Source: Deroplatys truncata (Eukaryota > Arthropoda > Insecta > Mantodea > Mantidae). From it: DNA of 64,000 nucleotides. The translations under genes were made by a program, and so were the position numbers. The stretch lies in assembly GCA_030765065.1 (NCBI GenBank), contig CM060976.1:60806539-60870538 (forward strand), written 5' to 3'. Shown piece by piece: positions 1 through 64,000 of this stretch. The stretch's first letter is position 1; every line of letters begins with the position of its first letter. The notes below the pieces were generated by a model. It was not told where the DNA came from. It ran no database searches and worked only from the letters and a program-made list of their open reading frames with translations.

Positions 1-360
1 CCCTCACATTTAACCCCTCACCCCGAGCGGCACATCCCCTACCCCAAGCCAATCACACGGCAGGGATTTAGACCAAGGGAAGGTACGCGACCGACGTATA
101 GGATCAATACACACTCCCCCACCTATCCACAGGGAACCAACCAGAACACAAAGGGGAGGGAGGACACGCGTATGGGGGAGGGAGGGGGGCGGGGACACCG
201 GCACGTGACCACAGGGGGGGGAGGACCTGCCGGCACATACACTGTCGGCATTAGGTAAGCGCACAAAGGGAAGGGGGCGGAGCTAGCGCCACGCGACCGG
301 GCGGCAAATAGTAGCGCACAAAGGGAGGGGGCGGGGCTAGCGGCATAGATCAAAGAACCT
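1..360. other. GC-rich segment with GC boxes and a short direct repeat
   Basis: This is the only strongly GC-rich stretch near the left edge of an otherwise AT-rich window. It contains several G-rich GC-box-like cores (around 183-195, 272-280 and 326-336). A unit of about 30 bp beginning GCGCACAAAGGG occurs twice, at about 258 and 314. Open frames on the minus strand are proline-rich and look like by-products of base composition. It lies directly upstream of the gene fragment at 367. It may be a promoter or a CpG-island-like repeat; neither can be shown from sequence alone. Confidence 0.4.
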
Positions 361-366
361 TATCAG

Positions 367-703
367 ATGGCGGCAAATCCTTTGCGCCAGAAACGCCATT
401 TATTTGCTACTCATAACAAAGATCCTAATTACAAGGTCATTGTCGAAACAATGTTGGAAAATTTCAAGAAGTTGGGTTGTGAATTTTCTGCATTCACATA
501 TCGACTACTTTCCAGAAAATCTGGGACATTATAGTGAAGAGCAGGGTGAACGTTTTCACCAAGATATTAAGGAAATGGAGAGGAGGTACCAGGGGAGTTG
601 GAATGAAACTATGATGGCCGACTACTGTTGTATGTTGTGGAGAGACAGTCATCTTCAAGGATCTGCAAGGAAGTTAAAGAAGAGAAAGTTTGAAAAAAAT
701 TAA
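367..703 (+). pseudogene. C-terminal fragment of a repetitive arthropod protein family (SEEQGERFHQD motif), frameshifted
   Basis: An ATG at 367 opens a frame that runs to about 480 (ends FKKLGC). The similarity then continues in another frame from about 480 to the stop at 701-703, with HSHIDYFPENLG, SEEQGERFHQDIKEMERRYQG-like and MMADYCCMLWRD segments and a basic tail. I recognise this as the C-terminal part of an uncharacterised, multi-copy protein family of insects and spiders, often linked to mobile elements. The two frames meet where a few codons usual in the family appear to be missing, so a small frameshifting deletion is likely. An AATAAA-like signal follows at about 746. Function is unknown. 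The first-frame part could be a real exon start downstream of the GC-rich segment, but a dead copy is more likely. Confidence 0.6.
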
Positions 704-1002
704 ATGAAACACTTTCGCTTCTTGTTTTGTTAAAATGTAGTCACGAAATAAATTAGGGGAGTTCTTGAGAATATTCTTAAAATGTTTCTTGAATAAAAAC
801 TTACCTTATGTGAAATGGTATTTGAATACTTTTCTACGCTCATTAGTAAAATTGTCAAAACATTACTTATTTTGTGTAAAAACCTGACGTGATAGAAAAA
901 AGGAAGTTATTTCTGGAATCAGCATAAAAATTTGATTCAAGAACACCTACCTTTAAGAAATCATCTGACAAAAAGTTTGAAAATGCAGACTAGTGTTGTC
1001 GT

Positions 1003-1004
1003 TG

Positions 1005-1087
<83 letters not shown>
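1003..1087. repeat. (ATT)n microsatellite
   Basis: About 28 uninterrupted TTA/ATT units, preceded by a few GTT units. It is translated as a poly-isoleucine run in one frame, which is not a real protein. Confidence 0.95.
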
Positions 1088-1140
1088 TCAGCCTTATCAG
1101 AGTTTGCCGGCGAGCCATCTGGTCTTCACGGATCTAGAGT

Positions 1141-1431
1141 CGTCCTCCGTGAAGTAGTGGTTACCATGTTAGCCTCTAGTTCCCGAGGTTCAAACCCGAC
1201 GCAGGACGATGCATTTTTTTTCGTGCGTAAAAAATCCTTAGCATGGCTTCCTTCGAAAGAAAGTAAAGCTGGTGGGCCCCTGTCGTAGATTTACGGCACG
1301 TAAAAACCTCAAGCTTGTAAGGAGGCTTCTGAGCAATATTTTCAGTCTTTCACGCCCAATACAGAATGGGGGCTAAGGACCACAACAGTGAAATAGTGTC
1401 CATAAATAAAACTCAGTTTAATTTTTCACAT
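1141..1431 (+). mobile_element. SINE-A copy (tRNA-derived)
   Basis: The head TCCTCCGTGAAGTAGTGG carries a pol III A-box-like segment, and GAGGTTCAAACCC is a B box. The body is shared with five other copies in the window: TTTTTTTCGTGCGTAAAAA, CTTAGCATGGCTTCCTTCG, GTAGATTTACGGCACGTAAA and TTTCACGCCCAATA. It ends in AATAAAAC followed by a T-rich tail. The head resembles tRNA-Asp/Gly/Glu-like genes. This copy is diverged and follows an (ATT)n microsatellite. Confidence 0.85.
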
Positions 1432-2301
1432 AATGCTAGAGTCAAATGATGCTGGTCGCCTACATTCTTCCCCCAGCCAGGGTGGTAAGAATTATGAATG
1501 GTAAGAATTATTTATACATTATTTGCAGTGTATTTTATTACAAATGTCTTCTTCCTTCTCTTCAATAGTCGGGGACATTATGGAAAGCAATTCCAAATTG
1601 GAGGGAATACCTTGTTTGCTGTACATGCTCTGTGATTAACTCTTCATTTTATGACCATCCACGTGCAGTGTCATACTGCTACGGGGGTGCATTCTTACGC
1701 TCTGCTGCAACTGCAACGAGGCACTACATTCTTACGGTCGCGTTGTTATATTCGTTATCACTCTGAAATAACATCACTTATTACTTACTACTCATGCGGA
1801 ACCATTAATCTTCTGGAAGCTATCCCACCCTAAGGTTGGTTCGGTTTTGTGAGTAGAAATACAAAGCTTAATTAGTTTTCTCACATTTAATGTGAATCCA
1901 TATAAATTGTACAATAGTTCTCGATCGAGAAATTTCTAATAAATGAATGACCTTATAAAACATAACTCTTTATTATTCATTAATGAATTTCATGGCCTGA
2001 ATATAGTAATTTAATGAAGATAGTTTTCTTCTTAAAGTCTTTAACTTTTCACTTTGCTTGATCAGCCAAGCGTAACATTCATATTTACGTATATTCAATT
2101 TACTAAATTGTTCTTTGTCATTTATAACTTTACACTTGAACTTTGAATTTAATTCCTTTACACCATTTAGTTGCAATTGTTTTGCATGTCCATATGACCA
2201 CAGATTCTTTGTACACAGAGTTTTACAAGTAATTAACCCTACTAAACTACATTAATTGGACATATAAGTGGAACATTTTTATCAGATTTATTTTCTGCTA
2301 T
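1432..2301. other. No recognised feature
   Basis: AT-rich sequence. Short open frames on both strands show no motif I recognise. A GGTAAGAATTAT-type sequence is repeated at about 1486 and 1500. Confidence 0.5.
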
Positions 2302-2560
2302 GGTGGCGCCGTGGCCAAGTGGTTAGCCCGCTCGCCTCCCACCGAGGCGGACCGGGTTCAATCTCAGGGGCCTGCATGTGGGATTTGTGGCGGACGAAGC
2401 GGCGTCTGTGCGGGTTTTCTCCGGGTTCTCCGGTTTCCCCCGCCATTCATTCCACCAACTGCTCCATCATCACCTTTCCTTTCATCCATTTCACCAATAT
2501 TTCGCTTCATCTACTTCCTTCATCCCATCATCGGGCTGGTCACCCATCCTGGATGTTCCA
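2302..2560 (+). mobile_element. SINE-B copy (tRNA-derived)
   Basis: The tRNA-like head has an A-box region GTGGCCAAGTGGTTAGCCCG (2311-2330) and a B box GGGTTCAATCTC (2354-2365), resembling a Ser/Leu-type tRNA head. The body runs through GCATGTGGGATTTGTGGCG, a CGGTTTCCCCCGCCATTCAT segment and a pyrimidine-rich CATCTACTTCCTTCATC stretch. A second copy lies inverted at about 28815-29033, which confirms that this is a dispersed repeat. The three overlapping open frames here are by-products. Confidence 0.85.
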
Positions 2561-2975
2561 TTTGATCATTGCATGACTTTGCTCATGCTTCTTGTAGATA
2601 ACTTCCATTATTTTGCCTTGTAACCATAACGCGCACCCATGACGTATAGTTGTAATACGTCTTATAGGTATAAACGTCAACTCCTTCCGTACTTCAGTTT
2701 GAATTGTTATGTAAATTCCAAACGATGACGAAGCAATATTTAAATAGCCATGAATTAACTTCTCCCATACCTGAAATAATATTGAATAATATTCCAACGA
2801 TCACCAGACGAATATAAGTACAACTTCATTCAACTGCTTCTCGGCGTCGTGGTAAAGGAACTGGCTGACTCAACGGCTTCGTATAAAGACAAAAGCAAGC
2901 AAGACTCTCTTTTCTAGAAGCGATGATCCACTTCTATATAGATTGTATTACTACGCCGCGCTATTTCCTTATTTA
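2561..2975. other. No recognised gene
   Basis: AT-rich sequence with no recognisable protein or RNA. It may include diverged LINE 3'-UTR sequence leading into the tail at 2976. Confidence 0.4.
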
Positions 2976-3022
2976 ACGCCACCAATGACCTAGCAGTTGA
3001 GTGCCCTTAAACACAAACAAAA
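2976..3022 (+). mobile_element. Orphan 3' tail of the I-type LINE found at 49-55 kb
   Basis: The stretch containing AATGACCTAGCAGTTGAG and GCCCTTAAACACAAAC matches, in the opposite orientation, the 3' end of the LINE at 49072-49120. The paired GCGC/GCCC arms of the terminal hairpin are weaker here. It is best read as the remnant of a heavily 5'-truncated insertion. Confidence 0.65.
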
Positions 3023-3569
3023 TCTTGTTTAGTACCGACCCCACGGTCAGTGGCGGTGCGTTACCACTAATCTTATATTGTTCTTTAGCCCATAGTCTAT
3101 AACTATTATAACTACATGATGCGATTTAAATCCTTTATATATCCCAGATGCTATTGTGACGACCAGCAATCGCCATATAACATAGAATTACCAAAGAAAA
3201 TCCAGAATAAACATGCAATGATCAATATAAACAATTATGACGAATATTGCTTCGCATGTGTCTGCTATCTAAGAAACATGTGGTGAAAACAGGGTCGTGC
3301 CGATTTGAACTGCTTTTCAAAGCATTTAGTTATGAGGGCATTGAAATCCCGGTGCCACTGCATCAAATTGGATATTTTGAAAAGTAGCACAATGGAGTAT
3401 CAATTTCTGTGTTTGGTATAGAGGAAAATAAAAGCATTATCCCTCTACACCAAACAGCGGAAGAAAAGGAGCGCATATCAATCTTTTATGTATAGAGGAA
3501 AATGAAAAGGTACACTACTGTCTCATTAGAGACGTGTCAAGATTGGTAAGTGGTCAGTTCACAAAGCAT
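3023..3569. other. No recognised gene; left flank of the LTR element
   Basis: No motif recognised. TATAGAGGAAAATAAAAG and TATAGAGGAAAATGAAAAG (about 3418 and 3492) form a short direct repeat. The last four bases before the LTR element (3570-3573, GGCT) are its left target-site duplication. Confidence 0.5.
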
Positions 3570-3573
3570 GGCT

Positions 3574-4472
3574 TGCGATGGTAAATTTATAATGTTATTT
3601 GTGTATGTGTTTACTCAACATGGTGAAGCCATCTTGTGACGTGATTCATTTGTTAGGCTTGTTAGCTCCATCTGGTGTTAGCAATTTGCGGCAGTATTAG
3701 TTTTTTTGTTTAAAAAAATGCTAGTTATTTTATTTAATTTTGGTTCTTTGTCCTCCGGCTAGCTTTTGGGTCGAGCACTTCTCTTTATACAGGTTGTGTA
3801 AACGGAAAGGAATCTTTTATCCAAAGATAACACTGATGAAAGAATTTCTTTTATACTTTTATTGTCGAACACTTTCACTATCACATTTACACATTGATCT
3901 AGACACTCGCCAAACTGAAACTGTTATAATAACTTCTTACTGATCACTTTTAATCCACGTACTTCAACCTTTTGTATAATTAACTTTACAACACTTTAGA
4001 TTTTTCATAATTCTGCTACGCATAACTTGTGAATCTATAGCTGACGTGTAATATTTCTGCTGGACTGAAGGCGACGTGTATCATAGAAAATATTTTCGAC
4101 GAACTGACGGGAATGCGACGTGTAGTGTACAAAGAATTTTGATGAACTGACGGACTGAAGGACTTTACCTCTAACCTAGCTTCTATTTATACTTCTACTC
4201 CCGATATGCCTAAAGATTATAACTGAACTGTAATTGGCTAATAAAACGCGCCAACATTACGTAACTTCCTCGTTTCCAATAATGATAAACAGCTCACCCC
4301 CTCGCTGCATTATTGCACGCTATTATTGTCAGTTTCAGTAAGGCGGTATAAACTTCTTTTCAACAATAATTACAGTCAATAAACATCTCAAATCAATGTC
4401 ACATAAAAATGCATATTCATATTACAATCATTATTTACATTTAAGTAATTTGTGATACAAATTACTGCATCA
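3574..4472 (-). repeat. 3' LTR, 899 bp
   Basis: An uninterrupted copy matching 7037-7178 plus 9183-9940 and the solo LTR at 47153-48172. It holds promoter-like sequence (CTATTTATACTTC, ATTGGCTAATAAAACGCGCC) and two diverged copies of a motif of about 44 bp built on CGACGTGTA...GAACTGACGG (about 4066-4160). A small open frame in it (3740-3943) recurs in the other LTR copies and is probably not coding. Confidence 0.9.
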
Positions 4473-5184
4473 TATGCCCCACTAGAAACATAATTATAAA
4501 TATTTACAACTTGTTTGGAAATTTTATAATTGGGTTTTTAGTCTCCTAAATCTTGGAACACACGCTATCACTTTCACTTAACACTTCACACGTATTTAAC
4601 ACACGACATATGTTTTGTCTTTATCTTGACACTATTTACTGGCTCTGGTTTAATGTGTTTAGACATTAATCTGACATTTACAATTTTTTATAGCAAATAC
4701 TGTACCCTGAATTATTTAGTTACTGTTACAAATTGGTTTACTTTCTTATATTGTTGACAAAAATTTGTGCATTTAAGAATTTTTGTAATTACTATACATA
4801 TTTACCAAAAATATTCACCCTTTACATAAATATATTTACATCTCTTAAATCTAGACACTGTTTCACATTTTCTGTTTGCTACATAAGTATTTTTTTAATT
4901 ATTTTTACCCAATTTTTGTTGTTTTGTATTTTATGTTCACAATACTCTTGGAATTATATCTAAGTACTTTTACTTTAATATCATATTAAGTTTCAATCTT
5001 TACATTCTTAATTTCAAATACTGTTACAGTTACCAAAATTTTTTTTTAAACATTTCCCTTTTTTTATAATTAATTTCTCTTTACCTATGACATATATATA
5101 TATAGTTAACCCTCTTACGTTCCAATACATTTCTCTGCAAGTCATCTTTAACTATCCAGCATTTACCTTACATCTAATTGCTAT

Positions 5185-6603
5185 TCACCCTCCTGGATCA
5201 AATTGTCTGTGGCTAATCATTACTCGTAGCCGTATCCTAACCTTCAAAAATTTGTTCATGAATAACCTCTTGTATTCATATGAAATTTCATCCCATGATA
5301 ACATTTGAAAACAATCTACAGTTTCTTGAACAACATATCTTTTAACAACTGTCATTTTCAATTCTTCTACTATCTCTTTACTTTGAAAGTACTCTGACAA
5401 ATCTGTAATAATCTGTACTGGACTGGAGTTTTCATTAAATTTTGGAAGTGGAAAATCACTTAAGATATGATTGTAATTTTGCAAATTCCCTACTCCCATA
5501 TTTAAATTCTCTAGTGTTACTTGTGCACTCTGAGTTTCAGCATTAGCTATAGATGAAGCTGCCGCATCACTCACATTATTTGTCATACCTGAGGAACTAC
5601 CTCTATCATTATTTTGTACATCTGATACATTCACATCACATATATTTGCCCTTGAATTCAATTCTAACCTATTTACAGTACCTTGCAGATTTTCTATTGT
5701 CTGTTCCAATTTTTTATTATTCTCATTTTGAACAGCTTGGTGTTTGTTAATTTCAGAAGTTAGCTTTTGATTCAAATCTTTAGACAAATCTTTAACTTCT
5801 TCAGGCAATTTATTTCTCTGTGTTTCTGACTCCTTCTGAATTTCAGATATTTCCCCTCTGAAATTAACTTGCACCTGAATTAAATCTGCATTTGTAGCCT
5901 CCATCATCTCTCTTAACTCACTTGAAATGCTACTCAGTCGGCTACCTAATTCTGTACATTTTACATCAACATGTTCTATTTTATTATTAACCTCACTTTT
6001 TTGGTTAGATATTTCCCTGCTCATGTCTAACAATTTCTTTGAAACTTCACCTATTTCATTTGCTATCATTTCCTGATTTTCATTTCTCATTCTCATCATA
6101 CTACTATCTAGCTCCATGAATTTCTTTTCAATTTCTTCCCTGTTTTGTTCTAAGCTCTTACCAATATCTTCCCTTAATTCTCTCTTATTCTGATCTAGTT
6201 TTTGTTCTAAACTCCTATCAATATCTTCTCTTAATTCCCTATTATTCTTTTGCATATCTTCCCTTAATTTCTCATTACTCTGAGTTAACTTTTCTAATTT
6301 CTCATTATTCTTTTGCATATCTTCCCTTAATTTCTCATTAGTCTTTTTCATATCTTCTCTCAATTCCCTACTCATATTTCTCAGCATTTCCATCATCATA
6401 CTAGCATCAAGATTAACATTTCCTGCTATTATATTCTGACTTTCTGCACTAACATTTCCACCCTCAAATCCTACATTGTTTGAGCTATTTTCTGTAACCT
6501 GTATTGAATTACAGCTAACTGTTACACTATCCCCCTCCATAATTATTTCTTCTGTATTATTAGTGGACATTGTTTTCTTTATCCTACCGCTCCTAAGGTA
6601 CAT
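5185..6603 (-). CDS. Gag-like protein of the LTR retrotransposon, long coiled coil
   Basis: A 472-residue open frame starting MYLRSGRIKK, the only long intact ORF in the window. Residues about 60-320 are rich in E/K/N/Q with heptad-like spacing and repeats of REDMQKNNEKL type, so a long coiled coil is predicted. Residues about 370-450 contain LPKFNENSSPVQII and EYFQSKEI, typical of the capsid-like segment of Ty3/gypsy Gag. It ends HRQFDPGG without a CCHC zinc knuckle, protease or downstream pol frame. It would package the element's RNA into a particle in the cytoplasm. It may be truncated at its C terminus compared with autonomous relatives. Its intact frame suggests a fairly recent insertion or selection on Gag. 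Confidence 0.8.
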   Translation of the reverse strand: MYLRSGRIKKTMSTNNTEEIIMEGDSVTVSCNSIQVTENSSNNVGFEGGNVSAESQNIIAGNVNLDASMMMEMLRNMSRELREDMKKTNEKLREDMQKNNEKLEKLTQSNEKLREDMQKNNRELREDIDRSLEQKLDQNKRELREDIGKSLEQNREEIEKKFMELDSSMMRMRNENQEMIANEIGEVSKKLLDMSREISNQKSEVNNKIEHVDVKCTELGSRLSSISSELREMMEATNADLIQVQVNFRGEISEIQKESETQRNKLPEEVKDLSKDLNQKLTSEINKHQAVQNENNKKLEQTIENLQGTVNRLELNSRANICDVNVSDVQNNDRGSSSGMTNNVSDAAASSIANAETQSAQVTLENLNMGVGNLQNYNHILSDFPLPKFNENSSPVQIITDLSEYFQSKEIVEELKMTVVKRYVVQETVDCFQMLSWDEISYEYKRLFMNKFLKVRIRLRVMISHRQFDPGG

Positions 6604-6947
6604 TTAAATGTTACAATTTTGTTTTCTAAAAAAAAATTACGATACTCTGACCTTTGTGATGCTGTCTGTTGCTGTTACTTTGATGTCCAGCTTCCTGCCC
6701 CTCTCTCCTAGGTTTGTATGTCGCTTCTGCGTCGTATCATGATGAATCTACGTCGTTTTGGTGTTCCGTATTTGAATTCCCCTGTTGCCTTTTAATCTCG
6801 GAATTACGATGTCCAATCATCCGCGTAGTCTGTCGTTCCTATAGTTTTTTCTGGAATCTGCGTCTTGTAGTTCAGTTCACTGCTCCATTCACTCCACGTC
6901 CTGATTCCTTCTCTCCTTCCTGGTTATTTCACTCCTTTCCTGGTCAC

Positions 6948-7036
6948 TCTGCCCCACGTTCTGGGCGCCAATTTGCGAGTGTAATAATGTTAATGTTATT
7001 TAACATTATTGTAGCCCCACGTTGTGGTAGCCAATT
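6948..7036 (-). other. Duplicated LTR-end plus primer-binding-site segment
   Basis: On the minus strand, the LTR end (TG at 7037) is followed by a PBS-like AATTGGCTACCACAACGTGG. Then comes a 38-bp second LTR-end-like piece beginning at TG 6974, followed by a second PBS-like AATTGGCGCCCAGAACGTGG. The second LTR-end piece contains GTTAATGTTATTTAACATTA, which resembles the end of the solo LTR at 47153 rather than this element's own LTR end. Confidence 0.7.
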
Positions 7037-7178
7037 TGCGGTGGTATTTCTTATAATGTTTGTGTATTTGTTTTTACTTCACGCGTTGAAGCTATCTTGT
7101 GACGTGATTCATTTATTAGGCTTGTTAGCTCCATCTGGTGTTAGCAATTTGCGGCAGTATTAGTTTTTTGTTTAAAAA

Positions 7179-8092
7179 ATCTGATGTGTTACACTCATAT
7201 GACTTTCTCTACTCTTGTACAATTTAATTTTACAAACGCCTATTCTCCATATGCTTCAAGTTAACCGAGATATCGAGATGTCAATCTTATTGGTAATTTT
7301 CTTGTAGATGCAAGGGGAATATGGTAGCTATTAAGCGATAGTCGAATATTTTAACGCTGGTTGCTATGTGGCGCATTCCATTCTCTTTGCATGTCCAGGA
7401 CATAAAAAAAATCTGATGTGTTACACTCACATGACTTTCTCTACTCTAGTACAAACTATTTTTACAAACGCTTATTCTCCATATGCTTCATCTTAATCGA
7501 GATATCGAGATGTTAATCTTATAGCTAATTTTCTTGTAGATGCAAGGCTTTAAGCGATAGTCAAATATTTTAAAAGCTGGTTGCTATGTGGAATATTCCA
7601 TTCTCTTTGCATTACCAGGACAAAAAAATCTGATGTGTTACACTCACATGATTTTCTCTACTCTTGTACAAACTATTTTTACAAACGCTTATTCTCCATA
7701 TACTTCATGTTAATTGAGATATCGAGATGCCAATCTTATTCCTAATTTTCTTGTAGATGCAAGGGGAATATGGTAGGTTATAAGCGATATTCAAATCTTT
7801 TAAGCGTTGGTTGCTATGTGGCGCATTCCAATTTCTTTGCATGTCTAGGACATAAAAAAAAATCTGATGTGTTACACTCACATGACTTTCTATACTCTTG
7901 TACAATCTATTTTTACAAACGCCTATTCTCCATATGCTTCATATTAATCGAGATATCGAGATGTCAATCTTATTTGTAATTTTCTTGTAGATGCAAGGGG
8001 AATATGGTAGCTTTTAAGCGATAGTCAAAAATTTTATCGCTTGTTGCTATGTGGCGCATTCCATTCTCTTTGCATGTCCAGGACATAAAAAA
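7179..8092 (+). repeat. Four tandem copies of the RE-B 5' unit
   Basis: Units start with CTGATGTGTTACACTCA at about 7181, 7413, 7630 and 7863 and end with TGCATGTCCAGGACAT followed by an A-run. Each contains GAGATATCGAGATG and GGTTGCTATGTGG. Copies differ by point changes and small indels. Confidence 0.85.
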
Positions 8093-8555
8093 ATGAATAA
8101 CGAATTTGAGAAAAAGTATAAGTATTGGAAAATTTAAGGAAATAACAAGCAATATCTCGAAAACGGTTCACTCAACAACAAAAAATGTATATGATATAAG
8201 TTGTGTATTTTAACGCGATCTACATTTTTTGTGTAGTAAAAATTTGTCTAACTCTTATGGTTTACCAGTTATGCAAAAGTCGTTCATAATGAAGAATACT
8301 TTTGGAGACATTCCCAGAAATTTCGAGATATACATTTCATTTCTCATGACATTATCTTAAACATATGATATTTTCATCAAAATCGTTAGAGCCATTTTTG
8401 AGAAAATTAAAATTTTCAAAAAATACTCCATGTAAAGGGTAGTCTGGGGTCGGGGGATTTTCTTGAAAATCTTGGTGTCGCATCTCTGGAAGATACTGAA
8501 CGTAAATACTAAGTTTGGTGTTTATCCGACTGTTAGTTTTTGAGTTATGCTGTTC

Positions 8556-8605
8556 ACAGACACACACACACAGACACACACACACACACACACAGACACA
8601 CACAC
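8556..8605. repeat. (CA)n microsatellite inside RE-B
   Basis: Imperfect ACACAC with CAGACAC interruptions. A matching tract at about 9025-9050 sits at the point where the second body lacks about 190 bp, which suggests a deletion between CA-rich tracts. Confidence 0.85.
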
Positions 8606-9958
8606 GGACATGTTTCCAAAAATGCTTTTTTTGGATTCAGGAGGTCTCAAAACATGTATTTCCGGTGAAATCTCGGTATCGAATTTTTGGGTGGAATGCA
8701 ATACTTCCCCTACTTACTATACGTAGTAGAGAAAGTAAAAATGAATAACGCATTTGAGAAAAAGTATAAGTATTGGAAAATTTAAGGAAATAAAAAGCAA
8801 TATCTCGAAAACGGTTCACTCAACAAAAGAAATGTATATGACATAAGTTGTGTATTTTAACGCGATCTACATTTTTTGTGTAGTAAAATTTTGTCTATCT
8901 CTTATGGTTTACCAGTTATGCAAAAGTCATTCACAATGAAGAATACTTTTGGAGACATTCCCAGAAAATTCGAGATATACATTTCATTTCTCATGACATT
9001 ATCTTAAACATATGATATTTTCATCACACACACACAGACACACACACACGGACATGTTTCCAAAAATGCTTTTTATGGATTCAGGAGGTTCCAAAACATG
9101 TATTTCCGGTGAAATCTCGGTATCGAATTTTTGGGTGGAACGCAATACTTCCCCTACTTACTATACGTAGTAGAGAAAGTAAAAATGCTAGTTATTTTAT
9201 TTAATTTTGGTTCTTTGTCCTCCGGCTAGCTTTTGGGTCGAGCACTTATCTTTATACAGGTTGTGTAAACGGAAAGGAATATTTTATCCAAAGATAACAC
9301 TGATGAAAGAATTTCTTTTATACTTTTATTGTCGAACACTTTCACTATCACATTTACACATTGATCTAGACACTCGCCAAACTGAAACTGTTATAATAAC
9401 TTCTTACTGATCACTTTTAATCCACGTACTTCAACCTTTTGTATAATTAACTTTACAACACTTTAGATTTTTCATAATTCTGCTACGCGTAACTTGTGAA
9501 TCTATAGCCGACGTGTAATATTTCTGCTGGACTGAAGGCGACGTATATCATAGAAAATATTTTCGACGAACTGACGGGAATGCGACGTGTAGTGTACAAA
9601 GAATTTTGATGAACTGACGGACTGAAGGACTTTACCTCTAACCTAGCTTCTATTTATACTTCTACTCCCCGATATGCCTAAAGATTATAACTGAACTGCA
9701 ATTGACTAATAAAACGCGCCAACATTACGTAACTTCCTCGTTTCCAATAATGATAAACAGCTCACCCCCTCGCTGCATTATTGCACGCTATTATTGTCAG
9801 TTTTAGTAAGGCGGTATAAACTTCTTTTCAACAATAATTACAATCAATAAACATCTCAAATCAATGCCACATAAAAATGCATATTCATATTACAATCATT
9901 ATTTACATTTAAATAATTTGTGATACAAATTACTGCATCAGGCTAGAATGTGAGCACG

Positions 9959-10960
9959 CGAGGCATGCATGAAGAGGTGCACCAATAAGAAGGCTCTTGA
10001 AACTCACAAGTTGTGGTGTAGTAAGCCATTTGCTTAAGATGCCGCAACAGGATGAGAAGATTGAATTTAAATCATTTTCCAAAAGCGCTCCTGTATCTTT
10101 TGGCATGTCAGGCCTTTTTGAGGAATTTTCGGGCGCAAAACATTTTGTAGAAACAGCTTGTAGTACGCGTCTGCTACAGACGTCCCCTGAGGCACTCTAT
10201 TGTAACTATGACTCCATCCATGTATACACAAAGTTTATCATCAGTTTCACCTCTGATTGTTGGCGGCGGATTTTTTTTTTTTGGGCGTAGAGATTCAGAA
10301 CTTTTCCATTTTGACGACTAGACTTCAGTTCTGCCTCAAAATCTCGTATCCAGGTTTCATCAAGTACAACAATCCTTTTCAGACACTGTTCTCCTTCTGT
10401 TCGATAACGTTGAAGCAATTCGTCTGCGATTCTTTTGCGACCTGCTTTCTGCTCTTCACTCAGATCATGCGAAACCCATCTGGCAGCAACTTTTCTCATC
10501 TTTAACTTTTCAGTAATGATTCTGTAAACTGAAGACACCCTGGCCTCATATGGAATTCCTCACATGTTTTTCGTCGATCCTCTCTCAAAATGTCAATAAT
10601 ACTGAGCGGTATAGTCTGTTGCAGTTGATGGTCTTCCAATTCTGGGGTTGGCCTCAATGTTTACCCGACCTACACGGAAACGAGCAGACCACCGTGATAC
10701 TGTACTACTGTAAACTAACATTTCAGTTGGGTTCTTCCCACGTAGGGATTCGATATTGATGGAACGCTGGTCACTATTGTAATCCGACCTGACTTGGCTC
10801 AGCTTCCATTTTACTCACGACACAGACACGCGAACCAGCAAACATACACTACCGCCAAGCCTAAAGTTCGCCAACACCACAACTGATATAAATTTCAACT
10901 TGATCACGCCACCGTAACGGTGCTCATGCGCCGTGTGCAGGACGTTTGAAATGATCCTCG
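9959..10960 (-). mobile_element. Mariner element relic
   Basis: The right end, read on the minus strand, is CGAGGATCATTTCAAACG, a typical mariner inverted-repeat start, next to a TA at 10961-10962. A weaker CGAGGCATGCATGAA-like match at about 9959 may be the left end. The interior is a broken transposase. It abuts the ATPase relic of the virus fossil and probably inserted at its edge. Confidence 0.65.
10000..10809 (-). pseudogene. Mariner (SETMAR-like) transposase, frameshifted
   Basis: The reading starts at an ATG at 10809 (MEAEPSQVG...) and meets stops soon after. The N-terminal DNA-binding part is recognisable near 10600-10700 (RWSARFRVGRVNIE, NPRIGRPSTATDYTAQYY) and runs through several frames. 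An open stretch at 10538-10206 carries KVAARWVSHDLSEEQKAGR and VVLDETWIRDFE, whose Asp is the first residue of the mariner DDD triad. C-terminal remnants (YYKLFLQNVLRP) lie near 10150 in another frame. The enzyme would cut and paste mariner DNA in the nucleus; with several frameshifts and stops it is dead. Confidence 0.85.
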
Positions 10961-11105
10961 TATCTTCAGAATTGTGAACAGTGCACAAACTGTTGTTCTT
11001 AAATTGATAGTTTTCTTTGACACCTCTATGATAAAACGATCAAACAGTCTGCTAACTGGAATGGTCCTCTAAGAGCTGAACCTGTCAATACTCATGGTTA
11101 ACTAC

Positions 11106-11813
11106 GAAGGATCATTTTAGTTTTATCAATCTTGATATATACTTCAAAACCATTCTTATATCGTCCGTCGTTCATGTGAAATTCAGGAACTATCACAACA
11201 AAGGTTCTTCCTTCTGATACACTCTCCTAAATACTTTTACATAGATCTTTAAATTCATCGTGTGTTCATGTCAATGTTTACATAATCTTCATAAATATGC
11301 TTCAAGTTTAAATTATCTTGCCTGAAGAGCAGAATCATGTTCCTATTATCGCGAATTAAATATTTTGCACTTTAGCATAGAATTGCACTAGATATGCAGA
11401 GTCCACATTTCGATGTCTACCCATGCTATAAAAGAATGCGATCCATCCCTGCTTTTCAGTAATGACCGCATCAAATATAAAGATTGAATTTTCTTTGACT
11501 TCAGAAGGATGCAAAGCATCTTCTCTATTGTCGAAAGCGGTCACTTCTATACAATCGATATTTCCAAGTACTTAAATCAGGTATTGATACTTTGACTGAT
11601 AGAGAGACTTTGAATAAATATACAGCTATGCAAAACGTGGAGCAGCATATTGAGTAATACATTCGTTTCCCCTGTACTGGAACTTCTCAAAATAAGAATT
11701 CTGACTTTAGAAGGAAGCAGCTGGTCATGACGAATATGTCTAAAGTAACTTTCAAAGTCTAATATCTGAATAGAGAGGTACAGAGCACTGTTGCTTAACA
11801 AGATCCATGTCAA
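11106..11813 (-). pseudogene. FtsK/HerA-type genome-packaging ATPase relic
   Basis: Three open pieces follow one another. 11813-11577 has RHDQLLPSKVRILI and then a P-loop region SSSTGETN. 11544-11356 has PSEVKENSIFIFDAV and YSMGRHRNVDSAYL. From about 11340 to 11106 there is MILLFRQDN, LKHIYEDYV and, in another frame, DGRYKNGFEVYIKID. Order and spacing match packaging ATPases of Polinton-like elements, which pump DNA into the capsid. The P-loop lysine position reads Glu (codon at 11667-11669) and the second acidic residue of the Walker B motif reads Ala. With at least two frameshifts it cannot work. It is divergent from the capsid genes. On the same strand a short frame beginning MSIDRFSS follows at about 11085, possibly the next gene before the mariner insertion. 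Confidence 0.75.
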
Positions 11814-12164
11814 CAGCTAACTTATAAAATTATAAGCGCTGTTTATATTCATATTGAATAGTGAAGTAAACTAAATTGTTGCATTAACTGGTCACGTTTG
11901 CCCGTGTTTTGGGCAGGTTAGGTTAGGTGTCAAAGAAAAGATATAAAAGGAACAACACATGCATGTGCTCGATTAGCATATCACGAGAGCTAAGCGACGG
12001 GGGTGGTGGCATTATAAGCGTGGCTCTGGAATTATTAATTAAATAAATAATTCACTCTCCTTTGAAACTCACTTGCTGAGATACAGATATTGTGGCCCCA
12101 GCACGAAATTGGAAAAGCACCTTTAAAGAGGAGACCCAGGAATAAACCAATTAGACGAAGCTAG
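11814..12164. promoter_or_regulatory. Possible divergent promoter region between ATPase and capsid genes
   Basis: About 350 bp separate the minus-strand ATPase start from the first plus-strand virion gene. A TATA-like GATATAAAAGG lies at about 11940-11950 on the plus strand, and GCAGGTTAGGTTAGG at about 11914. A lysine/arginine-rich reading (KRRPRNKPIRR) at about 12126-12160 ends in a stop at 12162-12164 and may be the decayed N terminus of the next gene. Confidence 0.35.
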
Positions 12165-12688
12165 CAAAAGTACAATATTTCATTCGCTGAGCATAATAGC
12201 ACTTCAAGACTCTTGGCAGATAAGATTCTTGCGAAGAATACTTGGAAGCGTGTCCAGTCATCAGACTCAACTTTGGGTGAAAGGATAGCTGCGAAGATAG
12301 TAACTGTAATCATGAAGGCCAAGGTTGCAGTGGGAGCCGGAAAGAAGAGAGGTGGATTTTACCATTCGTTCCTATCATTACTGCTTTAGGTGCCGTAGCT
12401 GGAGGCGCTACTCAAATGACCTCTACAATCAATAAAAAGGCTGCTGATAGACAGTTGGCAGAAATCACGAGGCATAACAAAGTGATGGGGGCTAGAGGAA
12501 AGGGACTCCGAAAGAGAAGGAGTAAGAAGGGCAATAAAGGAGGTGTTTTATCAATGAAGCCGCTAATGTCATCTTTAGCCGCTGCAGGAGCCAGGAGCTT
12601 AAAAAATAATGGATCTAAAGGTAAGGCTTTAAAGAAGTCAAAAACTCTGGAAGAATATTGTACATATACCGGAGGAAGCCCTGAATAA
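12165..12688 (+). pseudogene. Px-like basic minor capsid/core protein relic
   Basis: An open frame from 12165 reads FAEHNSTSRLLADKIL, NTWKRVQSSDSTLGERIAAK and then MKAKVAVGAGKKRGGF. At about 12357-12362 the frame shifts by one base and the reading continues LPFVPIITALGAVAGGATQ and ITRHNKVMGARGKGLRK, ending at 12688. The layout (basic segment, Gly/Ala-rich hydrophobic segment, Lys/Arg/Gly-rich tail) and the position just before the protease match the small basic virion protein of Polinton-like elements, probably a core or membrane-active minor capsid protein. The tail RKRRSKKGNKGG suits DNA binding. The ORF end overlaps the start of the protease reading. The role is by position and motif only. 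Confidence 0.65.
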
Positions 12689-13009
12689 TACTGATATCGA
12701 AGTGTATGCTAGACGTATAAAAATTTCTTATTTTAGAGGAGTATATATGATTGACAAACTACCTTTAAAGCCTCAATTCAGAGAGGCTTATTGTTAATAT
12801 CGATACCTCTGATAATGAAGGAAAGCACTGGGTTACTGTAAGGAAAGAAGGTAATGTGACATACTACTTTAATAATTTTCGTAACTTGAAACCGCCTCCT
12901 GAGATTGAGAAATATCTATAAGATGTTAAATCTTCTATAACATACAGAGATACCAGAATTTTGATTCATCATCCGTGGACATTTGTGCGTGCAATTTCTA
13001 TTCTTCTAA
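12669..13009 (+). pseudogene. Adenain-like capsid maturation protease relic, catalytic residues lost
   Basis: Frame one (12669-12797) reads NNTDIEVYARRIKI and YFRGVYMIDKLP. Frame two starts at about 12787 with IVNIDTSDNEGKHWVTV, FNNFRNLKPP and an in-frame stop near 12919. Frame three ends RGHLCVQFLFF at the stop 13007-13009. The family cleaves capsid precursors late in assembly and uses His, Asp/Glu and Cys. The His is retained (KHW). The acidic residue expected in the YF-D/E-x-F segment reads Asn. The cysteine expected before GHLC reads Arg (CGT at 12974-12976). With two frameshifts it is inactive. The plus-strand order between the core and penton-like genes fits. Confidence 0.75.
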
Positions 13010-13028
13010 GAGCTGCTACATTGTCAAG

Positions 13029-13728
13029 ATGAGTTATACAGTTACAGTGAGTGGACCAGACACTATTATTTCCACATATTTAAACTCTCCTCTACGGTTA
13101 GATTCTCCGGGTTATTATGAGGCTTCTCTCTTGAATTTTGAAACATTCTACTCAATACCAAACATTGATGAAAGTAATAATCGATTTCAGCATGTTCATA
13201 ATTTTAAACCTGAAATCATTGTCATTCCTCATAGAACCTACGAGATTGTCAATATCAATCAATTTCTAAAGAATACACTGGGATTGAATGATGAAGCCTT
13301 CTTCACAAGACCTAATAAGAATACAATGAAGGCTGAAATTATATGTCTTATACAATAGATTTTTCTAACTATAGATCTATAGGGATGCTTCTGGTATACA
13401 CCGTCATTAAAATAATTACTGCTGGAGTAGCGGCTGAATCTGATGAACTTGTGAATATATTTAAAGTATCATACGCGTGGCTGCAGTATTGCAACAGGTT
13501 CTTTCATTGATAGTAAAAGTAGACATTCGCTCTCTGAGTTTTTCCCTTCTCTTCCACCAGGCTATAACATCTCAAGAGTCTTCGAGTCCGATATATATAC
13601 GTCATAGATACAAACTATATAGATCAATCACTATTCGAGTGGTAGATCAGTACGGCAAGGCAATTAACTACAGGAACGAGGTTATAACTACAAGACTCCG
13701 CATAAGACGTAATGGCAATAGCTTTTAG
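13029..13728 (+). pseudogene. Penton-like minor capsid protein relic
   Basis: The likely start is the ATG at 13029 (MSYTVTVSGPD). An upstream ATG at 12969-12975 reads through the decayed protease tail and is less likely. The first part (to 13358) contains NSPLRLDSPGYYEASLLNFE, FYSIPNIDESNNRF and IIVIPHRTYEIVNINQFL. A stop, a middle part in changed frames (YTIDFSNYRSIGMLL near 13350-13400; SEFFPSLPPGY near 13540) and a last part to 13728 with ITIRVVDQYGKAINYRNE and TTRLRIRR follow. I recognise this architecture from a conserved protein next to the double-jelly-roll capsid gene in insect Polinton-like loci, taken to be the penton or vertex protein. At least two frameshifts. Confidence 0.7.
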
Positions 13729-13804
13729 AAGTCGTCGCAAACACTATAATAGACGATGTATAGCGCGTTTGAGGCGTACTATCTCCCCGAATGCCGAGGA
13801 GTAA
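13712..13804 (+). CDS. Short arginine-rich ORF between penton-like and capsid genes
   Basis: Thirty residues from ATG 13712 to TAA 13802-13804, starting MAIAFRSRRKHYNRR. It overlaps the end of the penton-like reading in another frame. With about ten Arg/Lys it could be a small core-like peptide of the fossil, or the decayed N terminus of the capsid gene; chance is also possible. Confidence 0.3.
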   Translation: MAIAFRSRRKHYNRRCIARLRRTISPNAEE

Positions 13805-14318
13805 ACACATGCTAACCGCAACTTCCTCGAGAGGATAGGCTACAAAGTGCTATAACGGACACCTTAAACGTAACAGAGGTTCCGGCCTTTAATGACAAGA
13901 TCACCAAGGAGGAGGAGCATGTTTTTCTACCATAGAACACATCTGTTCTGGATGTAAATGATGAAATTAGAATACCCTGCCAAGCTGAATATTTGTATAC
14001 TCTGCCTTACAAGAGTTATCTTTACATCGAGGGTATTCTCACCAAGGCAAATGGATCTCCTACTACAGCGAAGCTCACCAATAATGCCATAGCCTTCATG
14101 TTTGATGAAATTCGTCTAGATATGAATGCTACAATTATAGACAGAACAAGGAATCCTGGAATTGCTACAACTATACGAGATTATGCATCTATCAATCCTA
14201 TGTAGTCAAATCGTCTGCCGAATACTGGATGGACTTATCCTGGTGGAGAAATTGATACAGTACATGCTGCATATGGAACTTTCAATGCTGTGGTCCCGCT
14301 GCTGCTAGGATTTGCTGA

Positions 14319-14556
14319 AATTGAATTTTATTTAACTGCTTTAACTCTTTAACTGCTGTGTTTCTTAGCGTCCCATGCTATATTGGGTGTGAAATACCGG
14401 TAATTTTGCTCAGAGGCCTATTTATCAGGCTTGAGGGTCTTTTACGTGCCGTAGATCTACGTACGGGACCACCGGCTTTACTTCCCTTCCAAAGGAAGCC
14501 ATGTAAGGATTTTTACGCCCGAAAAAATCCATCGCCCTCCGCCGGTTTTGAACTTC
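14319..14556 (-). mobile_element. SINE-A copy nested in the capsid gene
   Basis: The inverse of the SINE-A body: CTCAGAGGCCTATTTATCAG, TTTTACGTGCCGTAGATC and CGGTTTTGAAC (B box) on the plus strand. It is flanked by the 14-bp direct repeat CTAGGATTTGCTGA at 14305-14318 and 14557-14570, a clear target-site duplication. The tRNA head is 5'-truncated after the B box. The capsid reading resumes on the far side. Confidence 0.92.
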
Positions 14557-14999
14557 CTAGGATTTGCTGATGATCATAAGGAGCTCATACTCAACAGCAA
14601 GTTTGAATTTGTTCTCATAAGATTCAAAGATACTAAAACTTATGTTCAGACTTTAGAAGGAGAGGAAGCTAATGTAAAGTTACAGTAGGAAAGATGGTTT
14701 TGTGCCGGTGACCTTGTTTCCTCGCGCACTGAAGAGAGTCTATGTCTAACGCCAGGTAGCTCTCTGTCTGCCTGCCTGCTGGAAGACGTGGGACTTTGCT
14801 GATACGACATAAACATACAACACCACACCATTACATTGACTGGTTTATTCTCACTATTATCAGATTGCTCTATAATTCTTTTATATTTACACATTATACA
14901 CAAACCTTGTCACGTAAATGCATTGTCGTAAACTAGCGGGGGCTTTATTAGTGTGATAAACGCTCTACACCAGACATATCACCACCGTCGTTTTCTTCT

Positions 15000-15520
15000 G
15001 CAAGACTTTCTCTTTCATCGTCATCAGTCTTCTTCTCGTTCGCTGTCACTATATTTCCTAACCTGGATTACAGAACCTTCTAAGACATTTTCAAATAGGC
15101 CTTGTTGTTCTTCAATGTATTTGTCTTCCTACTTAATGTGTTGAAAGGCATTTTCCCACTTTTCTACGCTAATGTCCTCAACATGTTGTTAGCTAAGCTT
15201 AATCAATAACATCATGTAGTTTAAAAGGGTGTTCTACCAAGCTACCCATTGCTTTATATCAGCCCAGATGAGTTCTACTCGAGTAAGCCTCGAAGACTAG
15301 GGCGGTAATCGGAGAACATTGTGTGCATGGACTACAAACTATCAACGTAAATTTTCGGAATAGGTTTTGACCCTTACTTAGGTTGTAAAGCTCCAAACTT
15401 GGCATCCTTTCATAGAATGGGGCACGTTCTGCATCGTATTTTGGTATGAGGCAATAGGGCCTTTTCCAACTGCACACTATGGTACGATGCGTTATGCATC
15501 ACCAAGACAGATCTGAGAGG
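15000..15520 (-). pseudogene. C-terminal remnant of a Tc1/IS630-type DDE transposase
   Basis: Read on the minus strand from about 15520: VMHNASYHSVQLEKALLP, a part with CAKFGALQPK-like text, NVLRLPP, VELIWADIKQWVAW, and a C-terminal VEKWENAFQHIK followed by an acidic tail. The Glu of VELIWA is the third catalytic residue of the DDE triad. The second catalytic Asp, expected before NASYHS, reads His. Several stops interrupt the frames, and the N-terminal helix-turn-helix region and first Asp are absent, so it is inactive. Confidence 0.75.
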
Positions 15521-15693
15521 CAAGGTAGGAATTAGTTTTTTCCATTAGCGATTTCTTTGTATTTATCCCCATCATTTTGTGTTATATTAACCTTTGTTAT
15601 TTTTACATAACACGTCGCAGAGGGCAAGAACCTCTAACAAACACACCAAAATACACAATAACTATATACAATCCAAGTTTAATTACAGAAACA

Positions 15694-15914
15694 CAGGGGT
15701 GTCATTTAGGGGGGCAGAGGTCAATTGGCCCCCTCCCCTAGGTTACGAGCAACATTATTGCTCTACCAAATGAAACATTACAATTGTACTATTAATAGCA
15801 ATATTTCACATTTAAGAAATAAAACATATATATAGTTACAATCCACATGAACATTTGTAAAACTGCTCCAAGCAATCTTGGCCCCCCAATGCAGAAATTG
15901 AAATTACGCCCCTA
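15694..15914. mobile_element. hAT-type MITE nested in the Tc1-like element
   Basis: A 221-bp element beginning CAGGGGTGTCATTT and ending AAATTACGCCCCTA, which are imperfect inverted repeats. It is flanked by an 8-bp target duplication CAGAAACA (15686-15693 and 15915-15922), the size expected for hAT. It has no coding capacity. Runs of C and G near both ends (GGGGGGC, GGCCCCCC) also pair. Confidence 0.92.
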
Positions 15915-16755
15915 CAGAAACATATAGTGACTAATTTATAAACACAACGTTCAAGGTAGCATCAACAGACGGCCTGACAAAAGAGAATGTTACTCGAACT
16001 ACTGCTGCCGCTGGACTGAAGCGATGGCACTTACTGCGCATGCCCAAGAATTGGGGGCTCGCTCACTGTACAGATAACAAGTGCGCATCGAGCCTTCACC
16101 GGCACAGAACCATCGTCCCTACTGTAGCTAGAATCGAATGGAGGATGCCTGTAACTCATCTTTCTGATGCTGAAAGGGTTCACATTGTAAAAAGTATAAA
16201 GGCTGATAGATCTCTACACATCGCCTTTCGTTCCATGAATCTTCTACCCCAGTCGCTATATCCCAGACAAGTTCCTTCAAATGGAATGTAGCAACAACAT
16301 TCTAAGCTTGAGAAACCTCGCTTCGTCATAGTGGGAGCACAGACTGCAAGACTGGGTTATTATAACAAGAACAATTCCGATTTTGGTTACTGCAACATTA
16401 CTGACTTGAGGTTATTCCTCAATAGTGAATGCTACCCCATCATGATTTGAACTTAGACTTTAAAAATTCCAACGTCTCTTCACTATATGAAATATACTGT
16501 AAATTTCAAAGTTCCTGTTATGATAGAAATAATTACCCACTCTTGAAGAGAAGGGAATTTCTTCATCGTACACCATTATTTGTGATAAACTGTTCCCATC
16601 AATCTCAGGAGGCTATAAAATGAGCTGTGAAAATCAGACTTGAGGTTCAAGCATCTGAAAATACCCCAGCCCAGACATCACTGTATTGCCTGATTCTACA
16701 TGAGAAAGCGTTTACCTATAAACCTCTTTCGCAAGTGATGCAAACTATTATATAA

Positions 16756-17309
16756 TCATATGTGTAGGAAGTCTGGACTATTACCATTATGTTTGGAAAT
16801 GAATGTATGGATTTTGTTAAGGATTGTAATAGGGTCATTTTAATAATAAATTTAATTCATATACTATAACACTCTTTTATTGTGTTTCTAATACATTTCA
16901 AGAAGTTTCCTTCTCCCCCTCCTCCTCTCTGAAAAACTAGATGCTCTTAACCTGTAGAATTAATTTAGATTGCTAAACTGTCTTTCAATGTGGGGCAATA
17001 GCTGTTTTTGACTCCCTACAGCATCAACGTTTAAAGACATTACATGATCATTTAAACTAGTGTTTATGAAATGAATTGGATTGTCAAGAAACACAATTAT
17101 ATGCATAACTTACAGTACGACAATATTCCTCACACGCAATTTTTTTTTCTTGTAGGTAGGTAATCTTCAATAATTGGAACGTTTTTTGGATATTATGTGC
17201 CTGTGTGGTTTTGTAACATAAACAAATGAATTATCACTTTCACATTTTATGTAGAGGAAGGGCGTGTCATAGTATAATTTAATGTTCACGCGATGGGAGG
17301 GGGATTATG
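16756..17309. other. No recognised gene; 3' flank of the capsid gene
   Basis: AT-rich. AATAAA-like signals near 16845 could serve as a polyadenylation signal for the capsid transcript. No other motif was recognised. Confidence 0.4.
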
Positions 17310-17484
17310 CTGACGTCATCAAACACGAGCAATCAATTCTCCATTCCCTGATGGCGAATGTTGGGTATCTTCGATGAATACGAAAACCATGGGACCTTCG
17401 TTGAGGATCCTCCTCTTACAGCGACGCTTCTGCTTTTTCTGCTCGTTCTCGTTCTTCCTCTCTCTTCGCTCTCTCCTCCTAGCC
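17310..17484 (-). other. Possible exon, basic/acidic-rich, unidentified
   Basis: On the minus strand the sequence TTTTACAG ends at 17485 and is followed by a purine-rich open stretch with RRRERRERKNE-type or GGERAKRGR-type readings, depending on frame. It resembles an exon behind a splice acceptor. No family was recognised. It may belong with the pieces at 17617-17852 and 18085-18255. Confidence 0.3.
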
Positions 17485-17616
17485 CTGTAAAATATATTCA
17501 AATTAATGTTAGAATTAGGCTAAAATAATTTCATGCACCTGAAAGAGAAATACATGTATTAGAAAACCCCCCTCACATCTTAAACATAAATATGATTAAA
17601 GAGTGTCATATTCACT

Positions 17617-17852
17617 TCAAGGTTTTGCGAGTTTCTGGTTGTATCTGCGGCGAGCAATCTGGAGTCAACTGATTTAGCCACTCGTCAATCCTCATAGCTC
17701 TCTTATCAGGAATAATAACGTCGGAAAATTAAGCGGCATCCTCAACCATTGGCTGAGTATGCGGCTCAACGATTGTATATTCTACTACATCAATATCACG
17801 TCTCTCAGGATCTAGCTCCTCTATTGGCACGGATACAGTAGGCATTCGCAAT
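17617..17852 (-). pseudogene. Possible exon with one stop, unidentified
   Basis: On the minus strand an acceptor-like TATTACAG precedes 17852 and a donor-like GTGAAT follows 17617. Between them one phase reads VPIEELDPERRDIDVVEY, VEPHTQPMVEDAA, a TAA at 17729-17731, then IIPDKRAMRIDEWLNQL. The acidic, proline-containing text looks coding rather than random. I do not recognise it. It could be host, or part of the neighbouring virus fossil. Confidence 0.35.
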
Positions 17853-18084
17853 CTGTAATAAATTACTTTTAGATTAGATAGAAGAAAACAACATTAGAAG
17901 CAATACATTAATATATAAATGCTGGCGAGGAGGGAGAATGCTACTTATATACACATCCGCCTGTTTACATTCATAAACATGTTAATGGCGTCACGCAGCG
18001 GCTGTGCAAGGGGTGGAATGCAGGTGAGACTTGTTACTAACATCACTGCTATGCTAGTCGCGGGCATCCTTTCCCCAACCGGCT

Positions 18085-18255
18085 TCAAAGCGAACGGAAA
18101 GCTTTGAAGCCTGACCATAAACCCATCAGTAAACGATTAGTAGGGTCTTCCCATCCCTTAAACACAACACGTGGTCCTTTCTCCAGCTCCACCAAAGCAA
18201 AGCGTTGTTGCAATGTCATTTCTGCTGTGACTGTTCGCTCGTGCTTTTCTTCCAT
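18085..18255 (-). CDS. Small unidentified ORF (56 aa)
   Basis: ATG at 18255 to TGA at 18085, reading MEEKHERTVTAEMTLQQRF and FKGWEDPTNRLLMGL. Composition is protein-like (Trp, Phe and charged residues well mixed), and it lies upstream of two possible exons on the same strand. It may be a first exon. No recognised family. Confidence 0.35.
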   Translation of the reverse strand: MEEKHERTVTAEMTLQQRFALVELEKGPRVVFKGWEDPTNRLLMGLWSGFKAFRSL

Positions 18256-18370
18256 GTTCAGCTAAGCTTCTATATTACTTCTTCAGAGAAGTTATATAGT
18301 GTTTTACTTAGTGCAGTTTTGTAAGTTTAGCAGTGTTTAATAGTTATTAGCGTTTAATAGTTTAATTAAG

Positions 18371-18490
18371 ATGTGGAGACCTTGGGAAACGAACCAAGTT
18401 GATGCCCCTCCGGTCGCACCAGCAAGTGACCCTCTGCCGAATATCAGTAATGCCAAGACCACGAAGAAAAGGGCTACAAAAACTGAATAA
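18371..18490 (+). CDS. Small unidentified ORF (39 aa), divergent to the ORF at 18255
   Basis: ATG at 18371 to TAA at 18488-18490, starting MWRPWETNQVDAPPVAP and ending KKRATKTE. Only 115 bp separate it from the opposite-strand ATG at 18255, a head-to-head arrangement. No family recognised; chance cannot be excluded. Confidence 0.3.
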   Translation: MWRPWETNQVDAPPVAPASDPLPNISNAKTTKKRATKTE

Positions 18491-18529
18491 GCAAAGCCAG
18501 ATTTTTATGTGTAATGTTCAAGAACATGT

Positions 18530-18900
18530 AGAAAAGAACCTTTTATGTGGAAAAATGTTTGTTATTGTTTTGAATTTCTCAAAAACAGCTTAACGATTTT
18601 TAGTAAAATACCGCAAGTTTAAGATATTTGCAGGAAAAATAAAATTTGTATCATGAATTTTATATTCTGGGAATAACTTGTAAAATTTTCCTCGTTCTCA
18701 ACTTGTTGTATTACTGGTAAATTCTAAGAGAGAGACAAAATCTTACTCTGCGTAAAATGCAATCTCGGTAAAGGACAAATTTTAGGTCAAATTGTATTAA
18801 CCATTTCCGAGAAATTTTTTGTTGTTGGTTTGAATTTTGAAATACAAGTTGGAAGTCTCTGTTTGTATTTTCCTCGTGGTCATGCTAAGAGCATGGAATT
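18530..18900 (-). mobile_element. RE-B copy, diverged
   Basis: In inverse orientation the order of RE-B body segments is kept: TTCTCAAAAACAGC, AAAATACC...TAAGATATTTGCA, TGAATTTTATATTCTGGGAA and ATTTCCGAGAAATTTTTTG. No terminal repeats or microsatellite can be seen. Confidence 0.55.
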
Positions 18901-19820
18901 TCAAAGTCATCATATAGTCATCTGTATTTTAAAAATCTGACTATCGCTTTAGCCTATGTATCCTTATATTTACAACGATATGTGCAATGAAATTTTATCT
19001 TATTATTTAAGAAGTAGATAGAATAAGCTTTTGTGAAAGTAGTTTGTATAAGAGTGAGTAGAGATAATCTTGTGAATATAATACATAAGATTTTTTTTTT
19101 ATTTTCTTTCTTTTGCCTTCGTATTTTTACTTATCCTGCATTTTATAATAAAGCTATTCATTTAAGTAAACAGAAGATGTCATGCTTATAAATCTTACAC
19201 CTTAAACAATACACAACTTCTTGTATTAGCTTTATATTAATAAAACATTGTTGTGATACAAGTGATAAAAAACTTTTTACCATAGCTCCGCGCACAGCAT
19301 AATCAAAAATGATGCTTTGATTTGGGAGTAAGAGTTCCTTTCAAAATAAATTAATATTTATGTATTTTAATTATTTAATGATAGTCCAACAATGTATAGT
19401 TTATTCGGAACATGTTTCTAAGTTTCTCTCGGATATGTTAACATGCATTTCTATTCTTGTAGCGCAGTATATTAGTTCAGATCATTCATTAGTTCAGTTA
19501 TATTTTAAAGCGTTTGCAACTTAAATGTAATTACTATGCGATTCATAGTTATTTACATAGTTATTTTGTGTGTAAAGCAAGCAGACAAACTGCATGATTG
19601 TATTCTGTACATGTGGAAATCACCTGCAAAGTTTTGCTTTTAAATACTATTTTTAATTTTGGCAACAACGCGCATATGCACATGGATGTCACTAAGATTT
19701 TATGGTGCTTGCGGTTAGGGAGGGTAGGGAACAAGTGTTTGGCTACTGCACAAAGGTCGCCGCTTGGGGATCCGAAGGCTGCGATGACCATACACAGAGG
19801 CCGGCTGGCGGTTCTCGTTT
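18901..19820. other. No recognised feature
   Basis: AT-rich sequence without recognisable coding or repeat structure. Short frames on opposite strands at 19561-19843 shadow each other and show no motif. Confidence 0.5.
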
Positions 19821-20345
19821 ACAAAGGGAAGGTTGTTGGATAGGTTCTAACACGTTTTTATCGTTGCTGACAGACTGAAGCAAGCTTAATTTGCAGGTCC
19901 AGACTTGTTAATGAAGTCGCAGACATTGGGCGTAATTTAAGAGGGAGGGTTGTTAGACAGGTTCTAACACGCTTTCGTCTTTGTCGACAGACAGAAGGCA
20001 ACTACCTAATATTTCGCGATATATTCTCGTTAGATATCAACGGCAGCGACGTTGGGGCACCTAACCTCCTTGTCAGCGACTTCAACCCTTTGAAGCCGAT
20101 GATGCGCGATAATTATACACATGCCCGAATACGCTCTCAGCATTCTTTAATACGTGTGGTAACAACACCTTGAAGGCCGCGAGCCAATTAATAAACAATT
20201 ATGTTAATCAGATGGCTAATCAATGGTACGCGACCACCGATTTAGATGGGTACTACAAATCCAACCCCATAGAGGCGGCAAGGCCTTTGTTGCGGGTTCA
20301 ACCCTTCAAAGTCAATGATGCACAATAACTATACAAATGTCAAAT
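19821..20345. repeat. Degenerate direct repeats
   Basis: GGTTCTAACACGTTTTTATC (about 19842) and GGTTCTAACACGCTTTCGTC (about 19959) lie in similar 50-bp contexts about 116 bp apart. A second pair, TTCAACCCTTTGAAGCC (about 20083) and TTCAACCCTTCAAAGTC (about 20297), continues similarly for about 45 bp at a spacing of about 214 bp. No gene is seen. Confidence 0.6.
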
Positions 20346-20569
20346 AGTTATCTGATTGATTGATATATACATTACCTGTCAACCCTTATCAAACCCTTGT
20401 CAATCAGCTTGACAGGTGACAAGCATTTGGAAACGTCAGGTTCTTTTGGCGGCAAAATACCGACAAAGAGATGGGGTGTCAAAACACATTCATTACATAT
20501 TAATTAATTAATCGCGCAATTAAGCTAATTAGGCGGCTCCTTTGATATGCAAATGAACTGAAAGTTGGA

Positions 20570-23500
20570 CAACATTCCTACTAGGATAAAACGGAAAAAT
20601 GGCCGAAACCATTGGAAAGGGAACCAAAAATCGCAAAATTAAAACACCTAAAATGGGTAAATAGAGAAAACCGCCCCATTGACGAAAAGTGTAAAAATGG
20701 AAAATAAACAAAAAAAACAATAAATACAGGAGAACCGAAAAATGTTAAAATAGCAATACTTCATATAGGGTAAAGCTGAAAAATGGCCAAAATCATGGGA
20801 CAAAGAACCAAAAATTGCAAAAATCTAAAATGCCGAAAAATTGCTAAATCGAAAGGTGTAAAAAATAACAAAAAATAAAAAAATTTGAAAAATGAAGGAA
20901 AAACAAAAACTGGTAAAATCGCAATAACTCGGATATGGTAAAGATGAAAAATGACCAAAACCAATAGAAAGGGAGCTGACCTAAAATAGACAAGATAAAA
21001 GTCTAAAAATGGCTAAATCAAGAATAACCCTTCCATTGACAAAAACTGTAATAATGGCAAAAAATAAAAAAAAATCGACGAAATGGAAGAAAACCGAAAA
21101 ATCTGGAATAGGGAAAAGCTGAAAAAATATCCCAAAACAGGGAAGGCGAACCAAAAATTGCGAAACCAGAAGGCCAAAAAAACTGCTAATACGAAATCGA
21201 CGAAAACATAAAAATGGCAATAAAAATTCGAAAAACTAGAAGAAAAGGTGAAAAATTGTAAAACCGGAACACCTCGAATAGGATAAAGCTGAAAAATGGC
21301 GAAAAACCACGAAGGGGGCCAAAGTTCTTAAACAACTGAAACGCCTAAAAATGGCTAAATTGAGAATACGAGAATTTACGAAAACTGTAAAAACGGCGCA
21401 AAATGTGGAAAAAATGGAGGAAAATCGAGAAATGGTAAAATCGGAATACCTCGAATAGGGTAAAGCTGAAAATGGCCGAAACCATTGGAAAGTGAGCCAT
21501 AAATTGCAACAAACTATAACGCCTAAAGGTGGCTAAATATCTAAAAATTGAAAAAGTGGCTAAATCTTGACGAAAAGTGTAAAAATGGCAAAAAGTATGA
21601 AATTCGGATAAATGGAGAGAACCCGAAAAATGGTAAACTTGGTATACCTCAAATACAGTAAAGCTGGAAAATGGCTAAAACCAATACAAAATAAAATTCT
21701 TATAAATAGCAGAATCGAGATAACCGCATTAACGAAAAATTTAAAAATGGGGAAATACCTGAAAAAATGTAGGAAAACAGTAAAAGGTAAATCAGAATAC
21801 CGCGAATAGGGTAAAACTGAAAAACGTACAACACCAATGAAAATGGAATCAAAAATCGCAAAAAACTAAAACGCCTAAAAATGGCGAAATTGATTTGCAA
21901 AAATGGGGGAAAAATTAAAAATTCTAAAAATGGAGGAAAACCGAAAAAACCCCGAATTGGGTAAAGCTGAAAAGAGGCCAAAACGAAACCAAATGGAGCC
22001 AAAAATCACAAAAGAACTAAAGCACGTAAAAGTAGCCAACTCAAAAATATCCCCATAGGCGAGAACTGTAAAAATGGAAAAATATTAAAAGTTCAAATAA
22101 TGGAAATAAACCGAAATGAGGTAAAATCGGAATACCTCAATACGGTAAACCTGAAACAGGCCAAAACCAATGGAAAGGGAAGCAAAGATCGTAAAAAATT
22201 AAATGGCCTGAAAATAGCTAAATAGAGAATACGAAAATAAAGAGAATTGGCGAAAACTGTAAAAGTCGCAACAAATATAAAATTCGAAAAAATGAAGGAA
22301 AACCGATAAATGGCAAAATCAAAATACCTCGAATAGGGTAAAGCTGAAAATGGCCAAAACGAAAAGAAAGGAAGATTTTAATCACAAATAACTAAAACGT
22401 CTAAAACTTGCTAACTCGAGAATACAGTATAGACAAAAGCAAAATGAAAAAATTCGAATACAGGAAACCAAAAACTGGTAAATTCGGAATCCCTCGAATA
22501 CGTAAACCTGAAAAATTGCCAAAACCAATCGAAAGGCACCCAAAAATCGCAGAATTCTAAAACGTCAATAAATCGTTAAATCGAAAAGATTGACGAAAAG
22601 TGTAAAAAATTCTAAAAATGGAGGAAAGCCGACAAATGGTAAAATCGGAGTACCTCGAATAAGCTGAACTTGAAAAATGACCATTATTGGAAAGGGAGCC
22701 AACAATCGCAAAAACTAAAACGCCTAAAATGGCTAAATCGGGAATAATCCCATTGAAGAAAAAAGTGAAAACTGTAAAAACTTAAAAACTCCAGAAAATG
22801 GATGAAAGCCGAAACACTGTAAAATCGAACACCTTGAATAGGGTAAAGCTGAAAAACGGCTAAAACCAATGGAAAAGAAAAAAAATATTTAAAAACTGCA
22901 GTGACTAAGATGGCAAAATCAAGACAACACCCCTATTGACGAAAAGTGTAAAAACGGCAACAAAAAAAATAAAAACATGGAGGAATTTCCAGAAAATGGT
23001 AAAATTAGATTACTTCCAATACGGCAAATCTGAAAACTGGTCGAAACTATTGGAAACGCAGCCCAAAATAGCAAAAACTAAAACACCCAAAATGAGCTAA
23101 TCGAAAAGTGTAAAAATGGTAACATATAAAAAATTCCAAAAATAGTAGGAAAACAAAAAAACAATGGTAAAATCGCAATACCTCGAACAATGCCGAAAAT
23201 GGCCGAAACCAATGGAAAGGGAACCAGAAATATGAAATAACTAAACCGCCAAGACCGTAGAAATCTAAAAGGCCTAAAAATGGCTAAATTGAGAATAACA
23301 AATTGACAAGGATTGACGAAAATTGAAAATGGCAATAAGAATAGGAAAAATTAAGAAAACAGTAAAATTACAAAATTGGAAAACCTAGAGTAGCGTAAAG
23401 CAAACCTAATGGAAAGGGAAAAAATGTAAAATGCTAAATAAGTAAACATGCCAAAATCGAGAGAATCCCATAACCGCATTGATGAAAACTGTAAAAACGG

Positions 23501-24070
23501 CAAAAAATAAGAAGTGGGAAAAATGGAGGAAGACCGAAAAATGGTAAAATTGGAATACTTAGAATAGGGTAAAGGTGACAAATGGCTAAATCCAATCACA
23601 AGGGAGCCAAAAATAGAAAATAACTAAAACCCCTAAAAATGGCTGAATCTAGAATAACCCTCATATTGACGAAAGGTATAAAAACTGCAAAAAATAAAAA
23701 TAAATCGAAGAAGTGGAGGAAAACCGAAAAACCTCGAATAGGAAAAACCTGAAAAATGGCCAAAGCCAATAGAAGGGGGACAAAGTTCGTAAACAACTAA
23801 AACGGATGAAAATGCCTAAATTGAGAATATGAAATTGACGAGAGTTGATGAAAACTGTAAAAATGGCAAAAAAGTAAAGATTTCGAAAAATGGGAGGCAA
23901 ACCAAAAAATGGTAAATTTGGAATGCCTAGAATAGGGTAACACTGAAAAATGGCCAAAACCAATGGAAATAGGAGCCATAGAGCGCAAAAAGCTAAAACG
24001 CCTAAAACTGGCAAAAAATAAAAAATTCGAAAAAATAGCAAAAAACTAAATTGTTAAATCGAGAATATTG
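20570..24070. repeat. A-rich degenerate satellite, about 176-bp unit, about 20 copies
   Basis: The key GAATAGGGTAAAGCTGAAAA recurs, with variation, near 20765, 20935, 21105, 21275, 21450, 21650, 21800, 21955, 22140, 22330, 22495, 22655, 22835, 23020, 23185, 23390, 23560, 23735 and 23930. The mean spacing is about 176 bp. Within a unit, runs of 3-5 A alternate with 5-7 other bases, so A-tracts repeat roughly every 10 bp, all on the plus strand. Copies are strongly diverged, with indels. Minus-strand open frames rich in Phe/Leu are only the complement of this pattern. Confidence 0.9.
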
Positions 24071-27000
24071 ACGAGATTGTCATATACAACTAGCCTTTGC
24101 CCCATGCATTCAGCACATGTTTTAACGGGTGGGGACAAGTCCGTAATTAGCATGGGGTTGTCATATACAACTAGCCTTTGTTCAATGCAATGAACAATGT
24201 TTAAATGAGGTGGGGACAAATTCACAGCTAGTATGGGGTTGTCATAGACAACTAGCTTTGTTAAATGCAGTGAACAATGTTTAAATGAGGTGGGGACAAG
24301 TTCACAGCTAGTATGGGGTTGTCATAGACAACTAGCCTTTGTTCAATGCAGTGAACAACGTTTAAATGGGGTGGGGACAAGTTCACAACTAGTATGGGGT
24401 TGTCATATACAACTAGCCTTTGTTCCATGCAGTAAACAACGTTTAAATGGGGTGGGGACAAGTTCACAGCTAGTATGGGGTTGTCATATACAACTGGCCT
24501 TTGTTCAATGCAGTGAACAACGTTTAAATGGGGTGGGGACAAGTTCACAACTAGTATGGGGTTGTCATAGACAACTAGCCTTTGTTCCATGCAGTAAACA
24601 ACGTTTAAATGGGGTGGGGACAAGTTCACAACTAGTATGGGGTTGTCATAGACAACTAGCCTTTGTTCCATGCAGTAAATACATGATTGAACGGGGTGAT
24701 GATGAGTCCACAGCTCGCATGAGGTAGTCATAGGGGACTAGACTTTTTTCCATGCAATGAGTACATGTTTGATGGGGTGGGGACAAGTCCTCAGTTGTCA
24801 TGGGGTTGTCACAGACAACTTGCCTTTGTTGTATTCAGTAAGCACATGGCTGAATGGGATGGTGAGAAGTCTACAGCTAGCATGGCGTAGTCATAGGAAA
24901 GTAGACTTTGTTCCATGCGGTGAGCACATTTATGAATGGGGTTGGTACAAGCAGAGTACACTTTGTTCCATACAGTAAGAAAATTATTGAATGGAGTAGG
25001 TATAAGTCAGCAGAGACTAGGAGACTAGACTTTGTTCCATGCAGTGAGCACATGATTGAACAAGGTGGGAACAATTCAACAACTACTGTGGAGTTGTCAT
25101 AGGAAATATCCCCCGCCAAAAAAACTTTCGTAGTAGCATTTGTTCCATGCAGTGAGTATATTTTGGGTGCAGCTAACATGGAGTTGCCATAGGAGACTAG
25201 ACTTTGTTCCATGCAGTGAGCACATGATTGAATGAGGTGGGGACAATTTGATAGCTAGCATATTGTTGCCATAGGAGACTAGACTTTGTTCCATGCAGTG
25301 AGCACATGATTGAATGAGGTGGGGACAAGTTGACAGCTAGCATGTGGTGGCCATAGGAGACTAGACTTTGTTCCATGCAGTGAGCACATGATTGAATGAG
25401 GTGGGGACAAGATGACAGCTAGCATGTGGTTGCCATAGGAGACTAGACTTTGTTCCATGCAGTGAGCACATGATTGAATGAGGTGGGGACAAGTTGACAG
25501 CTAGCATGTGGTTGCCATAGGAGACTAGACTTTGTTCCACGCAGTGAGCACATGTTTGAACTGGGTGGGGACAAGATGAAAGCTAGTGTGTGGTTGCCAT
25601 AGGAGACTGGACTTTGTTCCATGCAGTGAGCACATGATTGAATGAGGTGGGGACAAGATGACAGCTAGCATGTGGTTGCCATAGGAGACTAGACTTTGTT
25701 CGATGCAGTGAGCACATGCTTGAATGAGGTGGAGACAAGTTGACAGCTAGCATGTGGTTGCCATAGGAGACTAGACTTTGTTCCATGGAGTGAGCACATG
25801 ATTGAATGAGGTGGGGACAAGATGACAGCTAGCATGTGGTTGCCATAGGAGACTAGACTTTGTTCCATGCAGTGAGCACATGATTGAATGAGGTGGGGAC
25901 AAGTTGACAGCTAGCATGTGGTTGCCATAGGAGACTAGACTTTGTTCCACGCAGTGAGCACATGTTTGAACTGGGTGGGGACAAGATGAAAGCTAGTGTG
26001 TGGTTGCCATAGGAGACTGGACTTTGTTCCATGCAGTGAGCACATGATTTAACAGTATGAGGACAAGTCGAAAACTAGTGTGTAGTTGCCATAGGAGACT
26101 AGACTTTGTTCGATGCAGTGAGCACATGATTGAATGAGGTGGGCACAAGTTGACAGCTGGCATGTGGTTGCCATAGGAGACTAGACTTTATTCCATGCAG
26201 TGAGCACATGATTGAACAGGATGAGGACAAGTCTATAGCTAGCATGGAGTTCCCATAGAAGACTAGACTTTGTTCCATGCCATGAGCACATGATTGAACA
26301 GGATGGGGACAAGTCTATAGGTAGTATGGAAATGTCATAGGAGACTAGAGTTTGTTCCATGCCATGAGCACATGATTGAACAGGATGGGGACAAGTCTAT
26401 AGCTGGGATGGAGTTGCCATAGAAGACTAGACTTTGTTCCATGCCATGAGCACGTGTTTGAACTGGGTGAGGACAAGTCTACAGCAGTTGCCATAGGAGA
26501 CTAGACTTTGTTCCGTGCCATGAGCACATGTTTGAACTGGGTGGGGACAAGATGGAAGCTAGTGTGTGGTTGCCATAGGTGACTGGACTTTGTTCCATAC
26601 AGTGAGCACATGATTTAACAGTATGAGGACAAGTCGAAAACTAGTGTGTAGTTGCCATAGGAGACTAGACTTTGTTCGATGCAGTGAGCACATGATTGAA
26701 TGAGGTGGGGACAAGTTGACAGCTGGCATGTGGTTGCCATAGGAGACTAAACTTTGTTCCATGTAGTGAGCACATGATTGAATGAGGTGGGGACAAGTTG
26801 ACAGCTGGCATGTGGTTGCCATAGGAGACTAGACTTTGTTCCATGCAGTGAGCACATGATTGAATGAGGTGGGGACAAGTTGACAGCTGGCATGTGGTTG
26901 CCATAGGAGACTAGACTTTGTTCCATGCAGTGAGCACATGATTGAATGAGGTGGGGACAAGTTGACAGCTGGCATGTGGTTGCCATAGGAGACTAGACTT

Positions 27001-28200
27001 TGTTCCACGCAGTGAGCACATGATTGAATGAGGTGGGCACAAGTTGACAGCTAGCATGTGGTTGCCATAGGAGACTAGATTCTATTCCATGCAGTGAGCA
27101 CATGATTGAATGAGGTGGGGACAAGTTGACAGCTAGCATGTGGATGCCATAAGGGACTAGAACTCTGTTCCATGCCATGAGCACATAATCGAACAGGATG
27201 GGGACAAGTCTATAGTTAGCATGGGGTTGCCATACAAGACTAGACTTTGTTCCATGCAGTGAGCACATGATTGAACAGGATGAGGACAAGTCTATAGCTA
27301 GTATGGAAAGTCATAGGAGACTAGAGTTTGTTCCATGCCATGAGCACATGATTGAACAGGATGAGGACAAGTCTATAGCTAGCATGGAAAGTCATAGGAG
27401 ACTAGAGTTTGTTCCATGCCATGAGCACATGATTGAACAGGATGGGGACAAGTCTATAGCTAGTATGGAAATGTCATAGGAGACTAGAGTTTGTTCCATG
27501 CCATGAGCACATGATTGAACAGGATGGGGACAAGTCTATAGTTAGCATGGAGTTGCCATACAAGACTAGACTTTGTTCAATGCAGTGAGCACATGATTGA
27601 ACAGGATGAGGACAAGTCTATAGCTAGTATGGAAAGTCATAGGAGACTAGAGTTTGTTCCATGCCATGAGCACATGATTGAACAGGATGAGGACAAGTCT
27701 ATAGCTAGCATGGAAAGTCATAGGAGACTAGAGTTTGTTCCATGCCATGAGCACATGATTGAACAGGATGGGGACAAGTCTATAGCTAGTATGGAAATGT
27801 CATAGGAGACTAGAGTTTGTTCCATGCCATGAGCACATGATTGAACAGGATGGGGACAAGTCTATAGCTGGGATGGAGTTGCCATAGAAGACTAGACTTT
27901 GTTCCATGCCATGAGCACATGTTTGAACTGGGTGAGGGCAAGTCTATAGCAGTTGCCATAGAAGACGAGACTTTGTTCCGTGCCATGAGCACATGTTTGA
28001 ACTGGGTAGGGACAAGATGAAAGCTAGTGTGGGTTGCCATAGGAGACTGGACTTTGTTTCATGCAGTGAGCACATGATTGAATGGGGTGGGGATAAGTCT
28101 ATAGCTAGGATGGATTTGCCATAGCAGACTAGACTTTGTTTTATACAGTGAGCATATGATTGAACTGGGTGGAGTCAATTAAACAGCTAGCGTGTGGTCG
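24071..28200. repeat. 81/82-bp satellite array, about 50 copies, several subfamilies
   Basis: The unit core is TTGTTCCATGCAGTGAGCAC, then GGTGGGGACAAG and a GTTGTCATAGACAACTAG- or GTTGCCATAGGAGACTAG-type segment. 24071-24690 is an 81-bp subfamily, so frames repeat every 27 residues on both strands. From about 25160 units are mostly 82 bp. A subfamily with GAACAGGATGGGGACAAG and CCATGCCATGAGC occupies 26200-26500 and 27140-27940. Older, variant units lie at 24700-25160 and after 28000. The open frames come from the repeat and are not genes. Confidence 0.95.
27267..27805 (+). repeat. Four-unit higher-order repeat within the satellite
   Basis: The stretches 27267-27479 and 27593-27805 encode identical 70-residue readings, so they are near-identical at a 326-bp offset (four units). 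This points to recent local duplication. A five-unit offset (about 410 bp) links similar variant units near 25548 and 25958. Confidence 0.85.
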
Positions 28201-28814
28201 CTGGGCAGTTTAAGTGATTCATGAAAGGAAGAGGATGTCATGTTATCTCATAGGTTTGCTCCAACATGAGCATAAGGTGTAAAATATTCATTTTGTGGGA
28301 AGAATAAGCTTAATTTGTGGTGACTGACCTAATATTTTGTGCATATTCTTTCCTGTCTAGATTAGTTTTTTGAGTAAATATGTGTCTGATTATAATTGAT
28401 TTATAATGAGCTTTCCCCCAATGTGCAGCCATATGTTAAAGTGAGTAGCTCCCAATCTAGGTCATGGCATATATTGTTGATACAAAAAAATAATCTAATC
28501 TACAGCCAGTGACTAAAGAATGCCCTTTGATTATTGCATAAATATTATAGATTTCTCAGCATCTGCTATATTTACATAATATAAAACAGGCTTAACATAG
28601 CCTTGACACCTAATTCCTATTGATAATGTTGAAAATAAATGCTTGTTTTTGTAGGTGTTGGAGATTAGGAACATATGTTATTGGGATGCAAATTATTACT
28701 TACTTAGTCGGCTTGCCCATCCCGCATAAAGTACTCAGATCTGTACCTAAGGTCAGACTCCTGTCAAGGAGCAGATAAGCATTGAATCAGAGAATGAAGA
28801 ACCTGGAAAGGTGG
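28201..28814. other. No recognised feature
   Basis: AT-rich sequence right of the satellite. No gene or repeat identified. Confidence 0.5.
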
Positions 28815-29033
28815 ATCAACTTGTAGTTAGGTATGAGAGTGAGGAGGTAGATGATATGTAATGAAGATGAAATGGATGAAAAAAAAAAAAAGCCGATGAT
28901 GGAGCAATTAATGGAATGAATGGTGGAGAAGCCAGAAAACTTGGAGAAAAACGTGCTTTTTCCATCACAAATCCCACATGCAGGCCTGCTTGGTGGTAGG
29001 CAAATGGTCTAACCACTCGGCCATGCTGCCACC
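28815..29033 (-). mobile_element. SINE-B copy, inverted
   Basis: The inverse of the copy at 2302: plus-strand ATCACAAATCCCACATGCAG, GGTCTAACCACTCGGCCATG (A-box region inverse) and GCTGCCACC at the head end, with a purine-rich body at the left. An A-run at about 28880 interrupts the body. Confidence 0.85.
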
Positions 29034-29890
29034 TGAATATTATATAAGAAAGAAGATTTTAAGTTCCTTAGGTCATTATACAACATGGGCATTCTGGCAC
29101 ATATTAAAATTACAAACATTTTGAAATATAATCCTAAATTAATATTCTATAAAATTATAAAACATAGAAAGTTCAAAATAAAAATTTCATATATTCAGCA
29201 GATGAATGTAGTATTGCAAGGAATACTTATTATTATTCAGAGTATACTAACTCATACATGAGGGGGACAGTAAATAATTATGATTAATATTGAAAACTGA
29301 AGAAGAATTAGTGCACTTTGCTGACATATCATGATAGTTTTACAATATAAGAAAGTGTTTTAAAATGGTGGGAGAGTTACAGCCCATCCACATCTCTTAA
29401 AACAACTGTTAAATGCATTTTCCTTTCCTTAGTTACCACTTTAATTATGAGTAACTGTGGGATTAAAGCCTAGTAAAGAATTTATTGTGATTAATACAAC
29501 TTGAACAGAAGGTTCCCTTTTTGAGCAAGTACTATAATATACTAGATATAATGGGAAGAGAAACTCACAAGAGCGTAATGCATCAGATTTTAAATTAATT
29601 TCCAGAAAACTCTGCATCTTGTGGTTAATTTTGTGTATGTTTATCTGGGTATAACAGATTTTTATAATTCCTGACATGCCCTTTAAACATAACGCTATAC
29701 CTGTGTCATGTGCAGATACATATAGTCTACAACTGAATGTTATGTAAATCTTTTGGAAGAATTGAAATTAATATGGAGTGAAGTTTAGCTGTTTGTTAGA
29801 AAATAATGTAATCATGTATGTATATTGTTCTTTCATCACAGATCAACCCAGCCTAAGAATATTTGAAAGTGGAATCACAATGATAACTTG
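29034..29890. other. No recognised feature
   Basis: AT-rich with short frames only. None shows a motif. Confidence 0.5.
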
Positions 29891-30189
29891 TCCTCCATGG
29901 TGTAGTGGTACCATGAAGTTCCTCCTCCATGGAGTACCTCTAGTTCCCGACATTACAGGTTCAAACCAAGTTTCGGGCAATGGATTTTTTTCAGACATAA
30001 AAATCCTTAGCATGCCTTCCTTCAGAAGGGAAGTAATGCAGATGGTTTCTCTCATAGATTTCCAGCACACAAAAGAAGCTCAAGCCTGATAAAGAGGCCT
30101 CTGAGCAAAATTTCCAGTATTTCACGCCCAATATAGAATGAGATGCAAAGAACCATAGCAGTCCATAAATAAAACTGAATTTAATTTTA
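29891..30189 (+). mobile_element. SINE-A copy
   Basis: Head TCCTCCATGGTGTAGTGG, B box AGGTTCAAACC, body AAATCCTTAGCATGCCTTCC, AGAGGCCTCTGAGCAAAATT and TTTCACGCCCAATATAGAA, tail AATAAAACTGAATTTAATTT. It carries a small local duplication of CCTCCATGG near the A box. Confidence 0.9.
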
Positions 30190-30270
30190 GAATGAAAATT
30201 TCTCTGCCATAGCCGGGATTTGAGCATGGACCTTCTGCTTTCCATGTGGTTGCTCTAACATAGGTATGGG
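30190..30270 (-). repeat. tRNA-like repeat fragment (inverse B-box type)
   Basis: Plus-strand GCCGGGATTTGAGCATGGACC followed by CCATGTGGTTGCTCTAACA looks like the inverse of a tRNA-like B box and anticodon arm. Similar pieces occur near 31965-32045 (CTGGGACTTGAACCATG), 34815-34850 and 43445-43490. It does not fold as a functional tRNA by eye. Confidence 0.35.
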
Positions 30271-30979
30271 TATTACTGACCCCACGTATCAAGCGATCTC
30301 CACCCCTTCCCTTCTCGTTTGCTGTTTGCAACACACAAGCACTCTTCTAATTCAGTGGCGGCATATTGCTTAATACAATTGCATGATGCAATTCCACAAG
30401 AATTGGTAGGACATTTAGGGAAGATTGGCCTCTTTCATATTTTGTAGCATATTTTTGAGATCAAGGCAGGCCTTTGATTATTAAAATCAATATCTTTAAA
30501 GATTCATATGTTTTTTTCAAATCAGACAAGAAACTAATAATGACATGTTTATAATTAAACTATTTATGGTATGATACTGTAGTATCCTGCCTGTACTCCA
30601 TGAATAGAATAATACTAAAACATTTTCCAACTTTTAAATGTTGATTTATTGTCGTTTTGTTACATGAAAATGCTGACTTTACATAAAATTTGTTATTTTT
30701 GTATTGTTAACAAGACATAATCAACTGGCATACATACCATGACAACTGATAAACCTCAATACTGCTTTAATCCTCTTTTTTCCATTGCCTACTGCAACAT
30801 GTCCTTACATTACTAACTTGATTACAATCACATTCTAACAATTAAATACAGTAGATTAACAATGTTATACAAAGTATGTGAAGCAACAGTATTAGAAAAC
30901 ATTATTATACAAGAATAACTTAATACAAAAACCAAGAAGGAAATCTAACTGTCCTTTTTTTTTGTTCATTTTAATATTA
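30271..30979. other. No recognised feature
   Basis: AT-rich with no motif. It may be the 3' remainder of the gypsy relic to the right. Confidence 0.4.
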
Positions 30980-31609
30980 CTAATAGGTATCTATGGGGTC
31001 CTTATACTCACTGTTAAGTGAAAATATTGGAGGTTTTTCTTCTAGAACTAGGTAAGCAGATTTAAGTCTATCCACTGATATATTGATGGATTTTCCCTTA
31101 ATATTTACGTAAAATATTTCCCCATGTTTTATTATAACAGGGAATGCTCCATCATATGTTGGCTCTAAAGGCTTTTTAACCCTGCCACATTTGACAAAGA
31201 TGTGGGTACAAGATTTTAAGTTCTTTGTGACAAACACAGATCTTGATGTGTGTTTAATTTAGTGGGTTTCAGGAATAATATATGCCTCTGCAATTGAAAG
31301 GTAAAGGTATCTGCTTCAAATTTTATATTTGGTTCTTTGAAAAATTCACCAGACAGTCTGATGGTTTTTCCATAGATCATTTGTGCTGCTGAGAATTTTG
31401 TCATATCTCTTAATGCACACTGCAATCCCAAGAGAATGGTAGGATGTAGGTGATATGCTATTGTGTGTTGTATTTTCATTCCACACACTATACTTAAATT
31501 GTAAAATATTTGTAACAGTATGATATATTTCACTAAATTTGAAGTGACATAGCTCCCTTGCAGTGGACCACTTATAGTCAGCATAAAACAGTCTACGAGT
31601 AACAAGCAT
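30980..31609 (-). pseudogene. Ty3/gypsy integrase C-terminal relic
   Basis: On the minus strand, frames at 31609-31346 (ADYKWSTARELCHFKF) and 31605-31216 (HPTILLGLQCALRDMTKFSA, QMIYGKTIRLSGEFF) are followed by 31237-30980 (THIFVKCGRVKKPLEPTYDG, KGKSINISVDRLKSAYL). These are the end of the integrase core and the C-terminal chromatin/DNA-binding part typical of arthropod gypsy Pol proteins. Integrase joins retrotransposon cDNA to chromosomal DNA. The core is frameshifted, and protease, RT and RNase H are absent. It is in the wrong orientation to belong to the LTR at 33237. Confidence 0.8.
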
Positions 31610-32593
31610 TTAATTTATTCTTTTTGAGTGGTCCAAATTATGCATAATAACCAAAAACAATGTAAATGAAGTAAATCAGGTGAATTGGTGATTTGAAATG
31701 AGATTCAGAGGAAATCCAAAAAGAGAAAGTGTGATATAAATAATATTCTAGCACCATTCACTTATGTCATACATGTAATTTTGATAACTTTACTGAATCC
31801 CATGCTTATTCAAAATGAAACATTTAAAATGTTCTGAGTTGGATGGCTATAGTTATTTGCAGGTCTAGAGCCAACCTAACAGGAAGTAGGTTTGTGTGAT
31901 TTGGATAATTGTTTTTTATGACTAGCCGTGTGTAGGGACTAAGTTGGAAACTTGAATCAGACTTGAAAAATTCATTTCCACAGCTGGGACTTGAACCATG
32001 TAGCTTTGGGGCTATAAGCAGATGTTTTTATCACTTGACTTGCCCATACAAGCATTGAACCTTCTCATTTAAGTATCACAGTAACCTCAAAGGTGAAATT
32101 AGGGTTAATTTTTCAACTTATTTCCTGTACATAGCTTGTGTGGAAGAATAATTATCAAGACATAAATTAATCCTAATAGTGATTATGTATAAAGTACCTA
32201 CAACACCGCAATTTGCCTTTGAGGTATATTTATTATTTCAGATTGCCTTGAAGATTAACCATGATGCTTCAAGAGAGTATTTATGAGAAGGTTTAATGCT
32301 CATACAGCTATCTCAACATGATAGCTGGAGCAGTAATACCATTGGAATGAAGAAGCAAAGATCCATGCTTCAACTTCCAGATGTGACAATATTGAATTTT
32401 TCAAGTCTGATTCAACTTTCCAAGAAGTAGATTTATTTGTGAGAGAACAGTGAAAGTGTGTGGTGTAGTTTGAACTACAGCTGATTGATTCAAAGAAGCT
32501 GATAGTTAAAATTATAGATGTTTTATAATATACATAATATGTTTCTTTCTCTACAGACTTGTTAATAAATTAAGAACAGCAACCGTTGTAAAA
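31610..32593. other. No recognised gene
   Basis: AT-rich. It contains a tRNA-like inverse fragment near 31965-32045. Plus-strand text near 32250-32420 may be noncoding leader of the reading at 32594. Confidence 0.4.
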
Positions 32594-33053
32594 TGGATAC
32601 CAAAATAGAAATCAAATAAGAGGATACTCTTTCAGAAAACATAGCCTCATAGAATGAGAGGTCTTTATGAACAATGTCACAATGAAGACAAACAGTGATG
32701 CTGTGCTTCTGGACGATGATTGTGACACGACAATCAAAACATAAATTAAATCAGAGACTCCTCCAGAGTTTTGTTCACAGAATGAGAATACCAAACATCC
32801 CACAAAGGAGATTAAGTCTGAAACCGTTACATCAGCAACAATTGTGAGATAGAATTGAAAACAGAAACTGAGGAACAGACTCTGGTTTCAGACTTTGGTT
32901 CACAAAATGAGAGAGAATTTCTTTCAGAGAATCCTGTAATGAAGATTAAGAAACACAAAAGTGATCATGATGTAGATCACAAAATAATAATTAAGGAAGA
33001 ACCTTGGTGGCTGGAAGCAGAAACTTCATCTGTTTGTGATGACATTAAAGTAA
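32594..33053 (+). pseudogene. N-terminal exon of a zinc-finger-type protein, interrupted
   Basis: ATG at 32594 reads MDTKIEIK, a stop, then EDTLSENIAS. After frame changes a longer open piece (32855-33053) reads ELKTETEEQTLVSDFGSQNE, HKIIIKEEPWWLEAE and SVCDDIK, ending at a strong donor-like AAA|GTAAGC. The repeated IK.E.ED/KEEPWWLE style is typical of the acidic linker before C2H2 zinc fingers in insect transcription factors. C2H2-like text appears far downstream (44403-44720, same strand). They may be parts of one dead gene. Several stops argue that it is not functional. Confidence 0.4.
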
Positions 33054-33236
33054 GCTTTGTTAAAACCTACTGCAGTAAAAATTTTGGTTTATTGTACATT
33101 TGATAAAATATTTGAATTATGAAATACAGAATTAATAAGGATAGGATATAGTTTGTGAATGCACAATGTTTGTCAGATGATGTATTTAAAGTGTATTTAT
33201 TTGAGGCAGTATTTTTAACAGTTGAATTATATAATA

Positions 33237-34062
33237 TGTAAATTCAATAACAGCCCACCTTGAAGCAATATGTATGTAATAATTTGTAAAAATGTATATA
33301 ACAGTCATTGCAAATGCTTATTTTTATTGTAAACATGTTTAATAATATTATGTGAATGCATTACGTAATTTAATAATGTAAGAGCTGTGAGAATAATAAG
33401 TTTAACGTTGCTAACAATGAGGTAACCTTGAGGCAATAATGAGTTTGAGAGTTTGAAAGTTACTAGTCATGATTAGATCAACGATAATGTAAATTCAGTA
33501 ACAGTTTAAAATTAGCCAATCAGCAGCAAAGAAAAGCTTTAAGTAAAATGCAGATATTCTATTGGACTAGAATTAGCCAATCAGAGATTTGAAATACCGA
33601 AGCTTATGGGTTTAATGGTTGAAATAATGTTCAGTTGCTGGCAAACCTTGGTGGTGACTAGATGGAAGATGTGTTCTCTACAGAAATATTACATGTGAAT
33701 CGTAAAATATGTCTACGTGTTAGCTAAGTGAAAGTATTAAAGAATCTCACAGGCTCTTGAAAAGTGTAGTGCTTTATAAAAATCTGCAAGGATTAATAAA
33801 AGAAGTGAATTTAAAAACTTAAATTCTGCGTATGTCTACAATTATTGTCATACCGCACCCTGCCTAAGAGATACATGACTCTACAATCATTACTGATGCA
33901 GCTGAGGCAAATTCAAACATAAATAATATATAGAAGCAGTTCTAATAACAAAGTTAAATGTTATAGTGTATAACTTGGGTGTAACAACAAAATTACATCT
34001 TAAAATCAGCTTCTTGTACATATTGCGTAACAACAGTAACTATTACATAATCAACAGCTTCA
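33237..34062 (+). repeat. LTR of a second retrotransposon family, 826 bp
   Basis: Starts TGTAAATTCAATAACAGCC and ends GCTTCA. The inverse copy at 57111-57938 is 828 bp with the same ends. It contains two TTAGCCAATCAG (CCAAT-like) sites near 33513 and 33572, and TTTATAAAAATC near 33773. It is followed by PBS-like sequence, so it reads as a 5' LTR or the left part of a decayed element. Confidence 0.85.
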
Positions 34063-34180
34063 AATTGATGCCAAAAGCATGGTGCAAAACTCCAACAACA
34101 GTAAAACTTCAACAACAATAAACTACAACAGTTGAAGAACATAACTACTTCAAGTTGGCTCCCATATGTGGGGCAGTAAC
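34063..34180 (+). other. PBS-like leader with a repeated LTR end
   Basis: AATTGATGCCAAAAGCATGG follows the LTR end at 34062. A second LTR-end-like ATAACTACTTCA ends at 34152 and is followed by AGTTGGCTCCCATATGTGGG. Both resemble the PBS of this family. No gag or pol follows. Confidence 0.6.
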
Positions 34181-35520
34181 AACTAACATTCTTCTTCAAT
34201 ATTTATTGTAGCATATGACGATCAGCTACAGTAGAAATCAAAAGTGAAATGAATGCTAAATTCGGTGATATAAAGATACTAGACAACCTAGTTATAAAGC
34301 TTAATGTCCCTCCATTTATTCCTTAAACCAAAAAGCTAGCTTTATTTACAGTAAAGCATCAGAAAACATCTCTGATATTAATATTTGAGGAAACCAATGT
34401 GAAATTGGATGATGAGCACATTTTTAAAATATTTGTGAATGTCTTACAGTGTGTCCTGCAGGAAAAAACATGAATCATTGGTGAAGGAAAGATCAAAATG
34501 AGATTACCTGGAGCACACTTATAATATATACTATTGGGTACGAGTATCTTAATACTTAGGGAAAAAATGGACATTGTCACTTTTACACCTTGTCTCCTTC
34601 CACTTTAAATGGAATATAATGTTGTATAAAATATATTCCAATCTGACTGCATTGTGGACAATCACAATATTCTGTTAAATACAGTTAACTGTATTTAGTA
34701 CTTTGTTGTATATTATCATCATCATCGTCATCATTAATCTGCTTACAATTTGTTGGATGGTCTCCATCAGCTTTCAAATTATTGATGTAAAATTTAAATC
34801 CTAAGATTTTTGTTTACAAGTCAACACTCTGGTTATTGAGCTAGAAGTACCCAGTTTAATCCTCTCCTCTTCCTGCCACTGTCTCCCCATGCATCTCAAG
34901 CGTTTTGGCCTTAATTTTCATTAATACCTGGCTAATTGAATCATAAATTCTGAATTACTAAGCATTCCTTTTGTCAGTTCTGTGTTCAAAAAACTAAACA
35001 ATTTATTTAGATACAAATACTTTCTCCATTTTTTGGTTTTCTTACACTCCATTACAGTATGAAATGCGAAATGTTTGTTTCTGCACATCTCCTAATACTG
35101 TATTCCAATTTATGAATAAATCAAACTTGCTACTCTAAAAAATAAGCATGTGATGCAGGATATTTCACTAGTGCTGTATAGTTGATTGTGTGAATTTTTC
35201 TGTTACAGGATGAGCACTTCTCTCCAGTAATATCATTAAGGTAAGACATAGCTAGTGTTCCAATTAGTAAAGTTCTGCTTCTTGTGTTACATTTTTGTTT
35301 AATTCTTAAATGGTTGTCACATTTATGTTGTAGCAGATGTCTCACTGTGTTCTTGAATAGATACAAATGGGAATACAATAAACAATCCATCAAGTTACAT
35401 ATTGACATTTGTTCTATGCCTCATTCTTGTTGTATGATTTAAGTCTACAGATACTGTGGACGATATTATACCCTTATACGAGGATGATGAACCAGAGTTT
35501 TATGTTTACATGCCTGGAGT
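34181..35520. other. No recognised gene; two exon-like pieces
   Basis: Mostly AT-rich. 35209-35240 is bounded by TGTTACAG and GTAAGA and reads DEHFSPVISL. 35433-35513 follows CTACAG and contains VDDIIPLYEDDEPEFYVYMP in one phase before GTAAGT. The phases do not join simply, so these are weak candidates for exons of the zinc-finger-like relic. Confidence 0.25.
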
Positions 35521-35529
35521 AAGTAGAGA

Positions 35530-35630
35530 TAGTTTTATATTTCACCCAAAATGTTGTTATTGACATTTCATTGGAAAAATATGTTTTGAAGTCCTCTGAA
35601 ATCAAAATGAGCATTTTTAGGGAAAAGGTA

Positions 35631-35695
<65 letters not shown>

Positions 35696-36115
35696 AAGAG
35701 CAAGTGAGAGCGAGCATAAAATAAAACAAAAGAAGAAATGTTTCATAAATACCAAACTTGGTATCTTAGTTTTGCATGATCCAAGTATGCAACACAAGGA
35801 TTTGCAAGAAAATCCTCTGGTCCCAAGCTGTCCTTTACATTGAGATTTTTCATGGTTTTTATTTACTCAAAATTGGTTCTAACAATTTTGATGAAAACAT
35901 CATAGGTTTAAGACATTTGCAAGGTAATAAAACATGAGTCATGAATTTTCTGTGAATAGCTTGTGAATGAACTTTGTATAAACTATATTTCTCTGCCACC
36001 TACCTATAGTAGGTGAGAGAAAGTACTGCATTCCATTTATGTCAAGGTTTCATATGAGACACATGTTTTGAGGCCCCTAAATCCAAAAGAAAGATAGGCA
36101 TTTTTAGAAAACATC

Positions 36116-36173
<58 letters not shown>

Positions 36174-36420
36174 CAAATAACTGTAAAATGAAATGTTCTA
36201 TAAATACCAAACTAAGTTCAGTCTTCTGAAGATGCAATATAAAGATTTTCAACAAAAGCCTCACTCCGCAGTCTACCCTATACAAGGAAACTTTTTTTAT
36301 ATCTTTTATCTTCTAAAAATAGCACTAATAATTTTGATTAAAATACCATCTGTTTAAGCATTTATACAACAAATAAAATGTATATGTAGAACTTTCTGGG
36401 AATAGGCTCAAGTGCTGTCT
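35530..36420 (-). mobile_element. Two adjacent RE-B copies, inverted, with (GA)n and (GT)n tracts
   Basis: Inverse RE-B body segments appear twice: CATTTCATTGG...TGTTTTGAAGTCCTCTGAA with a GT/GA tract at 35632-35694, and CATATGAGACACATGTTTTGAGG with a (GT)n tract at 36119-36171. Both are followed by CATAAATACCAAACT and AAAATCCTC-type segments. The microsatellites occupy the same place as the CA tract in the RE-B copy at 8.5 kb, so they are part of the element. Confidence 0.75.
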
Positions 36421-36479
36421 CTATTAACTTGTTACTTGGGATGTCATGGCACGAGTATAACATGTCAATATATAGCAAC

Positions 36480-36835
36480 CCGATTTTTAAATACCAGACT
36501 ATCAATTAGCTTTCCTGTATCCCCCCTTGTACCTACAACAAAATGTGTAATTAGACTTCTTCTGCAAAGGTCTATCCCAATTAATATATTCCCCAAAAAT
36601 TCAAGATATACATTTTGTCTTGTAATTATCTTAAATACACTGTATTTTAATCTAAATCATTAGTGCCATTTTTATAAAATAAAACTTTTAGAAAAATGTT
36701 TCATGTAAATGGAATTTGAGGTGAGAGATTTTCTTTAAATCTTCGTATCATGGAAAATAATTGAATTTAAATAGTAAGTTTGGTATTTATGCAACATTTC
36801 ATTTGTGAATTAGGCCCTTCACAATGAAAAGTAAC
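36480..36835 (+). mobile_element. RE-B copy, direct, diverged
   Basis: CCCCAAAAATTCAAGATATACAT, TCTAAATCATTAGTGCC, AATCTTCGTATCATGG and AAGTTTGGTATTTATG follow the RE-B body order. The microsatellite and right end are missing. Confidence 0.65.
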
Positions 36836-36849
36836 CACAGATGTAGCAG

Positions 36850-38330
36850 AAGCCAAGAATATTCTCCATTGCTGTACCTGTTTAAATGTCCCAAATGAGT
36901 GATAGTCGCTAGGGGATATATCTGGACCATAAGGAGGATTTTTAAAAGTTGCCTGTTGAATCTCTATTCACACATTAGCATAGCCATATTTGTCCTTGTG
37001 TTGTCATGGGGAAGAATGACGTTTCAGGTGGGTTGCTAATTTTTCTTCAATAAGCAGCTTTCGCACAACCAGGAGCCTGCAGCATTTATTTTTTTTATTT
37101 TTTAAAGAAAATCCACCATCAAAATGTTCTTGGAGATCCAAAAACAATTAGAACCACTTTTTTATTACATAATCTTTGTCTATCCTTGTTCTATACAGGT
37201 TCACTCTTCCTTTGCCCTTGCTTGCCTATTTATACTCAGGTGTAATGTGGATACAATATTCACCACAAAAATTCCTCTCCTTCCCCCTGGCAGTCAGTAA
37301 GGAGCCATTGACAGATCCTGAGTAAGGATATGAGGAACCCATCTTTTTAAATGTCCCAAATGAATGATAATCACAGGTGGTATCTCTGGACTGTAAGGAG
37401 AATTTTCAGAAGTTGTCTGGTGAAGCTCTATTCACACATTAACATAGCCATATTTGTCCTTGTGTTGTCATGGGGAAGAATGACGTTTCAGATGGGTTGC
37501 TAATTTTTCTTTGATAAGCAGCTTTTGCCTCAGCCATGAACTTGCAGCATTTATTGCTTTTCTTTCTTGAAGAAAATCCACCATCAAAATGTCCTTGGAG
37601 TCCCAAAAATAATTGCAACCAACTTTCCATTGGATAAGCTTTTTTTGACCTTGTTCTATGCAACTTCACATTTCCTTAATCCTTGCTTGCCTATTTATAC
37701 TTAGGTGTGTAGTGGTGGATACAGTTTTCATCACAAAAATTTCTCTCCTTCCTCCTGGCAGCCAGTAAGGAGCCATTGACAGGTTCTGAGTAAGGAGATG
37801 AGGAACCCATCTGGTGGAAACTTTCCAGAGATAAAGTTCATCATCAAGATGGATTCACACTGCTGATGCAACTTTAGAGACCGTTATGTGCCCATTCACT
37901 TCAATATGATCACAAACATTGATCACTTCTGTAACTGATTCATACTGCTGATGCAACTTTAGAGTGTTGTATGCCCGTCCACCGCAATAAGATCACAAAC
38001 ATCATGAATGTTTTTTTGCAGTCAACGTTGGTGTGGATCGTTTTCCACAGCATCCTGTCCCAAATGAACATTTTTTATTCCACTCATACACTTGTGTCTT
38101 TGAAGGAGTTTCTTTCGAACTTTGACTGGAATCTTATCAAAAGTTTGGATGGCTGTACATTTTGCTTCTTGAGAAACCTCATGGCAATGAATTGATCAAT
38201 AGACATGTGTATCTTTGCCTTACTCATTGTGCTGCTGATGAGAGAAGTGACTTGCTGTGTATGACGAACCAAGGAATGCCTCCAAAATTCCACCACACAA
38301 TCCAGTTTGCTCAGTGTCTGAACCACTAGT
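36850..38330 (-). pseudogene. Mariner (SETMAR-like) transposase, with internal duplication
   Basis: The minus-strand N-terminal part at 38326-38084 reads SKAKIHMSIDQFIAMRFLKK, QPSKLLIRFQSKFERN (helix-turn-helix region). Frame-broken middle text with KVSTRWVPHL lies near 37800. 37669-37439 carries LFLGLQGHFDGGFSSRKK and QRKISNPSETSFFPM. The third catalytic Asp appears in NPPYGPDISPSDYH near 36930. A 466-bp part, roughly 36882-37347 and 37348-37813, is present twice in tandem, so the catalytic C-terminal region is duplicated. Many stops; inactive. Confidence 0.8.
36882..37813. repeat. 466-bp tandem duplication within the mariner relic
   Basis: TTAAATGTCCCAAATGA begins both copies (36882 and 37348), and both end near GAGGAACCCATCT. 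Copies are clearly diverged, so the duplication is old. Confidence 0.85.
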
Positions 38331-38811
38331 ACAAAATTCAGGTCTATGCTTGATCCACCCTAGTTTATGCCTTACTGCAAGTCTAGCACAGACTTTCGAG
38401 ACAATAACTAATGGGTGATTGAGAGATCCATTTCTCAGTTGGGTGCACTGTGTTAATTTGAACAGAGTAGGCTAATCAGAGTGCAAGTTGCAGTTTTTTT
38501 AACAAAACCAACCCTACTCTTTATATATGCTTTAATGCAACACATTTTCTCTTTGAGGAAATAGTCTGTGATGTTTCAAAAAATTGTGTTGTTCAGACTT
38601 GATATTATAGGATTAATATTGATGTTTAAGTCACACAACTTTGTCTGCCCATTTTCAGTTCACATGTCCTTATTTAGTTTGCTATTCATATAGTAAGAGA
38701 TGTTAGTTATATTGCGTCATTCATGGCCAGCTTGATACATAGGTAATCACTACCTACTTTGTTTTGCTGAAACTTGTGTTGCAATTTGCATTGTTTTCAC
38801 GATAAAAAATT
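38331..38811. other. No recognised feature; right flank of the mariner relic
   Basis: AT-rich sequence with no motif recognised. The mariner's right inverted repeat may be hidden here. Confidence 0.35.
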
Positions 38812-39068
38812 AAATCGAATTTTATTTATGGATGCTCCTTAACTGCTATAGTTCTTAGCGATTCATTCTATATTGAGCGTGAAAGACAGGAAATCTTGCT
38901 CACAGGCCTTTTTATCAGGTTTGAGCTTCTTTTACGTGCCGTAAAGCTACGACATGGGACCAACTTCTTTACTTCCCTCCGGAAGGAAGATATGCTAAGG
39001 ATTTTTACGCCCGAAAAAAATCTATCGCCCTCCGCCGGGTTTGAACCTGCGCTGTCGGAAACTAGTTC
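38812..39068 (-). mobile_element. SINE-A copy, inverted, 5'-truncated
   Basis: Plus-strand TCGAATTTTATTTATGGA (tail side), TTTTACGTGCCGTAAAGC, GGATTTTTACGCCCGAAAAA and GCCGGGTTTGAACC (inverse B box). The A-box end is lost near 39068. Confidence 0.88.
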
Positions 39069-39086
39069 ACAATCAGCTGCTCCTAA

Positions 39087-39108
39087 ATTATTATTATTAT
39101 CATTATTA

Positions 39109-39147
<39 letters not shown>
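39087..39147. repeat. (ATT)n microsatellite
   Basis: ATT/ATC units just beyond the head of the inverted SINE-A copy. Confidence 0.95.
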
Positions 39148-39148
<1 letters not shown>

Positions 39149-39539
39149 TTATTGGAACTGCTTACAGTACTGTTAAATATTTATGAATGCTCACAAGCAT
39201 GTTTGGATGCAAAATTATGATTTTACAACTACATTATATAAAATACAAGCACAGGTACTGTGACTTGTTGCGATAGGGTGAAAGTATGGGAGTGTATAAC
39301 CTTACTTTTTGTGTAAAGTTGTATCTTATACTCATATAATATGGTTTTACGTATATTTAATTTTCTATGCCCAAAGCAGCTAACACACTTAATCTGGCTT
39401 AAGTCATTATATTCCTTAAATTACTTTTTAATTCAAGTTTTGAAACCCACATTTTAACTTTTGCTGAACGTCACTGCCAACTTAAGGTATAATTGAAATA
39501 CTGCACCGAGATGAATTATCTAAACAATTTGCTAAACAG

Positions 39540-39592
<53 letters not shown>
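39540..39592. repeat. (ATT)n microsatellite
   Basis: About 17 clean ATT units. Confidence 0.95.
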
Positions 39593-39593
<1 letters not shown>

Positions 39594-41224
39594 GCCAACA
39601 TAAGTATTAAAATGCTTCATACGAATAGGGTATTAGGAAAACCATTATTGTTACAGCTCGCACTTTGCTGATGGCAATGTTTAATCAACAGAAATGCTAG
39701 AAATGCTTAATCAAAGAAATTACATTGAGAGCATTACATTTAACTCACCATGTTCTCTATTCGACAAAAGCTTGTTTCTAATTTCATCCGCTGCTTCGCA
39801 ACGTACCCAGCAAGTGATTGATAAAAGCGAGTTTATATTCGTTTAGAGTAAACCACATTGTAAACACGCACAGATTATGAATTTGTTCTCAAATAATTTA
39901 AACTTAAGTTAGATATGGGAGCTTTAATGGCCTACACTAATCTGGTCATAACCGGTACCTCCTCCCCGCAACGCGAAGCTTGTGCATCATTAACTTCACC
40001 GTTGTTACACATAATATCCAAATACTGAATATCGCACAAAATGTTCACACCAACATTCATAATTGTGGCTACGTCACATCTTGAATGATGTTTTAGTACC
40101 TTTGAAGTAACCAGTCCTTTTTGTTTCATCAATATTAATCTTACTCTTTACATCGCTACTCATCGTAGTAGTGAATTGCTACACTGTATTTTGTGTTTAA
40201 GTTGGGTAGTATTTAACCTCACTGTTTCCATAAAATTAGATGCATTTAACTGATAATATTCTAGGTACGTTATACTGTTCTAAACAGTAACTTTATTTTA
40301 TCTATCTGCCTGTCATATATTCTAAATAACCATCAAATTATATCAGCGATATCCTTTTTCAACTTGAAACTCATTGCCGTTGTATTCATTTATCGGAACT
40401 ACATTTATAATGTATTGTGTGAAGCTTTCTGGTTCTTAAAAGCATATAAAGAAATTCATCGTTTATAACGGAAAAAATTATGCCCAGTACCCAAACAGCT
40501 ATTTTTCTTTTTGTATGATTATTCTCAGAATAACAAATTATCCCTCCAAGGAATCGCGTAATAAGCTATTCCATGGTTATTCTCTTGATAGCTCCATTCT
40601 GGTGTCGTACAACACGGTTTAGCACTTAACCATGAAATAACGCTAACAGAGGTTTATTCCGAGTTCGTACAACTGACCCTGATAACTGACCCTGACAACT
40701 GACAACAGGGTGTATGTTATAGGGAATATTAATAAAATAAAAGCTAGAATGTTCAAGGGTATAAAAATGCTAAATATACAAAAGCAGGATATATCTACAG
40801 GGTGGGTGATTTAACATGATCAAGCGTTGTAGAGAGAAATGTCTCTAATAAAAGTTGTTTGATATTATGGGGGAAAGTAAATACCATTTGTCGTGTTTTG
40901 TTTGGTGGACGTTATGATAGTCAATTTAGGGTCAATAGGATCACGCGGTTGACCCTGGTATGACGTACTAGGAGAAACGCCAATGCAACAACCGTGTTCA
41001 TATCCTTAACCAAATGTTCGATATTCCTTCCGACCTTGCAACAAATCATGCCAGGGGTGGTAACTAACGAAATTATCTGGGAGTCTGCTGTATTGTAGGG
41101 CAGAGAAATGCGTTGCAATGAATGACATCGCATAGAGCGCCTCCTATACAAATGTTCATATCCCAGAACGTATGATATATAGGACCCATATTTATTAGAT
41201 ATTTGTTTGTTGTTTTGATGCACA
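39593..41224. other. No recognised gene
   Basis: Minus-strand open stretches at 39932-40132 and 40921-41223 have protein-like composition (CDIQYLDIMCNNGEVNDAQ in the first) but I cannot place them. They may be decayed transposase text. AACTGACCCTGA is repeated near 40671 and 40684. Confidence 0.35.
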
Positions 41225-42335
41225 CCATCATCCCCTGAAATATTGGAAAGCTGTTTTTTTTAACACCGGTATATTTGTTTCTTGCCTAGCATCTCTGAAA
41301 AATGTGGAACTTGCATAATTATTCAGTTTGGTGTTTATCTCAGTTTTCAGATATGGTGTTCCCCTCCTCCCTCTCTTTTTCTCTCATAAGAGAAATGAAT
41401 TTTCTATGTTCTGGGTAGCTAAAAACTTATATTTGTTGTGAATGTAAATACAAAACTTTGTCCACAAGTCAGGGTTAAGTGGCAGAGAAATAAAACTAAA
41501 TACATTGTTTTGTTTACAGTACATGACATCTGAAGTATCATTGCTGTGATACAATAACGAAATCCTTCTATGTGTGTCTTACTGTATCTTGTAGACATTA
41601 GAAATACAGTAGCCTCTAAGCATATACATATCTCTTAATAGCTGGTTGCTATGCGCAGCACCATTCTCTTTGCCACAGATTAATACTCTTTGCATATCCA
41701 AGACAACAAAATGAATAACGAATTCCCATTTGAGAAAATAAGTATTGAAAAATTTAAGGAAATAACAAGCAAATTCTCGAAAATGGTTCACTCAACAAAA
41801 AATGTATATGACATAAATTGTGTATTTTAACGCGATCTACATTTTTGGTGTAGTAAAATTTTGTCTATCTCTTATGGTTTACCAGTTATGAAAAAGTTGT
41901 TCACAATGAAGAATACTTTTGGAGACATTCCCAGGAAATTCAAGATATACATTTTATTTGTCATGAAAGTATCTTAAACATATGATATTTTAATAAAAAT
42001 CGTTGCAGCCATTTTTGAGAAAATTAAAATTTTCGAATAATGTTCCATGTAAAGGGTAATCTGGGGGGGATTTTCTTGAAAACCTTCGTGTCGCATCTCT
42101 GGAAGATACTGAGCCTAAATACCAAGTTTGGTGTTTATCCGACTGTTCGTTTCTGAGTTATGCTGTTCACAGTCACACACACACAGACACACACACGGAG
42201 ATGTTTCCAAAAATGCTTTTTTTGGATTCAGGGGGTCTCAAAACATGTATTTCCAGTGAAATCTCGATATCGAATTTTTGGATGGAATACAATACTTCCC
42301 CTACTTACTGTACGTAGTAGAGAAAGTAAAAAGTA
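41225..42335 (+). mobile_element. RE-B copy, nearly full body, preceded by an older fragment
   Basis: 41640-42335 matches the 8093-8739 body closely: AAAATGAATAACGAATT, TTTAAGGAAATAACAAGC, ACTTTTGGAGACATTCCCAG, a short CA tract at 42174-42199, and the end GTAGTAGAGAAAGT. 41225-41470 is a more diverged 3' part (CATCTCTGAAAAATGTGG, GTTTGGTGTTTATCTC). Confidence 0.85.
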
Positions 42336-42359
42336 AAATAAATATCAACTTGCGGATGC

Positions 42360-42600
42360 AGCACAGAGTTTTCTGAATCCCCCCTTGTTAATCTTCTTCT
42401 CAAAAATGGCTGATAAAGCATACTGTGGCAAAAATTTCTAACTCAACAACACAAAATGTTGCACTTTTTCTTTCCTCTATACATAGATATGGAAAGTAGA
42501 GCAAGATATTTATTCTACCCAAAAATTATAAATAAATATTTTACTGAAATGCCTGTTTTGAGGTTCCTAAAAGAATGAATAAAAATACGGTTTACGTTTT
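42360..42600 (-). mobile_element. RE-B fragment, inverted, diverged
   Basis: TCTACCCAAAAATTATAAAT and GCCTGTTTTGAGGTTCCTAA are inverse forms of RE-B 3' segments. It lies tail to tail with the preceding copy. Confidence 0.5.
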
Positions 42601-42859
42601 TTTTTTCAAGGATGTCTCTTGATAGTTTTGAATTAAAACCCATTTAACCTCGTAACATTACCCAAATATATTCAGGTTTTTAATTTTTGCAAAATAAAAC
42701 CCTGGACATACCCAGGTGTATCATTTCCTATCCGCATATATTTTAAAAGGCCGAATTTAGACCTATCTCATTTTTTGGCAATTGCATGATACCTCCTCGA
42801 ATTCGCTCTAATTTCATTTTGTGACATGTATATTGTTGCCGACGGTGTCTGTGAATCAG

Positions 42860-43036
42860 TCACTTCAGTTGACTTTTCTTTCCGTGTGTTTTATTAGTAC
42901 TTGAGGTCTTCGTTTCAACCAGCTCTAGTGGTTTATCATGTGTTGCTTCCTCGCACGACATTGATGAAGAGTTCAATATTGGATTTAATGGTGGTGAAGG
43001 TGGTACTACTTTAGGGTGCACAACTGCTGAGGTCAT
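42860..43036 (-). CDS. Small unidentified ORF (58 aa), Ser/Pro/Thr-rich
   Basis: ATG at 43036 to TGA at 42860, reading MTSAVVHPKVVPPSPPLNP and SCEEATHDKPLELVETKTS. After the stop another frame continues with STEVTDSQTPSATIYMSQNE, so a frameshift in a longer former gene is likely. Low-complexity style; no family recognised. Confidence 0.3.
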   Translation of the reverse strand: MTSAVVHPKVVPPSPPLNPILNSSSMSCEEATHDKPLELVETKTSSTNKTHGKKSQLK

Positions 43037-43156
43037 TAGCTTCCCGAGTATTTAGTGTTGCAGTTCATTTCTAAGTGCTTCAATGTCCAGTGTTCGCTTT
43101 TTTATGCAAATTTCGAGAAAAAAAGGTATAAGATATGACGACTATACTTGTGATTG

Positions 43157-43450
43157 TCCTCCGTGGTGTAGTGGTTACTATGCTAGCCGTTAGTTCCGAG
43201 GTCGCGGGTTCAAACCAGCGGAGGGCGAAGGATTTTTTTCGGGTGTAAAAATCCTTAGCATAGTTTCCTTCGGAGTGGAAGTAAAGCCGGAGGTCCCGTG
43301 TCGTAGATTTACGGCACGTAAAAGAACCTCAAGCCTGATAGAGGCCGCTGAGCAAAATTTCCGGTCTTTCACGCCCAATATATGGAACGCTAAGGACCAC
43401 AGCAGTTAAAGAACATCCATAAATAAAATCAATTTAATTTAATTTTTTAC
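43157..43450 (+). mobile_element. SINE-A copy with target duplication
   Basis: Head TCCTCCGTGGTGTAGTGG, B box GGGTTCAAACC, full body and a AATAAAATC tail. Flanks ACTATACTTGTGATTG (43141-43156) and ACTATACTCGGGATTC (about 43451-43466) form a diverged target-site duplication of about 16 bp. Confidence 0.9.
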
Positions 43451-43589
43451 TATACTCGGGATTCTAATCTAGGGATATTCTGAGATTAAAGTGTCTATTT
43501 TTAAGCTCTTAAAAATGATGTTCTTGTTACTATTATTATTGTACCTAACTGAATATTTCATTTTCACAATAAAATAGAAGGGTGAAAAA

Positions 43590-43790
43590 AGAAACACCAC
43601 GTTGTAAATAATCTGTATGTTAAAAGGTTAATATGGTTTCATGACTAATAAAATCTGTGTCTTGTATTTTCATGAATAGCCTCTGAGATCCTCTTCATCC
43701 TAAAGAATTTAAACTTATATAACTGGTAAACCATTAGAGATAAAGAGTTACTAAATAAAAAATGTGGATGTTAATGTTTTGTTTATTTAC
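43590..43790 (-). mobile_element. RE-B fragment, inverted, diverged
   Basis: TGAATAGCCTCTGAGATCCTCTTCAT, shortened here to its ends TGAATAGCC and CCTCTTCAT, and AACTGGTAAACCATTAGAGA and AAATAAAAAATGTGG follow the inverse RE-B order. Confidence 0.5.
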
Positions 43791-44402
43791 GAGAATTGCT
43801 GTTGATTTGATATTTTAAATGCTTTATATTTTTAAGTGTTAAGCCACCGTTCATTTGTTCATTTGATGTCATAGAAAACAGCATGGAATTTCATTGTGAG
43901 AAACATCCCAACCATTGTGCTTTCCTGATGACCATATATTACCTTCATGTTAACCACTTCATTACGAAGTACAATAACACAGAAATTGCTTGTAAAACTA
44001 TAAATAGCTGCTGTTAAAACAAACCAGGAAATTATGTAATGATCAATGCATGTAACATATACCTATTGCTTGTATTGCCACAAACATCAGATTAGTTTTG
44101 CCATTAATATGTTTTTAATTTGAAAGATTTTATTAATTATCTAACGTTATTGTGCATTAACAAAGCTAATTCGATTATAATTAACAACATACTTGCTTCA
44201 TATGAATTTATAACTGCATTTGATGGGATGTCACTCATTCCTGAGTTTGTACCTATTGCTGGCACACATGGATTCTGTTTTCAAATTTAATTTTGACTAT
44301 TATACTTAATGATGTAAAATCCTCCAACATTTCAGACTATGCACAAAGCAGTCTCTCGTTATAGCAGCGGTAAATCACCATTGCCCTGTGTTGAATTCTC
44401 AG
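43791..44402. other. No recognised feature
   Basis: AT-rich sequence with no coding or repeat structure seen. Confidence 0.45.
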
Positions 44403-44720
44403 GAAAACACACAATCTTATGGAAAGAATATCACTGGGTGTGAAAGTCAAGAAAATTATGTGCCAAGTGTAGAAGAACATTTGCTCAAAACAATATGGTA
44501 AATTAGTGACGGGGGGAAAATTTACAGCAGGGATTTATACTTAACACAAAAGAATTTTATTCATAAGGACAAAAGGCCACACAAGTGCAGCAATTGAGAG
44601 AAGAGCTTTACCATACGACACATTTTAAATTGCATAAGTTGATTCATGATAATATAAAGCAATAGAAGTGCGAAACTTGTGAAAAGAGCTTTACTGCCTT
44701 TTCAGATTGACCAATCATTC
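44403..44720 (+). pseudogene. C2H2 zinc-finger exon relic
   Basis: An acceptor-like GAATTCTCAG precedes an open piece ENTQSYGKNITGCESQENY, VEEHLLKTIW. Further on, HKDKRPHKCSN, then a stop and EKSFT, then FKLHKLIHD and KCETCEKSFTAF appear in changing frames. C-x2-C, KSF and H-x3-H spacing of C2H2 fingers is visible in the last finger. Such proteins bind DNA as nuclear regulators. Several stops make it non-functional. It may be the distal exon of the relic at 32594. Confidence 0.45.
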
Positions 44721-47080
44721 TTGATTCTCTGCTGTCCGTAGGTAGTTCTTAATCTAATTCTTTTAAAACAGAAAAAGACCTTTCAGCAGAACAGATTGTT
44801 GCTGGAGTACATCTTTAAATCTTGAGTGCTGTGTACATATTCGGGTAGACATCACTATTTTTTTTGAAACCAACATTCTACGACAAATGGAAGAGAGGAC
44901 AACTTGTCACCTTCTTCTTTCTTCATTGACAACAAACAGCTTTTAAAACGTATACATTCTTCACTTTATATCAGAATTATAAATGCTCTAAGTTTCTTGC
45001 AGCATCATAAATTTGAATAGCTTCTAGTTTGGTGATATGTGAGAGAAATGAAAAATTTAAGTGATATTCTTTGTAGACGTTAACTCTCTTCTGTAACTCA
45101 TCCTGAAGTTTGTATAATATTTTAATACAACATTTTCATTCTTCTCAGGTCTCAACACAATCTGATCCTGTTTCTTCTCCAGGGTATTTGGACTCTTCTG
45201 AGTCAGACGATTCATCAAAAAAATCTCGTGCATTTAATTTGACGCTTCCTTTTTTTATTCTCAGTAGCTAAGAATGCGGAACTGATTTCGAATTCGTGAT
45301 CTCCATAAGTTTCTTTTCGGCTGAATCATTGCGAACTAAGAAAGATGTCTGAAGTTTAGTTAAAAACATTGTAAGAGAGTCATACATTTCAATAGAAATG
45401 TCTACATCCTCCGCTTGCAGTTTTCTCATTGCTTTGCCAGACTGTTGCAGAATACAACCCACTGATGACATCAAAGCAACTTCAAAACATAGCACTTAAC
45501 TTTCTAAGAAGACCTTCAGCTTCACATCTAACTCTACCACTCACATTTTCTGAAACTGTTCTTAATGCAGAAAACACTGATTTGCAATCTACATTCAAAC
45601 TCTTACAAGCATCCTCACCTGCACACTATCAAGTTGTTGATAGTGACTTCAGTGTCATATTTGCAGAGTCAAAGAATGTTTCTAAGATGTTCCATCTACC
45701 TGTAGAATCTGCAAAGAAGCTGTATAAGCCTTGAGTTCCACTCAAAAAACCTTGCGCAGCTTGTGAGCCAACTAGATTCAGGTGGCCCGAACATGGAATG
45801 AAGAAAATTAGAGAGTTTGTCCTTGAGTCTTGCCTGCAAGCTTCAATATACACCAGACATGTTGACTGCGTTATTCTATGACTGACCTCTACAGTTATCA
45901 AGTTTCACTTCATGTAGTTATAAATAATTCAAAGTTGCTTCAGAAACCTTCTTCCCAGTATGGTCTGCATTTTTTATAAAACACAGAATCTATCAACTGA
46001 GAGCCCATCTTCAGTTATGTATCTAATGATTGTACTTAACTGGTCATTATGACATATATCTAGTGTAGAATCTACTATGACTGAAAAATATTTAGAGGAA
46101 ATAACTTCATTGCCCATTTCTTTTGGTCACTGACCTCCCCATAAGACGTATTAAATCTTCATAAGGTATTGGTGACAAGTATGAAGTAAATCCTTTTCCG
46201 CGGTTACCAAACCTCGCTATATGGTCAGCCAAAAATAATCATAATCTGCAATTAATTCCACACGTATAAAATTTCCATTTTTCATAGAGCCAAACATCTC
46301 TTTGTCTCCACGAAATGCTACATCCCTTCTTAACTACAGAAACAATTCTTTCTAGCACATTTCTCCAATACGTAACTAATGTTCATGCTGAGTGAGCAAC
46401 CGTTTGTGAATTCCATTCAACGCGTTTCCTCTGTTTTGCAATTTTAACAAGCAGTCTCTGTGAGAGGTAGAATTTTCATGTTTACCTATTCGTATTCCAG
46501 CATGGCTTCAATCACTGAAACCAGATGTTGCAAATTGAGATGCACTGCGGAATAATTTACAACATGCAAGAACAACGATCCTTGGTTAGAAGAATAATAT
46601 ACTCACGGTGGATAATTTCTCCATTCACAAAAACCCTCTGAAAGAGCTTTTTGCTGCAAAATCGCTGAGATCCATCGACATATCGTCACGAGGACAGAAA
46701 ACAGCATTTCTGTTTTGAGTAATACCATTTTTAAGCAAATAATTCAGTTTTTGGTCAGTGTTTTCCCAATAAAATCATTGCTGGGAGCAGAAAAATTCTC
46801 TGCTTTAGAGTGTGTATATTCTTGACATCCTTCCGGAACTCCGAAAGTTAGAACTTCCGCATTTTTTTACTGTTTAGAACTCGTAATTTCGTCTGCACTT
46901 TCAGAGCTACACTGTTCATTGTTACTGTTTTGAACCATAAGTTCACCTGAATGTTCAGAACTACAGGGTTTCACTTTTACTTTTACCACCAAAACACGAG
47001 TCCAGTTGAGGTATTTTCTGTAAAAATTTCCTATCCCTCCGCCTTATGTCTTTAGCTTTCTTTCGATATGCAGCGACACT
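44690..47080 (-). pseudogene. hAT-family transposase (ZMYM1-like) relic
   Basis: The minus strand starts near 47080 (MDE..RLSVAAYRKKAKDIR) and reads through many frames. 45901-45629 carries FIPCSGHLNLVGSQAAQG and YSFFADSTGRWNILE, the core of hAT/DUF4371-type transposases. 45495-45268 carries SSVGCILQQSGKAMRKLQAE and YDSLTMFLTKLQTSF. At the 3' end, near 44860-44770, VYPNMYTALKI and CSAERSFSVLKEL match the C-terminal hAT dimerisation region. Such enzymes cut and paste DNA and leave 8-bp duplications. Dozens of stops; dead. No terminal repeats were found by eye. Confidence 0.8.
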
Positions 47081-47116
47081 TAACCTAGATCATTCATCCA
47101 TCCCGCTACTGTGAAT

Positions 47117-47117
<1 letters not shown>

Positions 47118-47152
<35 letters not shown>
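47118..47152. repeat. (AAT)n microsatellite, left part
   Basis: AAT units interrupted by the solo LTR; they resume at 48173-48202. Confidence 0.9.
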
Positions 47153-48172
47153 TGAGAGCGATTTAATGTTATTTATTTAACATTATTGTGTATGTGTGTT
47201 TACTCAACGTGTTGAAGCCATCTTGTGACGTGATTCATTTGTTAGGTTTGTTAGCTCCATCTGGTGTTAGCAATTTGCGGCAGTATTAGTTTTTGTTTGA
47301 AAAAATGCTACTGTTATTTTTATTTAATTTTGGTTCTCTGTCCTCCGGCTAGCTATTATCCTTTTGGTCAAGCACTTCTCTTTATACAGGTTGTGTAAAC
47401 GGAAAGGAATCTTTTATCCAAACAATAACACTGATGAAGAAATTTGTTTTACACTTTTATTGTCGAACACATTTACTATCACATTTACACATTGATCTTG
47501 ACACTCGCCAAACTGAAACTGTTATAATAACTTCATTACTGATATTTCTTAATTCGCGTACTTCAACTTTTTGTATAATTAACTTTATCACACTTGAGAT
47601 TTTTCATAACTCTGTTACGCGTAACCTGCAAATTGATATCCGACGTGTGCCGTACAAATACTTTCGACGAACTGACTGACTGAAGGCGACGTGTACTTTA
47701 CAAATATTTTCGATGAACTGAGGGACTGAAGGCGACGTGTAATGTACAAAGAATTTTGATGAACTGACGGGCTCTACCTCTAACCTACTCTTTTTATACT
47801 CATACACTCCGATATGCCTAAAGATTATAACTGAGTTGCTATTGGCTAATAAAACGCGCCAACATTAACGTCTATTTTTATATCCAATGAAAATTATGAA
47901 TACATATGCTCTAGGGAAATGTTCCAGAATATTCTAAAAGAAAAACGCGCCAATATTACGTAACTTCCTCGTTTCCAATAATGATAAACAGCTCACCCCC
48001 TCGCTGCATTATTGCACGCTATTATTGTCAGTTTCAGTAAGGCCGTATAAACTTACTTCTCAACAATAATTACAATCAATATACATCTCAAATCAATGTC
48101 ACATAAAAATGCATATTCATATTACAATCATTATTTACATTTAAGTAATTTGTGATACAAATTACTGCATCA
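47153..48172 (-). repeat. Solo LTR (1020 bp) of the gag-only retrotransposon family
   Basis: Plus-strand TGAGAGCGATTTAATG to ACTGCATCA, aligned over its length with the LTR at 3574-4472. It is longer because of an extra copy of the CGACGTGTA...GAACTGA unit (47640-47770) and an extra segment near 47875-47945. Both sides are (AAT)n, so it landed in a microsatellite; a 4-bp duplication such as AATA cannot be told from the repeat. No internal region remains, which is the usual product of LTR-LTR recombination. Confidence 0.88.
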
Positions 48173-48202
48173 AATAATAATAATAATAATAATAATAATA
48201 AT
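48173..48202. repeat. (AAT)n microsatellite, right part
   Basis: Continuation of the tract left of the solo LTR. Confidence 0.9.
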
Positions 48203-48542
48203 CTATGTAGAATATTGCAAAACTGAACATACTTTGATTACATAAAATACAGAACCAACTTCACCGTGACCAGTTAGTACTCGAATTACATACCTTAATT
48301 TTAAGTTGAGAACCACGTGGAACGATGAACCCACCAAGCCACTTGTGTTATATATGCCATGAATGGATGAAGAATTGAACACGGCACACGCGAGAACTCA
48401 TAGCCTACGCGATTACGTGGAGAGCTATCTCGTACAGTAGCCTACGAGATTAATGCGCTCGTACATGGAAGACGTTATACGTGAACTAACAGTAAAACAC
48501 GATTTTGATGCCAGGTAGAAATATTTGACAACACTTTGCCAA

Positions 48543-49071
48543 TTAATTATTGAATGCCTGAACTCTAATGCAATGCACATTAAAATTATACTTAAAAATA
48601 ATTTTTCTGTGCCAACATTTTGCCGCCCTCTGCAGTTGCATATGTTGCACGTGCCTAAATACGGCCCTGCCCTTAGGCGAATACTTGCTCATAAGTGTGT
48701 GCACCACAGCCTTGTAAGTCTCAATTAATGTCCTATCTTGCATATTTCTGTGAATCCCCAAGTGTAGACAATAACTTCTATAATTTATCATTTTCGTCAC
48801 CAAGCGCAAACAATTTGATGCCATCTTTAATTCTTTTAGATGAAATTACTGTAAGAAATTGAGATGTCCTTCGAAAATTAGAGACATGCCAATAGCTATT
48901 TTGAAATGGGTTGAATGTCTCTCTATACGTTTTCTCTGTGTAGTTCACAATGGATTGTAGTTTATGTAACCTCTCTCTCCGTATCCGAGTTTCATTATCA
49001 TTGAAGCATAAGAGACAAGACATATATTCAGTGAATAGTGGTGTGGGTATAAGTGGATACTTAGACCAGTG
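48543..49071 (-). pseudogene. Unidentified protein-like reading, frameshifted
   Basis: Two overlapping minus-strand open frames. Before 48778 the reading is FNPFQNSYWHVSNFRRTSQF and SSKRIKDGIKLFALGDEND. Then in another frame (48824-48543) it is YRSYCLHLGIHRNMQDRTLI and SKYSPKGRAVFRHVQHM. Composition looks coding, and a single frameshift near 48785 would link them. The upstream side is cut by the 3' end of the LINE at 49072. Family not recognised; it could be host exon text or an unclassified mobile-element protein. Confidence 0.35.
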
Positions 49072-49380
49072 TGATGATGATTTGTATTTAAGGGCGCTCA
49101 ACTGCTAGGTCATTAGCGCCCTTGTAAAACGGATGATTGCAAGGCCAGAGATAAAGATCAGTACAAAATACCATGGCAAAGGCAAGAGATAAACATGAAT
49201 ATAAAACTCATAGCAAAAGGGAGAGATAAATACCAACATAAAAAGCGCACCAAGTCATACATATGTATGAATATATAAAACTAAAGCGATAAGTATGAAA
49301 CTTGCTATTAAGATGACTAAACCCGCATTTGGAACTTTATCTTTGGCACACAATTAAAAATCCTATCAACTGCTTGCGTA

Positions 49381-52300
49381 TCATCCGCTAATACCCCTGC
49401 AAGACTGGCCGCAGTTGCAGACTGTCTCGAAGATTGCAAGAGCAATACACTCTAGCACCACGTGGCGGACCGACAGACCTTCGCTACAAAGCGTACAAGT
49501 AGGAGCAAGGTTAACCTTAAAAAGATAACCATGCGTAAAATTGCAGTGTCCAATACGCAACCGAGTCAAAATCACCTGCTCACGACGAGATATGTGAGAG
49601 GAAGTTACCCAGTTTATCGGAGTATGCTTCACTACTCTAAACATATTTCCGCGGAGAGCTAACCATTCCTCGCGCCAGCACGACAGCACCGCTCTCCGCA
49701 CAAGCCCAAAGTCTTCTTACGTTACTCGAGGTATTGTAACACTGAGTTCTGTGGTTGCCGCCTTAGCTGCCAAATCAGCACGTTCATTTCCCCGGCGAGC
49801 CAACGTAACCAATCACACTCCACATTAACACCAGAAGCATATAAAACATGGAGGGCATCCTGGATTCGCTGAACAAAGGGCTAGTTGTACAGCTCACGAA
49901 AGCTCTGAAGTGCACTAAGGTAATCACTCAAAATGAGACAGTCTCCCAATTTTCGACGGTATATGGCATACAGCTCTGCACTACAAATGGATGTGCTATC
50001 ATGAATACCTAAAGTATAGGGTTCGATTAAATGAACATACGCCCATCCAACACCGTTGGTGCACTTAAATCCATCGGTGTAGATAGATCAAATTTCGGTC
50101 ACTGTGACCGGAGACAAATTCTAAAAAAAAAAGAAAAAAAAACAGGTGCGGATACTAACCGTAAGCATCATGGACTTCCGGTATACCGTCATTCCAAGAT
50201 CTACATGAGATGTCGCACGTGACCAAGGGAATAACACCCTCTCCACCTTAGCAAAAATGTTAGGTATTTCAATAACGTACTTTCCAAGAAGCTCCCGAAC
50301 AAACACCTGCAAGCCTTAGGTAATTGGAGCTATTTCTATAACGTTCGTCCAGCGAGTGTGATAAAAAGCAAACGGTGGATGTTGAGGCATACATTTAAGC
50401 GCACATCCATAATTTCCTGAAAGGACTTCATGCCGATATCGCAATTGTTCTCCGATTCGGCGTAAAGACTCATAACTGGACTAGTGGGAAAAGCACCAAT
50501 AGCCACTCGAATGCCCCGGTTATAAACCGCGTCTAATCTCCTCAGCACAGATGGTCGTGCTGAGGAATAAATGATACACCCATAGTCTATTTTTGATCGG
50601 ATCAGTGCGCCATACAGCAGCAAAACAGTCCGATCCGCTCCCCACGATTTGACATTTAATATCCGCAAGATATTCAGATAATGGTCACACCGCGCCTTCA
50701 ACAGTGCTATATGCGATGACCAGCTCAGTTTCCTATCAAAGGTCAACTCCAGGAATCTTGTCGAATCTGCGAATGGTAATAATTTTGGATCGAAGCGAAG
50801 GTGGTAATCGTCTCCTAGGGCACCAGAAATTAACGCAGATTGACTTCTCATTTGAGAAGCGAAAGCCGTTTTTAGAACTCCATTCTTGAAGATTATCTAA
50901 ACATTGCTGCATAGGGCGCTCCAAAAATCAGCGTGCGCTGAGAAGTACAATAGACGGGAAAGTCCTCTGCGAATAAGCGTGACGATACCCCTGGAGGAAC
51001 ACATTTCGAGATAGAATTAATTGCTATAGCAAACAATGTAACGCTTAGTACCGATCGCTGAGGTACTCCATTCTCCTGAACAAAATGGTTCGAAAAAAAA
51101 CGAGCCGACCCTTGCTCGGAAAATGAGGTCCTTCATAGACTCCCGAATGAACAATGGTAAGCGTCCAGCATGTTCCAGGTGTGTAGCGAACGTAGTATCC
51201 CTGCTCGCCAACACGTATCATAAGCCTTCTCAAGGTATAAAAATATCGCAACGGTTTCACAATTCTTAATGAATCCTCCATAATCTGTGTCGATGACACA
51301 GGGTGGTCCATTGTAGAACGGCGTCTTCGAAATCCGCACTGGGTGGTCAGCAAGTTGTGAGTTTCCAACCACTATACCAAGCGTCCATTGATCATACGCT
51401 CCATAACCTTGAAAACGCATCTGGTGAGCGAAATAGGACGGTAGCTGGGCGGAAGATAGCGGTGTTTCCAGCTTTGAAAGTGGGCATGACAGTGACCTCC
51501 CGCCACTGCTCTGGAAAAGTGGTGCCAACCCAAACATAATTATAGACCTCAAGTAAGAAAGTCTTACCTTCAGAAGAGAGCTGTTGCAACATTTGTACGT
51601 GGATCCGAACTGTTCCTGGTGCTGATAGTCGCGAAGATGAAGTACCCTGTTCTAACTCCGCCATTATGAAAAGGCGATTGTAATCTTCAAGATTTCCTAA
51701 ACGAAACCAGAAACTTTGAGATACCACCTGAGTCTTAAAAGGAAGGAACTTGGGCGAATAGTTTCTGTGTTAGACACGAGCGAAAGCACGACCAAATGTG
51801 TCAACAACGGCCCCTGCAGCTGTCGTGTGGGTCGATCTTCCGGCCACACGCCTTAACTTATCGCAAACGACAGAGGAAGGTGTATGTCGATTAAAAGAAG
51901 CTACAAACTTGCTCTATGTCTTTTTGCTATCTTTTATAACATGTCTAGACTTTGTACGCATTTTCTTGTATTCGATTAGGTTATCCAATGCAGGGTGACG
52001 CTGGAAAACCCCAAAAGCACACCTGCACGCACAATGGCATTTCGGTATTCTTCCTTCCCCCCAAGGGACTGGAAATCCACGAGGGTTGGCAGTCGACCGA
52101 GAAATAGCTTGCTCAGCAGCAGAAAGAATCGTCTGTGTGAGAATTTCCACTAAAACATCCACAGAGTTGTGCTCATTGTAATTAGACACAGCCAACTCCG
52201 AGTAACGGTCCCAGTTGACATGATCTAATCGCATTCTAGGTAAGCGTGTGGAACATATACCTGGTGTTAAGAGACTAATAAAACATCGAAAGTAGTCACT

Positions 52301-52948
52301 AGAGTGTAAATCAGAGATGACATCCCATTGTAAGGAAACCACTAAATGCAGTGAACAAATTGCTATATTAACATGTGAAGAAGTATTAAGAGAGTCTGAA
52401 AGAAATGTAAGACTCTGCGGTGTTCAGAAGAGCTAAGTTATAATTGTCCAAAAATTCGCAATTAATTTTCCTCTCGCACAAGCATGAGGTGAGCCTCAAA
52501 GAGGGCGATGGGCATTAATGTCTCCCACCAACAGAAAAGGCGTTGGTAACTGGGAAACTAGATCTTCTATTGGTGAGCGAGAGATCGTCAGATGGAGGCA
52601 GGTAAATGTTACAAATGGTAAATCGTATGGATGGCAATTTAATCCTTGCAGCCACTGACTGGATGTCAGAGTGTATGGATACATATTCCACAAATATGCC
52701 ATCTCTGATAAGCATTATAGTGCTCCCATGCTCAGAAATACCCTCTTCGAGTGTAAGATCACACCGTACTGTGGAATACCGCCAAAGCTGTTTTGAAAGC
52801 TATCGTGCGGACGGAGCTTAGTCTCTTGTAAACATAGCACCAAAGGATTATTCTTGAGTAAAAATTCAAGCTCTGGTCGATGTGTTATAATTCTACATAT
52901 GTTCCATTGTAAGAAAATCATAGTATTCATAATGGGATAAGTTCTCAA
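49381..52948 (-). pseudogene. LINE ORF2: endonuclease, reverse transcriptase, RNase H, zinc motif (broken)
   Basis: The APE-type endonuclease starts near 52948 (MIFLQWNICRI, VLCLQETKL with the catalytic-site Glu). The RT begins near 51700 and includes CGFRRRRSTMDH and FLYLEKAYDTCWRAG. The active-site box reads LFAEDFPVYC at about 50976-50947, with Glu (codon 50965-50967) where the first Asp of the F/Y-x-D-D box is expected. The thumb region (50851-50336) has FDRKLSWSSHI and GALIRSKIDYGCIIYSSARP. RNase H-like text lies near 49850-50050, and a CTLCSEGLSVRHVVLEC zinc motif near 49520. It would perform target-primed reverse transcription. Many frameshifts; dead. Confidence 0.85.
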
Positions 52949-53689
52949 TCCTAAGAGACCATTACATTGAGGATGACAGTGGTCGAATCAATTTGCATTT
53001 TTTCGGTGTCAGGCTAGCACCTTTAACGGAGAAACGATTCTGCTTGTTTTTCACCGTCGTTCCGGCAGCGCGGGCAGAATCCCCTTGCTCCATTTCCTCC
53101 ACGGAAGAAGACCCCTTTCCAAATGAAATCTTCCGATTGGAAGCAAGATCGGCGAAGGTGTAGATTGTCGATCCGAACCCTTCCAGAAGATTCCTCAGAA
53201 GAGGATCTGCGAGGAGATGCTCGTCAACTCTTCTTATCTTTAGATGTTCTGGGTAAACGCTTACAATTTAGGCTTTAGGAAGTCGTCGGTTCTATTATAG
53301 CTGGTCTTGAACTGTGGTGCATTATAAGATACGGTCTTCTCAGTCTAATTGCTCGAGGTCGATGTCTTGATAGTGACTTTACTGAAGGGGTCTGTCAGTA
53401 GCAGAATTGGCAGATTTTAATGTTGATTTCGTGGGCCTTGGAAGTGATCTGGCTACGAGAATCTTTTCTGAAATTGTGCCCCCGTTAATATCGCTGGTTT
53501 GAGAAGCGATTTCCCGACTCGGTACCGGTTTAGCCGCAACTGAGATATAGCTACCGGACTTTGGGACGGAGATTTGGCAGATGGGCAGGAGTTTCCGGGT
53601 TTTTGAGAAGGAACCCTTCTCTCTAACCCGGATCTCTTGGATAGCCCTTTCCTCTATGAAACGGGGGCACTCTCGGGAAATAGATGGAT

Positions 53690-54260
53690 GTTAACCACTG
53701 AGTTAACGCACGTTTTAGCTGATGTACATGCTCCATCGTGAGAGATGTCTCCACACACGAAAATTCGCCGTTCAAAATTCGCTGGTGTGTACCCAGAGGG
53801 CTGACACCTGTAGTATTTCAGCAGGTTTGGTATATGTGGCCTAACTTCAATAACTTCATGCCTGCCTTAATTCTTTGAGGGAGATCTACCCGATCATACG
53901 AGTTGGCATGAATTCACCTCTTTCCATCCACTGCACCCAATATACGGATGTAACACCTTGCTCTTCAAGATTTTATTGAATCTCCTCGTTGGCCATGCCG
54001 TCCAATGCACGGGTATCTTTCATACCGAGCGAGGATTTCAAGGTCCTGTGCATTTCAACCCATATTGGATAACTGGCCAACATATTTGCCTCAGTATAAT
54101 TTCTGCCTGGGATGCTGTATGTGTCTCAACTAGCAGCGTGCCATTGCGACTTCTCATACAAGATTCTTCTGGACTACATATTCTATCGAGACCCTTTTGT
54201 ATTATAAATGTGCTGAGCGATATGAACCCCTTGCCTTCCTCTGTTCTAGCAATTAGAAAG
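53690..54260 (-). pseudogene. LINE ORF1 (Gag-like) relic
   Basis: The minus strand reads EEGKGFISLSTFIIQKGLD, NGTLLVETHTASQAEIILRQ, then after frame changes VRPHIPNLLKYYRC and VCGDISHDGACTSAKTC. The last pieces are degenerate CCHC zinc knuckles. It would bind LINE RNA. The ORF1-then-ORF2 order supports an I-type element. Confidence 0.65.
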
Positions 54261-54522
54261 TAGAGACTAGGACCACTAGACTCGACTACTTATTTTACAT
54301 TAACTTTGTTTTGTTTGAGAATTTTATCATGCTGATAAATTCCTCTGCAATTAAAAATATCTCCGATGGCATGCTCTCACCCTGAGCTCCACCCCAGCTT
54401 AGGTGAGAGTCCTGGTCTGGACCTTGCTCACCTTAGGATCTCACCTCCCAATTTGTAGATAGAGGAACCCAATCGCCTTCAGGAATGTAACAGTTCATGC
54501 AACGGCCCATCCCCGGGACTGG

Positions 54523-54828
54523 TCGTTCTCCGTGGTGTAGTGGCTACCATGCTAGTCTCTGGTTCCTGAGATCGCGGGTTCAAACCCGGTGGAGGGCGAT
54601 TGATTTTTTTCGGGCGTAAAAAATCCTTAGCATGACTTCCTTCGGAAGGGAAGTAAAGTCGGTGGTCCCGTGTCGTAGATTTACGGCCGGTAAAAGAACT
54701 TCGAGTCTGATAAAGAGGCCTCTGAGCAAAATTGCAGATCTTTCACGTCCAATATAGAACGGGACGCTAAAGAACACAGCAGTTAAAGATCGTCCATAAA
54801 TAAAACTAAAAAAACAAACAAACAAAAC
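54523..54828 (+). mobile_element. SINE-A copy nested in the LINE 5' leader
   Basis: Head TCTCCGTGGTGTAGTGG, B box GGGTTCAAACCC, full body and an AATAAAAC tail with AAACAAAC repeats. Flanks TCCCCGGGACTGG (54510-54522) and TCCCCGGTACTGA (54829-54841) are a diverged target duplication. Confidence 0.9.
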
Positions 54829-55249
54829 TCCCCGGTACTGACCTTCATCAGCGGATACGAACGCAGTCCTACCTGAATGTCAGGAGGTGGGAATTGCGCG
54901 CTACCCAGTCATCCCTTGCGACTCCCCTGTTCCTTCCCGCGATGCGGTATCCAGTAGAATGTGTTCAGGGAGGTAACTTGTTGGTCAAATACGTCCATGG
55001 ACCATTGTTGATTGGGCGTTTGGCATAAGCCCTCTCGCCTCTTAAAGGAACCCAATTGAGTGTGGCTCGGAACTCCGGGAGCGCCAATCCCGTACCAACT
55101 GTAGTAGGCCCCTGGAGGGTGGTAGAAAATAAACACATCCTTACTGCTACAGCTAATGTATACGATAAAGAGTCAACAGATAGAAAGATAGCCAAGTACA
55201 AGAGAGAGAAACGAATAACAGGTACCACAAATTAGAGCCAGCTTCCCCT

Positions 55250-55545
55250 GAAAAAACACAAAACAATAGAAGAAATTTACATACCACGCCGTTGTACATC
55301 ACAAGTTCAGCAAGAATTTCAAGAAATACAAAATAACCTTAATCCCCAAAAACAATTAGTATACAGAATAGAAAAATCCACTACATATAAACAAGATATC
55401 AGGCACTTATAGAATAAACTGCTCCTATTGCAACCACATATGCAATATGAAAACATAGAGAGACCTAAATACCAGACTGAAAGAACACATGAGTGCCATA
55501 AGATATAAACAGATTAAAAAATCTCCAGTAGCTGCGGCAGTCACC
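55250..55545 (+). pseudogene. GIY-YIG endonuclease relic of a Penelope-like element
   Basis: One plus-strand phase reads ISGTYRINCSYCNHIC, a stop, RDLNTRLKEHMSAIRYKQ, then KSPVAAAVT. The GxY...YxG-like start, the cysteine pair and R-x3-KEH correspond to the GIY-YIG domain that Penelope-like elements carry after their RT. Upstream frames (YIT..ARISRNTK) are broken and no RT motif was found. It is a small remnant, possibly interrupted by the LINE to its left. Confidence 0.5.
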
Positions 55546-55989
55546 TCCTCCGTCCGTTGCTGTAGGCTTACCTTGATGCATCTCCCATGTTAATTCCAGA
55601 AGTTCGCAGTGTGCTGGTTCTCTGCAATTTTATCCTCGGCTAGCTGCAGTAGTTTTCTTTAAACTATATGGGAGCATGGACTTATCCTCGGTAAAGCAAG
55701 CATAGATCTCGGGTGGTGATATAAGAAGACATAGACGTGCTTTGGTTACGAAAAGATGGCACTGCCGTTTCTTTTTATTTTACTCACCCAACACTTTTAT
55801 ACAACACTGGTATTGCCGCTGTTAAAATACTGTCCACCGCTGTTAAAATGCGGCGCGGATATGACACGAAGTTTAAATATGCTTATTATCTCTTTACGAG
55901 TAGCGGTTCTTAGGTGTGTTTCTAAAACTGTCTTTATTCCCTTTTTTGGCGCGATATCTCACACATCTTGCAGCATCTCTCCCTGACCA

Positions 55990-56140
55990 CACATGACAAA
56001 ATGCCAAACTGAAATGAAATGCCAAACTGCAATGCCAAACTGCCCAACTGCAATGCTAAACTGCCATGCCCAACTGCAATGCTAAACTGCCCAACTGCAA
56101 TGCTAAACTGCCCAACTGTAATGCTAAACTCCCCGAATTT
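55990..56140. repeat. Minisatellite, about 21-23-bp unit
   Basis: Repeats of AATGCTAAACTGCCCAACTGC with variants (AATGCCAAACTGC), about six copies, increasingly regular to the right. Confidence 0.85.
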
Positions 56141-56947
56141 GCTCCAAACAGATCCATTTATAGTCGCAGGCTTCTGAGGCTGCTTTCTTTCCTATTGGTC
56201 CATTTTTAGCGCCACTCGACGCATCTCAATATTTCGTATAAACTTCCAGGGATCTCATTGGTCAAAGTTTAATATAAATCGCGGCTTTTCCTAAGTTTAC
56301 CGTTAAGCTATCTGTCTCTCTCACTTGGTCACGGCGAATTATCAAATAAAGGGACAAAGGCGTTACACCCTCGCTGTAGGAATAATGGCCCTGCGACCAA
56401 AGAGACGTCATAAAACTAGATTTTCTGCCTTCGAAGGCACTATTCCTGTAGCTAAAACATTTCGTCGTGGACAGTATTTTAACATAGCGCTTAAATTATT
56501 TACATTAAACCAATTATAACTCTTGTAATATTAGTAACCTAGATACATACATAACGTTAAATCACCCTTCTTAAACTATTGACGCATTATAAGAAAAAGA
56601 TATGTACATAGTTTGATTTAACATCAATAAAAATTAATTAATAAATTATCTATAATTACAGTTCTCGGGCTCGGCTTAGAGTTGCCGTTTCAAATCCTAC
56701 CATTTCAGGTCTGCCAATTACGAGTGTGCACCTAACATAAGTTTACTAAGAGTCAGTTTCCCAGCTGTACTAAACAAGTGGGAAAATATACACATATAAA
56801 AGCACAAAAATCACCTCATGAATTTTAATTTGCCACCTCCGAGCAACTTTTGGAAGTTTTTGGTTCCACCAATACATATATCCCTACAGTAATAATCGCC
56901 AATAGCATCAGGAACCGGTTGGACATCTACTGATGATGGGGACAATT
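56141..56947. other. Promoter-like text and unassigned sequence
   Basis: CCTATTGGTCC and CTCATTGGTC (inverse CCAAT boxes) and TTTAATATAAATCG lie at 56200-56280, a layout like the promoters of the LTRs in this window, so a further LTR relic is possible. A B-box-like GTTTCAAATCC lies at about 56689. No gene recognised. Confidence 0.3.
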
Positions 56948-57110
56948 TGAAGTAGTTATATTGTCTTTACGTTGTTTGACCCATGCTTTGGGCGTCAATT
57001 TGAAGTAGTTATTTTGTTGTAGAAGTTTGCGCCACGCTTTGGGCGTCAATTTGAAGTAGGTGTTGTATTGTAGTAGTTGTATTATATTTCAACTGTTGGG
57101 GAGTCAAACT
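56948..57110 (-). other. Tandem LTR-end plus PBS-like units (three extra)
   Basis: TGAAGTAG or TGAAGTTG, the inverse of the LTR end, occurs at 56948, 57001, 57052 and at the true LTR edge 57111. Each is followed leftward by a PBS-like inverse such as CTTTGGGCGTCAATT. Spacing is 53, 51 and 59 bp. Confidence 0.75.
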
Positions 57111-57938
57111 TGAAGTTGGTTAGCAACCGCAAATATGGTACCCGGTTTCCGGTAGCCTTCGCCCCAAATGTACTTTCAGGTGGCCTTTGTCCCAAGTTTA
57201 AAAATATTAACTTTGTAATTTAACTGTTTCTTTAAGTGTTATATATTTATGTTTACCTCGGCTGCGTCAGTATTTTTGTTAGAGACACGTTTCTCTTAGC
57301 AGGGTTGTGGTGCAACAAGAATGTAGCTTACACAGATTATAATTTTACTTCAATCCTTTTATTAATATTTGATACGATTTAAATAACACTTCACTGATAT
57401 AGAGAGCTGTGAGATTCTTTTTTTTAATTACTTGCACTTTTTAACACGTAAACTTATTTTTCGTCTCACACGAATACATATTATATTTCTTGAGGACACT
57501 TTTTGGTCTGGTTAGTAACGCTTTCTGCAGGCAAACTGAACTAATTTCGACCGCCTAAACTTGTAAATTTCTGTATTTCAAGTCTCTGATTGGCTAATCC
57601 AACTCCAATAGAAACCTGCATTTAACTAAAGCCTTTTCTGGTTGTTGATTGGCTATTTTGTTTATAAACTGTCACTAAAATTACATTATTGTTACTCCAA
57701 GAATCACAAGTAGTACTGTTAAACTTTCTTACTCATTATTGACTCAAGGTTACCTCATTGTTAGCAACTTTTAACTTATTATTCTCACAGCTCCTAAATT
57801 ATTAAATTACGTAATATATTCACATAACATTATTACACATGGATACAATAATATAAGAATAGGCAATGACTGTTACATACATTTTACAAATTATTACATA
57901 CACATATTGCTTCAAGGCAGGCTGTTATTGAATTTACA
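57111..57938 (-). repeat. LTR of the second retrotransposon family, 828 bp, inverted
   Basis: Inverse partner of 33237-34062, with the same TG/CA ends and the same CCAAT-like sites (GATTGGCTAATCC, GATTGGCTATTTT). Internal sequence would lie to the left but no gag or pol is found. Confidence 0.85.
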
Positions 57939-59259
57939 TATTATATAATTAGGCTGAATTTATTTAAGTGTTAAAAACAAAGTTGTCCTCGAAACATGTT
58001 AAGGTACTTTTGACTTAGTGATATTTATTGTTTTTAAATTCCAAGTCATCTTTATAACTATCAATACATCACTGTTTCTAACACTTCTACTGAAATGTAG
58101 AATGTAATTTTGTCGTTAAACAATCGTGCAATACATATTTACGTATCTTATTCTTCGCCACTATACCGTACCTCAGAGCCCAAATCTCGTGGATGTCCAT
58201 ACAATGGAATCAATTGATAGCTTGACATTATAAAATTTTACTGTTAACGGGAAGCATGGTCTAACCCACTCTGGAACAGACTACCACTGATTGGCTAGAA
58301 AACATGTGACTATAAAACTGCAGAAATTTAACACTGCTCGATCATCTTATTTGACGGAGACTCTAGCTGAATCATAACGACACTTCTACATGTATAACTC
58401 ACGTTAACATATGTGACAAAGTGCAATTTTTTTATTTAAGTATAATTACCCTGAACTTTTTATGCAAGAAAATCATCAATGAAATATTTATTCATCATTC
58501 TAATGTTAATCCGCATAATTTCAGAAGGATTTTGCCAATACCCAATATAACTACTTTTGGCTCAAACATTCTGTGTCACATTTGTAATAATTTATTTAAT
58601 ATCTTAGTATAAACTCTCATTTGTCAGTATTGATTATTGTGCATATACTGCAGTGTAACAATTTTTTTTAAAAAAACAGCAATATTATTGAAAACCAGCC
58701 ATATTAATGCCTAATTAATCTACAAGATGTCATGCACTTGACAGAAGATACAGGTGGTTTCAGAATTCGACTGTACAAGTTTAAAGGGTTACAGAGAGAT
58801 AGTAAATTGCAATTTTGAGATTGGTAACTTATAGCCTGCATGCTCAAATTTCCCTGCAATGAAGTCCAATCTAAAATGGGGTAGCACACTACTGATTCAG
58901 CGGCCATTCAGTTTCAAGATCAAAGTGGGCAAGCAATTAAAACATGCTCATTGTTGCTACGTACCTAAGTGCCTAGACTGCGGAGCTGGAAATAAGCGCA
59001 AAATGAATGGCATGGTTCGGGTCATGGTGAGCGCATTGTTTTTCTTTCTTTTCTTTTTCATTATTGCAAAAGGCAATATTACGATTCCGGTTTAGTAATG
59101 TTATGTATAGGTCGCGCCACGGATTTTGGCGTGTGAAAATTTTAGTGGAAAGCCACGATGCGAGTCATTTACCGCATACACATGACACATACGGGGCTGC
59201 AGCTCGAAGAATGGTGCAAGTTGAGACGGGAGTTGTATACAGTGGAAGGGACTAAATAA
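57939..59259. other. No recognised gene
   Basis: AT-rich. A frame at 58859-59095 contains HCCYVPKCLDCG before a poly-Phe hydrophobic stretch, which I cannot assign. 59100-59255 ends in AAATAAATAAATC and may be a SINE-like tail. Confidence 0.35.
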
Positions 59260-60399
59260 ATAAATCTGAATATACTATCCCGGTACCCGGTACTACACCG
59301 GGACATACTTTAAACTTTTCATTTATTCTCACAAACAATTTACATTTTAGATTACATCAATTTTTTCAGATAGAATAACTACAAACTACACACTGGCTAC
59401 AAAATAATAATATAATAATAAATAAAAGAAAGAAAAAGAGAAATTATTGAATTAGAGTAAAGGCGTAAAAAAAAGAAATTACACTTCTAAATTCTATATT
59501 TATCTACACTTGCTGGAAGCCAGCAAACTTAGCAACTGGTAACCAGCTACTATCTACTCCTATGTAACTATATTCACTGGAAACCAGCGAAAATGTACTG
59601 GTAGCCAGCACAAAACCTTCTAAACTACTAATCATTTTAATAAGTTTATTTATGTTTATATTTTATTTAATATTGTCCTTAATTAAAATGTTTTATAAAA
59701 TTAAAGTTAATTATTTATAACATTCCATTATTCTCATAGTAATTATTTAGTTTAGAATAATTCAATATCTTATTTAATTCATTTATGTCTTTATTTATAC
59801 ATTCGTATTTATTTGTTTATTTACCTTATAACATTTTATTTATTCTCAATATTAATCTTCTATTATCTCCCTTTTAAATTGTTTTAAATTTTATCGCTAT
59901 GCATTAAACCTTTACTCTTCTTTCACTAAATATCTACCCACTTTACCCCACAACATTTCACTTCCCTCACATCCTCCATTTTATTCTAACACCAACTCCA
60001 CCTCCAACCTACATAAACTCAAAATTCCCCCTATTAATAACAATAACAAATTCACATCTCCATGCATCTAAACATCACTATAACTCCATTCACTATCCCT
60101 CCCAAACCACATTAAACTACTCCTCCAATGGCAAACCTGCAAGCTCCTCCTCCAAAGATGGCGAAACTGCTGGCTACTCCTCCAATAATGGTAAACTTCC
60201 TCTTCTTCCTCCATCCTCGTTCTATAACCACCACATTTCTCTCCTTTCCGTCGTCTTAATTAAAATCTTCTCTCTACCCATTCCTCCTCCTCTTCATTTT
60301 CCATCAATGTCAATATTTGTAAACTCGCCATTTCTTCACTTATGGTTTTATCTTCTCCCGTATCTAAATTTTGATTTATTATTGTAATCCTCTCAGATC
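59260..60399. other. Likely 3' part of the R1-like LINE, with small palindromes and a G-poor stretch
   Basis: 59511-59613 holds four CTGG-NN-N-CCAG palindromes. 59890-60330 is almost free of G on the plus strand. ACTCCTCCAA...GGCAAAC-type text repeats about three times at 60118-60200. No coding text recognised. Confidence 0.4.
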
Positions 60400-62323
60400 T
60401 TCTAGTTTCTTCTCTCCCTCTCGGTAATTGTTCTCTTCTTAACTTTTGGTAATATATCTTTTTCCCACGCTGTTCTACTCACATAATTTGTTAATTGTAG
60501 TAGATATTTTATTAAATTAGGGTGTATTAAAATTGTATACAGGGTATATCCTCTTAAATGTTTCCGTTCTTCTAGTGCATGTTGATTGTATCTATTACAT
60601 TCATTACATTGTTCCAATATGTCTTGTATGGATCATGCCCCGTAATAAAGTGTATTAATCCTTTTATTGGTTGTATGGGTGTTAGTCGTAATCTTTCTTG
60701 AACATTTGAAAATAGCTGAAAAACTCTTCTTCCCTCCTCTATTTCCTACCATTCATTGCTTAATATCTAATAAAGTATTGCACTTTACTCCAATTATTTG
60801 TTCTACTATTTCAAAATCTTTTCTTTTAATCCAAAATCTAGCTCCTTTCAAACGTATCAAATAATCAATTGGCCATATTGCTGTTGTTATTAATAAAGCC
60901 ATTGTTGGTGTGGTATTTACAGCACCTTGTGAAACGTAATATTTTTCTTTGCGCCCTTCTTAATGATTTTCTAATAACCACATCATCCATCCTGGCTGCC
61001 CAGGTTCCCGCTGCATGTTATAATGGACGCAAATATCACATTGTGTTAGGTTGTTATTGTTTTCAACGATAATTAAATTTTTTCTGCGTAATTCTACCAA
61101 GTTGTATCATTACTTTTTCTGATTTTTTATGAATATATTCTTAGGTTTTTTTTAAAATTTAATTTTTCATCCAGCATAATGCCCAAATATTTGGAATCCT
61201 TTTTCCTTCTTATATTTTCATCATTTATCCTAATAATCGGGTCTCTTTACAAATGTCCTTTAAACAACATATAACACGATTTATTGGATGAAATTTTAAG
61301 TTTAGATTTCTTGCACCAATTACTTAATTTCTCTGTCAGTTTATTTGCCTTGGTTTCCAATTCCCTTCTATTTTGACCTTCAATTATAAAGACCAAATCA
61401 TCTGCATATACAATTGTGTTTTATATATTATTATCATATTCCATTTCTTCAATTAAAATTTCAACCACTGTCACAAAAAAGGGGCCCCAGGACTGAGCCT
61501 TGTGGACATCCTGTTGTGATATCTTTACAAATTATCTAATTATTACCTTTAATATACACTTTTCTATTTGTACAATAATCCTTCAAAATTTTATAGAGAC
61601 TCTGTGGATAATTCTTTTCTATAAGTCTGCCGAAAAAATAGGGGCGCCATAAGTTATCAAATGCTCCAGATATATCAATTAATATCCCAATTCCATACTG
61701 TTTTTTTACTTTTCCCAATAGTTCCTAATAACTCCATAATGGCATGGCATCCTCCGTTGAAAACCCTTTTCTAAATCCGAATTATTTATCATTTTTTCCA
61801 ATAATTTCTCTAAATTCCACAATTCTTTTATAGACTAATTGTTCTAAAATTTTCCCCATGGTATTTAGTAAATATATGGGTCTATATGATTTTGGTTGTT
61901 TTAAATCCTTATCATTTCCTTTTTTTAAGTATTACTACTCGTGCCTCTTTCCAAATGTCTGGAAATCTTCCTTTCCATAAGCAATCATTAAAAAGCATAT
62001 GCAAGAAGGGGATTATTTCATCTTTTAAATTAAACAACACTTCATACATAATCCCATCTGGTCCTGCTGCCTTTTTTACCTTTAAAGTATTAAATATAAT
62101 TTGTATCTCCGACATATCTTTCGTTACTGCAGGGTATTTCTAATTCCACTCTACTGGTGTTTATTTCTTCGTCCGTATCAACTTCATCATCTGGTAATAA
62201 GGTATTCAATAATAATTTAGTAGATTCTTCCCAATTAGCAGTCATAGTACCGTCACCTCGATCTAGGGTTGTTATAATTTCTGGTTCTGGGACTGGACAG
62301 AAGGAACCACGTGCTACTTGCAA
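60400..62323 (-). pseudogene. R1-clade-like LINE reverse transcriptase relic
   Basis: The minus strand has WEESTKLLLNTLLPDDE (62323-62090), KAAGPDGIMYEVLF and WKEARVVILKKRK (62115-61912), GIGILIDISGAFDNLW and LIEKNYPQSLYKILKDYC (61718-61536), then TTGCPQGS-type text in another frame. The active-site box VYADDLVF near 61412-61389 is intact. C-terminal text with CNECNRYNQHALEE (60617-60402) recalls the zinc motif of R1-type ORF2. The RT copies element RNA at the target site. Frameshifts and stops throughout; the endonuclease end is missing. Confidence 0.78.
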
Positions 62324-62378
62324 GGGAGATACTGAAACATCAGGGGGCTGGCTGGCTGACTGGACTAGCCCTAAAGGT

Positions 62379-62432
62379 CATACGCCAATATCCGTGGCGA
62401 GACCTTCATACGCCAATATCCGTGGCGAGATC
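62379..62432. repeat. 27-bp tandem duplication
   Basis: CATACGCCAATATCCGTGGC occurs at about 62379 and 62409 with GAGACCTT and GAGATCTA following. Two copies only. Confidence 0.85.
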
Positions 62433-62689
62433 TATACACAAAAGTACAATTGCACTACATGACGCAACTGTAAGGTTTCTGTTTACTTTTAAATTTATGC
62501 TCCCGTTAAATTGTTTGCCAACAATGAAAGGCTTGCAATTGTTTGAAAGGGGGAAATGAAACAAATTAGAAATATAAAATTATTGAAAATCCATCTCTTC
62601 TGAAAGGGTAAACAATGGAAATACAGTATGATGAAGAAAAAGTTTACAATTTTTGCTTTTAAGTTTAGTAAAGATGTAAAAGTTAATAA

Positions 62690-63130
62690 ATAAGGCAAAT
62701 GGACTTTATGCTTTACATTCGTGATGAAGGTTCGATAAATACTAAACTTGAATTTATGTTTAGCACGTTCCAAAGATGCGGCATGAAGATTTTCAAGAAA
62801 ATCCTCCCAGCCCATTACCCTTTACAAGTGACTATTTTTTGAAATTTTTTGTTTTCGAAAAACAGCTCTAATGATTTTGATTAAAATACCACATACTTAG
62901 TATATTTACATGCAAAATAAAATGCATATCTTGAATTTTCTGGGAATAGCCTGTGAAGTCCTCTTCATTCTGAATAAATTTTGTATAATCTCGTAAAGTT
63001 GTAACGTTAAGCACTAGATGAAAACATACTACACAAAAAATGTACAACTTTTAAATTACACAGTTTATTTCAAATAATGTTTTTTGTTACATAACCCATT
63101 TCCGAAATATCCGTTATTAATTGTTCGCAT
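62690..63130 (-). mobile_element. RE-B copy, inverted, diverged
   Basis: GATAAATACTAAACTTGAA, AAGATTTTCAAGAAAATCCTC (as two parts, AAGATTTTCAAG and AAAATCCTCCC), ATTTTGATTAAAATACCA, TTTTCTGGGAATAGCC and AAAAAATGTACAAC follow the inverse RE-B body order. Microsatellite and ends are missing. Confidence 0.65.
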
Positions 63131-64000
63131 TGTTCAATACTTTGTCAATCTGTTAAAGTCCTGTCGATTTCCAGCTGTTTGTCACGATTGCATGGAAAGA
63201 GTATGAAATTTTAAGGCCAGGTATACCGTCCAATTCCTATATTTTTCACTGTCGCTGTTTCCTTTGTACTATAACAAAATGTGTAATGTAGCTATTTCTG
63301 CAAACGTTTGTTTGGATTAAAATGAAGTAGACGAAAAATAAGCTTTCCTAAGAATAGTTTGTATACCCACTAATAAACGACAGAGATTAGAGGACATGTG
63401 AATATAACACATATTTTTTAAATTCTTTAGTTAATTATGGCATTAAGGTATTTAAATGATCTGATTAAATGCTACAGAAACAGAATGTCTTCTCTGAGGA
63501 ATGCTATTATCCAGCAGATGAAACAGCATCTTCAATCTGTTTCCTTTAGCGTTGTAACACCAAAAACACTATTAAATATCTATGACATCATATCTATTTT
63601 AGTATTGTATTTACTATGACACACAGAAACCTAATTAATCTGAATAAAAGCCAAAGAAACATTTTGTGTCTTTGTACCCAATCACATAACAAGGAATGTT
63701 CCTCGTGTAGTTCTTGAGGCTGGAAAATGATGAAGCATCAATTGGTATTGCTCGTGGTATTTCTATCATAATTACAATCATCCTTTAGATGGTGCACTGT
63801 AAGGTTTCAAATGAATAAGTCTCTTGTTTGTGACAACAGTATACATTTTGTGACAAGAATGTAAACAATCTATTAACATTTTTGTACCAAATGAATAAAA
63901 CTGAAATGTGAGCTAAGATAATGTACTTCATTTTGAAGTCTTTAAGATTAAAAGAAATTCAAAGGAATTAGATTTGACATTTAAAGATTATTCCCATTTG
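63131..64000. other. No recognised gene
   Basis: AT-rich. A 60-residue frame at 63437-63619 (MALRYLNDLIKCYRNRM start) has no recognised family and may be chance. Confidence 0.4.

Follow-up and report, generated by a model that had tools for sequence, protein, structure and literature searches.

Is the group of virus-like gene relics on contig CM060976.1 of the mantid Deroplatys truncata a truncated Polinton, or does it belong to a distinct lineage that carries virion genes only? The initial annotation of the analysed stretch of 64,000 nucleotides (hereafter the window) had described a fossil virion gene cluster of Polinton type and left the choice between the two open. The first part of this reading is borne out by the relics themselves and by full Polinton relatives in the same genome; as to the choice, the PolB relics in the window and the full relatives speak for a truncated Polinton and against a virion-only lineage. 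Almost certainly, the relics are what is left, after erosion, of a single integrated Polinton (Maverick) that belongs to a family of 16.7-17.2 kb elements. In Polintons, replication by PolB is protein-primed and starts from the terminal repeats, insertion is the work of the integrase, which makes a staggered cut of 6 bp, and the capsid proteins may package the element.

All five virion relics were recovered by tblastn of proteins from copies in the same genome against the window, in the order and on the strands originally described (Table 1). The proposed limits, 10963..16755, are correct almost to the base for the virion block; the element itself extends further, with PolB relics at 3182-3581 and 9945-10179 and a right arm that reaches 17918. 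As a control, the same 12 query proteins were run against the reversed window and 20 two-base-block shuffles of it, and nothing matched at E<=0.01. Nine window pieces compared with PHROGs yielded nothing better than E 0.038. Stops and frameshifts mark the relics as decayed, and a SINE and a TIR element lie within the capsid gene.

Table 1. Features of the fossil element and its insertions (window positions; L001-L010, loci in the same genome; P0001, a penton-like protein)
Feature	Position	Strand	Evidence
PolB relic, codons 327-466 of the L009 PolB N-terminal frame	3182..3581	+	tblastn 56-68%, E 8.6e-28 and 4e-8; DNA 72% to L009 1628-2015
Insert splitting the PolB relic	3714..9940		LTR-like repeats in direct orientation (3714-4472, 9181-9940) with 98.6% identity over 760 columns
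PolB relic, codons 464-545	9945..10179	+	tblastn 47-70% identity, E 1.3e-13; DNA 78% to L009 2041-2200
Mariner transposase relic at the deletion gap	10206..10559	-	phmmer vs PDB Mos1 transposase, 7.3e-6
Virion relic block	10944-16755		ATPase (-), then core/PLA2, protease, penton, double-jelly-roll capsid (+)
Relic of the first 54 codons of a 369-aa family ORF	10944..11101	-	tblastn 59-80% identity, E 4.5e-12
FtsK/HerA (A32-like) packaging ATPase relic	11122..11826	-	tblastn, queries from same-genome copies: 45% identity at 11503-11826, 59% at 11122-11508; best E 1e-40 (C half), 1e-19 (N half)
Phospholipase A2-like part of the core/CAP gene relic	11980..12278	+	tblastn 57%, E 1.8e-18
Basic core part of the core relic	12413..12681	+	tblastn, two short pieces at 65-76% identity (E 2.8e-6, 8e-4)
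Adenain-like protease relic	12657..13003	+	tblastn 67-85% identity, E 4.6e-39
Penton relic in two main pieces that differ in frame	13029..13725	+	57% and 60% identity to P0001; best E 7e-72 (tblastn, queries from same-genome copies)
Major capsid protein relic, first part	13816..14318	+	tblastn 78%, E 1e-82; PF21738 3.5e-10
SINE within the capsid gene	14319..14556		five other window copies at 78-86% identity
Major capsid protein relic, second part	14557..14682	+	PF21738 1e-5, under cut-off; DNA 84-86% identity to eight copies
TIR element within the capsid gene, flanked by TA	14683..16124		34-bp inverted repeats, 88%
Major capsid protein relic, third part, containing stops and changes of frame	16125..16755	+	PF21738 in four pieces, best 7.8e-12; tblastn 55-63% identity
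Right non-coding arm of the element	16756..17918		DNA match, 80-81% to L001-L008 up to 16927-16935, 76% to L010 1-993

A profile match of the capsid or ATPase pieces had been proposed as a check, and it was obtained for the capsid, which matches PF21738; the fossil's own ATPase, core and protease pieces found no credible match in Pfam. In another copy of the family, the C half of the ATPase falls just under the cut-off of Pox_A32 (2.2e-4, 21.2 bits; cut-off 22.8), and the 'core' gene opens with a recognisable phospholipase A2-like domain (PF08398, 3.4e-13). The protease of another copy matches Josephin alone in Pfam (0.024, under cut-off) and, weakly, the solved structures of ASFV S273R (E 0.036) and adenain (E 0.31). 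Judged from sequence, the minus-strand relic is a predicted FtsK/A32-type packaging ATPase, as expected of a Polinton/Maverick.

Six stop-free pieces of the capsid gene are colinear with the double-jelly-roll profile PF21738 (profile spans 2-43, 74-119, 118-158, 177-223, 222-281 and 288-314), three of them individually above the curated cut-off, and the capsid of another copy matches the profile at 7.6e-110. Both interruptions are bridged in the relatives: the flanks of the SINE, which carry a 14-bp duplication (14305-14318 and 14557-14570), adjoin each other in eight other copies of the family, and window positions 14682 and 16125 are contiguous in 8/8 copies. Searches with one fossil capsid piece returned chance-level matches only in the PDB, no relatives in the viral contig collection and no match in phage records, and no credible solved relative was found by sequence for the capsid of another copy.

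Independently of the same-genome copies, a database protein matches one penton piece at 57% identity (E 9.7e-30). An AlphaFold2 model of the penton P0001 (mean pLDDT 93.2) has as its best structural match in the PDB the penton of mavirus (E 5.2e-9, TM-score about 0.5), followed by adenovirus penton bases, and the model thus points to the jelly-roll penton expected of Polintons/Mavericks. Neither P0001 nor the penton alignment A1 had relatives in the viral contig collection.

The relatives in the same genome reveal what the intact element looks like. Eight loci (L001-L008) have the virion gene order of the window, seven of them being 96.2-99.5% identical to L001, and align with the window at 79-82% in long pieces across both capsid-gene interruptions; among 40 scored of 1860 candidates, the best match other than the window itself is 86%. 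In its left flank, one copy carries genes for PolB (PF03175, 2e-13) and an integrase (rve, 5.5e-10); in NCBIfam, nine proteins gave below-cut-off matches only, the strongest being IS481-type to the integrase (6e-17). Within long outer inverted repeats, the family has PolB on the plus strand at the left, then integrase, two accessory ORFs and ATPase on the minus strand, and core/PLA2, protease, penton and capsid on the plus strand. The divergent arrangement, which the initial annotation had listed among the reasons for doubt, is present in the window and in the copies examined and is normal in the family.

All ten sampled copies, which were taken mainly from the top rows of the best 150 scored of 7764 candidates and lean towards young, well-kept elements, measure 16,683-17,205 bp and possess terminal inverted repeats of 590-877 columns (98-100% identical), AGTAG...CTACT ends and perfect 6-bp target duplications; in one of the ten, the terminal repeats are identical (0 differences of 622). 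In the single copy for which the left half was read, a stop interrupts the PolB frame; this copy may not be autonomous. An exact penton 30-mer occurs at 412 sites in the genome (reversed control, 0), a count that copies with one change escape, as they do that of the integrase 24-mer. On contigs C1-C4, 59 of the 92 penton sites have this 24-mer on the same strand, at a distance of 4,813-4,888 bp and in the expected order, while no opposite-strand pair lies within 7 kb; at the other 33 sites, a changed letter is indistinguishable from real loss.

The initial annotation had regarded both polymerase and integrase as missing, which holds for the integrase but not for the polymerase. Two PolB relics lie in the window, on the strand and in the order predicted by copy L009; regular expressions for PolB and integrase motifs found none in the window, the patterns being too strict, and the relics were detected by DNA match and tblastn. 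The two pieces end at codons 466 and 464 on the two sides of the LTR-like insert, for which no target duplication was seen. By their sequence, they appear to be parts of the protein-primed PolB typical of Polintons/Mavericks, of which the fossil holds codons 327-545 only. The integrase, the C-terminal PolB frame and a 273-aa ORF had no tblastn match in the window at E<=0.01, and the fossil lacks about 5.1 kb, comprising the rest of PolB, the integrase, one ORF and most of another. Since no rve integrase was found in the window although the family carries one, the fossil is classed as a deleted copy of that family. Its own terminal repeats and target duplication were not found in the window; its ends are lost. 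A second, inverted Polinton relic lies to the left of the window, its terminal repeat being at 213-411.

Between the PolB relics and the virion relics lies the mariner gap, and the LTR-like insert divides the former; a single original insertion is inferred because of the colinearity with the other copies. It is unlikely that the PolB relics (3182-10179) stem from one dead Polinton and the virion relics from another, truncated one inserted next to it; the region does hold more than one such fossil, as the inverted relic attests, but the PolB relics match the strand and order predicted by L009 and their two pieces abut at codons 464-466. A lineage that never possessed polymerase or integrase, with which the lack of an integrase relic at E<=0.01 would agree, is rejected as highly improbable, given the PolB relics in the window and the full Polintons with terminal repeats in the same genome. 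Equally improbable, and likewise rejected, is a gene set domesticated by the host for its own use: capsid and penton are still easily readable, but the gene relics have been disrupted, whether by stops, by shifts of frame or by insertions.

The remnant of a single Polinton would have the following history. Long ago, a copy inserted in the window; it would then have lost some 5.1 kb from the middle and its two recognisable ends, taken up the LTR-like insert, the mariner, the SINE and the TIR element, and gathered stops and frameshifts. The fossil can no longer work as an element.

The fossil itself is ordinary; its family is less so. It is conceivable, though somewhat short of probable, that a recent amplification raised this family to several hundred copies in a single animal genome and that the family may still move, within cells or as particles. 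The amplification is called recent because of the copy with identical terminal repeats, and transmission in particle form would explain why the 150 best-matching copies that were scored (of 7764 candidates) all have an open penton frame. The value of the fossil lies in its family, whose capsid-bearing Polinton sites number in the hundreds within a single animal genome and in many cases look young. Since particles of animal Polintons have not been observed according to the available part of one survey (PMC8097293), the family is well suited to the question whether Polintons of animals move in the manner of transposons or of viruses.

Several known systems resemble this family. The pentons of the mavirus virophage and of adenoviruses share the fold of the penton-like protein P0001 at about 10-13% sequence identity in structural alignments. 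Polinton-like viruses are described, in the available part of the source, as lacking an rve integrase with one exception (PMC4642659), whereas the family carries one. Adintoviruses, defined in the accessible text by a PolB with an OTU-like domain and by hexons that find each other by BLASTp, encode PolB, rve integrase, hexon and usually penton (PMC11071296) as the family does, a likeness by description only. Vertebrate Mavericks, as far as the available text reports, resemble the family in size (mean about 16.9 kb), terminal inverted repeats (46-1447 bp), 6-bp duplications, AGT-type ends and the decayed state of most copies, but differ in module layout; up to 287 elements per genome and 38 intact ones are given (PMC8097293), compared with 412 exact penton 30-mer sites here, a number that does not measure element-by-element intactness. 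Sf Maverick 1 and 2 encode ATP, INT, CAP with a parvovirus-like PLA2, PRO, POLB and domain-less ORFs, a gene set common to the family, including the PLA2 in CAP; in the part of the description available, eight small ORFs form a tandem series in the same order in both elements (PMC5803895), whereas the family has ATPase and integrase opposite to core, protease, penton and capsid.

The window contains a dead Polinton with an internal deletion. The five virion-type relics claimed at 10963-16755 by the initial annotation were recovered in the six-frame translation, where they are broken by stops and frame changes, and a tblastn search of the window with proteins of related copies elsewhere in this genome plainly matched all of them; the same 12 query proteins gave zero matches in 20 shuffled windows and the reversed window. 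The identification of the capsid relic was borne out by six stop-free pieces that match the Pfam double-jelly-roll family PF21738 and are colinear along the gene, three of which individually exceed the curated cut-off. Searched alone, the ATPase, core and protease pieces of the fossil gave no credible Pfam match. The core gene of another copy has, in its first part, a match to the phospholipase A2-like domain PF08398 (3.4e-13). This is not new, since the available text of PMC5803895 already describes a CAP protein with such a domain for insect Mavericks.

One penton piece of the fossil matched the 243-aa database protein P0001 (E 9.7e-30), to which the first and second penton pieces of the window are 57% and 60% identical. 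P0001 as query listed 112 proteins, itself included; an organism name was given for six of these proteins, all from ants. P0001 was modelled from 59 of the 112 proteins (mean pLDDT 93.2); the solved structure closest to the model is the mavirus penton (E 5.2e-9, TM-score about 0.5), followed by adenovirus penton bases. The fossil penton lies immediately upstream of the capsid gene, an arrangement known from Polintons: the available text of PMC4028283 puts their penton gene directly before the capsid gene or one gene off.

The capsid gene is interrupted twice, by a SINE and by an element of about 1.44 kb with terminal inverted repeats and TA on both flanks, which we take to be of the Tc1/mariner type. 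Window position 14318 meets 14555, and 14682 meets 16125, in all eight related loci fetched from the genome, so both interruptions are later insertions.

Features of the window
Feature	Position	Strand	Remark
SINE in capsid gene	14319-14556		14-bp duplication; five other copies in window
SINE family, other window copies	1185-1419, 29975-30162, 38812-39046, 43208-43435, 54578-54789		78-86% identical to capsid-gene copy
PolB relic, codons 327-466	3182-3581	+	tblastn
PolB relic, codons 464-545	9945-10179	+	tblastn
ORF, 472 aa, between direct repeats	5185-6603	-	

The two PolB relics are split by a stretch (3714-9940) whose direct repeats, aligned over 760 columns, are 98.6% identical. This stretch, around which no target duplication was seen, is probably an LTR element. 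Between PolB codon 545 and codon 54 of a 369-aa ORF, the element has lost about 5.1 kb, and a mariner relic (Mos1, 7.3e-6) occupies the gap. The integrase, the C-terminal PolB frame and a 273-aa ORF had no match in the window at E<=0.01 (tblastn). A 51-bp match of window 1555-1605 to positions 1494-1544 of L009, a copy read in its left half, may be a further scrap. On the right side, non-coding element sequence extends to 17918, and no right terminal repeat was found in the window.

Tandem and dispersed repeats at 7174-9187 are like stretches past the end of another Polinton copy (L010). At 213-411 lies the terminal repeat of another Polinton relic, in inverted orientation, and more pieces of Polinton-type elements lie left of the window. 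A long tandem array (units of 81-82 and 164 bp) occupies 24077-28198, and several open frames on the minus strand at 49381-52423 presumably resemble LINE reverse transcriptase pieces.

The eight loci match the window at 79-82% identity in long pieces with the same gene order, and seven of them are 96.2-99.5% identical to the remaining one, L001. The best match of the fossil penton DNA outside the window was 86% identical (40 of 1860 candidates scored), which places the fossil, as judged from sequence, well apart from these near-identical copies and makes it probably much older. In the assembly (4.29 Gb, 818 contigs), P0001 gave 150 matches, all scored and the best-scoring of 7764 first-look candidates, none with internal stops. 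Most of these 150 penton frames comprise 283 aa, some 250 aa and a few other lengths, which suggests at least two subfamilies.

The 8 kb on the left of the copy in L009 encode PolB (+), an rve integrase (-), the 273-aa ORF (-), the 369-aa ORF (-) and the ATPase (-). Rve was the sole integrase domain reported by Pfam; we assume that the C-terminus resembles a chromodomain. Ten copies, a non-random sample mainly from the top of the P0001 match list, are 16,683-17,205 bp long, end in AGTAG...CTACT and have identical 6-bp duplications (10/10). Their inverted repeats span 590-877 alignment columns and differ at 2/767, 12/876, 2/633, 0/622, 2/760, 15/764, 3/589, 2/624, 4/621 and 2/765 positions. Such near-identical repeats count towards recent insertion of the family; the sole PolB read full length, that of L009, has a stop, which counts against present movement. 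By analogy with Polintons in general, the full form would replicate, integrate and be packaged.

The family occupies hundreds of sites genome-wide, as counted by exact words: a penton 30-mer occurs 412 times and an integrase 24-mer 294 times, and each reversed pattern 0 times. On the four contigs covered fully by both word lists, an integrase site accompanies 59 of 92 penton sites at a distance of 4,813-4,888 bp, lying on the same strand and on the side expected, and no opposite-strand pairs lie within 7 kb; the remaining 33 sites may carry an altered 24-mer or have lost the integrase. Polintons at high copy number are known from some other eukaryotes, such as Trichomonas. No published report of this family was recognised in a literature search, which covered few subscription journals. 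Mavericks are described as abundant in some wasps (PMC6035795) and in termites (PMC12909921) in the available parts of these papers. In its available text, a vertebrate survey reports 8 elements per genome as the median and 287 as the maximum, with no more than 38 intact ones (PMC8097293); the mantis figures count short exact words rather than whole elements.
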